Origin: Boswellia sacra
Lineage: Eukaryota; Streptophyta; Magnoliopsida; Sapindales; Burseraceae
Direction of reading: 5' to 3'
Length of the DNA: 64,000 bases
NCBI GenBank assembly: GCA_013180625.2
Contig: SNVD02015012.1
Coordinates: forward strand, 32,658 to 96,657
Position numbers and translations under genes: made by a program. How positions within the stretch are numbered: the first letter of the stretch is position 1; each line of letters opens with the position of its first letter. The notes below the pieces were generated by a model. The model made no database searches. It saw nothing but the letters and a program-made list of their open reading frames with translations, and was not told the DNA's origin. Shown here piece after piece: positions 1 through 64,000 of this stretch.

Positions 1-690
1 ATTCTATACCTAGGCAACAATTGCGATTGATTGATCTGTTCTTGGCCTTTGATAGAATAACTAGTAAGTTCTCTCGAGACAACATTCTTTGTAACTTTCA
101 ATGAATGAATTTCATGATCAACACTGCTAGGAATCTCTAAATAATCATTGATAACATTTGGAGAAAAGTGAACATCTTTTCCTCTATAATAGACTAAATG
201 ATATGTAACTTTAGAAGCATCATTCAAATTATCCACAATATTGGCATAAAATTCTCTAATTAAAGAGGTAGCTAGGAGTTGAAATAGGGTTACTGATTTA
301 CTCCACTATCTGTCCTGAAGCAGAGCATCAAGACCATATGTGGCAAAGGTCTCCACTTTGACAAACTGCTCCTTCCAGAGCTCCCTTGCTAACATGTAAT
401 CATCAAATCTCTTTTTGGCTTCCTAAAAAACAAACTTGCTTTCAATGGGATTGAAACCCTCAAGAGCATCGAATTGATTCACATGAATGTCATAGTACTC
501 ACTTTTGGCAAGATCATCATGATCAAAGCATTTTGTTTCTTCTTCGTTTTGAGCCTCTGATATGTCTTGATCAGCATTTGATCCTTGTTCAAGCTTTTGT
601 GAAGGATCAACATTCTCCCAGGTTTCTTGTTGAGTCGGTACTTACTCCTCTGGTGGCGTTTCTTATGATGGCGTCTGTAATGGCAAGTTC
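1..690 (-). pseudogene. Env-like / 'putative plant transposon protein' ORF of the SIRE element (partial)
   Basis: Minus-strand reading from about 690 to the window edge gives an acidic N-terminus followed by a segment with YYRGKDVHFSPNVINDYL. This resembles the domain annotated 'putative plant transposon protein' (PF20167, recalled, not searched), often found in plant envelope-like ORFs. It lies downstream of pol in the same orientation, where SIRE elements carry their env-like ORF. In-frame stops (near 425 and 310) mark it as a pseudogene. The C-terminal part is outside the window, so a transmembrane segment cannot be judged. Moderate confidence in family, high that it belongs to the element. 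Confidence 0.6.
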
Positions 691-1495
691 AATTTGATAA
701 GGGCAAAATGAGATAATATAGGAGATAAAAGATAATGCCTTTTAAATCAAGAATCCTGACAAAATCATGATAGCACAGTTACAATCTCCCAGTCAAAACT
801 TAATTTTAATTTTCAAAAAAAAAAAAATCTCAAGAAGATAAATCACAAGGATTTAGGCATTGAATGCAATAAATACAAAGTTGAATGCTGTTAAGTCCTG
901 CCACTTTAACAACATTTCAATTTGAAACTTGTTTGCTAATGTGCCAACCTTGTACACATGTTACTCAAAAAATTAAATACACACTTAAGTTAGAACAGAA
1001 TTAAATAAAGCATCATACATAACATAATTGGATTTTTTATCACAGTCTTGACTAAAACATCCTATAATGTAATTTATTTTAACAAGGCATAAGGCTAAGC
1101 TGCATAACTCATAATTAATTAATTTGTAAAGTTGTATTCTTCACATGATTCAAAACTCAATTAAGTGGTCAATCTCAAGCATATCTCAAAAATACATAGA
1201 AATTGATCTTAATTCAATTTAATACAAACACAATGGCTTCACACATGTATGGTGGTAGCGTTTTTCATATTAAATGGGCAATTTAAGCATATTTCTTAAA
1301 TACACATGAATTGCTTTCAACTAATGACTTACACTCAGCACATACAGATAGCCCTTTCTACATTTATAGTAAAATTTCATCAATTAAAGATAGCATTGAA
1401 ATGCAATGAATTAAACACACACAACTCAAAAATGCAAAGTTAAAAGAAATCTCATGATATTTTAGATATCTTATATATGACTGGAATAGTGTTCA
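691..1495 (-). other. Non-coding spacer between SIRE pol and env-like ORF
   Basis: AT-rich sequence with short A tracts and no sustained reading frame on either strand. In SIRE-type elements pol and the env-like ORF are separated by a spacer. No gene seen. Confidence 0.5.
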
Positions 1496-2049
1496 TTAAT
1501 GCAACTGGCATACACCAATTGCCTTTCTTAGCTTTTTAAATCTTGTTGAGTCTAGTGCCATGGTAAATATATCAGATAGTTGGTTTTTAGTTGAAACATG
1601 CTCAATGTGGACTGTCTTAGATCTAACTAACTCTAATAAAATGATACAAATGTCTATGTGCTTAGTTCTTGAGTGTTGGATAGGTTTTTTTAGAGATGTT
1701 TATTGCACTTGTGTTATTACAAAATATTGTCGTGGATTCTTGAGCGATACTATAGACTTCCAACATTTGTTTCATCTACAGCAATTGAGTACAGCAGTTC
1801 TAAGCAGCTATATACTCAGCTTCAGCAGTGGAGAGAGAGATCGAATTTTGCTTCTTGTTGTGCCAAGCTACCAAGATGTTTCTAAGACAGAAACATCCTC
1901 TTGTAGTGCTCTTTCTATCATCCACATTGCTAGCCCAATCAACATTGCTTTAACCTACAGGGAATCAATTTACGTCTTTAGAAAACCAAATTCGATATTC
2001 TGCAGTCCCTTGAATATAAATGATTATCCTTTTGACTGGTGCTAGATGC
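1496..2049 (-). pseudogene. Copia RNase H, C-terminal end of SIRE pol
   Basis: Minus-strand translation gives an RNase H domain with recognisable pieces DWASNVDDRKSTTRGCF, ISLSTAEAEYIAA and HSRTKHIDI, ending in ALDSTRFKK and a TAA at about 1496. This is the terminal domain of copia Pol. Its N-terminal continuation is found beyond the solo LTR, at 3753 and up. Stop codons and small frameshifts interrupt it. Confidence 0.85.
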
Positions 2050-3748
2050 TGTTATGTGAGCGACCTCTTACACTCGGTTCCCTGTGCAGGCTCCCTTTTG
2101 GTTTCTTGGAGGCCCGTACATGTCAGGTCACAGAGACAAGACCTAAAGAAACAATTGAAGTCACCACCCGGATAAATTACCACAGGAAAATTTTGGATGA
2201 CGACATCCGATCCCTAGCTTCTAGACCTAATTATCCATCAACCCTTCAGTGATGAGTTCAAGAAGTTAGGTATAGGTCACACCCCTTTGGATGTTAGTCT
2301 AGCCTCCACTATGGGTTTATTGAGTTCTAGATTCTAAGTCACTAATGTTATCTTCTCTGAATCCTAAGTTTTATTATCTATACAACCACTTTTATCTATT
2401 TATACATATAAGGAGTTGGCAGTTTATATACATACATAGAAAGGGGAAGGAGAATTGATTACATTTCCATAAACATGGGGGAAAGGATTGAGGATTACAA
2501 TAATTTCTTATAATCATTGTGATAAAATAAATTGAATGATCATAAATTGAAGAAATTTCCAACTTGGTTCTTCATCATCAAATAAGGGTGTTAATAATAA
2601 CAAGCATGATTAAAATAAATATCAATCTAAATGTATGATTTCCACACTAATGATGACACCATTAATCATTAACAACTATACTAAGCATACATAATTAAAA
2701 TCTAAGCATCACATAATTAACTACTAATTAACCATATAATTAACTATTAATTAGCAACTTATTATCTACTAATCATGCATAATTAGCAACTAATTAACAA
2801 AAAATTATCGACTAATTAACTACGTAATTAACTACGAAATATGCTTAATTAAACCTCTAATCCTAAACTAAACATGGCAATTAACTACTAATTAACTAAA
2901 CCTAAGCATGGCAATTAACTACTAATTAACTAAACTAATCTTAAGCTAGGTATGACATAATCATTTCTAATTATCCCTAAATATGGCAAACTAAACTAAA
3001 TAGAATATTTAAACTAAAGAGGAGGCCCTAAAAAAACTTACCAAATTCCGAATTTAATTGGAAGTCGAATCTTTGACCAGCATCGACACCCTAGAATTCT
3101 TCAGAGGATGCCGAGAACACCAAGAAAACACTGATAAATATTTATACTTAAGAGAGTTTCTAAAAATATTTAGAATCCCTCAAAATATGAGTTTTTAAGT
3201 ATTTTTGCACCCAAAACTGCTTGCCAAGAACCAAGGGTCTTGGTCTTTTATATAGGCTCTTAAGAGCCTGAAAATGAGCTCTTTTTCCTATGTAGGAATG
3301 TAGCTACAGGCACGCGCCTATATAAATGTGTCACTAGCGTTTCAGAGGTTACAAGGGTCACTTCTGCCTAGGGGCGTTCTCCTGTAATGTTAAAGGTGTA
3401 CGCCTGTAATGCTAGAGGCACCAGCCCTATCTTATAGGTGTCAATCCTAATTCTGACGCTTACCATTTTGGGTTGGCGGGGTTGCCCCTACACCCCTAGG
3501 AGAGAGGCCTCTTACCCCCTTCCAAACCCCACAGAAACCTTGCCGCGAAGGTCGATCCACAATGCGTCAGGCAAACATAATTCGTAGGGTCTCAACCATT
3601 TCCCCCCTGGTATCGCATCGGTGCGAGGCCTACTTGGCTTTCTACCATATTTCAGTGTTGAATCTTGGTGTTCTTGCAAGTCAGGAAAGGCTTCTAATTG
3701 CTATCTCTGGCTATCATCATTGGGCCTCAAACCATAAGCAAAATTTCA
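2050..3748. mobile_element. Solo LTR of an Ogre/Tat-like element
   Basis: About 1.7 kb starting TGTTATG and ending AATTTCA, splitting the SIRE RNase H between 'PKEH' and 'VKRI' codons. ATGC flanks it at 2046-2049 and 3749-3752, a short likely target duplication. The internal order (a 'caccacccggataaatta' segment, 'cccttcagtgatgagttcaa', then 'gcctccactatgg') parallels the LTRs at 12609 and 39101, so it is probably a diverged relative of that family. An A+T-rich stretch at 2690-3000 has repeated 'aactactaattaacta' units. No internal domain, so a solo LTR. Confidence 0.65.
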
Positions 3749-3752
3749 ATGC

Positions 3753-4968
3753 TTACATGTTCCTTTGGACATGACTGAAATCGTGCACATAAACCTACAC
3801 TGAAACTGATGTCAAGTCTACTTGCTTTAAGATACAGAGGCTTCCAATCATACTTCTTTATAGACTTTTATCAACATCATTTCCAACATTGTCCCTTGAC
3901 AGTTAGAGATTGGTAACAATAGGTGTAATTATTGCTCTGCTTTTATCTATCTAAAATTTTTTCACTAAGTTCTTTGCATACTTAGTTTGAGAGATAAAGA
4001 TGCCATTATCAAGCTGTTTGACTTGAAGTCCAAGAAAAAATGTTAGTTCATCTACCATCCTCATCTCAAATTCTTCCTGTATAAACTCAACAAACTTATT
4101 GGTTTTACCATGAAGTGAAGAACTAAACATCATATCATCAACATAGATTTGAGCTATAATTATATACTTAAATGCATGTTTTATGAACAAGGTCTTGTCA
4201 TTGCTACCTCTAGTATATCCCTTACCAAGGAGAAAGGTTATAAGTCTTTCATACCAGGCTCTTGGAGCTTATTTTAGATCATACCGTGCCTTTTTCAGTT
4301 TGTAAATATAATTGGGATGCTTAGGATCTACAAAACATTTAGGTTGCTTAACAAAAGCTTCTTCATTTAAAATCTCATTTAAAAATGCTATTTTAACATC
4401 TATTTGAAAGAGTTTGAATTTTAACAAACAACCAATAGCAAATAGCAACCTAATAGATTCTAGCCTAGCTATAGGTGTAAAGGTCTTATCAAAATCAATT
4501 TCCTCAATTTGTGTATACGCTTGAGCAACTAGTCTAGCCTTATTTCTAATCCCTTGCCTATTTTCATCACTTTTGTTCTTAAAAATCCGTTTAGTTCCAA
4601 TGACATTAGTGTTTTCAAATATAGGAACTAAAATCTAAACTTTATTTCTTTAACGTTGATTTAGCCCATCGTGCATGGCTTGAATCCAAGCATCTTTCTT
4701 AAGTGCATCATTAACAGTCTTAGGTTCAACAAGTGACACATAACATGAAAAACTCACTTGATTCCTTGCTTTACTTCTGGTTTTGACTTCACCTTCAGAC
4801 TTCTAATAATAGAAGTAGTAATATGTACCTTTTGAATCCAGGTCGGGGGATCCCTAGTCTTGTCATCAATTCTGATTTCATATTTGCTCAAATTAATGCA
4901 GTCAGACATTTCAGTGTCATTTGTCTCATCTTATGTAGTTTCATTCTATATGAATGGTTATGGGTTCT
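3753..4968 (-). pseudogene. Copia reverse transcriptase / start of RNase H (SIRE pol)
   Basis: Minus strand. The RT catalytic motif reads YVDDMMF at about 4120-4140, followed by FFLGLQVKQLDNGIFISQTKYAKNL. Further on (3753-3850) SRLDISFSVGLCARFQSCPKE leads into RNase H. The upstream RT fingers region continues to 4968, where the second copia element is inserted; the frame resumes at 10464. Several stops and frameshifts. Confidence 0.85.
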
Positions 4969-5656
4969 TGTTGTGAAGAAGAGCGACGCACACACTCACA
5001 AGGTGCTTAACGCAGAATTAGTCTAGGTAAATTAACACACACCCAAGTAAAATAAAACAAAGTAAGAACACAAGGACATAATAATTTATACTAGTTTATA
5101 CCATAATATGTGATCTACGTTCAGTTGCTGGTGATGTTTAATCCACTATGGTGAAAAACAAGAGATACAAGAGTGTTTACAAGGGACAACTAGAAGAAAT
5201 TTAGTTTCTTTCTCTCCAAGACACTCCCAATCTCTCTAAACCCTAACCCTCTTTCTTTTTTCTCTCTTTTCTACTTTCCCAGAACTCTTTTTACACTGAA
5301 AAACACGTCCCTTATTTATAGTCCAAGGCTTATAGGCCAATTACTTGCGTCACAAGAAATCTTGTTTTGACTAGAAAACAAACTTGCGCTCCTATGCCAA
5401 AGTACCCACGCTCCTTCGCGAACTCGCTATCTAGATACATGCGCAAACCCAGAATCCGCACTCCTACACCAATCAGCGCTCCTGGGCAACATGTCTTGCG
5501 CAATGACATCAATCTTCTGTCTTTGCATGTCTAATTCTACATCTGATGCGGGACTGGTGCTTTGATGCAACTCTAGTTGTGTGCCTGTGTAACTCCAGCT
5601 GCGAGTCTGCATAACTTCTCTGCCTGAACTACAAAAGTTGAGCCACAGACTTTACA
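4969..5656 (-). repeat. 3' LTR of copia element B
   Basis: 688-bp direct repeat of 9780-10463, starting TGTTGTGAAGAAG and ending CTTTACA on the plus strand. It is roughly nine-tenths identical to its partner by eye, so the insertion is not recent. Confidence 0.9.
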
Positions 5657-5850
5657 AATCTTCATCTTAGATCAAGCTTGTGTTTTCATACTGTAAACCA
5701 TAAACCACCGTAGTAGATTCCAGCCATGTCCATCTTCAAGCTAGAACGGTCCATCCGTCACTCGTATCAAATCTAAACAAATGTTGAACTTGACACTTGT
5801 AAAGGGCTTAGTGCTCATATTTGCTGGATTTCTTTTTGTATAAATTTTAA

Positions 5851-7330
5851 CTACTGAAACCTTCCATTCAGCAATGACATCCTGATGAAATGCAGCTTGA
5901 TGTTTATATGTTTGGTTCTCTCATGATGCATTTGATTTTTGGTGAAATGTATTGCACTTTGGTTATCACAAAACATTTTTACCTTGTCTTGTTTTACACC
6001 AAACTCACCAACAAGCTCTTGCAGCCACATTACAGCCTCCATAGCCATACTATATTCTACCTTTGTTGTTGAAAGAGCCATAACCGACTGTAAATTGGCT
6101 TTCCAACTAACGGTGCAGCCAAACAATGTGAACACGTAACTAGTTAACGACTTTCTCTTATCAAGATCACCTGTAAAATATGCATCCACATAACTGATAA
6201 GCTTTTCATCCATGTCTTTGCTTTTCTCATATATTAACCCGTAGCTTGAAAGTACCTTTGAGATACTTGAAAATCCACTTGACGGCTTCCTAATGATGTC
6301 AACCTGAATTTGCCATGAAATGATTCACCAAGCTAGCTGCATATGCTAAGTCCGGTCTCATACAAACCATGGAGTACATCAAACTCCCGACAACACTTGT
6401 ATAAGGAATTTTGACCATCTCTTCTTTCTCAACATTCGTAGTTAGAGATTGTGTCGACGAAAGTTTAAAGTGAGCTACCAAAGGAGTCTACACCTTTTTT
6501 GCACTAGCCATGTTGAACTTCTCAAGCATCTTGAGAGTGTAGTCACCTGGAGATAGAAATAACAAGCCTCTATCTCTATTTCTACTGATCTTCATCCCGA
6601 AGATCTTCTTAATACAACCCAAATTTTTTATCTCAAATTCCTTATTCAGCTGTACTATTAGTTTTTGGATTTCTTCCATGCTCATCGATGCAATCAACAT
6701 GTCATCAACATACAACAATAAGAAAATCCCAACTCCATTTTTCAACCATTTGACGTATATACAATTGTAATATTTACTTCTGGCATACCTATGTTTGATC
6801 ATAAAATCTTCAAACTTCAAATACCATTGCCTTGGTGATTGTTTGAGGCCATACAAGGATTTCTTCAACAAACACACCTTGTCTTCACTTCCTATTTTCA
6901 CAAAACCGTCCAGTTGTGCCATCACAATCCTCTCCTCCAAATTAAGAATGCAATTTTGATATGCATTTTCTCTAGCTCCATATCAAACTGGTTTACTAGA
7001 GCCAGTAGTACTATAACCGATATGTGTTTTACGATTGGAGAGAAAACCTCATTGAATCAGTGCCGTCATTTTGCGTAAATCCTTTCGCCATCAACCTAGC
7101 CTTGTACCTAGGCTTTCTTTCCCCATAAGCATCATCTTTTTGTTTGAAAACCCATTTGCAACCTACTACCTATCTGGTAGTGTCATCAACCAATATCCAG
7201 GTACGATTCTTATTCAAAGAATCCATTTCTTCCATCATTGCCTGCTGCCAATGATTCCTCTCTCTACAAGCCATCGCTTTTCTATAGCTTCTAGGCTCAT
7301 TACCATCAATCTCCTCTGATATTAACAACG
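5851..7330 (-). pseudogene. Copia element B reverse transcriptase and RNase H
   Basis: Minus strand. RT begins near 7330 (HWQQAMMEEMDSLNKNRTW) and runs through KSLYGLKQSPRQWYLKFEDF and the catalytic YVDDMLIA (about 6700-6720). RNase H follows at 5851-6213 with YVDAYFTGDLDKRKSLTSY and HINIKLHFIR. The frame breaks several times (near 6960-7170, 6484 and 6290), so no full product could be made. Motif style is that of the TNT1/Tork copia group. Confidence 0.9.
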
Positions 7331-8400
7331 TAAAAGCTATAAGATTAGCGTATCCATACCTCACCGGTGGTCCCACTGTCCTCTTAGCACGATCTCTTGC
7401 TAGTTGATAGTCTCTCAAGCCGTTAGACTTATCAAGAACTTCCTTAATGTCATCATGTTCATTCGTTTCACCTTCCCCTTCTTTTTGAGAATTTTCAGCC
7501 TTATGGAGCTCTACCTTAGTCCTAACACTATCTGCATTCATAGCAACATCACTAGGTATCGATTGAGGTTTTGAACAGCCCCCAAAATAGAACTCCAACT
7601 CTTTAAAAGTGACATCTCTACTCGTGAAACACTTGGAAACATTCGAATCTTGCCACCACAAGTTGTACCCCTTCACACCTTCTGGATAGCTGATAAACAT
7701 GCATTTCCTTGCCCTTGGCTCCATCTTGTCTTGTTTGATATGTGCATATGCCACACAAGCAAAGACCCTTAAATGACTATAGCTCAGGCGCGAACCTATC
7801 CAGATTTCTTCGGGTGTCTTGAAACCAATAGCCGCTGACGGGCACCTATTAATCAAGTATGCTACTTTGTTGACTGCTTCTCCCTAAAATTTCTTAGGCA
7901 ACCCAGCTCTCAACAACATGTATTTCACCCTCTCAAGAAGCGTTATATTCATCCTTTTAGCCAAGACATTTTGTTGTAGTGTACTGGGTACCGTTTTGTA
8001 CCTCACCACTCCTTTATTGTTACAAAAGCGGTTAAACTCTTCATTCAGGAACTCCAAACCATTATAAATTCTAAGCTTATGAACTTTTCTACCCGTTTGG
8101 ACTTCAATTATCTTTTTTCAATGTTTAAATTTTTAGAGTGCCTCGTCCTTGGTCTTTAAGATGTACACCCATACTTTCCTTGAGCAGTCATCAATTATGG
8201 ACATAAAATACCTTCCTCCACCTAAAGTTGCATGCTTAGATGGGCCATATAGATTAGAATGAACAAAACTGAGAGTCTCTTTTGTTGTATAAGATAAGGA
8301 AGTAAATTTTACTCGAGTTGATTTGCTAAGAATGCAATGCTCACAAAACTCCAATTTTTTGAACTTATCATCGTACAACAGTCTTTGCTTCTGTAGCTTC
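7331..8400 (-). pseudogene. Copia element B integrase
   Basis: Minus strand. The core domain starts near 8370 (FCEHCILSKSTRVKF, SFVHSNLYGP, then SIIDDCSRKVWVYILKTKDEA). The C-terminal part at 7600-7856 includes NRCPSAAIGFKTPEEIW and ARKCMFISYPEGVKGYNLW, a typical copia integrase-to-RT transition. Stops between 7857 and 8130 interrupt the catalytic core. Confidence 0.88.
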
Positions 8401-8408
8401 TGAAGCCT

Positions 8409-8890
8409 CTATTCACTCACATGGCCAAGCCTCTTATGCAATAGGTAGGCTTTATTATCAATACCTGATACCGAGCCCGCTTCTACAATTATAGTGCTGC
8501 CATAGAGAATATACAAACTGTTTTTCGTCACACCATTCATTACCACCAAGGATCTTCTGGTAACTTTGAAGGTGCCATTCTCCCCTTTGTAACAGCAGCC
8601 ATTGGAATCTAGCGTACTGAGTGAAATCAAATTTCGCTTTAGCTTCAAAATGTGCCTTACATCCATCAATACTTTGTCCATGTTATCATGATTTTTTATT
8701 CGCATTGTCCCTATGCCCACCACGCTACAAGTTTTGTTATCCCCCAACAAAACTTTTCCACCATCAATCATCTCATAAGATTCAAACTAGCTTTTATTTC
8801 GTGTCATATGGAACGAACAAACGAAATCCAAAACCTATTGCTTCTCAGAGTTTTTCATGGTCATGACTAGCATATCTGAACTCTCATATT
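8409..8890 (-). pseudogene. Copia element B protease and GAG-pre-integrase domain
   Basis: Minus strand: CSFHMT at the protease site near 8810, then VLLGDNKTCSVVGIGTMRI and the pre-integrase zinc region with LLHKRLGHVSE at 8409-8450. A stop separates the two parts (8772 region). Confidence 0.8.
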
Positions 8891-9670
8891 CATCCCCTAC
8901 AATTGTAGTATCACCCTTTTTTGGTTCTTTTTCCTTCTCGTTCTTCTTTCTTTTAGGACAAAGCCTCCTAATATGCCTTTCCTCATGATAGTGATAACAT
9001 TTTACAACTTTCTTTCCTTTTGACTTTGAGCTTGAGTGTAACTTGCCCTTATAATCATGTTTATAACTCTTACCTCTTACATGCAGCCCTTCACCCTAGT
9101 GTTCATCCAACTCGTTCTTCATTTAGAGATCTTTAGAAGTCAATTTACCAATCACATCATCAAGTGATAATGACTCCCTACCACGCTTCAAAATATCTAC
9201 AAACATCTCATATGATTATGGAAGAGAATATAACAGCATCAATTCTAAATCCAAGCACAGTTTGTTAAATTCATTAATGTGGTCTTACAAGTTCTTATCC
9301 TCAGCCATTTTGAAAGTAAAGAAATTTGCCTTTAGATATAGCCTACCCGACAGATTTTTTTTGTCATATAAAGGCTCTTAAGTTTTAACCATACCTCAGC
9401 CATAGTTTTCATTTGAAAGACTTGCCTCAACACCTTGTCGCTCAAGTAGAGAATTAACATGTTGTAGGCCCTCTTCATGATATCGCTTTTCTTCTTAGCG
9501 GTGTAGCTAGCTGGCATCTTGATTTCACCCCCAAGAGCTTCATCCAATCCTAGGTTGCCTAACAAGGCCAACATCTTCATCCGCCAAATATTGAAGTCAA
9601 CACTACCATCAAACTTCTCAATCTCATACTTGCTAGTTGATATAGCCATCATAGGAATTTCTTCGAACAC
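8891..9670 (-). pseudogene. Copia element B gag
   Basis: Minus strand. The N-terminal half (9332-9670) reads KYEIEKFDGSVDFNIWRMKM and VWLKLKSLYMTK, a copia capsid of the TNT1 type. The CCHC zinc knuckle lies at about 8960-9010 after a frame break. Inactive. Confidence 0.82.
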
Positions 9671-9779
9671 CTCTCATACTGTGCAATTATGAGTCAGAAA
9701 TTTTATCAAAACCTATTGTGCTAAGAACTTTTGCCACCAAAGATCCCCAAATAGCTGTAATCAGGCTCTGATACCAATT

Positions 9780-10463
9780 TGTTTTGAAGAAGAGCGGCAC
9801 ACACTTCCAAGATGCTTAACCCGAAATTAGTCTAGGAGAATTAACACACACCCAAGCGAAATAAAACAAAGTAAGAACATAAGCAAACAAGAATTTATAT
9901 TGGTTTAGACCACAATATGTGATCCTACGTCCAGTTGCTGGTGATGATCAATCCACTATGGTGAAAAACAAGAGATACAAGAGTGTTTACAAGGGACAAC
10001 CAGAAGAAATTCAATTTCTTTCTCTCCAAGAAGCTCCCAATCTCTCTAAACCTAACAATATTTTTTTTTCTCTCTTTTCTGCTTTCCCAAAACTCTTTTT
10101 ACACTGAAAAACACGTCCTTTATTTATAGTCTAAGGCTTATAGGCCAATTACGTGCATCACAAGAAATCTTATTCTGACTAGGAAACAGACTTGCGCTCT
10201 TGTGGCAAAGTACCCACGTTCCTACGCGAACTCCCTATCCTGAAGCATGCGCAAACCCAGAATCCGCGATCCTGCGTAGTTCCATCCGTGCTCCTACACC
10301 AATTAGTGCTCTTACATAACATGTCTCATGTGACGACGCCAATCTTCTATCTTTGCATGTTTGATTCTGCATTTGGTATGAAACTGGCACTCTGACACAA
10401 CTCCAGCTGCATGCGTGCGTAATTTCTCTGCCTAAACTACACAAGTTGAGCCACGACTTCACA
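9780..10463 (-). repeat. 5' LTR of copia element B
   Basis: 684-bp direct repeat of 4969-5656. The PBS sits directly beside it at 9765-9779, which fixes this as the 5' LTR of a minus-strand element. Confidence 0.9.
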
Positions 10464-11460
10464 GTTTTCTACATATTTTGGTCTATCTTTGTCAACAAGA
10501 ATTGAAAAGCTTTCAATGGCCTCTTCTCGTGAGTAATCTTCATACTCATCATAATTATCAAAAACAACATTAGTAGATTCCATTATATTTTCACTTCTCA
10601 TATTATAGATCCTATATGCTTTGCTATGCAAAGAATAACCAATAAACACTCCATTATTACTTTTCTCATCAAATTTTCCAAGTTGATTTCTGTCATTAAG
10701 AATATAACACTTACACTAAAAATATGAAAGTATTTAAGGTTAGGTTTTCTCTCTTTCAGTAGCTCATAAGTTGTTTGATAGGTTCCTGGCCTTAAGAGCA
10801 CTCTATTGATGATTTAGCATGCGATATTGATTACCTCTGTCCATATCCTTTTTGTAAGCTTCTTACTGTTCAACATCACTCAAACTATCTGTTGCAATAT
10901 TCTGTTCTTTCCCTCCACAACTCCATTCTACTCGGGAGTCTTGGGCAGTAAAAATTCATGATTGATGCTATGACATTAGCAAAAGTTTGCATAACTCTCA
11001 TTTTCAAATTCTTTCTCATGATTACTTCTAATTCTAACAATTCTCCCACTGTTTCTGTTCTATTCATTCTCCAACCTGATACATAAGTTTCTAAACACAT
11101 AAAATGTATCACATTTTTCTTTAATAAAATCTACTTAAGTATACCTTGAATAGTCATCTACGCAAACAAAAACACACCTGTTCCCTGCAATGCTTTGAAC
11201 TTGCATTGAACCCATAATGGGATCCATATGTAATAGTTCAAGAATCTTTCAAACACTAAGAAAAGAATTAAAACAATGCGAACTCTTGATATGCTTACCT
11301 TTTTGGCAAGGGCCACACACAATGTCAGGTTTTTGTTTAAACTTAGGCACTCCTCTTACTACACCAGTCTTAGTTAATTTAACCAAGTCCTTATAATTCA
11401 TGTAACTGACTTTTTGATGATATAATTAAATCTTAGAAGTCTTAGCATGTAGTGCACTTA
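10464..11460 (-). pseudogene. SIRE integrase and start of RT
   Basis: Minus strand, resuming SIRE pol after element B. FIGYSLHSKAYRIYNMR (near 10590-10640) is the typical copia integrase C-terminal segment. Upstream fragments (10720-11200) hold the integrase core with many frameshifts and stops. It joins to 4968 in order. Confidence 0.75.
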
Positions 11461-11464
11461 ATTT

Positions 11465-11908
11465 TCAATAAACAACAATTGTCATTAGACCTAACACCTT
11501 CAAGAATGTAATTCTTGTTGAAATCAAGAACCATGCATTTATTCTTATTAAACTGAACAATATATTTATCATCACAAATCTGACTAATACTAAGTAAAAC
11601 TGAACAATATATTTATTATCACAAATCTGACTAATACTAAGTAAATTAGCTTTAAGACCTTCAACATTAAGAACATCAGTAAGCTCAGGCAAACCAGTAC
11701 CATACAATGTACCTTTACCAATGACTTTGCTTTTAGTACCATCTCCAACTGTGATTAGGCCTTGGCTGCATGATTTGAAAATTTTTAGCAGCTCTTTATT
11801 AACTGTCATATATCTTGAACAACCACTATCAAAGTACCAAGAATCATTGGTAGGTGCATTCAAAATAGTTAAAGCAACATTACATTTATCGGCATTCTTT
11901 TTAACCAA
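11465..11908 (-). pseudogene. SIRE protease / GAG-pre-integrase region
   Basis: Minus strand. Protease active site WYFDSGCSRYMT at about 11810-11845, followed by GLITVGDGTKSKVIGKG and LKANLLSISQICD. A 47-bp tandem duplication (11551-11643) repeats the coding segment and disrupts the domain end. Confidence 0.82.
11551..11643. repeat. 47-bp tandem duplication inside SIRE pol
   Basis: The unit beginning aactgaacaatatattta occurs twice back to back at 11551 and 11598, nearly identical, ending ctaatactaagta. A local duplication within a dead ORF. Confidence 0.9.
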
Positions 11909-12608
11909 GTTCTGTTGTACTTAATGTGACTGCTTATGTTGTGTGTTATGTGATTACCTATACTGTTGTTCATTTTGATACTATAGATTGTTTAGTTTAT
12001 AACATCTAGGCTTATTATGTCCCTTAACACCACAAAAGTAACATGTTGGCACAAATTTTCTAGTTACAGACATTGTAGATTTCACAGAATGTGATGATAC
12101 ACTGTGAAATCAATTCTTAGAGCTTTTGGAAGAAGAGCTTTTACCTGAACTTGGAGTACTTTTACTTGACTTCTGTGTTTCTTTACCCAAATTGTTTGAG
12201 ATGACAGATTTTGATGGTTTTGACTTTGTTAAGAATCTGATTTATGTGTGGCAATTGATCCAAAAGATTTCACAAAAGTAGTTATTGAAGTGGATGCTTG
12301 ATAATGAGCTTCAAATCCTAAACCATGCTTGATGTTGCTATTTCTTCCTTGGACCAGAATTTCATCTAGCTTCTTGGTTCCCTTTGATAGGTACCGAATA
12401 TAAGCTCCATGCTCCTTTATGAACTCATCTTTCTTAGCCAACTCCGATTTTAGTTTCTCGATGGTTGCATCAAGTTGAGCAACATTTTCTTCCAAAAATA
12501 CTTTCTCACATGTGGAAATCTCAATCTCTTTAATAAGCTCTTTTATTCTCTTCTCATTTTCATTATTCTTTTGAATCGCTATTTCTTAGGCATGATGAAG
12601 GTCGTTGT
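11909..12608 (-). pseudogene. SIRE gag C-terminal coiled-coil region
   Basis: Minus strand. The segment at 12229-12495 reads ATIEKLKSELAKKDEFIKEH, a heptad-rich coiled coil, then GLGFEAHYQASTS, as found between the gag zinc knuckle and protease of SIRE elements. It is cut at 12608 by the Ogre/Tat insertion; gag continues upstream at 41012. Confidence 0.7.
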
Positions 12609-13009
12609 TGTAAACAGGGCTTTCATCCCACCAGAGTTTCTGTGACCATGATACTATGTCAAAGCCTTTTTCAAGACTTAAAGGAATATAAATGAGCCAT
12701 GGGCACGTATGGAGAAAGGAGTCGCCACCCAATTATTCAATTGGGAATTAATGTGGGCAATCTGATCCCTTGCTTTGGGACTTAAACTACCCTCATCCCT
12801 TCAGAGATGGGTTCAAGAAGTTATGTATGAGTCTTTCGACCTGCCCGGATGTAAATCCGGCCTCCACTTGGGAAATACCAAATAAGAATATCTCGTGTTG
12901 TTACTTAGTCCACTTAAATGGTTCATTTTATGCACACATTCTCATTTTATCTTTATTAAGTATGTTAGGTGATTATTCAATCAAAACAGTTGTATATTCA
13001 TACAAAGAA

Positions 13010-13355
13010 AGGAGGAGGAGAATAGATTACATTTTCATCATACATGAGGAGGGGGAGAGGATTACAACATTGCTATTCAACACCATACATTCACATACAT
13101 TCAAAACTCAATAGATGATGCCACCATATGTAAGTTTATTCAACATCTATTCAAGCTTCTTACATATCCATAACTAAGGGGAGGAGAATAGATTACATTT
13201 TCATCACACATGAGGAAGGGGAGAGGATTACAACATTGCTATTCAAAATTATACATTCACATACATTCGAAACTCAATAGATGATGAATTCCTTACCAGC
13301 ATATGTAAGTCTATTCAACGTCTATTCAAGCTTCTTACATATCTATAACTAAGGC
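13010..13355. repeat. ~175-bp tandem duplication within the 3' LTR
   Basis: The block from 'gaggagaatagattacat' through 'catatccataactaagg' occurs twice (about 13013-13177 and 13178-13355). The other LTR has it once (39490-39690), so it arose after insertion or in the 3' LTR only. Confidence 0.85.
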
Positions 13356-14246
13356 ATAAATTCTTAGTGATGGTCTCTCACCATCAATGTGAGTCTACCA
13401 TCACTTCATGGTATCATACAATTACACTTCATAATATACAAACATTCGTACATTCATAAATTATAAATAAAACAAAGCCATAATCTAGTGTGTTGGCATT
13501 CTAGCCTGGATTTGATAAATTCTATCATGGTATTCTACCTATTGCTTTCTAGCATAATTCATATCAATTTATTAAGAATCATGGCATTTCTAGCATAATC
13601 ATGGTTATCATGGCATATTCTAGCGTAATCATGGCATTTCTAGCCTAATTCAAACAATTGAAATCAATCATAACTATTATAGCTCAAACAAGGCATTCAA
13701 GGGTAAAATGGTAATTTTACCTATTCTATGCTATTTCCTAGTATACATCAAAGCAAATATAGGTTCTCCTTAGCATGACTCTAATCATGTGCTCTTAAGC
13801 ATGTTTCTAACCATTCGCGAAGAAATTAAACTCTTAAACATGATTCTAAAAAAGGAAAGTTCGCGGACTTACCTTGACACGCTTATCGATCTTGCAAAAC
13901 AAATTGGGTTAGAACAATTCATAATAACCTAGTCATGCTTCTCAGTATAAAATTAAAGTCCTAAACACGCTTTGTCTAAGCAAGAAAAATAAAAGAGAAT
14001 GGGAGGGAGGAGAGAATTCTGCTCTCAAGACGTACACTTTCCGGGTTTAGAGCAATAGAACGCCTAAAAAATTATACTGGAAAAGACTTCTCAAATTCTT
14101 GAGCGTGTCTTCAGGAAGAAGAAAGAGATAATTGTTTTTGACAAGTGGTGTGAATTGCAAAGTGGAGGGAGTAGGGTTCATATAGGAGAGGGGTGAAAAC
14201 GAAAAAGGAAATTTCCTAAGCAAATTTTCGGAAATAAACCAACAAG

Positions 14247-14361
14247 GGCCGGGCAGCCATCTTCATACAGTTGGGCAACCATCTAATGGACGCTTGACCA
14301 TTGACCAATAACTGGTCGACTGTCAGATGGTCGAACAACTGTCTTAGACAGTCGGCCGACT
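14247..14361 (-). promoter_or_regulatory. GTCTGA/GGCCG promoter module, 3' LTR copy
   Basis: Dense short motifs such as ggccgggcagccatctt, gtcgactgtcagatggtcg and agacagtcggccgact, about 60 bp upstream (minus strand) of the TATA-like CCTATATGAA. The same type of block occurs at 15994, 29790 and 40587, each time just upstream of a TATA-like box. Confidence 0.6.
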
Positions 14362-14812
14362 AATTTCTTTTCGGCCCCTTCCTTTTTTATCATCCTTCAA
14401 ACGTTTGCTCCTTCGATTGCACATAGCTTTTGTAATTCAACTCTAATTTATGATTTGTAAATTTCTATGAAAACTAGACATCCATAGCTTCGCAACGGTA
14501 TATGATTCCTCATCAGATTCCTCTCGGATTAATTTTTGTGATTTTTCAAAATCATGTGTCAGTTTTTCAAACTCTTTACCAACTTCTCTTCACCCTTCTC
14601 TTCTTTACTCTTAAGGGCATTTTGGTTATTTTTTTGCTCGACATTCATCTTCACTTCATTCTCGAGCCTAAAAAATGCAGTGTTTATAGCTTACCCTCTA
14701 CTTTGGAGAGGTTTGTGAGACACAAAAGTCGACAAAGTATTCTTCGTCCTCTTTCTTTCAAATTTTCTCACCACTCTCTTCTATTCATGCAAAGTATGTG
14801 TCTATTTAGGAC

Positions 14813-15010
14813 TAATGTGCCCACTTACTGACGAACGTGCCTATCTAAGGCGAACGTGCCCATTCAAGGGCTAAAGTGCCCATCTAAGGGCGAACTTGCC
14901 TATCTAAGGCGACTGTGCCGATTCAAGGGCTAACATGCCTATCTAAGGTGAGTATGCCATTCGAGGGCGGATATGCCCATCTAAAGGCGCAGGTGCCCAT
15001 TTAAGGGCTA
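14813..15010. repeat. Tandem repeat, ~20-bp unit
   Basis: About ten imperfect copies of a unit like 'gtgcccatctaagggcgaa'. It lies between the antisense genes and the 3' LTR of the Ogre/Tat element, a region known to spawn satellites in this clade. Confidence 0.85.
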
Positions 15011-15039
15011 GAAAGTATCCTTATGATGCTATGATAAAA

Positions 15040-15355
15040 CACTCTCTTCTGTGCATTTACTTCTTAGGGTTTCTAACACTCTTTAGTGCACCTACTTCTT
15101 AGGGTTTAGTAGCACTTTTTGGTGCGCCTATTCTAAGGGTTTCAAACACTCTTAAGTGCACCTACTTCTTAGGGTTTTTAACACTCTTCAGTGCACCTCT
15201 TCTTAGGGTTTGTGCCTATTCTAAGGGCTTAAAACACTATTAAGTACAATTACTTCTTAGGGTTTTTAGCATTCGTTAGTGCGTCTCTTCTTAGGGCTTG
15301 TGCCTATTCTAAGGGCTTAAAACACTCTTAAGTGCACATACTTCTTAGGGTTTCC
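15040..15355. repeat. Tandem repeat, ~36-38-bp unit
   Basis: Imperfect copies built on 'acactcttaagtgcacct' plus 'acttcttagggttt', some shortened. Directly follows the 20-bp array. Confidence 0.85.
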
Positions 15356-15369
15356 TTCTAATGCATACC

Positions 15370-15990
15370 AATCAGGAAAACTTCTATCATGCACTGCTCC
15401 GCGGTCTTTAGACCTTTTCATTCTTCTTGCCTTCAGTTGAGCATTCTTCATTCATCTTTGATCTCTTTAAATTTTGCATTCATTGGGTTTCACGCCTCTC
15501 TTCTGAGTATTCTTCATGCTATGAGTTCTTTCTTAGTCTTTGCATTGGTTGAGTTTCATGCCCTCATTCTAACTATTCTTTAAGTTTCCTTAATCTGCTT
15601 CATATTTCGTACTCAATAGGTTTCACACCCAAGCTTCTATTCCTTTAATCCCTTTCAATCTACTAGGGAAAATCATGCTTCGACATTCTTCATTTTTGAC
15701 TTCTCTTACGTTCACCATTCTTCATTGGGGAGTTTCGAATTCTTGGACTTGTTGGAGATTCTACTATTTATTTTTACAAGTTCTTGCAAAATGTAAAAAT
15801 TAATTCAAAATTTTACCTTGTTTGGTGCGTTCTTCAACAAACTGCTTTCTAATATATGGAGAAATTATTCCATGTGATTTCAGTTGAAGATTCCATCGAC
15901 TAAGGTTGCTCTTCTTTCCTTATGAGTTGCTAAACCATTGCCATGGTCGAGTACTTGTCACCGATTCCATTAGAAGTGTCTTAAGGTTGG
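15370..15990. other. Non-coding internal region of the Ogre/Tat element
   Basis: Pyrimidine-rich sequence with degenerate repeats around 'cattcttcatt...gagtttcatgc' (15400-15740). No supportable gene. Confidence 0.5.
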
Positions 15991-15993
15991 GGG

Positions 15994-16121
15994 ATGGCCG
16001 ACCGACTATCTGATAGTTGCCCGGCTGTCTGATAGCTACCCAACTATCTTATTGTCATTAGCAGTTGGTCAACAATCGCTCGACTGTCTGACTATCGACC
16101 GGCGATTGGGGGCTTCTATAA
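15994..16121 (+). promoter_or_regulatory. Promoter module of antisense gene 1
   Basis: Block with ggccgaccgactatctgata, cccggctgtctgatagctac and cgactgtctgactatcgacc, followed by the TATA-like TTCTATAAAG at 16112-16121, about 105 bp before the antisense gene start. It matches in kind the block upstream of the TATA box in the LTRs, but on the opposite strand relative to the element. Confidence 0.6.
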
Positions 16122-16226
16122 AGCCTTGTCCTCTATTTCTGTCTTCATTCGTACATAACTCCTTTGTTTTTCATCCAATTCACTTCTGATTTTTTCTTAC
16201 GTGTTTATCTTAGCTTCTTTTTTCTA

Positions 16227-18180
16227 ATGGGGGGCCATCTAGTCCAACTTCGCGAGTTTGATCTGGCTTGAAAATCGACATTAAGGGGTCTTCCAAAGGA
16301 TGAGGAGGTACCGGTTGTCTACAACGTGGCTTCTTATGTAATCAACCTGGTACTCGATCTCTTCATATCTTGCCTTTTCTATTTTCTTTGAATGTATTTA
16401 CGCTTGCATTCATATAGAAACTTCAATTTCTTGCTTTAGGACTATTATGAGAACAAGATGTGAGGGCATTTTCTGGATCCCATAGTTGGTTCTTAGAGAT
16501 AGGGAATGATGCAGTGAGGAGAAAGATTATTGATACCGATTTCTATGAGTTCATCAGTTGTTTTTCGCATGCTCAGTGGTACATTGATCGTCAGACATTA
16601 GCCGTTTTGTGCAAAAGGTGAATGGATATGACCCATACATTTCATCTTTCGTTTGGTGAGACGATTATTATGCCTCTGGATGTTGCTATCTTGATCGATC
16701 TTTTGTGCGACGGTGATCTGATTCCTATTAATGCCTGTATTACAGACTCAACGGATCAACGTAGATTGATCCGAGATCTTCTTAGATGTGAGGTGAAAGT
16801 GAAGAATCATGTTTCCAGTCGATATGCTCATTTGCTGGAATATTGGAAACGGAGGTCCAATCTGACTCCTGTTAAGGTAGATCAGTATGCTCGCAGCTTC
16901 ATAGTTTATCTATTAGGTACGATGCTCTTCTCTAATACGTTGAACACCACTAATTTGACTTTACTTCCTACCTTCCAGGATCTTGATCAAATGAAGTATT
17001 TTGACCAGGGTGGCGCTGCTCTTGGCCAGCTATATTTTGGCTTGGATCAGGCTTGTCGAGGCATTGTCAGGGTTCCTGGGTTTGCTACACTTATTAAGGT
17101 AACTTTTTTCTCCACATATTCGTGTTTTATCTTTATGACTCTTATTTCTAATTCTGTATCATCCATTATAGATGTGGGCATATTAGTTAGGAGTTCTACC
17201 ATCTTCTCTTCAAGCTAGTGAGGATTCTTCTTTCCTTCAGAGGAAGAGGTGGGTAGCAAGTCATACGGAGCTCGAAAGATCTCACGAGCTAGACTTCTTT
17301 TGTGATTACATTCATACGTTAACAAAGAATTTATGATCCATATTTCATTTATGTCATATTCTTACCATGCCTTATTCTTTTGTAGATTTATTCTGAATGG
17401 TAGGGTCCTAAGGAGCACTGATCTAAAGCTATGAGAATTGCTGCCCCTTTGAACTTATATCGCATCTTCCTTCCTTGTGTAAGTATCATGATGTGGTATC
17501 TGGGTGAACGCATGTGGGATTGGTTCGAGGGCTCGACATGCCGTTTAGTTCCTCTTCGGCCACCAGTTCTGATGATTGATTTAGTCGACTTGGCTATGGA
17601 GCCAAAGGTATCGGTCTACATGACCGGGTTTCACTTGAGTACCATCGAGTTCTTGTTGATGACGAGTTTTTACATCGACTAGACTCGAGCCACCTTATTG
17701 TATACTAGACTTGATTGATCTATTGTCGACACTCCTTATTCTCTGGCGGTGTCTAGTTGCTCAGTTAGTTCTTCTGTTCGTCGTAAGAAGAGATCGAGAG
17801 CCTCTTCTTCAGTTAAGGCACTCAGCTTCTTTTTCTACAGTGATTCAGCAACCACCTCATCCAGCTTCTTCAGCTATCCTGACTGTTCTAGTCGGTCATG
17901 TGATCGGTGATCTTTAGGCTTACCCTAGTAATGTCATATACACATGGGATGACAATAGGTAGGTCTACAGCCATGTGATCACCGAGGATCCAAACATGCC
18001 TGTCCCTTTTGTTCCATAGGACACCACTTTTGTAAGTTTCCTAATTTTTCATTTCTCAAATTCTATTTGATTTATCACTAATAGGAATGCGATGCAACAC
18101 AGACGCCATGATCTTCCATGGAGCGGGTTTTTCGTAGATAGGCTGCTTCACATGTGTATGTCTTACAGATGTCTCACCAA
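16227..18180 (+). pseudogene. Antisense plant mobile domain (PMD) gene of the Ogre/Tat element
   Basis: Plus strand, opposite to gag-pol. The reading starts MGGHLVQLREFDLA at 16227. After a likely intron (about 16340-16440), the main domain at 16622-17097 has MTHTFHLSFGETIIMPLDVA, RYAHLLEYWKRRSNLTPVK, YARSFIVYLLGTMLFSNTL and GGAALGQLYFGLDQACRG. A GT..AG intron follows (about 17098-17171), then LPSSLQASEDSSFLQRKRW, MRIAAPLNLYRIFLPC (17431) and EPKVSVYMTGFH. This is the plant mobile domain family (PF10536), relatives of MAIN/MAIL proteins. Stops and frameshifts break it. Tat elements are known to carry such antisense ORFs. The Athila insertion at 18204 follows directly. Confidence 0.85.
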
Positions 18181-18203
18181 TATTAGGTAGGTGTCTTTCT
18201 ATA

Positions 18204-19585
18204 TGATGAACACTTAAATATGTATGCTTAATAAGAGTTTAGTTCATCATATTGTATTAATAGTGTCATCAAATTTCTCAACATAAACATATTTGTAGTC
18301 TTTGCATCTTTCGAATTAACTTTCTCTTAATTTTGGTTTTGTTACAGGTTTGATAAAATAGGCATAACTTTCTATTTATAGATAAGAATGGTACAAATCT
18401 TAATGTTTTAGAAAGATGATTAAATTATCTACAAGATTGTATTTCACAAGCATCATCCAATTCGGGCTCTTAGCGGACCAAAAATGGGCTTGAAGTGAAC
18501 CCATCTGCAGTTTCAGCCTAGCTTGACCATGCCTCAGTATTTTGACCATATCCCTCAAGATACATATCCAAATCGTATGAATCAAGATGTTCTAGAAATC
18601 TGACAGAAATATCTATGATTTCATGAAGACATGTGATTAAAATTCTTGATAATTCAATGTCAAAATTGGTGGTCAAAGTAAGTTCACCTAATTACCCCAA
18701 TTGTCAAAGTTGGTGCATCTAATATTTGACAATTATTCCTTTGTAATTTGACAAGTGTGCCCCTGAATGTATCTATAAATAGAGATGCCTTGTGACCCAT
18801 TAGGGAATCTTGGCCTTGGCTGGATCTCTTGTTATTGTGATTTTCTCTCTTGTTTTTTAATGTTATTAATGAATTTTCTTTTTCTTGCAATTTGTTTTCT
18901 TTCTTTTATAATGTCCTTCTAATTTCTCTCTTGCTAAGGGGAAAGAGTGAAACCCTTGATATGAGAATAAAGATTTTCTAACCCTTTGATATGTGCTTAA
19001 TAATCATAATCTTGTGTTGTTTATTTTATATGATTTATATTTATTTTCTTAATCAATCTTGACACCACTTGTAAAGTGGAGGTCTTGACCCATTGTCGAC
19101 AATCCTTGGCACATCAAATGCTTGGATCCTTTCTAAATGTCGTATGGTTCTTCCTTACCGACACAAGTATAGTTAGGAACCTTGATTTATTGTAGACAAT
19201 ATGGTGATTGGCATATTGGATGCTTGAACGCATTTACAACAAGTGGTATAAATATTGGTAACGAAACAAATATAATTCATATAACTAAAATGGGCTATTT
19301 ATCCTTATTTGATATATCAAAGGTGGATCCCGTAACCTTAGCTTTCATTATTATTATGTTAATTTCTCTTGTATTTTAATTATTCTCATTTATTGTTTAT
19401 GAACTTGTTCTTTACTTATATTTATTAATATTATCTTGCCATCTCTTTGAATCATCCATATCGTATTTGTTTACTTTATAGTTTGTAGTGCTAAAACTCC
19501 TTCCTCGTGGATCGACTCCGGTCTCACCGAGTTTATTACTTTGATACTCTTATACTTGGGAGACAATCCTTTTTCGGATGTGTCA
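18204..19585 (+). repeat. 5' LTR of Athila-type element 1
   Basis: 1382 bp, partner at 27935-29317. A TATA box CTATAAATAG at 18773-18782 suggests transcription starts about 30 bp later. A minus-strand solo copy of the same family is at 62210-63738. Confidence 0.92.
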
Positions 19586-19591
19586 AGTTTT

Positions 19592-19609
19592 TGGCGCCAT
19601 TGCTGGGGA
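19592..19609 (+). other. Primer-binding site, tRNA-Asp type
   Basis: TGGCGCCATTGCTGGGGA, six bases after the 5' LTR. It differs at two positions from the standard Athila PBS, which is present intact in element 2 at 44615. Confidence 0.85.
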
Positions 19610-19787
19610 AGGTAAAATTTGACATACAAAATTGTAAGTATTCTCTTTTCTTATTTTAGATCTTAATTTTTTTCTTTATTGTGTGCTCATCATTTCTTCT
19701 CTTTTCTTTTCTCTTTCTTGCATGAAAATTTGGTCATGAACATCTAGTGGTAGACTTGTTAGAAAAACGTCATCTTCTTTAGAAAAC

Positions 19788-21120
19788 ATGGCCGACAATC
19801 AAGTGGAAAGGTACACGGATGAAGGGGACAACTGTTTCCAACAAAATGATCAAAACCAACCAAGAACCTTCAAAGATTACATAAATCCGGTAAGGACTAG
19901 TGCACCATCTTGTGTAGTTTCTCCTCCCGATTCAATCCATTTCAATTTCAAACTAAGTTTTGTTCGACTTCTACCCACCTCTCATGGCCTTGATATGGAG
20001 AACCTATATTTGCATTAAAAATCTTTGAAGAGGTGTGTAACTCTTATAGTGACCCAAATTGTAGCATAAACACCATTAGATTAAAGCTTTTTCCTTTTTC
20101 TTTAAAAGATAAAGCTAGAACATGGTTACAAAATTTGAGGTCAAATTCCATCAGTTCATGGGATGAGATGAAATAACAATTTTTGAAAAAATTTTTTCGT
20201 ACCTATGGAACAAATTCTTTTAAAAGACAAATTTCTAATTTCACTCAAAAACAAGGGGAAACCCTTTACCAATGTTGGGATATGTATAAGGAACTACTTA
20301 ACACCTGTGCTCACCATGGTTTTGAAACTTGGAGAATAGTTGCACACTTCTATGAAGGGTTAACACCTCAAGATAGGCAACTAGTGGTGTTAATGTGTAA
20401 TGGAGAATTTGGAGATAAAGACCCTGAGGAAGTAATTGACTACCTAGATTCCTTGGCAGACAAGGCTCAAAATTGGGACACTATTGGCACCTATGAGGTA
20501 CCAAGCAAGGCCCCAACCTCAATGTCGAATAGAGGCATTCACAAGCTTAGAGAAGGCCATGACCTTCAAGCCAAATATGCATCCCTAGCTAGAAAAGTTG
20601 AGGCTTTAGAAATGAAAAAGAGTGGTCAATTGAATTCTATCAAGAAATTGTCTGTCACATTTGTAATGATAATGACAATTTTACTGATAATTGCCCAACT
20701 TTGCCTGCCTTTAGGGAATGTCTCCATGAATAAGCCAACGCCTTGAACACTTTCAAAAGGCCAAATCACAATCCATATTCACGAATCTACAATCCCGGTT
20801 GGAGAAATCATCCAAATTTTAGTTGGAAAAATGACAATCATGCACAATCTTGACAAGTCCCTTTTCAAACACGACAAAATTTTCAAAATTCTCATGATCA
20901 TGCATATGCTCCCCCTCCTAGGAATGACCTTGAAGAAACATTGCATTCATTCATTATAAAGCAAGAGACTTTCAATGGTCAAACTGCTTAAACATTAGCA
21001 AATTTGTCAGACACTCTTGCAAAATTTGCATCTAAATTTAGCATCCAAGAGAAAGGGAAATTTCCTTCTCAAACACTGCAAAACCCCAAAGATTAATCTA
21101 ACTCAAATGTAGGGAGTTCA
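19788..21120 (+). pseudogene. Athila-type element 1 gag
   Basis: Starts MADNQVERYTDEGD. After a frameshift near 20000 the capsid core reads LKLFPFSLKDKARTWLQNLR (20080-20140) and QGETLYQCWDMYKELLNTC (20250-20310), the retrotransposon gag signature. A stop occurs at 20174 and the frame ends at 20746. The following Asn/Pro-rich segment to about 21120 is out of frame. Not translatable as one protein. Confidence 0.85.
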
Positions 21121-21153
21121 AGTAACCATTATTTTAACCAAGCCAAATCAGTC

Positions 21154-22430
21154 ATGACCCTTCGCAATGGTAAGGTTGTTAAAAAACACATTCCTAACCC
21201 TTGTGAGAAAGAAGAAGAATCGATCTCTAAAGGGCAGGAAAAGGTTGCCAAACCAACACCTAGCAAAGAAGAAACCAAGTCCTTATCTGTGCCTCCATTT
21301 CCTCAAGCATTAGCCATGCAAAAGAATCCAACTCACAATTTTGAAATTTTTAAAATTTTCAAACAGGTAAAGGTCAGCATTCCCTTGCTAGATGTGATCA
21401 AACAGGTACCTTCTTATGCAAATTTTTTGAAAGACTTTTGGCACTGTGAAAAGGAAATTGAATGTGAAAAAGAAGGTCTTTCTAGCCGAGCAAGTAAGTG
21501 CTATTCTTCAAAATAATAATACAATGAAATATAAGGATCCAGGTTGTCCTACAATTTCATGTGTTATTGGAGACCATAAAATTGAACAAGTTTTACTTGA
21601 TCTTGGTGCTAGTGTGAATTTGCTTCCATACTCGATTTTTCAGAAACTCAATCTAAGTGAGTTAAAACCGACTTCTGTGACTCTTTTCTTGCTGATAGAT
21701 CAATCAAAGTACCAAGAGGAGTAGTAGAAGATGTGTTAGTTCAAGTTGATAAATTTATTTATCCAGTGGATTTTATCATCTTGGACACACAATTAGTGGA
21801 AGTATGCAATTCAATTCCTATTATTTTAGGACTTCCATTTCTAGCTACCTCTAATGCTTTGATTTATTGCAGGAATGAAGTCATGAAGCTATCACTTGGG
21901 AACATGACATTGGAACTTAATGTTTTTAATATGTGCAAACAACCACATGAAAAAGAAGATGAAATTGAGAAGGCCAATATGAATGAAACTATTATGGAAG
22001 ACCATATCTAAAAAGGGAGTTCTTCTGACCCTTTGAAAACTTGTTTAGTGAATTCATTAGAATCAAGTATAGAACTAGAGCCTAATCTTTGTGATATATA
22101 TTCTTTATTAGATTGTGCATAGGTGATGGAAAAATGCTCAAAACCAAGATTCGAAGAATTGGGGCAAATGAATGAAAGCAAGGAAGAGGAAGCTCCTAAA
22201 GGACTGAAACCTTTACCTGAAGGACTGAAATATGCATATCTTGGGGAGAATCAGACATATCCGATGGTAATTTCTTCATCCTTCATAAGCAAGCAACGAG
22301 GTAAGTTAATACAAGTACTTAAAAGGCATAAAAATGCAATCGGGTGGACTTTCAAAGACATAAAAGGCATTAACCCTTTGATTTGTACACATAGAATACA
22401 TTTAGAAGAAAATGTAAAAACATCCTAACA
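21154..22430 (+). pseudogene. Athila-type element 1 protease and PR-RT linker
   Basis: Begins MTLRNGKVVKKH, the usual lead-in to Athila protease. The active site LLDLGASVNLLPYS lies at about 21590-21640. Frameshifts near 21500 and 21700 and a stop at 22009 break it. The linker at 22123-22428 reads LKPLPEGLKYAYLGENQTYP and HKNAIGWTFKDIKGI, which leads into RT. Confidence 0.85.
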
Positions 22431-22455
22431 ACCTCAAAGGAGATTAAATCCCTAT

Positions 22456-23570
22456 ATGAAAGAGGTCATTAGGGCTGAAGTTATCAAACTACTTGATGTG
22501 GGAATTATCTACCCTATTTCTGATAGTAAGTGGGTAAGCCCTACGCAAGTAGTACCTAAGAAATCTGGCATTACAGGAGTCAAAAATGAAAAGGGTAAAT
22601 TATTGCCAACTCGAGTCTCATCTAGTTGGAGGATATGCATTGATTATAGAAAATTAAATGCTGTCACCAGAAAAGACCATTTTTCCTTACCATTCCTTGA
22701 CCAAATTCTTGAAAGAATAGTAGGTCACCCCTACTACTACTTTTTTTATGGATACTCAGGCTATTATCAAATTTTCATTGCACTCGAAGACCAAGAAAAG
22801 ACCACATTTATGTGCCCCTTTGGCACTTTTGCATTTAGGAGAATGCCTTTTGGACTTTGTAATGCTCTAGCTACTTTTCAAAGATGCATGTTAAGCATGT
22901 TCAATGGCATGGTTGAGCATTGTTTAGAAGTTTTCATGGATGATTTAACTATTTTTAGAAACTCTTTTGATAATTGTCTTGAAAACTTAGAAAAAGTCCT
23001 AAAAAGGTGTGAAGAAAAAGGTCTTATTTTGAATTGGGAAAAATGTCATTATATGGTCACTTCGGGAATTGCCTTAGGTCATGTGGTGTATTCTAAGGGA
23101 ATTGAAGTGGACAAAGCAAAAGTGGAATTAATATCCCATTTGCCTCCACCAAAAACAGTCAAAGAGGTTCGTTCATTCTTAGGGCATGCTGGATTTTATA
23201 GGAGGTTCATAAGAAATTTCAGTGCTATATCTAAACCTCTTTGTAACCTCTTAATAAAAGACACTTCTTTTGAATGGATTTAAGAATGTCAAAATGCCTT
23301 TGATCAGTTAATTGGACTTTTAACAACTGCTCCAATTATGTAATCTCTTGATTGGTCCTTGCCTTTTGAATTGATGTGTAATGCAAGTGATTATGCCGTT
23401 GGTGTCGTCTTAGGACAGAGAAAAGAAGGTAAGCCTTATGTGATATACTATGCACGTAGGACTTTAAATGATGCACAAATGAATTACACAACAACTGAAA
23501 AAGAACTACTTGCAGTAGTATTTGCACTGGACAAATTCAATTGGCTCTCCAACAATTGTTTACACTGACC
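22456..23570 (+). pseudogene. Athila-type element 1 reverse transcriptase and RNase H
   Basis: RT at 22456-23283 shows SSWRICIDYRKLNAVTRKDH, TFMCPFGTFAFRRMPFGLCN and FMDDLTIF. The first catalytic block reads FFYGYSGYYQI, with Tyr where an Asp is expected, so polymerase would be dead even without the stop at 23281. RNase H (23359-23568) has FELMCNASDYAVGVVLGQR and TTEKELLAVVFALDKF, then shifts frame. Confidence 0.9.
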
Positions 23571-23634
23571 ATGCAGCTGGGAGATATTTAATGTCTAAAC
23601 AGGATGGAAAACGTAGATTGATAGGTGGATCTTA

Positions 23635-24926
23635 TTGCTCCAAGAATTCAACATCACAATAACGGATAAGAAAAGAGCCGAAAATGTCATTGCAGATCAT
23701 CTTTCAAGATTAACGACAGAGATATTAATTGAAGCTTCACCTATCAATGACTCTTTTCCTGATGATTTTTTATTCTCCGTTGCTACAATACCTTGGTTTG
23801 CTAACATTGTAAATTTTCTTGCAACAGGAAATGCCACCTCATTGGAATGCTCAAGACAAAAGGAAGTTTTTGAACGAGGTGAAAAATTTTTATTGGGATG
23901 ACCCATATATGTTCAAATATTGTCCGGACTAAATAATTAGACGATGCATACCTGACAATGAGTTAAGTAGTGTCATTAATTTTTGTCATTTTGAAGCATG
24001 TGGAGGACATTTTTCATCTAAAAAAACAACTGTTAAAATCTTGCAATGTGGATTTTATTGGCCCACCTTATTTAAGGATGCACATGCATTTTGCAAAACT
24101 TGTGAAAATTGTCAAAAATTGGGATCCATTTCAAAACGAAACATGATGCCTTTGAATCCCATTCTTGTTGTTGAAATCTTTAACTGTTGAGGTATTGATT
24201 TTATGAGACCTTTTCCACCATCATTTGGTTTTATGTACATTCTTGTTGCAGTAGACTATGTTTCAAAATGGGTCGAGGCAATGTTATGTCGAAACAATGA
24301 TCACAAAACAGTTATCAAATTCTTGAAAGAGAATATCTTGTACAGATTTGGAATTCCTCGAGCCATTATTAGTGATAGGGGTACACGTTTTTGCAATAAA
24401 CCTTAGAAAAAAAGGTTAACCCAAATCGTAAAGATTGGTCTTTAAGACTTAATGATGCACAACATCATTGGGAATGTCTCCTTCTAGATTAGTTTATGGA
24501 AAACCTTGTCACTTGCCTGTGGAAATTGAACATAAAGCTTATTGGGCCATTAAAACATTTAACACAAATTTGAATGATTCTTGCAAGTTACGTAAACTCC
24601 AACTGAGTGAACTTGAAGAAATTAGGAATGAGGCTTATGAAAATTCTAAAATCTACAAAGAAAAAATGAAGGTTTTTCATGACAAATTCATTGTTAAAAA
24701 ATCTTTTGAACCTTCACAAAAAGTTCTTTTGTATGATTCAAGATTGCACTTGTTTCCTAGTAGACTTCGGTCTCGTTGGGCTGGGCCTTTCATTGTTAAA
24801 AATGTTTCCCCTCATGGAGCAATTGAAATTGACAACCTAAAGAATGGTAATGTGTTTAAAGTTAATGGACAACGGTTAAAACCATTCTTTGAAAATTTGA
24901 CCAAAATGAAGAGTCCATTGCTTTAA
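23635..24926 (+). pseudogene. Athila-type element 1 integrase
   Basis: Zinc-binding and core pieces are at 23910-24400 (VDYVSKWVEAM, IPRAIISDRGTRF). The C-terminal part at 24468-24926 reads [20 protein letters not shown] and [14 protein letters not shown]. Between 24406 and 24430 the segment that should carry the catalytic Glu is missing, an internal deletion of roughly 60 codons. Several stops besides. Confidence 0.88.
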
Positions 24927-25067
24927 TTGATCCTTTTTAAGGATTGATTTTTCCCGGTCAAGTGGCGGATATGGTACTCCATGGCTTTTAAAGTTGATTT
25001 TTTAGTTTCCTAAAAACTGTTGCTCACCTTGCATTCATTTTCTTTTCTTCTCTCTCATTTTCTTCAC
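24927..25067 (+). other. Spacer between integrase and the first cargo ORF
   Basis: Short non-coding stretch, T-rich before the cargo start codon ('ctctctcattttcttcac'). No splice site is obvious. In standard Athila elements an env-like ORF follows integrase; none is seen here. Confidence 0.4.
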
Positions 25068-25615
25068 ATGGATACATTCTCTCAAATCTGCACAAACATT
25101 TTCCCTCTCTTCCTCAAAATGATTTGCTTAGAATTTACAAAGCTCGCGTAGAAAGACTAAGGATGTGGATGTGTAAGGGTATTCCTGCTGATATAAGATG
25201 GTTAATTGAAGTCAAGGTTCGATTTTCTTGTGAGTTTTCAAATAATCTTGTTTCTCACATGCTAGGTTTAGTAAAAAGCTCTTACGCCAAAAAGCGAAGA
25301 GCGAAAAGGTTACATGTTTGTCACAAATGTGCAAGATGGACTTGTAACCAGTGTTGCCGCTCCTTGGGATATTTGTCTAATAATCGAGAGGATAAACTAC
25401 AATTCATCAAGAATGGACTGAGTAGGGAGTCTTTGGATGATATTTGATTGATTCTTGAGATGCATTCTTGTGGACTTGTGCAGCGTGAAATTTTGAAATT
25501 TTTGACATAATTCTGAGATGAGTAGGAACGCTATAGTCTTGGGAATCTAACTCAAAACGACCCTGTTTGTCATTTTATAAGAAAACTGGATGGGAAGCAT
25601 ATCCTTAACTTATAA
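25068..25615 (+). pseudogene. Cys-rich basic (viral NABP-like) cargo ORF, decayed copy
   Basis: Broken homologue of the intact ORF at 47181. It starts MDTFSQICTNIFP, shifts frame near 25115, then reads IPADIRWLIEVKVRF, SSYAKKRRAKRLHVCHKCAR and WTCNQCCRSLGY, NREDKLQFIKNGLSRES. Stops follow at 25445 and later, ending at TAA 25613-25615. The basic run followed by CxxC and a second Cys cluster resembles the nucleic-acid-binding protein of carlaviruses (PF01623 as recalled). This older copy keeps the first Cys of the CxxC pair, which the younger copy has changed to Tyr. Confidence 0.75.
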
Positions 25616-25938
25616 AAGGTGTTTAAGCCGTTTCTGGACGTAAAACGAGAGGAAGATGTGAGCCCCAGTCACAACTACTTGTACATATGCATGTGTGCCA
25701 TTATTTTTGAATTTTAATGCCTTATATCTGTCATTTTTGAATTTGTATATTTTGTTTGACTTGTGCATTTATGGTGTCTTATTTCATCATCTTTTGTTTT
25801 GAATTTCTAGGCATTATTGTCAAACTTTTTCAACAAACAGCCGAGCTACCTATATAGATATCATCATTAGAATACCTTTTTGCACTCCATAAATATCACA
25901 TCTCTTGTTTCCTTCTTCACACATAGTTAGAAAGTTGC

Positions 25939-26590
25939 ATAGACATAAAGGGAACATCAAAACGTCAAATCCAAAAGATATGTGTATTCTGTGGATCTCA
26001 ACCTGAAAAAAGTGAAGAGTTTGTAGCAGTAGCAAATTATCTTTGTAGGCTATTAGCCGAAAGAAAGATTCATGTGGTTTATGGGGGAGGTAGCCTCGGG
26101 TTAATGGGTTATGTGTCAACAGCTGCACTTGTATTGTCAAGTTTTAGGTATTATTCCTAAAGCTTTGGCAGTAGAAAGCATCGTTGGAAAAACAGTTGGG
26201 AAGGAGTTACAGGTCTCCTTTATGCTTGACCGCATGACATATATGCTTATCAATTCGGATGCCTTTATTTCTTTACCAGGTGGCTTTGGTATTCTCGAAG
26301 GAATTTTTCAAATTGCCTCTTGGGCCCAACTAAATCTCCATAAAAAACCCATAGGTTTGTTGAATGTTAAAAATTTCTTTGATCGTTTGATAAGTTTTGT
26401 TGATGCAGCTATAGAATAAAATTTTATCCCTCATTCGGTGCGACAGATTCTTGTTTCTGCCACTTCTGCTAGTGAGTTACTTGACAAATTACAAGCAGTT
26501 GAGTATGAACCTGACCCAGCTATAACTCAAATTAATTGGTCAGGGGGACAAAACAAAAAGTATAAATTGGATTTGAATCTCTGTTTGTAA
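25939..26590 (+). pseudogene. LOG: LOG-like cytokinin phosphoribohydrolase, decayed copy in element 1
   Basis: Reads KICVFCGSQPEKSEEF, VVYGGGSLGLMG, a frameshift near 26120-26140, then VLGIIPKALAVESIVGKTVG and ISLPGGFGILEGIFQIASWA. A stop at about 26416 precedes NFIPHSVRQILVSATSASEL. The family motif PGGxGTxxE has become PGGFGILEG, losing both the Thr and the catalytic Glu. The likely start ATG appears as ATA at 25939. Intronless, whereas plant LOG genes have several introns, so it derives from spliced RNA or a non-plant source. It sits inside the LTRs, so it is element cargo. Confidence 0.88.
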
Positions 26591-27934
26591 TTTTTCTTGT
26601 CTTTTATTTTAGCATTTTATTTTAAGTGTCTTTCAGGTCGTCTCTCTTGAATAATAGAAGCTTCAGGTACTATCTCTTATACTTTATCTCTCTACATTTA
26701 AACATTGAGGACAATGTTTCATTTGGTTGAGGGGGGGGAAGGATAGTAGACATAAGTGTGTCTTGAATTTTCTTTTTCTTGCAAAAAAAAAAAAAAAGCG
26801 AGTTAGTAATTAGATTCAAAGTGCGGTGTAAGGAGTTCAAATCCTCTTGAGACGCATTCTGGGTTAAGAGTGGCATAGTAGGGAGGGCTAGTTTGAACTC
26901 TTGAAGCACACTCTAACTAATTTGTCATTTTGTTTTGATTTTGCATTTTTGAAGACTCATTTTAGCTAACATGATATTATTTAGTTTTGATTTTTGAATT
27001 TTATAACAAAGAGGTCTTATTTATTTTACTTTGAATTATTCAAATCTATGAACTCTCACAATCTTATCATTGAATAAATTTTGTGCTTATGTACTCGTTA
27101 AGCAAGTATTCATGAACCTTTCTTCACACACACACATACCTTGATGCATGATTGTGGGTGGCGAAATAAAATGTTGTAATATCTGAGTTCTTTTGTTTTG
27201 TTTAGGGTAACAACATAGGGATGGGAAAAGTTCAAAAAAAATGATAAAAGCAAAAAAAAAAAAAGAGCAATTGTGGATAAGTTTGGTCTCGTAGCCTCCT
27301 TAATCCGAGCAATTAAGCCCGATGGGTGCCTTAACACCTAATACCCTAAGATCAACTGGTTTGGGAGCTATTGGCCCAAAGCTCGTTGCATGGATTAAGG
27401 TAAAAGCTTAATGGGATTGAACATTGCACTATTCACAAGTTTCTAAATAAAAATAAAGCATCGGCAACTCGAGTCGTTAAGCTCGTAGGGCTGTCTTAAC
27501 ACCTATTGCCCAAAGGCCAACTGGTCTGGGAGTCATTAGCTTAAGGCTCGCTACATGGGTTAAAGATGCATTCTTTCAAACAAAAAAAAAAAAGAAAAAG
27601 AAAAAAAGAAGAAAAAAATATATGTACACAAAAATAATGATGAATGAATGCTCCCTGCCTAAGGTTGTTAGCCTAACAAATATCAGAACCGATATGGCTT
27701 CTTTCTAATAAGCCCCATAATCATGTGTCAACTGAGCACACAAAGAAGGTTTGTCAATATCTTGACTGAAGGGTACATGAGTTATTTAAAAAAAAAATCG
27801 GTTGACAGTTTGTTTATTTGGATAAAATCAAGGAGAGTGCAATAATGACCACCTTGGATGTAAAATTCTATAAATCACTTCTAAATAATAACGCTTTAAT
27901 TGCTAGGGACTAGAAATAAGCTAGTTAGGGGGTG
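26591..27934 (+). other. 3' UTR of element 1 with Athila-like motifs and polypurine tract
   Basis: Contains ACATTGAGGACAATG (about 26702) followed by a long G run (26732-26739), also found downstream of LOG in element 2 (50217). An imperfect ~100-bp unit occurs twice (27297-27402 and 27471-27567; 'cttaacacctaataccc' / 'cttaacacctattgccc'). Long A tracts occur at 26779, 27230 and 27580-27630. The polypurine-like tagttagggggtg (27922-27934) abuts the 3' LTR. No gene seen. Confidence 0.7.
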
Positions 27935-29317
27935 TGATGAACACTTAAATATGTATGCTTAATAAGAGTTTAGTTCATCATATTGCATTAATAGTGTCAT
28001 TAAATTCCTCAACTTAAACGTATTTGTAGTCTTTGCATCTTTGGAATTAACTTTCTTTTAATTTTGGTTTTGTTATAGGTTCGATAAAATAGGTATAACT
28101 TTGTATTTATAGATCAGAATGGTGTAAATATTAATGTTTTGAAAAGCTGATTAAATTATCTACAAGATTGTATTTCACAAGCATCATCAAATTCGGGCTC
28201 TTAGTAGATCAAAAATGGGCTTGAAATGAACCTATCTGCAGTTTAGGCCCAGCCTGACCATGCCTCAGTATTTTGACCATATCCCTCAAGATGCATATCC
28301 AAATCATATGAATCAATATGTTCTAGAAAGCTGAGAGAAATATCTACGACTTTTGTGAAGACATATGATTAAAATTCTCAATAATTCAATGTCAAAATTG
28401 GTGGTCAAAGTCAGTTCACCTAATTACCCTAATTGTCAAAGTTGGTGCATCTAATATTTGACAATTATTTCTCTGTAATTTGACAAGTTTGCCCCTGAAT
28501 GTATCTATAAATAGAGGTGCCTTGTGACCCATTAGGACATCTTAGTCTTGGCTGGGATCTTTTGTTATTGTGATTTTATCTCTTGTGTTTTAATGTTATT
28601 AATGAATTTTCTTTTTCTTGCAATTTGTTTTCTTTCTTTTATAATGTCCTTCTAATTTCTCTCTTGCTAAGGTGAAAAGGTGAAACCCTTGATATGAAAA
28701 TAAGAATTTTCTAACCCTTTGATATGTGCTTAATAATCATAATCTTGTGTTGTTTATTTTATATGATTTATATTTTTTTTCTTAATCAATCTTGACACCA
28801 CTCGTAAAGTGGAGGTCTTGATCTATTGTCGACAATCCTTGGCACATCAAATGTTTGGATCCTTTCTAGATGTCGTATGATTCTTCCTTACCGACACAAG
28901 TCTAGTTAGGAACCTTGATTTACTGTAGACATATGGTGATTGGTACATTGGATGCTTGAACCCATTTACAACAAGTGGTATAAATATTGGTAATGAAACA
29001 AATATAATTCATATAACTAAAATGGGCTACTTATCCTTATTTGATATATCAAAGGTGGATTCCCTAACCTTAGCTTTCATTATTATTGTGTTAATTTCTC
29101 TTGTATTTTAATTATTCTCATTTATTGTTTATGAACTTGTTCTTTACTTATATTTGTTGATATTATCTTGCCATCTCTTTGAATCATCCATATTATATTT
29201 GCTTACTTTATAGTTTGTAGCGCTAAAACTCCTTTCTCGTGGATCGACTCTGGTCTTATCGGGTTTATTACTTCGACACTCCTATACTTGGGAGACAATC
29301 CTTTTTCGGATGTGTCA
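27935..29317 (+). repeat. 3' LTR of Athila-type element 1
   Basis: 1383 bp, partner of 18204-19585, same TG..CA ends. It carries the same TATA box near 28505. Confidence 0.92.
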
Positions 29318-29377
29318 CTTTAATCCATGTATATATGATTTCTATCTTAATAGTTCTTCTAACTTAATGATTTTTTG

Positions 29378-29490
29378 CTTGGTCAGACGGATTGTTAAGA
29401 AGTCATTCGTCTGCAGCTTGAGGTGGAGTGCCTTCAAGCTCAGGTCGTCGTTGTCTCCTTCGATATTGATAATGATGGCGATAGGTGAGG
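29378..29490 (+). pseudogene. Remnant of antisense gene 1 tail (coiled coil)
   Basis: One frame reads LQLEVECLQAQVVVVSFDID, a short heptad-like stretch, in host sequence that was contiguous with 18180 before element 1 inserted. Plausibly the C-terminal exon of the PMD gene; weak evidence. Confidence 0.35.
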
Positions 29491-29789
29491 ACTGTCACCA
29501 CCGATTTTCATCAGGATTTTTTTTTTTGTGTACTTCCGTGAATGAACTTTCATGATGTATAATCAAATAAATTTCAAAGATTTAGTGAAACTTCTTTATT
29601 TCTGATTCGAAATATTTTGCGCACTATACTGATTTTACATCCAAATTCATTTGAATTTCTTTCTACATCATTAGTTATTCAATTCTGAACAACACTACAA
29701 AATCTAGAAGCCACACTCTCAAAACCGTTCGTCGATATGCGTTCTGTAAGTCAAAGGGTCACGTAAATGGGTTGATTAGCCCTAATAGC
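29491..29789. other. Non-coding spacer between antisense genes
   Basis: AT-rich, no supportable reading frame or repeat. Confidence 0.4.
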
Positions 29790-29940
29790 TGCTGGCTGGC
29801 CATCAAATCATTGGGTGACTGTCTGATGGTCGGGTGGCTATCTGATAGTTGACTAGCTATCCTACAATAACTGACCGACAGTCAGATAGCTGATCGACAG
29901 TTCTCCAACAATTCTGTCTCGATTTGTGCACTATTTAAGT
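29790..29940 (+). promoter_or_regulatory. Promoter module of antisense gene 2
   Basis: Contains gactgtctgatggtcgggtg, gctatctgatagttgactag and gaccgacagtcagatagctg, then a TATA-like CTATTTAAGT at 29931-29940, about 90 bp before the ATG at 30029. Same block type as at 15994 and in both LTRs. Confidence 0.6.
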
Positions 29941-30028
29941 GCTGTTCCTTTCGGCTACTTTTGTGCCCATTTTCTCTTGTTTCTCAATGTTTCTTTCTTT
30001 ATATTAACACCTCTTTGTGTCATTCAAC

Positions 30029-31473
30029 ATGTCTGAAAATTGTCTCCAGATTTTCCCGCCCTTTCTAAGGCCTTTGAGGGATGAGAACTGGAAATGACTC
30101 GAGCTTATCAGTCTCTATCATCTGAAGTTCCTTCATCACGTTAAGCTCAACATCCATTTTCTGAAGGAGTGTGCAACTTTTTGGGATTATCATGATCACG
30201 TCTTTTGCTTCAACAAGCTGGAGCTTTGCCTTCTGTATGAGGAATTCTCTACCATACTCAGTCATCATTCATCCAGTTCTGAGAGCCTTATTCTACCCAC
30301 CATCCAGACACTATCAACATTTGACCTTGCCCATTTCTTCGACTTCCAATTTCCACTATAGGTATTCACACCAAGGGTGGTAGAGTGACACTATCCTCCA
30401 TCATGCCTTTGCTCGGGATGATGAACCAGACTTTGTCTGGTTGGCTTCGCCTTCTTCAGTTTTGCCTCTCTGTTCAGTTTTTGTTGGTCTCACCGAATGG
30501 TCTCAGAGATCCACATCTTGTGACCATCATCTCTCAGATGAGCCTCGGTTCACAGTAGTTCCCTTGATTTTGGCTGAGACATTTATTGGACCGGATCTTA
30601 TCAAGAGGGATTCGAGTTAGAGATTCAATGGTAGTCTTCTGCTTCTTCAGGTTTTTCTTATGCCAATTTTTTTTTTTTTTACACTCTAACTTTTGCCTAA
30701 GCTGCCCTTTTGGTTTTTTGACTTAGCGTGCTTGTCCTAACTTTTTCCTAAGCTGCCCTTTTGGGTTTTCAAATTAGCGGGCTCTTCCTTTTTTTCTCAT
30801 CCCCTAATTTTTGCCTAAACTGGCCTCTTCGGGTTTTCAACTTAGTGGGCTTGCCTTAATTTTTGTCTAAGACGCCCTTTTCGGGTTTTTGACTTAGCAG
30901 GCTTCTTCTTAGTTTTTTTTTTCTTTTTTCCTTCTTTCTTAGATTTGGTTACAAGGGAGATTATCTATCCTTGCACCACCTGAAAGAGACATTTCCCATT
31001 ATAGCCCTCTACTTCATAGGAGGAGAAAACTTGAAAGACGCTCTTCTTGCATTGACTGGCTCCGAGTCATTCCTGATGCTCAGATTTGGTGGCACTGTCA
31101 ATGGTAGAGGCTTGAACATGTGACCATAGGGACATATATTGCATGCATAACTCTATCGGATTTCACCCATAGTTCATTATGCGATCCTGCCAAGCTACAC
31201 TGACAGTATGGTTAGAAGCAAAAGATTATGGATTCATCGTCTACTTTTGATCCTGGGAGACTATTTACTCGTTATCTAGAGAATGTGAGAGATTCTTAGA
31301 GACATCGCACCATTGAGAGGAATCTATTCCATGATCCTGATTTTGAGACTAACGACCGATACAAGGATTGGGTGACCTTTCAGGCTTCCATTCCTGATCT
31401 TATTCTTCGAGCTAGGCAGTGCTGTGAGCAATACAGTGAGCCTATTTGTAGTCTATCGAAGAGGCAGAGATAA
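30029..31473 (+). pseudogene. Antisense gene 2 of the Ogre/Tat element (PMD/DUF7745-like, uncertain)
   Basis: Plus strand. Starts MSENCLQIFPPFLRPLRDEN and continues KECATFWDYHDHVFCFNKLE, LCLLYEEFSTIL. The FW-D-x-x-VF-F...EL-C...EEF layout recalls the N-terminus of plant mobile-domain/DUF7745-type proteins. A likely intron (GT at about 30648, AG at about 30942) contains a tandem repeat. The second exon (30943-31473) includes IDWLRVIPDAQIWWHCQWWR and PGRLFTRYLENVRDS before a stop. Several frame breaks. The family is a guess from motif layout; that it is a gene-like ORF with its own promoter block is better supported. Confidence 0.5.
30687..30910. repeat. Tandem repeat, ~60-bp unit, four copies
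   Basis: Four imperfect units around 'tttttgcctaagctgccctt' plus 'gggttttcaacttagcgggc'. Lies in the presumed intron of antisense gene 2. Confidence 0.85.
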
Positions 31474-31698
31474 CATTGTTAGTTCCTTGGTTCGTTTGGA
31501 TGTTCGATGTTTCTTTTTTGTTGTTATGCAAAATAATAAGACATTTCAAAAGACATATTTGTTCCAAACAGTTTCATTCCATTAATAAAAAGTATAATCT
31601 TTTTTCATCGAACAATATGTACACAATGATACAACTCGTGTCATTAATCATCCATTTCTGGTTTTCTGATTAATTATTTTTCCTCTTACTCTTTTTTT
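31474..31698. other. Gap between convergent antisense gene 2 and integrase
   Basis: AT-rich junction where the plus-strand antisense gene and minus-strand pol converge. No gene seen. Confidence 0.5.
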
Positions 31699-32910
31699 TT
31701 ATACGTAATATTTCTTTAGCTTGTCCATGTTGATAGGGTCAGTGAACTCATTCCTTTCCATATCTGATAAAATGACGGCTCTGTCAGACATGACCTTCAT
31801 CACAATAAATGGACCCTCCCAGTTGGGTTTAAACTTCCCTCTTGGATCAAACACAACTGGTCTTGCTTGCTTGAGGACCGACTCTTCTTTTTTGAACTTC
31901 CTTGCCTTTATTCTTTTGTTAAAAGTTCCAGCAACCCGTTTCTGATATAGCTGTATGTGATACCTGGCCTTCATTCTTTTCTCATCAATCAAGGCCAAGT
32001 GTTCATATCTACTACGAATCCACTCCTCTTCAGGAACTTCTGCTTCAATCAGAACTCTCACTAATTTCATTTCTATCTTGATTGGTAGAACTGCTTCTGA
32101 ACCATATACCTAACGAGAATGGCATCATACAGGCCGAACTTCTGGGTGTCGTTCTATAACTACACAACACAAACAGTAACTTTTTTGCCCAATCTTTATA
32201 TGTTTACACCACGTTGGCCAACATCTTCTTGATATTCTTATTTGTTGTTTCTACTGCCTCATTGGCTTTTGGCCAGTATGGAGATGATTTATGGTGTTTA
32301 ATTCCATACTTCTCAAACAAAGCACTAGTCTTGACTTCAAAATGAGCCCCATTGTCAGTCACGACATGGTATGGAACCCCAAATTTACATATCATGTTTT
32401 TCTCAATGAACTTCATCATTTGTTTCGCCCCTAACTTAGTATAGGAATCAGCTTCTATCCATTTGGTGAAGTAGTCGATCACTACTACCACATACCAATG
32501 TCCATTAGAGGTCGACGACCTTATTTCACCTATAATATTGATACCCTACACAACAAAGGGCTATAGTGCAGTCATCCCTTGTAGTTCCAAGGGTGATTGG
32601 TGGATCAAGTTTCCATTAATTTGGCACTGGTGACACTTTTTCACAAATCAGACACAGTCCATCTCCTTAGTTAGAATCCTTGCCTCATGATCCTCCTTAC
32701 AAGTAGTAGTCCATTCATGTGTGGCCTACATACACCACTATGGATTTCTTTTATAAGCCTCATTGCATCCTTCTCATCCATACACCTCAGTTGTATCCCT
32801 TCTAGCATTCTCTTATACATCATCCCCTGATGACAAGTAAATTGTTGGGCCAGCTTATGTAACACAACTCTATCCTTCTCATTGGCCTCATTAGGCAAAC
32901 TCCTCTCTTT
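31699..32910 (-). pseudogene. Ogre/Tat integrase
   Basis: Minus strand. Core domain at 32204-32491: VVVIDYFTKWIEAD, VPYHVVTDNGAHFE and PYWPKANEAVETTNKNIKK, giving the Asp-Asp-Glu catalytic triad. The zinc-binding N-terminal part is at 32671-32898 (HSGVCRPHMNG). The C-terminal end at 31699-32070 includes RPVVFDPRGKFKPNWEGPFI. Frame breaks near 32100 and 32520-32670. Confidence 0.9.
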
Positions 32911-33042
32911 TAGTTATTTCTTTAAGTTGTGAAACCATGGCTTCTTATCCACTTCGATCTTTATTACATAAGGCTCCATGTAACAAAGACCCCATGCTTG
33001 TGATATCACTGTTGGCCTCACTAATAATTCTTGCGTGCTTAC

Positions 33043-33500
33043 CTATACTGATTGCAACAAAGCTAATACGTCAGCTATCTGATTCTCACTTTTAGGAAGA
33101 TGGGTGAAGGTGCACTGCTTGAACCTCCCAGTCAACCTTCTAACATGTTTAAGGTAAGGCTTTTGCTTCCTTTCTCGTGAATCCCAATCTTCATTGGCTT
33201 GAGCGATGACTAGCTTGGAATCTCTCCACACCTCTATTTCATCAATACCATGGCAATCACAATTTTTAAACCAAAGGTGCAGGCTTCATAATCGACCATA
33301 CTGTTGTTGACTCTGAACTTCAACTGTTTGATGAATGGGATGACTTCTTTAATTGGTGACACTAGAATAACTCCTATTCCAGAACCGTTACGATTAACAG
33401 CTCCATCAAAGAACATTCTCCATCCCACTATCAAGATTACCCTTAGATGTTCATTTGGGAATTCCAACTCCCATGGTTCATTATCGTCAGCCGGGTTCAT
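33043..33500 (-). pseudogene. Ogre/Tat second (archaeal-type) RNase H
   Basis: Minus strand. WRMFFDGAVNRNGSGIGVIL (about 33380-33440) and NSMVDYEACTFGLKI start the domain; DSKLVIAQANEDWDS and LPKSENQIADVLA finish it (33043-33231). An extra RNase H downstream of the RT-linked one is a hallmark of the Tat clade. A frameshift near 33235 splits it. Confidence 0.88.
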
Positions 33501-34790
33501 GGTCAAGAATTCTACCATTATTCTTCCTTTTACCACCTTCTTAGTGACATATTCAATATTGAATTCTAATAACTGTACCACCATCTTGCTAGCTTTCCCA
33601 CCAATGCTAGTGCCTCATAAAGATACTTCATTGGATCCTCTTTTGAGACAGCCTTAATTTTGTAAGACTGAAGATAGTGCCTCAGTTTTTTCAAGAGCCA
33701 GACCATGGCTAAACAGGTTCTCTCCACATAGCTATACTTTGTGTCATATGGTAGCAGCTTTTTGCTAAGATAATAGATGGCGTGCTCCACACCCTTGTCA
33801 TCTTCTTGTGCCAGCATAGCATCGATAGCCTCCTCCTCAAGAGCTAAGTAAAGAATTAAATTCTTCCGAGGTTTTGACAGCCTCAAAACCGGTGGACTCT
33901 GCAGGTACTTCTTAATTCTTTCGAATGCTTCTTGGCACCGATCATTTCATTCTACCGGCTGATTCTTCTCTAAAAGCCTAAATGTTGGTGTACAAATGAT
34001 TGCTAGTTTAGTGATGAATCGATTGATAAACTGGATCTTCCCCAAAAACCCTTGAACTTCTGTTTTGGTCTTAGGTGACGACATCTCCATAATGGCCTTC
34101 ACCTTGTCTAGATCTACTTCTATCTCTTTCTTGCCAACTACAAACCTTAGTAACTTCCCCGAGGCAACTCTGAAGACACTTTTTTGGATTTAATCGCAGC
34201 TTGTGTTTTTCTACCCTTTCTAACAACCTGGCTGAGGCTTCAAAATGACCCTTTCGGGTCTCAAACTTTACCATCATGTCATCTACATAAACTTCTATCT
34301 CCTTATGCATCATATCATGAAATAGTGTTATCACCATTCGTTGGTAAGTAGCCCCTACATTCTTCAAATTGAAGGGCATCACCTTGTAGCAATAAGTTCC
34401 CCATTCTATAATGAAGGTTGTCTTCATCTTGTTTTCATTGACCATCATTATCTAATTATACCCAGAAAACCCATCTACAAAAGAGAACATCACACTGGCG
34501 GTAGTGTTGTCTACCAACACATCGATATAAGGCAAAGAAAAATCATCCTTTGGTGAGGCCTTGTTCAAGTCTTCGTAGTCCACACACATTCGAACTATTC
34601 CATCCTTCTTTGGTACTGGCACAATCTTAGCTAACCAATCCAGATACCTTACCACTTCTAGAAACTTGGCTTTAATTTGTTTAGAGACTTCCTTGTTAAT
34701 TTTCTGAGCCCATTCTGGCCTCATTCTTCTTAACTTTTGCTTAGCCGATTTCACATATAGATATAAGTCAGAATTTTATGCTAAGCGATG
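33501..34790 (-). pseudogene. Ogre/Tat reverse transcriptase and RNase H
   Basis: Minus strand. RT begins near 34754 with MRPEWAQKINKEVSKQIKAK and PVPKKDGIVRMCVDYEDLNK, then FSFVDGFSGYN. Catalytic VYVDDMMVK is at about 34260-34285. RNase H follows at 33566-33886 with HAIYYLSKKLLPYDTKYSYV. Frame changes at 34450, 34170 and around 33900. Confidence 0.9.
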
Positions 34791-37080
34791 CTTCTGTTTA
34801 TCCCGGGTATGTCGTCATAGGACCATGCGAAGACTTCTTCACGGTTCTTTAATAATTTTTCAAATTTCTCTCTCCCTTTAAGAGTTGTATCAAGTGCAAT
34901 GCATATGTTCTTAGGTTTTTTTTTATTATACCAAGATTAATGTCATGAGTTTGAATGGTATCAATTTCAAATATGCTAGTGAAATGCAAATTATGATGCA
35001 CAACACCATTAGGAAAGACATCAAACAAGTAAGCAAAATTATTCTTCATTACGTTACATTTTGAAACATAAACAATGTCTTCTTCTTCGAAGAGGTTGGA
35101 TACAAATATATCTTCATAAGATACACTTTTAATTCCTTTCTCGAAGAAAGTAGCTAGGTCAATGGACGAGTCCATTGGTAGTGCTGGTTCTTGAGGCTTC
35201 TCCTCTTTGATGGTTATCTTCTCCATTTCTCCCAATAAGTCATTCCCTCTAGAGACTCCTGCCTAAAGGATATCTCTGAAGATCTCAAATCCAAGCTTCA
35301 ACATTCCCTTGAAAACCCATAGCTCAGTAGTTCTCACATACTTCGTATCTTGGGCCTTAATGAATTTGATGAATTTCCCTTTTATGGGCTTATCATCTTT
35401 TTCTTCCCCTTCAGATTCATAGCCTAACCCTCTTCTAGAGGTCTGACCTTTGAAGTCTGGAAAAGATAGTAGGCTACATCCATTTCTCCCAAGTCCAGTT
35501 CCTGACATGTACCCTTATTTCTTTATTATTCTAGTAATGACTGGGTTGACTTCATTAATCATGGCTACTTGAAAGCCACCCATGTAAGGTATTTCTCCAA
35601 CCTTGACACTTAAAGCAGCTGGTGCAATAGTTGAGGCTGTATGAACGGTTACGATTTCTTCATCCATGTTGAATCAAATTTTCTGATGTAAAGTGGAAGG
35701 AACTCCTCCCAGTGGATGGAACCATGCTCGTCCCAACAAAGCAATAAACGTGACTGGAATGTCAAGGACCGTGAATTTTGTCATCACTTCAATCGGCCCA
35801 GTCTTCACTGAAGCTTTGAAGATCCCAATAGCACTTATCTTCAAGTCATCATAAGCCTTGATCACCATCTCACAAGGCTTAAGCTCATCATTACTAACCC
35901 CCTACTTGTGTAATATCTTCATAGGCATACTATTGATGGCAGACCCATCATCCACCATGATGCATAGAGACGTCTTCCCACCAATCTCTGAGGTGATGGA
36001 CAATGGCTTATTATGGTTTCTCCCTTCGAATGGTAGATCTTCATCTGTGAAGGTGATTGTCCCTCTTTCTCTTACCCCCTTGGGTTTTCTTCTAGTCAAG
36101 GCGGTCAACATTTCACTGGTAGTGGTAGCTATCGATATCTCTACCTTTACTAAAGCCTTCACCGTGGCTTTTCTATGCTTTTGCGATGATATAAGTAAAT
36201 CTCAAATGTTAGCATTCACTTGAGTCTTCTTCAACTGTTTAATCACTTGATCTTCTTCTCTCTTGGTTCCTTCTTCGTTGGCAACTTCTTTGCCCTTTTC
36301 ATTTGTCCTCTTAGTTGATTTCTCTTTTTCCTTCTCATGGTAAAATCAATCACTCCTTGTTATTCCTTGAACATTTTCTCTCTCACCCCTGAGTGTTTCT
36401 CTCTCATGTGTTTCTCCCTTAATTCTTATTTCTTCTTTGTTATCACTACTAAATTTAGCCTAAAAGTTTGGAAAGTCTTGACTTGAGGGATGTCATCCCA
36501 AATTCTCATGACTCTCACTTCCTTACACCTTCTAGGCAAGCTTTTTCTCCTCACAAGACTCTCATCTTGCTTCCCTTTCCTAACTTCACTACCCTTCTTT
36601 ACCTTGAGTCTCCTAGGTGGTGGGCCTTTTCTACCCTTTTTTTGCCATCCATGTCTTGACAAATGTGCTTGTTGGCATAGGCTTCTTCTTGATGGGCATC
36701 ATTTCAACTTCTTCTTCTTCTTTTTCTTGGGGCTCCTTTTCTTCTTGGTCACTAAGATTCACAAGTTCGAGTTCTAAGCTTCGTTTGACCCTTTTCACTA
36801 CAATGTTGGCCCATCCACCTTTCTTGGTGTGAATCTTGGCTGTCAAACGAACGAGCTCATCTTCCACTCTATCAATGATCTCCTCGGGCTCTTTTTCTTT
36901 GGGCTTGGGCTTCTTTGTCGAGGTCGCCTTTCTAACAGTTTGTTCTAGCTTGGACTTCTCCCTTCTTTTGGCTCTCTCAGCCTTGCTTGATCTATACTCC
37001 TTGAAGGAATTCATAAGTTGCTCCTCAATCAAGCCCAATCCAATCATGTTGGTTGATGGAGGACACATCTTGTTATAGTT
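34791..37080 (-). pseudogene. Ogre/Tat protease and long gag-PR/PR-RT linkers
   Basis: Minus strand. The protease site MVDDGSAINSMP is at about 35910-35960, preceded by GRNHNKPLSITSEIGGKTSL. The segment at 35674-35868 (VPVTFIALLGRAWFHPL in part) ends the fold. The linker toward RT (34849-35508) is acidic and has no known domain. The upstream linker (36631-37068) is Lys/Glu-rich, with KKPKPKEKEPEEIIDRVEDE. Several stops. Confidence 0.8.
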
Positions 37081-38344
37081 AGGTAATAGGTTACTCTTTG
37101 TGTTGGGATAATATGTTTCTGGGTTAGGAATTTGGCCCTTGTCATCAAATCTTGGATCTCATGGCAGAGGCGAGTGCAATCATCAGTCTTGTGGCCAGTC
37201 ACTTGGTGAAATTCATATTTCTCATGGTGCCTCCAATTCCTTTGTAGTGGGTTTGGAAGCCCGCTTGGCTGTAATGGTTACAAGATCCTTTCAGCTCTCA
37301 ATCTTGCAAAGATTTTGATAAGTGGCCTTCCCAAACGACTGAATCTTCTTTGTAGAGCAACTACTTTTACCTCTACTTACTTCATGCTAAGCCTATTAGG
37401 TTGGTGGTACTGCCTTTGACTTCTTTGAGGGTAGCCATGAGTGTTTCTCTTCTGTCTAGACTCCAATTCTTCTATTTATATGCCTGAGTCATACAAATCT
37501 TCAAATGTCTTGATAGAAAAACCTACTAGTCTATCACTAATGAAATCATAGGCTCCATTGATAACCATTCAGACCTAGTCCTTCTCTGTGGGCCTAGTGG
37601 TCATTTTGGCTGCCTTAGCCCTCCAACGAACTAGGTACTCTGAAAAGGTCTCGCTGGGCTTTTGTCTTGTCGTCTCCAAATCCCTCAACGTTACCCCTAG
37701 TTGGGTATTGTGGTGGTACTGTTCCACGAATTGTTGAGAAAGTTCCTCCCAATCTTCTTGGACTCTCTTTGGGAGATCATGATACCGTATCATCTTCTAA
37801 GGATAGCATGAAGTATTTCAAAAAGTGCTTCTCCGTCAAAGGAGTAGTAGCAATGATGGCTGCATACTGTCTTAAATGTGTTTAAGATTCCCCTCTTCAT
37901 TAAACTTAAGCAAGCCTGGTAGATGAAACTTTGGAGGTAACTATTGGTTTCCCATAAGCAAGATGTCATCCAGGTCTTCGACCCTTTTTAGTCCCTTATT
38001 TCTTCGAAAGAGATTGGACTTTTTCCATGTCTTTGGCCAATTGCTTGACTGATTCAGGTCCTTCATGGTTGATCGAGCTCTTCCCCCTATTTCTGCCTTG
38101 GCTATTTCACCATCACCATCACCATCACTATCACCATTACCCTTAGGTGGAGATTGGTTCATGCGGTTTGGCCCATTTCGTAAAGCTTTAATGAGCTGGG
38201 CCACCTTACTATTGGAGCGTGATGATGTCAGCCCTCAGTTGAGCCATTTTAGCATTGTTGTTATTTGGTGTAGTGATCTCGTCAATTGATTCTTCTTGTC
38301 TTGTCAAACGACCACCTCGTCTAACCCTAGCTATGATGGCTACA
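37081..38344 (-). pseudogene. Ogre/Tat gag
   Basis: Minus strand. The capsid core at 37575-37793 reads QEDWEELSQQFVEQYHHNTQ and KPSETFSEYLVRWRAKAAKM, the retrotransposon gag signature. A CCHC-like stretch with KYEFHQVTGHKTDDCTRL is near 37180. The N-terminal part (37941-38344) is low-complexity with a GDSDGDGDGE run. Frame breaks near 37800-37940. Confidence 0.85.
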
Positions 38345-39081
38345 GAACAAAGGTGTTAATGTCATGCATGCATGCATGTGTGCATAATATGATGCATGCT
38401 TATACAAGGGCATAGACATGCTTTCAGCCTTCCAACCTTATTTCTCCCACACACGTGAGGTCGAGTCTCTTTTCCTAGGATTTTAGGCTTTATTCCCAAG
38501 ACATCATCATGGGATGTAGAAATGCGAGATTCTCTCTCCTAATTCTAACATTCATAGGGACGTTGAATTCTTCATGATTATCATAACATGATTTTTGAAA
38601 TGTCATGATAACCCTAACTCATGGCACATATTCCCATTTTTGTTCTTATGGGTTTCTTGACATGTGGCGTTTGTTCATGGTTTCTTAAGGTTTGAGTTGA
38701 TGTTATTCTAATCATGAAAATTTCACATCCTTAGACATGCATTTCACATGGTTTTTGGATATTCATTATATTGAAAATTTCAAGAGTCATCTATATGGGC
38801 TTAAGTCTCCAGGGTCCAACGGTCTAGACTCTTTCGAGCAAGATATTCCCCCTTGGGTCGGTCTTTTTTTATACCAACTTAATGGTATATGCTCAAAGGT
38901 GGTGACACTAACATGAGTTGTCTAGGGGTCGAATGAAGCCAAAGACTTCTCATGCCAATGCCATGCAGCTTGTTTTAGGCAATTCATCCTCATTATATGC
39001 AAAAGTGTAGTGACGCAAGGACTCCTTTTATCAACGCGAGGTATTAGGATTTGGTATTCTCATTAGAATCAACTTGTCTTA
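38345..39081 (-). other. 5' untranslated leader of the Ogre/Tat element
   Basis: Between PBS and gag. No long ORF; a catgcatgcatgcatg run at about 38365-38380. Some Ogre elements have an extra ORF1 here; none is visible. Confidence 0.5.
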
Positions 39082-39099
39082 TCCCTAGTGGAGTCGCCA
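39082..39099 (-). other. Primer-binding site, tRNA-Arg-like
   Basis: Minus-strand TGGCGACTCCACTAGGGA, one base from the 5' LTR at 39101. Ogre elements are known to use a tRNA-Arg PBS of this form. Confidence 0.8.
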
Positions 39100-39100
39100 T

Positions 39101-41006
39101 TGTAAACGGGGCTTTCATCCCACAGAGCGTTTGCAACCACAACACTATGTCAAAGCCTCTTTCAAGACTTAAGGGAGCACAAACGAGTCATGGGCATGTC
39201 TGGAAAGAGTCACCACCCAATTATTCAATTGGGAATGAATGGGGGCAATCTGATCCCTTGCTTTAGGACCTAAACTACTCTTATCCCTTCAGAGATGGGT
39301 TCGGGAAGTTAGATACGAATCTTTTGACCTGCTCGACTGTAAATCCAGCATCCACTTGGGAAATTCTAAATAAGAATATCTCGTGTTGTTGCTTTGTTCA
39401 CTTAAATGGTTCATTTTATGCACACATTCTCATTTTATCTTTATTAAGCATGTTGGGTGATTATTCAATCAAAATAGTTGTATATTCATACAAAGAAAGA
39501 GGGAGGAGAATAGAATACATTTCCGTCATACATGGGGGAAGGGGAGATGATTACAACATTGCTATTCAACAATAATATAATGTTTCATATACTCACATAC
39601 ATTTGAAACTCAATGGATGATGAATTCCTTACCACTATATATGAGTCTATTTAACGTCTATTCAAGCGTCTTACATATCCATAACTAAGGCATACATTTT
39701 TAGTGATGGTCTCTCACCATCAATGTGAATCGACCATCACTTCATGGCGTCATACAATTACACTTCATAATATACAAACATTCATGCATTTCATTAATTA
39801 TAAATCAAACAAAGCCACAATCTAGTGTCATGACATTCCACCCTAGATTTGATAAATTCTATCACGGTATTCTACCTATTGCTATTCTAGCATAATTCAT
39901 ATCAATTTATTAAGAATCATGAAATTTCTAGCCTAATCATGGTTATCATGGCATATTCTAGTCTAATCATGACATATTCTAGCCTAATTCAAACAATTGA
40001 AATCAATCATAACTATTCTAGCTCAAATGAGGCATTCAAGGGCAAAATGGTAATTCTACATATTCTGTTCTATTTTCTAGCATACATCAAAGGAAACATA
40101 TGTTCTCCCTAGCATGACTTTAATCATGTGCTCCTAAGCATGTTTCTAAGCATTCGCGAAGAAATTAAACTCCTATACATGATTCTAGAAAAGGAAAGTT
40201 TGCAGACTTATCTCGACACGATTATCCATCTTGCAAAACAAATTGGGTTAGAATAATTCATAATAACCCTAATCATGCTTCTAAGCATAAAAATAAAGTC
40301 CTAAACATGCTTTGTCTAAACAAGAAAAATAAAAGAGAATGGGAGGGAGGAGATAATTCTGCTCTCAAGATGTACCCTTTCTGGGTTTAGAGCAATAGAA
40401 CGCCTAAAAAATTATATTGGAAAAGACTTCTCAAATTCTCGAGCGTGTCTTCAGAAGGGAGAAAGAGATGATTGTATTTGACAATCGGTATGAATTGCAA
40501 AGTGGAGGGAGTAGGGTTTATATAGGAGAGGGATGCAAACAAAAAAGAAAATTTTCTAAGCAAATTTTCGAAAATAAACCAACAAGGGCCGGACGGCCAT
40601 CTTCAGACAGTCGGGCGGCCATTTGATGGACATCCGACCATTAGCCAATAGCCGGGCAATTGTTTGATGGCCGGCCAGCCAATTCCTTTCGGCCGCTTCC
40701 TTTTTTTATCAGCCTTTGATGTTGTCCCTCTGAACCTTTACTCTTTCGATCGCACATAACTTTTAGAATTCAACTTCAATTTGCTATCCATAAATTTTTA
40801 TAAAAACTAGACATTCGTAGCTTCACAACAGTATATGACTCCTCTCCAGATTCCTCCCAGATTAATTTATGTGTTTTTTCAAAGTCATGTGTCAGTTCCA
40901 AACTCTTCACCCTTCTCTTCTTGACTCTCAAGGGCATTTTAGTCATTTTCTTTACTGGACATTCATATTCATTTCATTCTCGAGCCTCAAAAATCTAGTG
41001 TTTATA
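39101..41006 (-). repeat. 5' LTR of the Ogre/Tat element
   Basis: 1906 bp, partner of 12609-14688. On the minus strand a TATA box CCTATATAAA lies at 40518-40527, with the GTCTGA/GGCCG module upstream (40587-40683). The GTTGT target duplication follows at 41007. Confidence 0.92.
40587..40683 (-). promoter_or_regulatory. GTCTGA/GGCCG promoter module, 5' LTR copy
   Basis: Contains ggccggacggccatcttcag, cagtcgggcggcc and tgatggccggccagcc, about 60 bp upstream of the minus-strand TATA box. One of four such blocks in the element. Confidence 0.6.
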
Positions 41007-41011
41007 GTTGT

Positions 41012-41495
41012 ATGCTTCTTGTAGTTCTTCATGGTAAGTCAAATAGAAAACAGATTTAATATTAGCATCATTAGTCAGCTCATTTGTAACTGATTTAGTT
41101 GTCTCTGTTATGACTCCTTTTCCTTTATTTGATGCAGATGCAATAAATGCAATATAACTACTTGGCTACTCTTGCTCATGTGCACTGCTTTTAGTGTCAT
41201 GGTCACTCTAGGTAGCATTAAAGCCTTTACATTTCTTCTCTAAATTTGTACATTCAGACCTGATATGTCTGGCTCCTGAGCTTTCAAAACATTACGCTTG
41301 TGGCTTCTTCTCTAGTTCCTTATTAAACTTCTTGAAATCAGTTGCATTTTTCTCCACTCTATGGCCTTTAAACTGATTCTTGTTTTTGGAATTGTTTTTC
41401 AGAAATTTCTTAAAGTTTCTCACCATTAAAGCAACATCTTAATAATATAAACTTTTGGCATTTTTTTCATTCTCTTTTGTTTTTGATGATGAGGA
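41012..41495 (-). pseudogene. SIRE gag, middle part with zinc knuckle
   Basis: Minus strand. Reads VRNFKKFLKN and then CFESSGARHIRSECTNLEKK, a copia CCHC knuckle with the first Cys pair altered. It sits between two insertions and is in order with 52009-52687 (upstream) and 11909-12608 (downstream). Confidence 0.78.
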
Positions 41496-43200
41496 TGTTA
41501 TAGGAATCTAATGCCAAATCTAAACACTTCAAGACTGCGGAATAGCCTCTAGGATCAAGATCTTGTGAGTACAGGCTTTAAAATTTTGATTTGCTTTCTC
41601 ACCATTTCAATTCCTAGGTATGTTTGAAAATTGCGTAAACAAGATGTGTGGGCATCTCAAAATCAGTGGACTATGTCTGAAGAGCAGTTATCGATGAACA
41701 ACGCCTCATGAACAGTACACACGTGAATAGTATTTAGTGAACAACATCGTGTGAATACTACTTCATTAATGGTAACTATATGAATAGTAATTGCGTGAAG
41801 AGTATCAGTGTATAGTGGTGGCTTGTTCCTTGTTCACTAGAAAACTATCACAACACTGACCTAATTCATCATTTTATGTCTCTGTTAATCGTTGTCCAAT
41901 TTAGACTATGAACCTAATCCTATTAGGTTTAGTCTAACTAATTTTTTGTGCTCTTAGAACTTAATCTCATTAAGTTTTTAATTGGGCTTTTAACACTTGA
42001 TTAGGTCTAACTCAAATTTCGTGTAGGCTTTTAATTAATCACATTAATTATAAGCCCATTAATCTAATTAATTGAATTGGCCCAAATACTCTATTAATAA
42101 TGAGCCAATTTACTAGTCAAATATATTTAATTTAATACCTGGGCTTTATTTACTAATAAACCCAATTAAATTAAATAATTAATTTCTCAAATGCAATCCT
42201 TATTTAGACAATTTATATCCGCTATCTACGGGACCTTGATGGACACTTTTAATTACAAGCTCCAATAAGTTTGTCCTAGTACCCTATTATCTCGTAACTA
42301 CAATGGGTTCCACCTATTAACTTTGGTTTATTCCACTAGATGTTCAAAGTTGCACTCCTGAATTAAATACTATTTACAGAAAGCTTAATAATTTAATATG
42401 ATTAAATTATTTCTTTAAGCCATATCCATTGAGCATCAGGTTTACATAACTACCGTTCATGGAATATCAATAATTGGAGTTAGGTATGAGTTACCGTGTC
42501 ACGCTTTCAATTACATCTTGAGCCCTTGATACCAGTTTTATACCATTTAAATGAGTTGAGATTTATTAAAATAAGTCTTAGTTTAATCAACAGCTTTCAT
42601 TAAATACTTAGCCAAGATTTTCTCAAATAAAACCTTGTAAAACCACCAAGGTGGTATTCTGTAATCCTTTTGGAGTCATGAATTCCATCACTATGGCATA
42701 GTTTCTATTAGTATACAGATCCTACAATCTCAACTAGCCAAGGTATTCATTTACTCTTTTAGATCTCACTTTTTATTCTAGTCAACCATAGCCTGTATAC
42801 TAGAGGTACACTACCCACTCAAGATTAAGGTAGGAATGCCTTTAGTGCTCAGAAGTAGAAATTCATATTCAGTTATGGTATTTCTACAAAATGGTTAATT
42901 TTTATGAGGTCCATGTCAATGCATTAATAATGCACAAGTGTCTTTGTCCTAAAGTCTCCACTTCAAATGGTTAGAGACTTACCATTTTCCTATTGAAGAC
43001 AAATGACACAACAACCTTGTCCAAGTAAAGTGCCCAGCTTTAATAGGTCATGAATTAGTTTTTTGAGCTATGACAAAGTTCTATGTCTCAGATATATCTC
43101 TATATATATAGAAAATTTGTAAATATACAAGCTCTAGAACCTTTAGTCATTGATACTGACACACTTAGGTAATTTATAAATAATAACTTTTATTCATTTA

Positions 43201-44609
43201 TGATAGGTGTTTATTTATGTATCATTTTCATATCAATTCATCTATGTTTCTTTGCTATAATCCTTGGTATTTTTATGCTTTTGTGTGGTTTTGATGTTTG
43301 TAGGAGTTTTGGAGGAACTTACACCAAAGTGAAGTAAAACCCTTCATTTTCACCTCTGCTAGTCAACCATCTTCTCGGATTTAATTGTATTGATATACAA
43401 TGAACCGGATAACATGTTATATACCGTTGGAAAGCTCTCGAAGTCTATTTTCTAGAGAAATTTATGGTTCATAAATCCATTCAGTGTACCGAAAGTTATA
43501 ATCAAAACAGTGTAAGAAGTGTAGAAATGTAATTCCCAAATAACTATAGCATGTATAATACGGGACACTATAGCAGGTTACTGTAGCAAAGTATATAAAC
43601 ACATTTTAGGGTTTAATTTGAAGAACTTGAAGAGGGGAGAACGTGTTAGAGGCTGCATCTTTGGATTTCTCTCATCTCTTGGAGTTCTTGAAGGAGATTG
43701 AAGGCTTGGAAAGAGGAAGAACTACAAATCCTAAGAGATTTCATCAGATTTGCTAAATTTATCATTTCCCTTTCATCTTTTGAAATTTTTATGTATTGTA
43801 TTGTATTTAAGACGTTTTTGAACATGTGTAACTAAATCTGAATTGGTTGAGGGTGATTTCAAAGCCCTTGATATGGTTTTTGTGAGTTGATTGTGCAAGA
43901 AGTTGTTATCCAATTCTCTAATTGAAGTTGCTTGTATTTTCCCATATCTAATGCTTATAATTGCTTGCTGATTGTATTTGGAATGGCCAACTGAATATAA
44001 TCTGGTTGTTGTCTATTGCTAGACTAGAAATCTTGATCCGTAATTGTCTTGAATTTCTAATCCTTAGTAGCAAAATTGTGATCAGAGATTGCAATTGGAG
44101 AATACAACCTAAGTTAAATAATCCGAGCTTGTGTGTTTATTGCTTAGATCAACCTATCTTTCTTATCGTAATGCATCCATTGAATTAAATTTAGAGAGCT
44201 TGTTCTAGGTTGTTTAATGGATAGAGATTAAATAAAGAGCCTGTTTTATTTAACAACAAAGTAAGGAAAGATTGGGATAACAGAGCTTGTTGTTATCTAC
44301 GGTTGATAATTTCAATGGTGTAATTGGATGACAATTCTATGATTAATTAGCAAACCCATATCTTGTGGCAAAGAAGGATCCCTTAACCAGGTTTCTTTCA
44401 TTGATTTTTCACTCCATTTTACTTTGTGTTGTGTTATTGTGCATTTACATTAATATTTCATTTAGTTAATCCATCAACAAAACCCCCCATTTATTCTGTT
44501 GTTGCTTTTGAATAACAAATTCAATTAGAATCAATCCTCGTGGGAACGATATCTACTTATCACTTTATTACTTGTGCGACTAGTATACTTGCTAGTTTCG
44601 AACGCATCA
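43201..44609 (+). repeat. 5' LTR of Athila-type element 2
   Basis: 1409 bp. TATA box TATATAA at 43592-43598. Matches 50643-51943 with only scattered differences plus one ~14-bp indel (near 43540). Confidence 0.92.
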
Positions 44610-44614
44610 AGTTT

Positions 44615-44632
44615 TGGCGCCGTTGCCGGGGA
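44615..44632 (+). other. Primer-binding site, tRNA-Asp
   Basis: TGGCGCCGTTGCCGGGGA, the standard Athila PBS, five bases after the LTR. Confidence 0.9.
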
Positions 44633-44719
44633 TTGATTTTCTAATCGATTTGTTATTTTGTTTTCATTGTTGATTCGTATTTTTTTTTTTTCTTTTCTGA
44701 TTGTTTGTGTTTAGACGAC

Positions 44720-46669
44720 ATGGCAGTAAACTTCCAACAATTCAGTAGTCGATTTGAGCCACAACTACATTGGAGAGTAAATGAGGTAAGCACTCCGAAC
44801 ATTGAACAACAACTTTCTGAGCTAACCTCTCTTGTGGAAAACATGGCTGTAGGACATATGCAGAAACCTTATGCATGTGGGGTATATTCTACCATGGAGC
44901 ATTCAATGGACATGTATCCAACTTTACAAGAAGAAGATATGGAACAAGTCAATGCCATGGGTGGATTTTCAGGACAATCAAGGCAATGGTATGATCCCTT
45001 CTCTAATACTTATAATGCCGGATGGATAGATCACTCCAATTTTAGTTATGGGAATCATCAACCAACCACCCCAAATGGCATACCAAATTGGCCACAAGGT
45101 TTTAATCAACCTAGAGTGCAGCAACTATTTCAAATGCAACCACCACCAATGCCACAACCAGCTCCAGAAAACTCAGGTATGTCACTCCAGGATATTGTTA
45201 ATGCACTTGCCACTAACACAATGCAATTCCAGCAGGAAACTGGGGCAAGTATCCAAAACCTGGCAAATCAAATGGGACAATTGGCTACTAGCATGAGCAA
45301 ATTCGAGGGCCAAGACTCAGAAAAATTATCTTCTCAAACGGTGATCAATCCAAGCGAGACTGCTAGTGCGATAACTTTGCGAAATGGAGAGCAATTAGAT
45401 GTCTTACTGGGAAAATCACAAACTGATGAAGGAAATGACACCCCATTCACCATGAACAAAACATTGACTTCTCAGGTAAATCCTATAACTCCCATTCCTT
45501 TATATGTTACTCCTCCACCTTTTCCTAGCAAATTGGCAAAATTGAAGAAGGAGGAACAAGAACAAGAAATCCTGAAAACTTCTCACAAAATCGAGGTAAA
45601 TATACCACTTTTAGATTCTATCGAGCAAGTACCTCATTATACAAAACGTCTCAAGGAGTTATGCACCAACAAGAGAAATTTAAAAGGTAATGAGAAAGTA
45701 AGTATGGGGGAAAATGTTTCAACTGTACCACAAAGAAAAATTCCTCCGAAATGCAATGATCCAGGTACGGTCACCATTCCATGCACCATTGGTAAAACCA
45801 AGTTTGAAAGAGCTATGTTAGATTTAGGAGCATCTATTAATGTCATGCCATTTATTTATGCTTCTTTAAATCTTGGACCTTTTGCGAAAACTGGTATTAC
45901 CATTCAGTTTGCTGATCATTTTAATGCATATCCCAAAAGAGTTGTGGAAGATGTGCTTGTGCAGGTGAATCAATTGGTTTTCCCAGCAGACTTCTATGTC
46001 CTTAAAATAGAGGATGAGACATCTCCTAATCCAACTCCGATTCTTTTAGGGAGACCATTCTCGAAAACTGTTAGAACCAAGATTGATGTTCATGATGGCA
46101 CTCTCATCATAGAGTTTGATGGCAAGGTGATATGTTTCAATATTTTTGAAGCAATGAGGTACTCTAGTGACTTACATTCTGTTTTTGCAGTTAACGTTGT
46201 TGATTTTTTGTCACAACAATATTTTGAGTTAACTCGCAAGAATGGATTGGATGTAGCTATTAGTGAGCATATGGGGACAGAAAATTTCAATGAGTTAGGA
46301 ATTTTGATACAAGTGTCCAAAGAAATGGAGGAAGCTGTGACAAGCTTAGATGAGACCATAGCAATAACCACAAATAGGTATGATGTTTCGTACATTCAAT
46401 TTACTTTATCTAATGAGAAACTTCTTCCTTCTGTGACGAAAGCCAATACCTTGGAGCTCAAGTCACTGCCAGATCATTTGAATCATGGATTCTTGGGTGA
46501 GAATGATACTTTGCCAGTTACAATGGAAATGGGCCTTGCACGAATACAAGAAGAGAAACTCGTCCGAATACTTATAGATCACAAAATAGCTATTGGGTGG
46601 ACATTTGACATCCAAGGCCCATATGCATGGACCGGCCGTATGGTTGGAAAAAGGATCCAAGCCCACTAG
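44720..46669 (+). CDS. Gag C-terminal half fused to aspartic protease (Athila-type element 2)
   Basis: 649 aa open frame from the ATG at 44720 (MAVNFQQFSSRFEP); the frame opens earlier, but only at a TTG. The capsid core of gag is missing. What remains is a Gln/Pro/Asn-rich stretch (residues about 85-210, with RQWYDPFSNTYNAGWIDHSN, normal in Athila gag C-termini), then ITLRNGEQ, a Lys/Glu-rich linker, and an aspartic protease with LDLGASINVMPF near residue 380. The end (LKSLPDHLNHGFLGENDTLP, HKIAIGWTF) is the PR-RT linker, cut off where RT should begin. The frame is intact, so protein could be made, but polymerase activity is absent. Confidence 0.8.
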   Translation: MAVNFQQFSSRFEPQLHWRVNEVSTPNIEQQLSELTSLVENMAVGHMQKPYACGVYSTMEHSMDMYPTLQEEDMEQVNAMGGFSGQSRQWYDPFSNTYNAGWIDHSNFSYGNHQPTTPNGIPNWPQGFNQPRVQQLFQMQPPPMPQPAPENSGMSLQDIVNALATNTMQFQQETGASIQNLANQMGQLATSMSKFEGQDSEKLSSQTVINPSETASAITLRNGEQLDVLLGKSQTDEGNDTPFTMNKTLTSQVNPITPIPLYVTPPPFPSKLAKLKKEEQEQEILKTSHKIEVNIPLLDSIEQVPHYTKRLKELCTNKRNLKGNEKVSMGENVSTVPQRKIPPKCNDPGTVTIPCTIGKTKFERAMLDLGASINVMPFIYASLNLGPFAKTGITIQFADHFNAYPKRVVEDVLVQVNQLVFPADFYVLKIEDETSPNPTPILLGRPFSKTVRTKIDVHDGTLIIEFDGKVICFNIFEAMRYSSDLHSVFAVNVVDFLSQQYFELTRKNGLDVAISEHMGTENFNELGILIQVSKEMEEAVTSLDETIAITTNRYDVSYIQFTLSNEKLLPSVTKANTLELKSLPDHLNHGFLGENDTLPVTMEMGLARIQEEKLVRILIDHKIAIGWTFDIQGPYAWTGRMVGKRIQAH

Positions 46670-47180
46670 AGAAGCACAACAGAGATTGGATCCTCCCATG
46701 ATGGAACCAACGTTGGGCTGAGGACGTTAAACCAAGCGCTTATTGGGAGGCAACCCAATGTTTTTGAAAAATAAATAAAAGAAAAGAAAAGAAAAATAAA
46801 TAAGGTAATAATGATCGATTTTTGTATCTCGAGGAGATTCCTTTCGTAGGCCATCAAATTGATCAGGTTTTATCTCTCTTTGCCATCTATCTTATTTGTT
46901 TATATATATATATATATATATATATTTTACTTGTTTTTTACTTTTGTTTGCTTTCGTGTTGTTATCTCTTTTATGTGTCTTTAGTTTCTTTTCTGCTCTT
47001 TTCTTTTCGTTTCTTTTGTTTAATTTGATTATTTCGTACTTTGTACTCATTTGTGCAACAGCTTGAGGAAACACCTAAACAAGAATTGAAGCCATTGCTT
47101 GAAGGTTTGAAGCGTGCATATCTTGGAGAAGAATAGACTCAAACGAATTACTGGTAATCTCTTTCCTTTTCTCCTCTTCA
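46670..47180 (+). other. Deletion junction and spacer in element 2
   Basis: After the ORF, 'gaggacgttaaaccaagcgc' and 'ttattgggaggcaacccaat' (46720-46762) match the conserved block that normally follows integrase in Athila elements, so pol was deleted at about 46700. A (TA)n run lies at 46903-46925. A second PR-RT linker relic (ELKPLLEGLKRAYLGEE) occurs at 47080-47136, ending in TAG. The patchwork suggests recombination between related elements. Confidence 0.7.
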
Positions 47181-47735
47181 ATGGATGCCGATATCTTTTT
47201 GTCGAACCTTCGTAAATATTTCCCTTCACTTCCTCAAAATGCTGTGTTTAAAATTTATAAAGTACGGATGACTAGACTTTGGGCATTGATGCTCTTAAAT
47301 GTGCCTGCTGATATCCGATGGCTTATCGAAGCCAAGGTGAGATTGTCCAGTGAACCGAACATTAATCTCGCAAAATACATGCCTGCTCTAGGAAAGAGCT
47401 ACTACGCCAAGAGGCGAAGAGCAAAAAGGTTACAAGTATATTATAAATGTGCTAGATGGAATTGTAACCAGACTTGTCGTTCATTAGGTTTTGTGTCTAG
47501 GAACAGAGAAGATAAACTTTCATTTATTAAGAATGGTTTGAGTAATGAGTCGCTGGATAATGTTTTGTTAACTCTCGAGTCTCTTTCTTGTGGACTTGTT
47601 CAGCGTGAATTGCTTAATCTATGGACACAATTTCGTGATGAATTGCAGTGTTATAGTCTAGGGAATCTGACTAAAAACGACCCTGTTTACCAGTTTATAA
47701 GAAAACTGGATGGAAAGCAAATCCCCGACTCATAG
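47181..47735 (+). CDS. Cys-rich basic protein, resembles carla-type viral nucleic-acid-binding silencing suppressors
   Basis: 184 aa, intact, ATG at 47181. Residues about 52-60 read PADIRWLIE. Residues about 70-105 hold GKSYYAKRRRAKRL, a strongly basic likely nuclear-localising stretch, then a Cys cluster YKCARWNCNQTC, and further on NREDKLSFIKNG. The layout (short helical N-terminus, S-Y-A-basic run, Cys cluster, then a FI-x-x-G element) recalls the cysteine-rich nucleic-acid-binding proteins of carlaviruses, which bind RNA and suppress silencing (PF01623 as recalled). One cluster Cys is Tyr here but Cys in the older copy at 25068. It lies where Athila elements carry an env-like ORF, upstream of LOG. 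Homology is judged by eye; origin could be viral or an unknown plant zinc-finger protein. Confidence 0.7.
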   Translation: MDADIFLSNLRKYFPSLPQNAVFKIYKVRMTRLWALMLLNVPADIRWLIEAKVRLSSEPNINLAKYMPALGKSYYAKRRRAKRLQVYYKCARWNCNQTCRSLGFVSRNREDKLSFIKNGLSNESLDNVLLTLESLSCGLVQRELLNLWTQFRDELQCYSLGNLTKNDPVYQFIRKLDGKQIPDS

Positions 47736-47961
47736 AAAGCGTTTCAGCCGTTACTGGACGTAAAACCAGAGGAAGATGTGAGCCACAATCACAACTACTT
47801 GTATATTTGAATGGGTGTTGTTATTGTCAATTTTTTTTTCTTGTTTCGTTTGATCTGATTATCAATGTTGTTTTTGTGTTGTTGTTGTTTGTTGATTTTT
47901 GTTTGTTTTAATTTCAAGTTTTCTTTTTGACAAACCATATGACTACCCCATGATATAAGCA
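47736..47961 (+). other. Conserved segment after the Cys-rich ORF stop
   Basis: After TAG the same frame stays open for 24 codons (KAFQPLLDVKPEEDVSHNHN, then YLYI). The old element has its stop (TAA) at the same codon and an alike continuation. Most base differences change amino acids, so protein-level selection is not shown. The remainder is T-rich and non-coding. Confidence 0.5.
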
Positions 47962-48215
47962 CACGTGGAAGACAAGTGTGGAGGTTTTGTCACCCTCCGC
48001 CGAAAGTATATCTTTACTTTTCATGCTTCACGTGGGAGACAAGTGTGGCGGTTTTTTTCAAACCCCACCGAAAGTTTATCTCCATTTTTCATGCTCACGT
48101 GGGCGACAAGTGTGGAGGTTTTGTCAAACCCCACCGAAAGCATATCTATTTTTTCAAATCTTAGGGCGATAAATCTGCATCGAGCAACTCCCACCGAAAT
48201 TATGTCCCCATGTGT
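47962..48215 (+). repeat. 67-bp tandem repeats with G-boxes upstream of LOG
   Basis: Three units start CACGTGG at 47962, 48029 and 48096 (exact 67-bp period) and continue 'gacaagtgtggaggtttt' and 'ccccaccgaaagt'. A fourth, degraded unit runs from 48163. CACGTG is the plant G-box, bound by bZIP/bHLH factors. The array ends about 140-190 bp before the LOG start codon. It is absent from the old element, so it was gained in this lineage. Open frames across it are by-products of the 67-bp periodicity. Confidence 0.8.
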
Positions 48216-48351
48216 CAAATTTGAGAGTTTTACGTGTGTATATATCCATGCTGCATATTTTGAAATGTCATTTTATAACCTATCTTGCACTTGAATCGCA
48301 TAATACCTAACGTACATCATTGTCTTGCACAAGTTTAGAGCACTTTTAGAA

Positions 48352-49002
48352 ATGGAGAAAACACCAATTCGGCGATTCCAAAATATATGCGTATTTTATG
48401 GATCGCAATTTGGTAAAGATGGAGAGTTTACAACAGCAGCTCTTGATCTTGGTAGGACATTAGCTACGATGGGTATTCATTTGATTTACGGAGGGGGTAG
48501 TCTTGGGTTAATGGGGTGTGTGTCGACAGCTGCATCCTTAGGAGGAAGCAAAGTTCTCGGCATTATCCCTAAACCATTAGCTGTACGAGATATCGTAGGC
48601 AACACCATAGGGGAAGAGTTACAGGTTTCTAGTATGCATGAGCGTATTGCACATATGGTCATTAAATTTGATGCATTTATAGCTTTGCCCGGTGGTTATG
48701 GTACATTAGATGAGATATTTCAAATCACCTCTTGGGCACAGCTAAACATCCATCGGAAACCCATTGGTTTGTTCAATGTCAATAATTTTTTTGATGGTTT
48801 GTTGTCTTTTCTTGATCAAGCAGTAGAAAAAAACTTCATCTCACAGTCGCCGAGGCAAATCCTGGTTACAGCTTCAACTGCAGGGGAGTTAATTGACAAA
48901 TTACAAGCATTCGTCTTTTCGCCTGATCCAACAATAGCTCGGATAGATTGGTTTGGAGAAGGCAATAAGAGGCGTAAACTGGATTTTACGCTCCATCTGT
49001 AA
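48352..49002 (+). CDS. LOG: LOG: cytokinin riboside 5'-monophosphate phosphoribohydrolase, retroelement-borne
   Basis: 216 aa, intact, intronless. The ATG at 48352 (MEKTPIRRFQNICVF) is chosen over an upstream in-frame TTG because it gives the normal LOG N-terminus and length. Nucleotide-fold motifs ICVFYGSQ and YGGGSLGLMG (residues about 11-60) are followed by MHERIAHM with its conserved Arg (near residue 100) and the catalytic loop LPGGYGTLDEIF (PGGxGTxxE intact). LOG enzymes release free active cytokinin bases from nucleotide precursors in the cytosol. Plant LOG genes have several introns; a continuous ORF between LTRs implies cDNA capture or a non-plant origin. The diverged partner at 25939 shows the cargo is older than this insertion. 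Activity is predicted, not proven. Confidence 0.92.
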   Translation: MEKTPIRRFQNICVFYGSQFGKDGEFTTAALDLGRTLATMGIHLIYGGGSLGLMGCVSTAASLGGSKVLGIIPKPLAVRDIVGNTIGEELQVSSMHERIAHMVIKFDAFIALPGGYGTLDEIFQITSWAQLNIHRKPIGLFNVNNFFDGLLSFLDQAVEKNFISQSPRQILVTASTAGELIDKLQAFVFSPDPTIARIDWFGEGNKRRKLDFTLHL

Positions 49003-50642
49003 TCTCTATCTGTTGGGTTGCTTGATTTTCGTTTGCTTTCTCTTTATTGTGTTTATTTGAGTTTTTTTTTATGTCATTTCTTTTGAGTTTTTCAGGTTGT
49101 TTCTTTCACCCCAGGTAATATTTTCTAATCTTGGCTTTTAGAGTGGTGGCTTAAAAAGTTCAAGTTCTCTTGAAACGCATTCTGGAGTTCTTTAATCCAT
49201 AATGGCTGAATAAAGAGGCTAACTTCTAAACTTTTTAGACCCATTCTAACTTAATTGTTTTTGTTTGCTAACTTGTTGGACTTTGTTATTTTATGAGTAA
49301 GTTTAGTTTTGTAATTTAGAGTTGTTATGTGTTTTTGTCTTTATCAGTTTCGATTCAAAAAAAAAATTTGTGGAAAAACCTGAGAATGGCAGAATATGGG
49401 GTTCCTTAACTCTTGAAACGCATTCTCTCTAAATATATCTGTAGTTTGTTTATTTTATGTTGTTTGAAGTGTCTTGTTTCTTGTTTTATTTTCATAATAA
49501 AGGTATATAGGCTGGAAACCTTAAGTCTGCGGGCTACTGGTCCTAAGGATTGTTGAAATATACAATCTTGACTCAGGTGTAATAACGCCACGTACCTCTT
49601 TTCTTGCATTTTGTGGGTCGATGATAAGATAATGATTGAATTAAGAATAACTCTTGGAAAATGATAAATGATGCATGGATCTGTGTGCTTGAAATGTTTA
49701 TTGGTTTTCGCTTTGCTTTTGATTCCTTGCACAACATTGAGCACTGAGCTATTATTCACTGAGTTATTTGTTCACTTAGAGAAAGTTTATGTAATTTAAA
49801 TGTTTCTTCAGAATTCAATGAATTCTAGAACCTGTTTGATGGTCACTCGAGGCGAAATCCTAGGCTGTGCAATATTGGAGAAATGATTTAGGCCATCTTT
49901 GGACCGTTTGAGCCTAAATAGCCAACCTTGATTGAAATTGATCCCTAGTTACCCCTTTGAGCCTTTATAAGCTTTTTTTTTTTCTGTTAACTCACTAAAA
50001 AGATTTCCTAACCCCAAATGAATTTTTTTTCAAACAGTTTGTCCCTTATCTATGAGCATGTAGATCATTCACGACTAAATTTTGAGTTATGTTCTGGTTT
50101 TGGGAAGTTAGAGGAGGTTGGGATGTGTCATGAGCAATGCAAGTGAGTTCTATTATGTTTGAAAAAAAAAAAAAAAAGAAAAAAAAGCCAATCTATACTT
50201 ATCGTCCACGTACTTACACATTGAGGACAATGTGTTGTTTAAGTGTGGGGGAGGGGAAGTGTAATAAAAAAAAAGAGAAATAAAAGAAAAAAAAAGAAAA
50301 AAAAAGAACAAAAGAAGAAGAATAAGAGATCTATACCCTTAAGTTTTCTTAAAAAGAATGAAACAACAAAGTGTGGGGGTGTAGTTTTCTTTTGTTTTCT
50401 GCAAAAAAAAAAAAAAAGATTAAGTGTTCTAAATAAGTTTGGGGGAGTAACCTGGTGAATTGAAATGAAGTTGTGTTATAGGGTTAAGCTCTACATAATC
50501 TTGAATGATTTATGTGTTTGTGGATGATTTGAGCCAAATTATTATCCTTTATCATACCTTCACCCAAGCCAAACGTTACAAGCTTAATAAAGTCCTACTT
50601 GATCCTTGGTGTTGTGCATGTCTACATTAGTGGAGAGTTTTG
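49003..50642 (+). other. 3' UTR of element 2 with repeated polypurine-like tracts
   Basis: No gene. 'tcttgaaacgcattct' occurs twice (49165, 49411), as in element 1 (26845). CACATTGAGGACAATGTG (50217) precedes gtgtgggggaggggaagtg (50241-50259), and further G-rich tracts lie at 50371-50380 (gtgtgggggt) and 50439-50447 (tttggggga). Long A runs occur at 50161-50186 and 50266-50310. The normal PPT/LTR junction is lost with the start of the 3' LTR. Confidence 0.65.
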
Positions 50643-51943
50643 GAGTTTTGGAGGAACTTACACCAAAGTGAAGTAAAACCCTTCATTTTCACCTCTGCTA
50701 GTCAACCATCTTCTCGGATTTAATTGTATTGATATACAATGAACCGGATAACATGTTATATACCGTTGGAAAGCTCTCGAAGTCTATTTTCTAGAGAAAT
50801 TTATGGTTCATAAATCCATTCAGTGTACCGAAAGTTATAACAAAACAGTGTAAGAAGTGTAGAACAAATGACTGTAGCATATATAATACGGGACACTGTA
50901 GCAGGTTACTGTAGCAGAGTATATAAACACATTTTAGGGTTTTATTTGAAGAACTTGAAGAGGGGGAGAACGTGTTAGAGGCTGCATCTTTGGATTTCTC
51001 TCATCTCTTAGAGTTCTTGAAGGAGATTGAAGGCTTGGAAAGAGGAAGAACTACAAATCCTAAGAGATTTCATCAGATTTGCTAAGTTTATCATTTCCCT
51101 TTCCTCTTCTGGAATTTTTATGTATTGTATTGTATTTAAGATGTTTTTGAACATGTATAACTGAATCTGAATTGGTTGAGGGTGATTTCAAAGCCCTTGA
51201 TATGGTTTTTGTGAGTTGATTGTGCAAGAAGTTGTTATCCAATTCTCTAATTGAAGTTGCTTGTATTCTCCCATATTTAATGCTTATGATTGCTTGCTGA
51301 TTGTATTTGAATGGCCAACTGAATATAATCTGGTTGTTGTCTATCTATAGAGCTAGACTAGAAATCTTGATCCGTAATTGTCTTGAATTTCTAATCCTTA
51401 GTAGCAAAATTGTGATCAGAGATTGCAATTGGAGAATACAACCTAAGTTAAATAATCCGAGCTTGTGTGTTTATTGCTTAGATCAACCTATCTTTCTTAT
51501 CGTAATGCATCCATTGAATTAAATTTAGAGAGCTTGTTCTAGGTTGTTTAATGGATAGAGATTAAATAAAGAGCCTGTTTTATTTAACAACAAAGTAAGG
51601 AAAGATTGGGATAACAGAGCTTGTTGTTATCTACGGTTGATAATTTCAATGGTGTAATTGGATGACAATTCTATGATTAATTAGCAAACCCATATCTTGT
51701 GGCAGAGAAGGATCCCTTAATCAGGTTTCTTTCATTGATTTTTCACTCCATTTTACTTTGTGTTATGTTATTGTGCATTTACATTAATATTTCATTTAGT
51801 TAATCCATCAACAAAACCGCCCATTTATTCTGTCGTTGCTTTTGAATAACAAATTCAATTAGAATCAATCCTCGTGGGAACGATATCTACTTATCACTTT
51901 ATTACTTGTGCGACTAGTATACTTGCTAGTTTCGAACGCATCA
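50643..51943 (+). repeat. 3' LTR of Athila-type element 2 (5'-truncated)
   Basis: 1301 bp matching 43304-44609. The first ~103 bp present in the 5' LTR are absent, best explained by a deletion after insertion. Confidence 0.9.
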
Positions 51944-52008
51944 ATTTATAACAATAATGTTTACATATTATAGAAAAACTTCCTTACTTTTAGGGCATAT
52001 CTCTAACA

Positions 52009-52687
52009 ACTGCTAATGCAATGGACTTGTTCTTTTTGATTTGTGGCATGAAGGTTATTTCATATGACTGTAGTGATCCCAACAACTCATCAATTTTTCG
52101 CTTATCAAGATTCTGAGTGTCAGCAATAATCGTGGTTTTGGCTTGTTATTTTTTAGGTAGTGATAGTAAAATCTTTGAAATAACATCTGAATCACTATAT
52201 GTCTTTACTAACAAGGCTACAACATTTGTTATTCGCAATGTCTTGTATAGAATTCTACAATTGTCTCATCTTCTTGCATTTTGAGTTTATTGAATTGAGA
52301 GGCAAGCATCAAAATTTTAGTTGTCTTGACTAATGCAATCCCTTTATACTTGTTTTGGAGTCTTTCCTATGCATCTTTGGCTGAAGTGCAAGAAGAGATA
52401 ATACTAAATGCCTTTGGATTGACTGCATTGAAAAGCGAATGAATAGCCTTGGAATTTTGCTGTACAAAATCATAGTCTTGCTAATTCCAAGCTGATTCTT
52501 CTTTCATAACTCTAACACCTTTTTGATTAACTTGAGTAGGTGGACTCAAACCATAAGCTACAGTTTTCCATGCCCTCTCATCAATTGCTTTAAGGAAAGT
52601 CATCATGTTAACCTTCTAGTACCCATAATTACTTTCATCGAGAAGAGGTGGATGACTGATTAACCCTCCGTGCTTATGAAATTCCAT
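52009..52687 (-). pseudogene. SIRE gag N-terminal part
   Basis: Minus strand from an ATG at 52687: MEFHKHGGLISHPPLLDESN, then TFLKAIDERAWKTVAYGLSP and later KIDELLGSLQSYEI and KNKSIALA. This is the copia gag of the SIRE type. Internal stops (around 52480 and 52150). Breaks at 52009, where the solo LTR sits. Confidence 0.82.
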
Positions 52688-52727
52688 AGCTTAAGAATAA
52701 TGACAAGATCTACACAAGTATGTTAAT

Positions 52728-52746
52728 GCTCTGCTCTAATACTAAT
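52728..52746 (-). other. Primer-binding site of the SIRE element (tRNA-iMet type, decayed)
   Basis: Minus-strand TTAGTATTAGAGCAGAG next to the LTR end at 52747, matching the copia tRNA-iMet PBS with a few changes. Confidence 0.7.
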
Positions 52747-53586
52747 TGTAAGTTTTGAAGTTATAGATTTGGTTACGTAAAACAAAACTATAGCAGTTAT
52801 GTAAAATATAACAGACATAAATGAAAATTGCATAGAGGAGTTTTTACGTGCTTTAGCTTAATCAAGCCTACATCCACAGGCAGCCAAGCTACAATTCATT
52901 ATGATGTTCACATTTACAATTGATGATTCCCTCATTCACTCATACTCACCGATCCCATATAAACATATGCTCTAATCACTAAGAACTCTATCCATAGTAA
53001 CGAACTTCTTTACTTGCTGCACTTCCCACAATTTGAGTTCCTCTCAAATTGTATTACAATACCTCAATAAGATAACCACACTCTTTAGTAAATATGAACA
53101 TGATAATGATCACTACAAGAAAAATGATCATATTTGACGGTTTTTGGCCGCCACCTAAGTATATATTTGGCGGTCTTAAAAGCGACACTAATGGCACCGC
53201 CAAATATGCTCCATTTGGTTGTTGGTCAAAATGCCAAATATGTATCCGATCATACTGCTCGCATAAAAGAGACAAGTATAGTTTCCCATAATGCTGATTT
53301 GAGATCCATATTTATCACTTTTCATCTTCATGTGCTTATATATTTGTCACATATCAGTCAAATATAGTTTGTAGCGAACTTATATTTGCCATTTTTTGGT
53401 CAAATATAACTCATTTTAATAGTCAAATTTTTTGAATTTTTTTATATTTGGCGGTTTCTGGCTGGCAAGTATTGTTGATTATAAAATTTAAAAAAAAAAT
53501 ACTTGACCGTAATTAGCCGCCAAGTATAATATATCAAAAAATAAAAAAATATAATACTTGGCTATTTCATACCCGCCAAATATTTT

Positions 53587-53609
53587 ATATATATATATAT
53601 ATATATATA
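53587..53609. repeat. (TA)n microsatellite
   Basis: Perfect TA run just before the foldback. Confidence 0.9.
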
Positions 53610-53624
53610 GAAATTTGATTTTGA

Positions 53625-53827
53625 AAAAGTGCATAGTAATACATCAACTTCATTCATTACATTAAATTTCTCGTACAAGCACCAATACTTCAATCAATAA
53701 CATTCAACAAACAAACATAACCACTTTTTGGTTATGTTTGTTTGTTGAATGTTATTGATTGAAGTATTGGTGCTTGTACGAGAAATTTAATGTAATGAAT
53801 GAAGTTGATGTATTATTATGCACTTTT
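53625..53827. repeat. Near-perfect foldback, 99-bp arms, 5-nt loop
   Basis: Left arm 53625-53723 and right arm 53729-53827 are inverted copies with one visible mismatch (gcatagtaat against gcataataat), separated by ctttt. Transcription would give a long hairpin RNA suited to Dicer processing. It lies in the left subterminal region of the CACTA element. Confidence 0.93.
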
Positions 53828-55413
53828 ACTCTACCTAAAATGCACAAATTCACAACAAACACTAATCCTCCAATCAATCACATTTAACAAGTAAATATAA
53901 CCCCTAGGCAAACAAATCAAGCGGCAAAATAGAAAATATGTTTAATCAAAAAATTAATTATTAGAATAAAATCATCTACATTCTTACCTAGGTTCTATCG
54001 TTCCTACTGTTTCTTATTTAATGGTTAAGTTTGGAAATGTTTAACAAAGTCCTTAAATTTAAGAAATGCATACTTTGTATCTTTTGTTACATTAAACAAA
54101 TTTCTTATAAAACAAGCATCAATCATCCAATCAATCATATTTAAAAAATCCATGTGGCAAAGAAGTAAGCATAAAAAATTTTACTCTTTCCCAAATCCAT
54201 AATCACAACAAGAACCAATCCTCCAAACAATCATATTTAGTCATACATCACAAATCTACATAGCAAAAAGTAAATAGAAAAGACTTTACTCCAAAACCAC
54301 TATTTCTACAAGTACAGGAAGCACCAATTTTCTAACCAATCACATTCAATCATATATAAAAAATCCAACATAGAGAGGAAATAGACAAATATACAACATG
54401 ATTGCAAACACATGGACTTGCAAATAGAAAGAGAAAGAAGTCACACCTGTAAGGCAAAAAGCTAGTCTCAATTGTTGGATCTTTGCCAAATTTTCTAGGT
54501 TCAAACCTCTTAGCTTCTCTTATTTCTGAAGCAAAATTATTAATGGTTGTGTGAGGAACAAAGACAAGGTATACAAGAACAAGTTCAGAATCCAAAAGAA
54601 GTAGTGTCCAAGTTCAAAAGTAGTATCAACTTCACAAATTCCAACTTCCAATATCAGGACTTTCATTGAAGTAGAAATGAAATAGAACAATTTATTTATA
54701 TTTATTTTAAGGAAATTAGGTATGTAAACCAATAGAACAATTTGAGAAGCATCACTAATAATTTGTATGTTTTTCACATATTCTTTCCAAAGACAAGGTA
54801 TACACTATTTCAATATGGTTATTTTATAATTAAATGATTGCTGAAGCCCAATAATTACATGATTTTATGTCGTTATAGTCTACATATTTCATAATGATCT
54901 AATGTTTATGTAATTTATTATATATTTCAATAGATTTTTTTCCAATTAAACTACTTTAGCATTGTTATATAGAAATAAAGTATGCTAGGATTATGCATTA
55001 ACATTGCGTTGAAACAAATGACAGCTATGCACAATGATTTGTTCTCATGCACCATAGGATCAATGGAACTTTATTTGTTCTTTTAATATGACTAAAATAA
55101 TAATTTATACATGTTTTTAGCTACAAATTACTTGCAGCAATCCTAAAGGAAAAATGCTAAAATTATAACTAAACCATTCTAAAAAAATGATAAGCATAAG
55201 AAGAACAATTCTCACCCATAAATAGCCTATGTAGTTGGCACACTTCTTTTCTGTGTGACCCAAAACAAATCAGATTTTTGCATGCTATATAGCCCTGGGT
55301 CAATTATAATAGGCTTGGCTCTTTAATGCCTTTGGACTATAAGAAAGTCTTATGATGAATTAGACATAGAATTACATATATCTTTTACATTGTTTCCAAA
55401 CCATTCACAAAGA

Positions 55414-55454
<41 letters not shown>

Positions 55455-56014
55455 GGAGAAGTAAAGGAAGAATGTCACCAGCTAAAAAGAAATAAATAAA
55501 GGAACTTTTATATAAACCTAGGCAATCTTGACTTTACTAGCAAATGCAGTTTTATATACCTTATTGAGTTTTCTTTAACTATAATTCTTTGTTAACACTA
55601 ACCACTCTTATACTGAAATAGAACATTTTTCTTAATAAAACATTATCAAACTATGCAAGATAGAAGCACCAAATTCACCTATACCAATAATATATATAAA
55701 AAAAACCAATCCTTACTCTGTTTCATTAATTCCGCATTTATTCTGTTTTCAAGTATATTCAAACAAACTAATTAATCATGTTAATATTATAAGATAGTTC
55801 AAAGAAGAACTAGAGAATCTTATCTTCAATTTCTTGGCCAAAAGATATGAGGAATCAAAAATTCTTAAACTGAGATTTGATTTCCAATAGAAAGAATCTT
55901 TATTTTATATTCATATGCCACTTGATCTAGTAGCTCTGTCAACGAACAAGATGGATAATCAAAACAAAATAAAGCTCAATAATGACGTGCATTATTATAA
56001 TCTAATGATAATCC
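53828..56014. other. CACTA interior, left part
   Basis: AT-rich. A 30-codon open stretch on the minus strand (ASEIREAKRFEPRKFGKDPT, about 54440-54540) could be a captured exon but is not recognised. An (AAT/ATA)n run lies at about 55415-55453. Otherwise nothing supportable. Confidence 0.4.
55415..55453. repeat. (AAT)n microsatellite
   Basis: About thirteen repeats of aat. Confidence 0.95.
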
Positions 56015-57427
56015 TGATAAACGCATGAAAGTACACTCTTAAGCATAAATAATTAATGCTAATTGGACAATATTATAAAGCTTTTATGATATTTTAGCAT
56101 AATTATTTTGCTTATGCCTCTTTTACATTTGTTTCATTTCTTTTGCATTTTCTTTAGTCTTTATCTTGAAATAAAGTATTATCCTTAAATTGTGATTAAT
56201 GGAAATCATTTTTTTCAGGTTTAATAAAATGGACACAACTCTCAATCTATAGATCAAAATGGAAAGATTATTGAACCTGGAGTAACATGTCTCAATTTTA
56301 CACAAAGTTGAAGAACAATCAAAAGCCTAAATCCAACATTTGATGGGCCGAAATTGAGACACAACAAAACCAAATTGTAGTTGTTTCTCAGCCCGACCCA
56401 TGTCCAGTATTTGGGCCATATCTCAGAGAATACTTGTCCAAATTGCATGAATCTGGTGGCCCTGGAAAGCTGAGATAAAATTTTACAACTTTCTTGTTTT
56501 TCAGAAAGCCCAATTCGGTCCATTTAGTAGTCAAAAATCAGCTGCAAGTTGGTGGCCGCCAATGTGGAAAAATTGGTGGAGGTTTGGTATAATAGTTCCA
56601 TTTCATCACCTATTTAACGACAACTTGAGGAATTGAATGGGCGGAGAGAAAAATCATTTGAGTTCACATTTTATCATTGTATATTACAATTCTCTCTTGT
56701 ATTTTCTCTTTAGAAATGATAAGAATGAATTGTAAGTTAGGCTAGAACTCTTGGTAAGGCTAGAGATGAACTTGTATGTGTAGTTTATCTATTTCTCCAC
56801 TTTCATTCTACCTCAAGGGCTATAAAGATTGTATGTTTGTTTATGTGTTAAACTCTTTCTCATCTTGTGATTTCTTTTTAATCCAGAAATTATAATTCTC
56901 AATTTCATATAAATTCAGTCTACTTTCTTTATGTGATTTATGTTGAATTATAATTGTTACTGGTAGTTTCGTTTTATGAGTTAGTCCTTTACTACAATAT
57001 TGTCATGTGATATATTGTCGCTCTTGGATAACTTATAAGGATGAATGTTGTTGGTAAATATTGCTTGTAAAGAGTTTATGCATATCAAACACATGTGTTT
57101 ATCATTTATGCTATACTATACATATTTTTCGATTGATTATTTGGGATGTGAAACTTTCAATTGAGTTATAATTATTAAATCAAAGTGGGGATTAGATTTA
57201 TAAAACATATAAGTGATTCTCGATGCCTTACTTCTTAATTACCATCGATTGTTTCCAATTATTAAACATTGAATTTTTTTGGAACTAATCACTTCAAAGT
57301 TAAATTTTACATTTTTATTATCTTTTTAATATTTTTGTTTTACGAACCTCTTTTATCGAAGGCCTCCTTGTGGATTTGACACCTCAACGTATACTACAAT
57401 AACCGCGGTATATTTTGGGCGTAAACA
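56015..57427 (+). mobile_element. Solo LTR, Athila-like family, nested in the CACTA element
   Basis: 1413 bp with perfect AATCC duplication (56010-56014, 57428-57432). It starts TGATAAACG and ends GGGCGTAAACA. Its middle part (ggtttaataaaatgg, 56216-56230) aligns in outline with the LTR at 18204 (ggtttgataaaatag), so it belongs to a related but distinct family. Confidence 0.88.
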
Positions 57428-57432
57428 AATCC

Positions 57433-58159
57433 CAAACTAAAATTATTATTTATTAAAAGCCCAAGTAGGTGTATGATTATTTAATGTCTATATTTTTTAG
57501 TTTTCAGCTTTCTTACATCTTATACAAAGTGGACTTTCCACTAGGTACACAATTCCTAACTTTTTAATTTTAGAAACCAAATAGAGGACAGCTTCTAATT
57601 GCTAATAAATCACTCATCCATGTCTTACAAGCCTTGTGGCCACACATCAATAGCAAAATGGTAAATTTCTTGACAAGAAACTAAATCAAATTTTTTGTTA
57701 TTTTCAACTATTTTTTTATTAAGTGTTTGCTTTTAATTCAACTAATTCTCAATCATTCAAAAATTAAATTAAATCTGATCACACAATTGCAAACTAGGTT
57801 AATCAATTAAAAAATAAGTAAAAAAATAAATTTTAATACACCAAAATCTCATTCATTTTCACATAAATAAATAAATTATATGTAATTAATGTGATCTCAA
57901 TTGATACATACATGAATTCTCAATCTCAAGATTACATGATTGGAAGAACTTGATTTTCCTATCTGGGTATTGGCTTCCATGGACATCAACCTCACATTGT
58001 TTGTCCAATATAGATCAATCCAAGATTTAACCAACACTAAAATTATTTTTTTAAGAAATTAGCATAAAACTATCAACATTACATGACCCACAAAATGTTG
58101 AAGAGATCCATAACAAATTGAGATGTAAAAAAATAAGAAATAATCATATGATAATAAAC
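57433..58159. other. CACTA interior, right part
   Basis: AT-rich, no clear gene or repeat recognised. Confidence 0.4.
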
Positions 58160-58440
58160 CACACCCACCTCTAGACAAGCAATCGTGAAGCCACCTATAT
58201 CACCAATTTGCAAAATTTTCAATTTGTACCTCTTACCCAATGAATGAGCCACTATCACCTCCTGCCATGAACCTCCCCACTAACCAATTAATTTAACAAA
58301 GAACACCTAGTAAGAATACTAACTTGAAGAAATCATAGCCTAATTAAATTGTATCCAATTTAGCCCAATAACAAGTTACATACCTTCCTTCCATTAGACC
58401 TACGTGATGCAGCAGCTTGATAGAAAAAAGGCATTGGTGT
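58160..58440 (-). pseudogene. Possible captured exons of an unidentified host gene
   Basis: On the minus strand, a GT..AG pattern joins 'AASRRSNGRK' (about 58390-58425) to a second block reading WQEVIVAHSLGKRYKLKILQ and IGDIGGFTIACLE (about 58185-58290), followed by another possible GT donor. Exon-like, but I do not recognise the gene. It lies next to the ATP synthase fragment and could be part of the same capture or a different one. Confidence 0.3.
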
Positions 58441-58514
58441 TGCTGACTATGAAACCAAAGCTTTTTTTGGGACTTAGAATTTCCTATAAAAAGATGATTG
58501 TGGGTGCATGGGTT

Positions 58515-58790
58515 TTCTAGGATTTGACAAACCTCCCTAATAGCACCCTTCCAATAAACTTATTAGTGATTTTCCCACACCACCTTTCTTGGATTCAGAT
58601 TTAGGAGAAGAAGGTGATGCTGAAGCAACAGCTGCAGCATAGTCACCCATACTTGAGAGGAAGTAAGTAGATAGAGCAACACACATATGGTGGAAGGTGA
58701 GGTAAGGGAGGAGTGAGAGAAGGGGGACTTGGAGGTGGATTGGTGAAGAGAATAGCAGAGGAGTATGGATGTGAGTCTACGTGAAGCCAT
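58515..58790 (-). pseudogene. ATPB: Captured 5' fragment of mitochondrial ATP synthase beta-subunit gene
   Basis: Minus strand from ATG at 58790: MASRRLTSILLCYSLHQSTS, a typical mitochondrial targeting start for the beta subunit. After one frame change it reads YAAAVASASPSSPKSESKK, GGVGKITNKF and, after another small shift, GAIREVCQIL, which corresponds to the GKIT..F-TG-GAI..VCQ region where mature F1-beta begins. Only the presequence and first ~15 mature residues are present. It sits inside a CACTA element, a class known to capture gene fragments. The order of recognisable blocks makes the call fairly firm despite shifts. Confidence 0.75.
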
Positions 58791-59422
58791 ACGTTAGGGC
58801 TTCAAAGGACAAGAGTAAGAGAGGAGATGAGGAAACCCAAAGTGAAGAGCAAAATGAGGAGGGGTGAGGCGGCTAGGGCAAAAGTGTGGGAAAGAGAAAA
58901 AGTAAAATTTTTTGTTATATGTATATACTTGTCACAAATCTAAGAATGTGATAAATATGTTTTTGGAGTCAGGACAAAAAATGACAAATATGAGTAATAG
59001 GCAGGTTTGACCTCCAAACAAGTGCTATAGACATCACTTTTTTAAAAAACCGCCAAATAAGAAAAATAGAAATTGTCAAATATGTGAAAAATTCTTGTAG
59101 TGAATGGACACTTATCACTTCTCAAGCTTAACGTAATAGCTTGCACTGAAAACTCATAACTAGACATAAACTAAAATCTTCTAGTTATACTTACCTAGTA
59201 AACTTTCCTTATTGAACAAGGATTCTTCAAGATCTTCTAATATATTCATTATCCTATAAATCTTGAGACATAAGAAAGTTAAATCACATTAGGATATTGA
59301 ATAAATAATCAGAAAATATATTTTTTCCTAAAGTGAGATAAATAAAAAAACTTTCTTAATCCAAATCCATATCCTGGAAATATTATCCAGTTAAGTTACA
59401 CATAACTGAATCTGTTAAAACA

Positions 59423-60196
59423 AAAAAGTAATAAAGTAAAATATTACCAATATATATTCATAGCAATAAAGTAAATATTACTAATATTAAAACAACAGAT
59501 TAATTTGTATTCCAAGTCTTGTTCGATATTCATTCTTTGGATATCCATTAGTCTAATATATATTCATGTATGTGTTCATTTAGAATTCTATGGCTATGCA
59601 TAAGAAAAAGCGGTATATCTCCTAGCTGAGGTGGCTTACGAAAAAAATATAAGGCTGCAGAGATAAGTTAAATAAGCCTTTAGAGAAAGAGCTATGGTAG
59701 AAGAAGACAAATGTTTTATAGCATGTAAAGTTGGCCAATAGTTTAGAAGAAATATCTAAGAGTTTAGAAAATTACAATTGACATTAACGAATATGAAATG
59801 TTGATTATAAATTAAATATATTCGATATATATAGAAATGTCTTCTCTTTCCTTAATATGAATAGTGAATTTAAATCTTATTGGTTGCATTAATATGTCAA
59901 GAACTGAGCTGCCTAAAACAAATTAACTTACTATAAGGTAAGAGTTTAGAATATCCCAAAGGCATTTGCTTCCTCTTAATGACATGGAGAGACAATGCAC
60001 TTTGTTGCATTCATAAAATGAGATAGTGGATGCATGTCACTTTACATGCTTATGTAGAGGTTCCCTGTTGGTTGGAGACACATTCAAGATATTGCATTTG
60101 CAAGACTCTTTCTTCTATATAAGCATTAACATTAGTTGTGGCATTGTGAACCTCCAACAAACCTTGATTTAACCCATTTCTTTGTTGCAAAACAAT
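59423..60196 (+). promoter_or_regulatory. Upstream region of the UGT85-like pseudogene
   Basis: AT-rich flank with a TATA box TATATAAG at 60116-60123, about 74 bp before the ATG. The SIRE element ends at about 59422, roughly 0.8 kb upstream of the gene. Nothing else seen. Confidence 0.55.
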
Positions 60197-61452
60197 ATGG
60201 GTTCACTAAACAAACCCCATGTAGTCTTTGTTCCATATCCAACATAAGGCCATACTAACCCTTTAATGTAATTGGCAAAACTTTTGCATTTAAGAGGGTT
60301 TTACATAACCTTTGTAAACACTGAGTTTAACCACAAATACTTGATCAGGTCCAAAGGACTAGACTTTGTTAATAAGGAACAATATTTTACGTTTGTGACC
60401 ATTGTAGATGGGTTGCCCCCCTCAAAGATTGATGCAACCCAAGATTTATGGGAACTATCTAATTAAATTTTTCCACAAAATCTCCTACAGTTTCATGCAT
60501 CATCTTCAATGGGCTTATTAACTTCACCATGAAAGCTGTCTAAGAACTAGGCATCTGAGAAGTTCAATTCTATACTACCTCAGCTCGCAGCTTCATGGCC
60601 TACCTGTATTTTGGTGAACTCATCAAATGAGGTCTTGTTCTATTCAAAAGGTACATTCTTTTAACAATAATAATAAATATGAAGAACTTCATAAAACTAG
60701 AAATATCTAGAAAATACATTTCAATACTATTTTGAGAACATAATATTTTTAGCTAATGATTCTACCTTAGAAGACATAAAAAGACATTGATTTAGCATGT
60801 TTCTAGCTTGAATTATATATTGTAACAAAAAAAAAAAGATAAATGTTTCTTTCTTGAAGCGAATTGTTTCTATTATATATTTAAGTATTGTATGCATGTT
60901 CTTCTAAAATGACAATTTTTTTAAATAATAATTTAGTCAATTTCTTTATATTATATAATAAGTTGCAACCAATTTTAATGAATTCAGTATGTGAGACTTT
61001 TAGAGAGTGACACATGTTAGTTAAGAGCTAGTTTAAGTTACGAAAGTGTAAGACATACATCTAAATTTTACACGTATAAATTTTTTTATACAATTATATA
61101 TTTGTATTGCAAGATTGTCGTATCTCTATCTAAATTGCTTTATTATATTCTTAATTTGACTCATCATATGATATAAGTTTGTATAGATTAATTTATAAGA
61201 GGGGTCTAATGTGTGATTAACTATTTTATATTTTGTTTTTTCGATTAGACAAATGGCACGATGGATACACAGATTGATTCGATTCTGGACATGAGAAACA
61301 TTCATCTCAAGAATTTTCCAACCGTTATTAGAATAACAGATCGTAATGATGTTATGCTCAACTTCATGAAAGATGAAACCGAAAATTATTTGAAATCATC
61401 TGCAATCATTATCAACACATTTGCTGAGCTTGAACATGAAGTGCTTGAGTGA
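60197..61452 (+). pseudogene. UGT85: UGT85-like UDP-glucosyltransferase pseudogene (truncated)
   Basis: Exon 1 from ATG 60197: MGSLNKPHVVFVPYPT, stop, GHTNPLM, stop, LAKLLHLRGFYITFVNTEFN, IVDGLPPSKIDATQD. A disturbed stretch with VSCIIFNGLINFTMKAV and EVQFYTTSARSFMAYLYFGE follows to about 60652. A likely intron (GT at about 60650, AG at 61250) lies at the usual UGT85 position. Exon 2 (61251-61452) reads TNGTMDTQIDSILDMRNIHL and SAIIINTFAELEHEVLE. At least five in-frame stops, and the C-terminal half with the UDP-sugar-binding PSPG box is absent. Such enzymes glucosylate small molecules in the cytosol. The break at 61452 coincides with the start of foreign sequence. Confidence 0.88.
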
Positions 61453-61870
61453 CGGGAAACCCGTAACGAGAACAAACCAAAATTCACACACCAACAATCA
61501 CTCACTCAAACAATCAAACAACTAATCCACGCTCTTCTCTGAATAATACCTCAATTTTATCAAAATAATCAATATCTGACAAAATACAATAAAAACCTAT
61601 ATTTAAACTAACCAAGACATATCGAGAATTCGAGTCAAATTAAGAGAAGTAAAAATCCCTCTTTGATTTAAAATCCCTAAACGAATAATTTTCCAAATTA
61701 AATGAAACCCTAATTAAAAAAAGACTAAAAGACTATAATAACCCTAACAATAAAATAAACCATGTCATATCATTGAGGCAATTAGGGGTAGATTTCCTTG
61801 CACTTATACAATATGCCCTCTATCCTTGCTTGAAAGAGACAACAATAATCATTAAGGCATTAGAAGTCAT
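61450..61870. other. Possible short LTR or leader of a gypsy remnant
   Basis: Starts TGACGGGAAACCCGTAACGAG directly where the UGT sequence stops, followed by A-rich sequence with no ORF, leading to a gag fragment. The boundary and position suggest an inserted element's end, but no partner repeat is in the window. Confidence 0.3.
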
Positions 61871-62209
61871 TTTAGGCATGAATCATCTGACTTTCCTAAA
61901 GAAGTCAAATATAATGTCCCTAAGTTTGATGGTAAGTTAGAACCTACTATTTTCCTATATTGGATAGATGCCATAGATGAGCACATTGCTTGGTATGCCA
62001 TGGTAGACTCCTATCGTGTTTGTTTTCCTCGACTTAAGTTAGTTGGTACTGCTAAGATCTATTATTAGTCCATAAAACATAGGTTTTACCAACAACATCA
62101 TTGTATTCATACTTAGGAAGAACTGAAAATGGATCTTACACAAAAATTTGTCCCTTAATCCTATAAAAAGCAACTTTATTGACAATTGCTTAACCCTAGG
62201 CCTGTTGAC
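61871..62209 (+). pseudogene. Ty3/gypsy gag fragment
   Basis: Reads VPKFDGKLEPTIFLYWIDAI, HIAWYAMVDSYRVCFPRLKL, stop, then EELKMDLTQKFVP and KKQLY, the layout of a gypsy gag core. It is cut at 62209 by the solo LTR and does not clearly resume after 63738. Confidence 0.7.
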
Positions 62210-63738
62210 TGACACATCCGAAAATAGGATTGCCTCCCAAGTATAGGAGTGTCGAAGTAATAAAACCCGGTGAGACCGGGGTCGATCCACGAGGAAGGGA
62301 ATTTTAGCGTTACAAATTATAAGCTAAACAAATGTGATATGGATGATTTAAAGAGGTGACATGATAATATCAACAAGTATGTAAGATGGTAGGTGGTATT
62401 ACCGACCATTCAAATATAAAACAAAAAGCAAGAGGAGGTTAAACCATCCATGGAAATAGGTGGTATAACCAACCATAGTAAATTAAAGAACAATTTCATA
62501 AGGTGGTAGAACCTACCATAGTAAATAAAATAAAAAGTTCATAAACAATAGAATAATTAAAATACAAGAGGAATTAACACAATAACAATGAAGGCTAAGG
62601 TTAGGGGATCCGCCCTTGATATTTCAATAAGGATAATTAACCCATTTTAGTTATATGAATTATATTTGTTTCGTTACCAATATTTATACCACTTCTTGTA
62701 AATGGGTTCAAGCATCCAATGTGCCAATCATCCATATGTCTACAACAAATCAAGGTTCCTAACTAGATTCGTGTCGGTAGGAAGAACCATACATCATCTA
62801 GAAAGGATCCAAGCATTTGATGTGCCAAGGATTGTCGACAATGGATCAAGACCTCCACTTTACGAGTGGTGTCAAGATTGATTAAGAAATTAAATATAAA
62901 TCATATTGAATAAACATTATAAGATTAAGATTATTAAGCACATATTAAGGGTCAGAGAATCCTTATTCTCATATCAAGGGTTTCACCCTTTTTACCTTAG
63001 CAAAAGAGAAATTAGAAGAACATTATAATAGAAAGAAAATAAAATGCAAGAAAAAGGAAATTCATTAATAACATAAACACACAAAACACAATACAAGATC
63101 CTAGCCAAAGCCAAAATGTTCCAGCCAAGGCCAAGATGCCCTAATGGGTCACAAGGCACCTCTATTTATAGATACATCCAGGGGCAAAATTGTCAAATTA
63201 CAAGGGCATAATTGTCAAATATTAGTTGTAAATATCTTTGACAATTGGGATCATTAGGCACCGACTTTGCCCATCAATTTTGACATTGAAATGTTGAGAA
63301 TTTTAATCACATGTCTTCATGAAAGTTGTAGATATTTCTCTCAACTTTCTAGAACATATTGATTTGCACAATTGGGATACGTATTTTGAGAGATACGGTC
63401 CAAATACTTAGGCCTGGTCAGACTGGGCGAGACTGTAGATGGGTTCACTTCAAGCCCAATTTTGGTCCACTAAGGGCCCGAATTTGATGATGTTTGTGAA
63501 ATGCAATCTTGTAGACAATTGAATCAGCTTTCCAAAACATTAAGAATTGCACCATTCTGATCTATAAATAGAGAGTTATGCCCATTTTACCGAACCTGTA
63601 ACAAAACCAAAATTAAGAGGAATTAATTCCAAAGATGCAAATGCTACAAATATACTTAAGTTGAGAAATTTAATGATACTATTAATGCAATATGATTAAC
63701 TAAAATCTTATTAAACATGCATATTTAAGTGTTCATCA
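62210..63738 (-). mobile_element. Solo LTR of the Athila-type element 1 family, minus strand
   Basis: Reverse complement of the 18204-19585 LTR: starts TGACACATCCG and ends TTCATCA on the plus strand. About 1.5 kb, slightly longer than the LTRs of element 1. It has the same TATA box (minus-strand CTATAAATAG near 63165). Flanks TTGAC and ACGAC match only in their last three bases, so the duplication is uncertain. No internal domain or PBS beside it, so solo. Confidence 0.88.
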
Positions 63739-64000
63739 ACGACCCATCCAAGGTCCAACACATTATACTATTATATTTGTGTTCCCTTTGGATCCGTATA
63801 CAAAACAGCCCATCTAAGGTCTAACATTAAGGATTTCATATCCGCATTCTCCTTGGATCCGTATACAAAATGGCCCATCCAAAGTCCAATGCATACATTA
63901 ACAACCTTTCAATATCATTACTAAGAAAATACAATTTTTATGCAAAATTCAGGACTTTTTGGGAAGTGTCTAGTCGATTTGGAGTGGTTCTGTAATTTCA
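63739..64000. repeat. Short imperfect repeat of unknown origin
   Basis: 'gcccatctaaggtctaac' and 'gcccatccaaagtccaat', each near a 'ttggatccgtatacaaaa' stretch, recur with a period of about 75-80 bp at 63740-63890. The rest to the window end is non-coding. No gene seen. Confidence 0.6.

Follow-up and report, generated by a model that had tools for sequence, protein, structure and literature searches.

A Viral_NABP-like gene and a LOG-like phosphoribohydrolase gene form a recurrent cargo pair of Ty3/gypsy retrotransposons in Boswellia sacra

Two Athila-like elements similar to LOGL4 are said to have been described by Steinbauerova in 2011. A LOG/YgdH domain has been found in Gypsy elements of Citrus sinensis, C. 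clementina, and Populus trichocarpa (PMC9289625), a source that itself cites Steinbauerova 2011 for LOG-bearing Gypsy elements. Furthermore, Gypsy elements of Phalaenopsis contain an AlkB demethylase as an extra enzyme ORF, proposed to be a possible helper of the element; the enzyme is a different one, and no paired virus-type binding protein is described in the accessible text (PMC9289625). According to the same paper, extra genes in plant LTR elements are mostly devoid of known domains. That LOG occurs inside Gypsy elements is already known (PMC9289625), and the first-pass annotation of the locus presented here, which was aware of no retrotransposon combining a LOG with a Cys-rich protein, has to be corrected in this respect. 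It still stands for the pairing with an NABP, as no report of NABP together with LOG in a retrotransposon was found in the open-licence literature; to the same extent, the age of the pairing, its selection pattern, and the pocket change described below are new. For the Citrus and Populus elements, the accessible text of PMC9289625 describes neither an NABP and its pairing with LOG nor selection, a pocket change, or pol-less carriers. The terms "nabp" and "carlavirus" do not occur in the main text of that paper, nor do LONELY GUY, cytokinin, and Athila in a review of gene capture (PMC13317346), LOG and cytokinin in PMC11728184, or NABP in PMC3136472.

Like the Citrus and Populus elements, an 8.7-kb LTR element of Boswellia sacra (43201-51943 of the window, i.e., of the whole 64-kb stretch of DNA that was analyzed) holds a LOG-family ORF inside a Ty3/gypsy structure. 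This ORF follows a second one encoding a Viral_NABP-like protein (Table 1); both are intact and lie where the first-pass annotation had placed them. The perfect ATTTA target-site duplication (TSD) and the residence between LTRs noted there are likewise correct, with the exception that the 3′ LTR is incomplete, its start and the polypurine tract (PPT) having been deleted. Of the structural features expected of a Ty3/gypsy element, LTRs bounded by TG and CA, a 5-b TSD, and a tRNA-Asp primer-binding site (PBS) are present, and the PPT has been lost in this copy. The tRNA gene 3′ end matching the PBS occurs at 24 places in the genome, and at the one place examined ARAGORN called a tRNA-Asp(gtc); for the match, the CCA end is presumably added to the gene 3′ end.

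Table 1. Coordinates of the two NABP- and LOG-carrying elements in the window. Rows without the label "element B" belong to the 8.7-kb element.
Feature	Positions	Strand	Remark
Element B, 5′ LTR	18204..19585	+	93.4% to its 3′ LTR
Element B, gag-PR, broken	20177..22368	+	
Element B, RT (RVT_1) and RNase H	22429..23895	+	
Element B, integrase	24041..24926	+	C-terminal part by eye
Element B, NABP, carries stops	25076..25603	+	66% to NABP 47181-47735
Element B, LOG, one frame shift and one stop	25954..26587	+	60-63% to LOG 48352-49002
Element B, 3′ LTR	27935..29317	+	
TSD ATTTA, left	43196..43200	.	direct reading
5′ LTR (TG...CA), 1.4 kb	43201..44609	+	
Primer-binding site TGGCGCCGTTGCCGGGGAT	44615..44633	+	complementary to tRNA-Asp 3′ end
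gag C-terminal part and aspartic-protease-like ORF (LDLGASINVMP)	44720..46669	+	likeness to L061 and motif by eye; ORF 44705-46669
NABP ORF, 184 aa, Viral_NABP-like	47181..47735	+	basic stretch and Cys cluster
67-b tandem repeat with CACGTG boxes, NABP-LOG spacer	47962..48147	+	
LOG-like phosphoribohydrolase ORF, 216 aa from ATG, intronless	48352..49002	+	
Deletion junction	50634..50650	.	comparison with L065 and other copies
3′ LTR remnant, start missing	50642..51943	+	
TSD ATTTA, right	51944..51948	.	perfect duplicate of left

The element is a crippled copy without pol, without the gag capsid part, and with a damaged 3′ end. No match to pol was found inside it, and its gag-PR ORF yielded no Pfam family above cut-off and is devoid of the Retrotrans_gag capsid part that is still present in the longer copy L061. 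A deletion of approximately 450 b took away the PPT together with ~100 b of U3 at the start of the 3′ LTR, and 50447-50641 now abuts R-U5. The equivalent of this segment is internal in all 7 longer stretches compared (L061-L067; other copies of ~10 kb), and an LTR resembling the 5′ LTR start follows it in L061, L062, L065, L066, and L067, in L065 with a polypurine tract ahead of that LTR (by eye); for L063 and L064, none was among the LTR matches listed behind the segment. Even the intact frames of the window copy conceal missense changes at sites that are the same in the majority of the other copies; 1 of the 4 finger Cys of NABP is among the residues changed. The two LTRs differ by a K2P distance of 0.018 over 1295 b, which at plant substitution rates of 0.7-1.5e-8 dates the insertion to about 0.6-1.3 My ago.

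Searching the genome (639 Mb, 7431 contigs) revealed at least 150 places each for NABP (13,887 first-look candidates; 147 of the best 150 without stops) and LOG (14,686 first-look candidates). The loci examined further were the best-scoring of these lists, and copy integrity is therefore biased upwards. Among them, and with the window copy included in both sets, LOG was located ~0.6 kb downstream of NABP in 30/30 NABP-anchored loci, and NABP upstream of LOG in 28/30 LOG-anchored loci. One miss (L033) is due to a contig edge inside NABP, and the other (L040) is a true miss, in which the likeness to the element begins only past NABP. Immediately upstream of NABP, gag-PR was found in 21 and integrase in 9 of the 30 best-scoring NABP-anchored loci; thus, the cassette is carried by both pol-bearing and pol-less elements. 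That the ORF pair arose by misassembly or was inserted together by chance at one locus is practically excluded by the presence of both genes in 58/60 best-scoring loci, by a second element in the window (element B), and by the perfect TSD, so that the initial suggestion of two ORFs travelling together has been borne out. Assembly artefact, chance pairing, and an accident in one copy were all ruled out by recurrence.

The window copy, with neither pol nor capsid part, derives from an abundant Ty3/gypsy family, which is probably Athila-like. Within this family, contig C6280 (L067 and L013) shows the order RH-INT-NABP-LOG, and INT-NABP-LOG was seen as well. In C6280, ~0.13 kb separate the RH and INT matches, leaving no room there for an extra RNase H; the Athila clade, a non-chromovirus OTA lineage, has no additional RNase H (PMC6317226). 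A degenerate further NABP copy was observed upstream of the pol-NABP-LOG copy of C6280 (L067:1833-2330).

Element B (18204-29317), which the first-pass annotation did not mention, has its own LTRs and is older than and diverged from the 8.7-kb element. It contains the full order gag-PR-RT-RH-INT-NABP-LOG, so that the Ty3/gypsy pol order RT-RH-INT, which is absent from the 8.7-kb copy and partly present (RH-INT) in C6280, is complete here. Its LTRs have a K2P distance of 0.068, its flanking duplication is imperfect (CTATA/CTTTA), and its frames are broken in gag, NABP, and LOG. The same pair of genes in the same order is therefore found in two divergent families of one genome. A block of ~145 b that covers the NABP end and extends into the spacer (47702-47810 / 25571-25715) shows 84% identity between L033 and element B, and the Citrus protein P0101 seems to read through a stretch like it; this conserved block is perhaps a splice or translation signal. 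Moreover, the 67-b repeat of the spacer was found in 60/60 loci, with 1-4 CACGTG motifs (G-box) per spacer in 30/30, and was not seen in the spacer of element B (by eye); an internal promoter and an RNA element are two conceivable roles for it.

Beyond Boswellia, the named relatives among the matches listed belong to Populus, Xanthoceras, Rhamnella, Citrus, Diplodiscus, and Acer for NABP, and to Populus, Xanthoceras, Diplodiscus, Reevesia, Melia, Pterospermum, and Rehmannia for LOG. Of the two genera with known LOG-bearing Gypsy elements, Populus is in both lists and Citrus in the NABP list with pieces of the LOG domain. Single annotated proteins with pieces of both domains come from Rhamnella (P0054), Citrus (P0101 and P0119), and Diplodiscus (P0118). 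The contigs of the NABP relative P0001 and the LOG relative P0125 are 8723 b long each, which suggests that they are perhaps one contig.

Profile searches returned the Viral_NABP and LOG families above cut-off for the respective ORFs. The proposed carla-type, Cys-rich identity of the first protein is upheld by PF05515 Viral_NABP (38.1 bits, cut-off 23) and fails for PF01623 Carla_C4 (18.1 bits, cut-off 20.9) in the window copy. Among its relatives, P0001 and P0016 match both PF05515 (33.8 and 28.7) and PF01623 (28.5 and 26.0), while P0049 fails for PF01623 (16.5) and has no PF05515 match among those listed. In common with the flexivirus CRP/NABP proteins (carlavirus p12 type), the element protein has a basic stretch (KRRRAKR) beside a cluster of four Cys, followed by a conserved segment; it differs from them in being encoded by a retrotransposon, in its length of 184 aa, and in a profile match confined to residues 34-123. 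No virus-named protein was present among the best 120 of 605 NABP matches listed, a minority of which are named, and the 51 pattern-matching stretches of a viral contig collection included no NABP relative. Therefore, the viral link of NABP rests on Pfam profiles. An AlphaFold2 model (33-row alignment; pLDDT 62.7, pTM 0.29) was too weak to test this link. Two carlavirus-type CRPs have been described as RNA-silencing suppressors, with that of chrysanthemum virus B additionally reported to be a transcription factor causing hyperplasia (PMC12172455), so that at least two roles for NABP have a precedent. By analogy with these viral relatives, NABP may be a nuclear, RNA/DNA-binding silencing suppressor and/or transcription regulator.

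The second protein is a LOG, as originally annotated (PF03641, 127.8 bits, cut-off 27; best PDB match AtLOG3 2a33, E 2.7e-61). It shares with the plant LOGs AtLOG3 and AtLOG8 (1ydh) the family, the phosphate loop motif PGGxGTxxE (here PGGYGTLDE, together with MHER), and the catalytic Arg and Glu, which are kept in 111/120 and 114/120 of its closest LOG relatives (best 120 of 7647 matches from 8000 candidates scored, taken by sequence likeness alone; all LOG counts out of 120 refer to this set). Unlike these plant LOGs, it has replaced Lys100 and Glu125. The proposed prenyl pocket comprises Met96, His97, Lys100, Glu125, and Trp129, of which Glu125 and Trp129 come from the partner subunit, and its residues are identical in CgLOG, AtLOG3, OsLOG, and CpLOG (PMC4979012). 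With Met, His, and Trp retained, the window LOG lacks the full pocket set of a cytokinin-specific LOG. Among the best 120 relatives, Lys100 is kept in 12, Glu125 in 11, and His97 in 56, and the Lys100/Glu125 pair is K/E in 11, K/Q in 1, hydrophobic without Glu in 106, and other without Glu in 2; within the Boswellia genome, 55/59 LOG copies read MHERI.

Cytokinin release by the element LOG cannot be assumed, because Lys100 and Glu125 are replaced in 106 of the best 120 of 7647 relatives. The first-pass annotation had built on the known release of active cytokinin by LOG enzymes; the catalytic residues and the loop agree with it and the pocket does not, so that canonical cytokinin release is now somewhat doubtful. 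It had further proposed that the pair, with an ordinary cytokinin-activating LOG, could drive the host cell into a meristem-like state that favors germline transmission. The retained PGGxGTxxE motif and both catalytic residues, AtLOG3 as the best PDB match, and the hyperplasia caused by a carlavirus CRP, which would push in the same direction (PMC12172455), speak for this proposal. Nonetheless, we regard it as rather unlikely in view of the rarity of Lys100 and Glu125, the MHERI motif of the genomic copies, and the near abolition of CgLOG activity by alanine at AMP-binding residues, including Lys100 and excepting S19A (PMC4979012). With the catalytic Arg and Glu kept, the enzyme would still cleave a nucleoside 5′-monophosphate, and, since its side-chain pocket is changed, the substrate may be either a cytokinin nucleotide of an unusual kind or some other purine nucleotide.

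A phylogenetic tree of 66 LOG rows was calculated; P0121, P0122, P0128, P0154, all rows shorter than 195 or longer than 245 aa, and every other non-Lys row had been excluded. K/E rows group with the cellular LOGs, and the others, including the K/Q row, lie beyond one branch (100/98; trait columns in). With the two trait columns masked, 54 non-Lys rows and P0172 (Lys/Gln) are split off with an SH-aLRT of 99, and Lys requires 2 changes. This single K/Q row suggests that Glu125 was lost before Lys100. LOG-type motifs with Lys, as in the host enzyme, were located at 14 sites across the genome, and in one of these regions (L068) the host LOG gene lies in three separated pieces; the intronless ORF of the element therefore looks like a captured spliced copy. 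Furthermore, P0121, which is of the K/E type, has two LOG parts separated by a gag-like peptide (by eye), which suggests that capture preceded the pocket change. The element LOG appears to be a hormone enzyme with a pocket altered after capture.

Selection was assessed by pairwise in-frame codon comparison (codon bootstrap ranges in brackets), with NABP taken from LOG-anchored loci and LOG from NABP-anchored loci. Both cargo genes are under purifying selection, with a dN/dS of 0.20 (0.14-0.30; 27 LOG-anchored copies) for NABP and 0.25 (0.18-0.34; 29 NABP-anchored copies) for LOG, compared with 0.18 (0.10-0.29; 8 pol-bearing copies) for the integrase core and 0.36 (0.21-0.66) for the C-terminal part of integrase. 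Across 20 pol-less copies, LOG had 0.20 (0.14-0.28) versus 0.59 (0.48-0.77) for gag-PR, and 13 hand-picked copies with the closest gag again gave 0.20 versus 0.59. In 9 pol-bearing copies LOG was less constrained (0.45, 0.31-0.69), the opposite of a simple expectation, and the value for the C-terminal part of integrase likewise fits poorly with a simple reading. Column-based values were 0.20 for NABP, 0.21 for LOG (0.16 pol-less, 0.43 pol-bearing), 0.24 for integrase, and 0.63 for gag-PR. Shifted forward frames ranged from 0.96 to 1.58 for the full NABP and LOG sets, from 0.92 to 2.01 for LOG subsets, and from 0.93 to 1.07 for integrase; reverse-strand frames ranged from 0.26 to 1.75, the frame sharing third positions being low (0.26-0.27), as expected. 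The shifted frames of gag-PR (0.55 and 0.74) are about its in-frame value, i.e., gag-PR shows no codon-level constraint; since they are not near 1 and the alignment is the least clean, the contrast with gag-PR is not as clear-cut as the result for the cargo genes. A dN/dS of 0.03 for NABP on pol-less NABP-anchored loci was set aside as biased.

In our reading, both cargo genes are under real constraint, to a degree similar to integrase, and the leftover gag is relaxed. As neutral decay presumably sets in once a copy has been inserted, the values are upper bounds for the selected lineages. The chief competing cause of this pattern is exchange between element types, as recombination between pol-bearing and pol-less elements could spread constrained cargo without function in pol-less copies. 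That the two genes are hitch-hiking, transduced sequences without a role for the element would be in line with the known capture of genes by LTR elements (PMC7264820) and with the stops or gaps present in a good share of copies. A dN/dS of 0.20-0.25 against control frames near or above 1, together with the same pair in the same order in a second family at 66% and 60-63% protein identity, makes such passenger cargo very unlikely.

Our preferred explanation, to which we assign a probability of roughly 0.6, is a selected accessory cassette that conditions the host for expression and copying of the element. Fuller family members carry pol and then the NABP-LOG cassette ahead of the 3′ LTR. The flexivirus-type, Cys-rich NABP would enter the nucleus, bind RNA/DNA, and suppress silencing and/or regulate transcription; the LOG-derived phosphoribohydrolase would hydrolyze a nucleotide monophosphate of altered base specificity, and together they would render the host cell permissive. 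Pol-less relatives would be moved in trans by proteins of autonomous kin. We are highly confident of the anatomy of the cassette and the selection on it, whereas the host-conditioning role of NABP and LOG is somewhat favored, and an effect on germline transmission is possible.

Alternatively, the cassette might serve replication directly and not condition the host at all, with NABP as a nucleocapsid-like RNA chaperone or packaging factor and LOG in nucleotide salvage or clean-up inside the particle. The basic stretch and Cys cluster of NABP and the altered LOG pocket would suit this, and the constraint on LOG where gag-PR is relaxed (pol-less copies) might reflect an effect on the RNA of the element itself; given the position of NABP outside gag and its profile match to flexivirus-type proteins, we deem it unlikely. 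More speculative still is an ancient two-protein counter-defence cassette, in which NABP would block small-RNA or transcriptional control and a retooled LOG, having lost Glu125 and then Lys100 stepwise, would hydrolyze a non-cytokinin nucleotide, e.g., a nucleotide serving as an alarm signal in plant immunity. Elements without pol would then persist as dedicated cassette carriers, with the polymerase supplied by autonomous kin. A pair of genes with testable biochemistry that recurs in two diverged families, and that selection maintains even in copies with a relaxed gag and without pol, provides a concrete entry to the dealings of plant retrotransposons with host silencing, hormones, or immunity.

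Elsewhere in the window, matches to RNase H and integrase (30-32%) on the minus strand at 32111-34072 belong to a further Gypsy-type element. Moreover, an inverted repeat at 53625-53827, with 99-nt arms that are 99% complementary and a 5-nt loop, looks like a hairpin or MITE.
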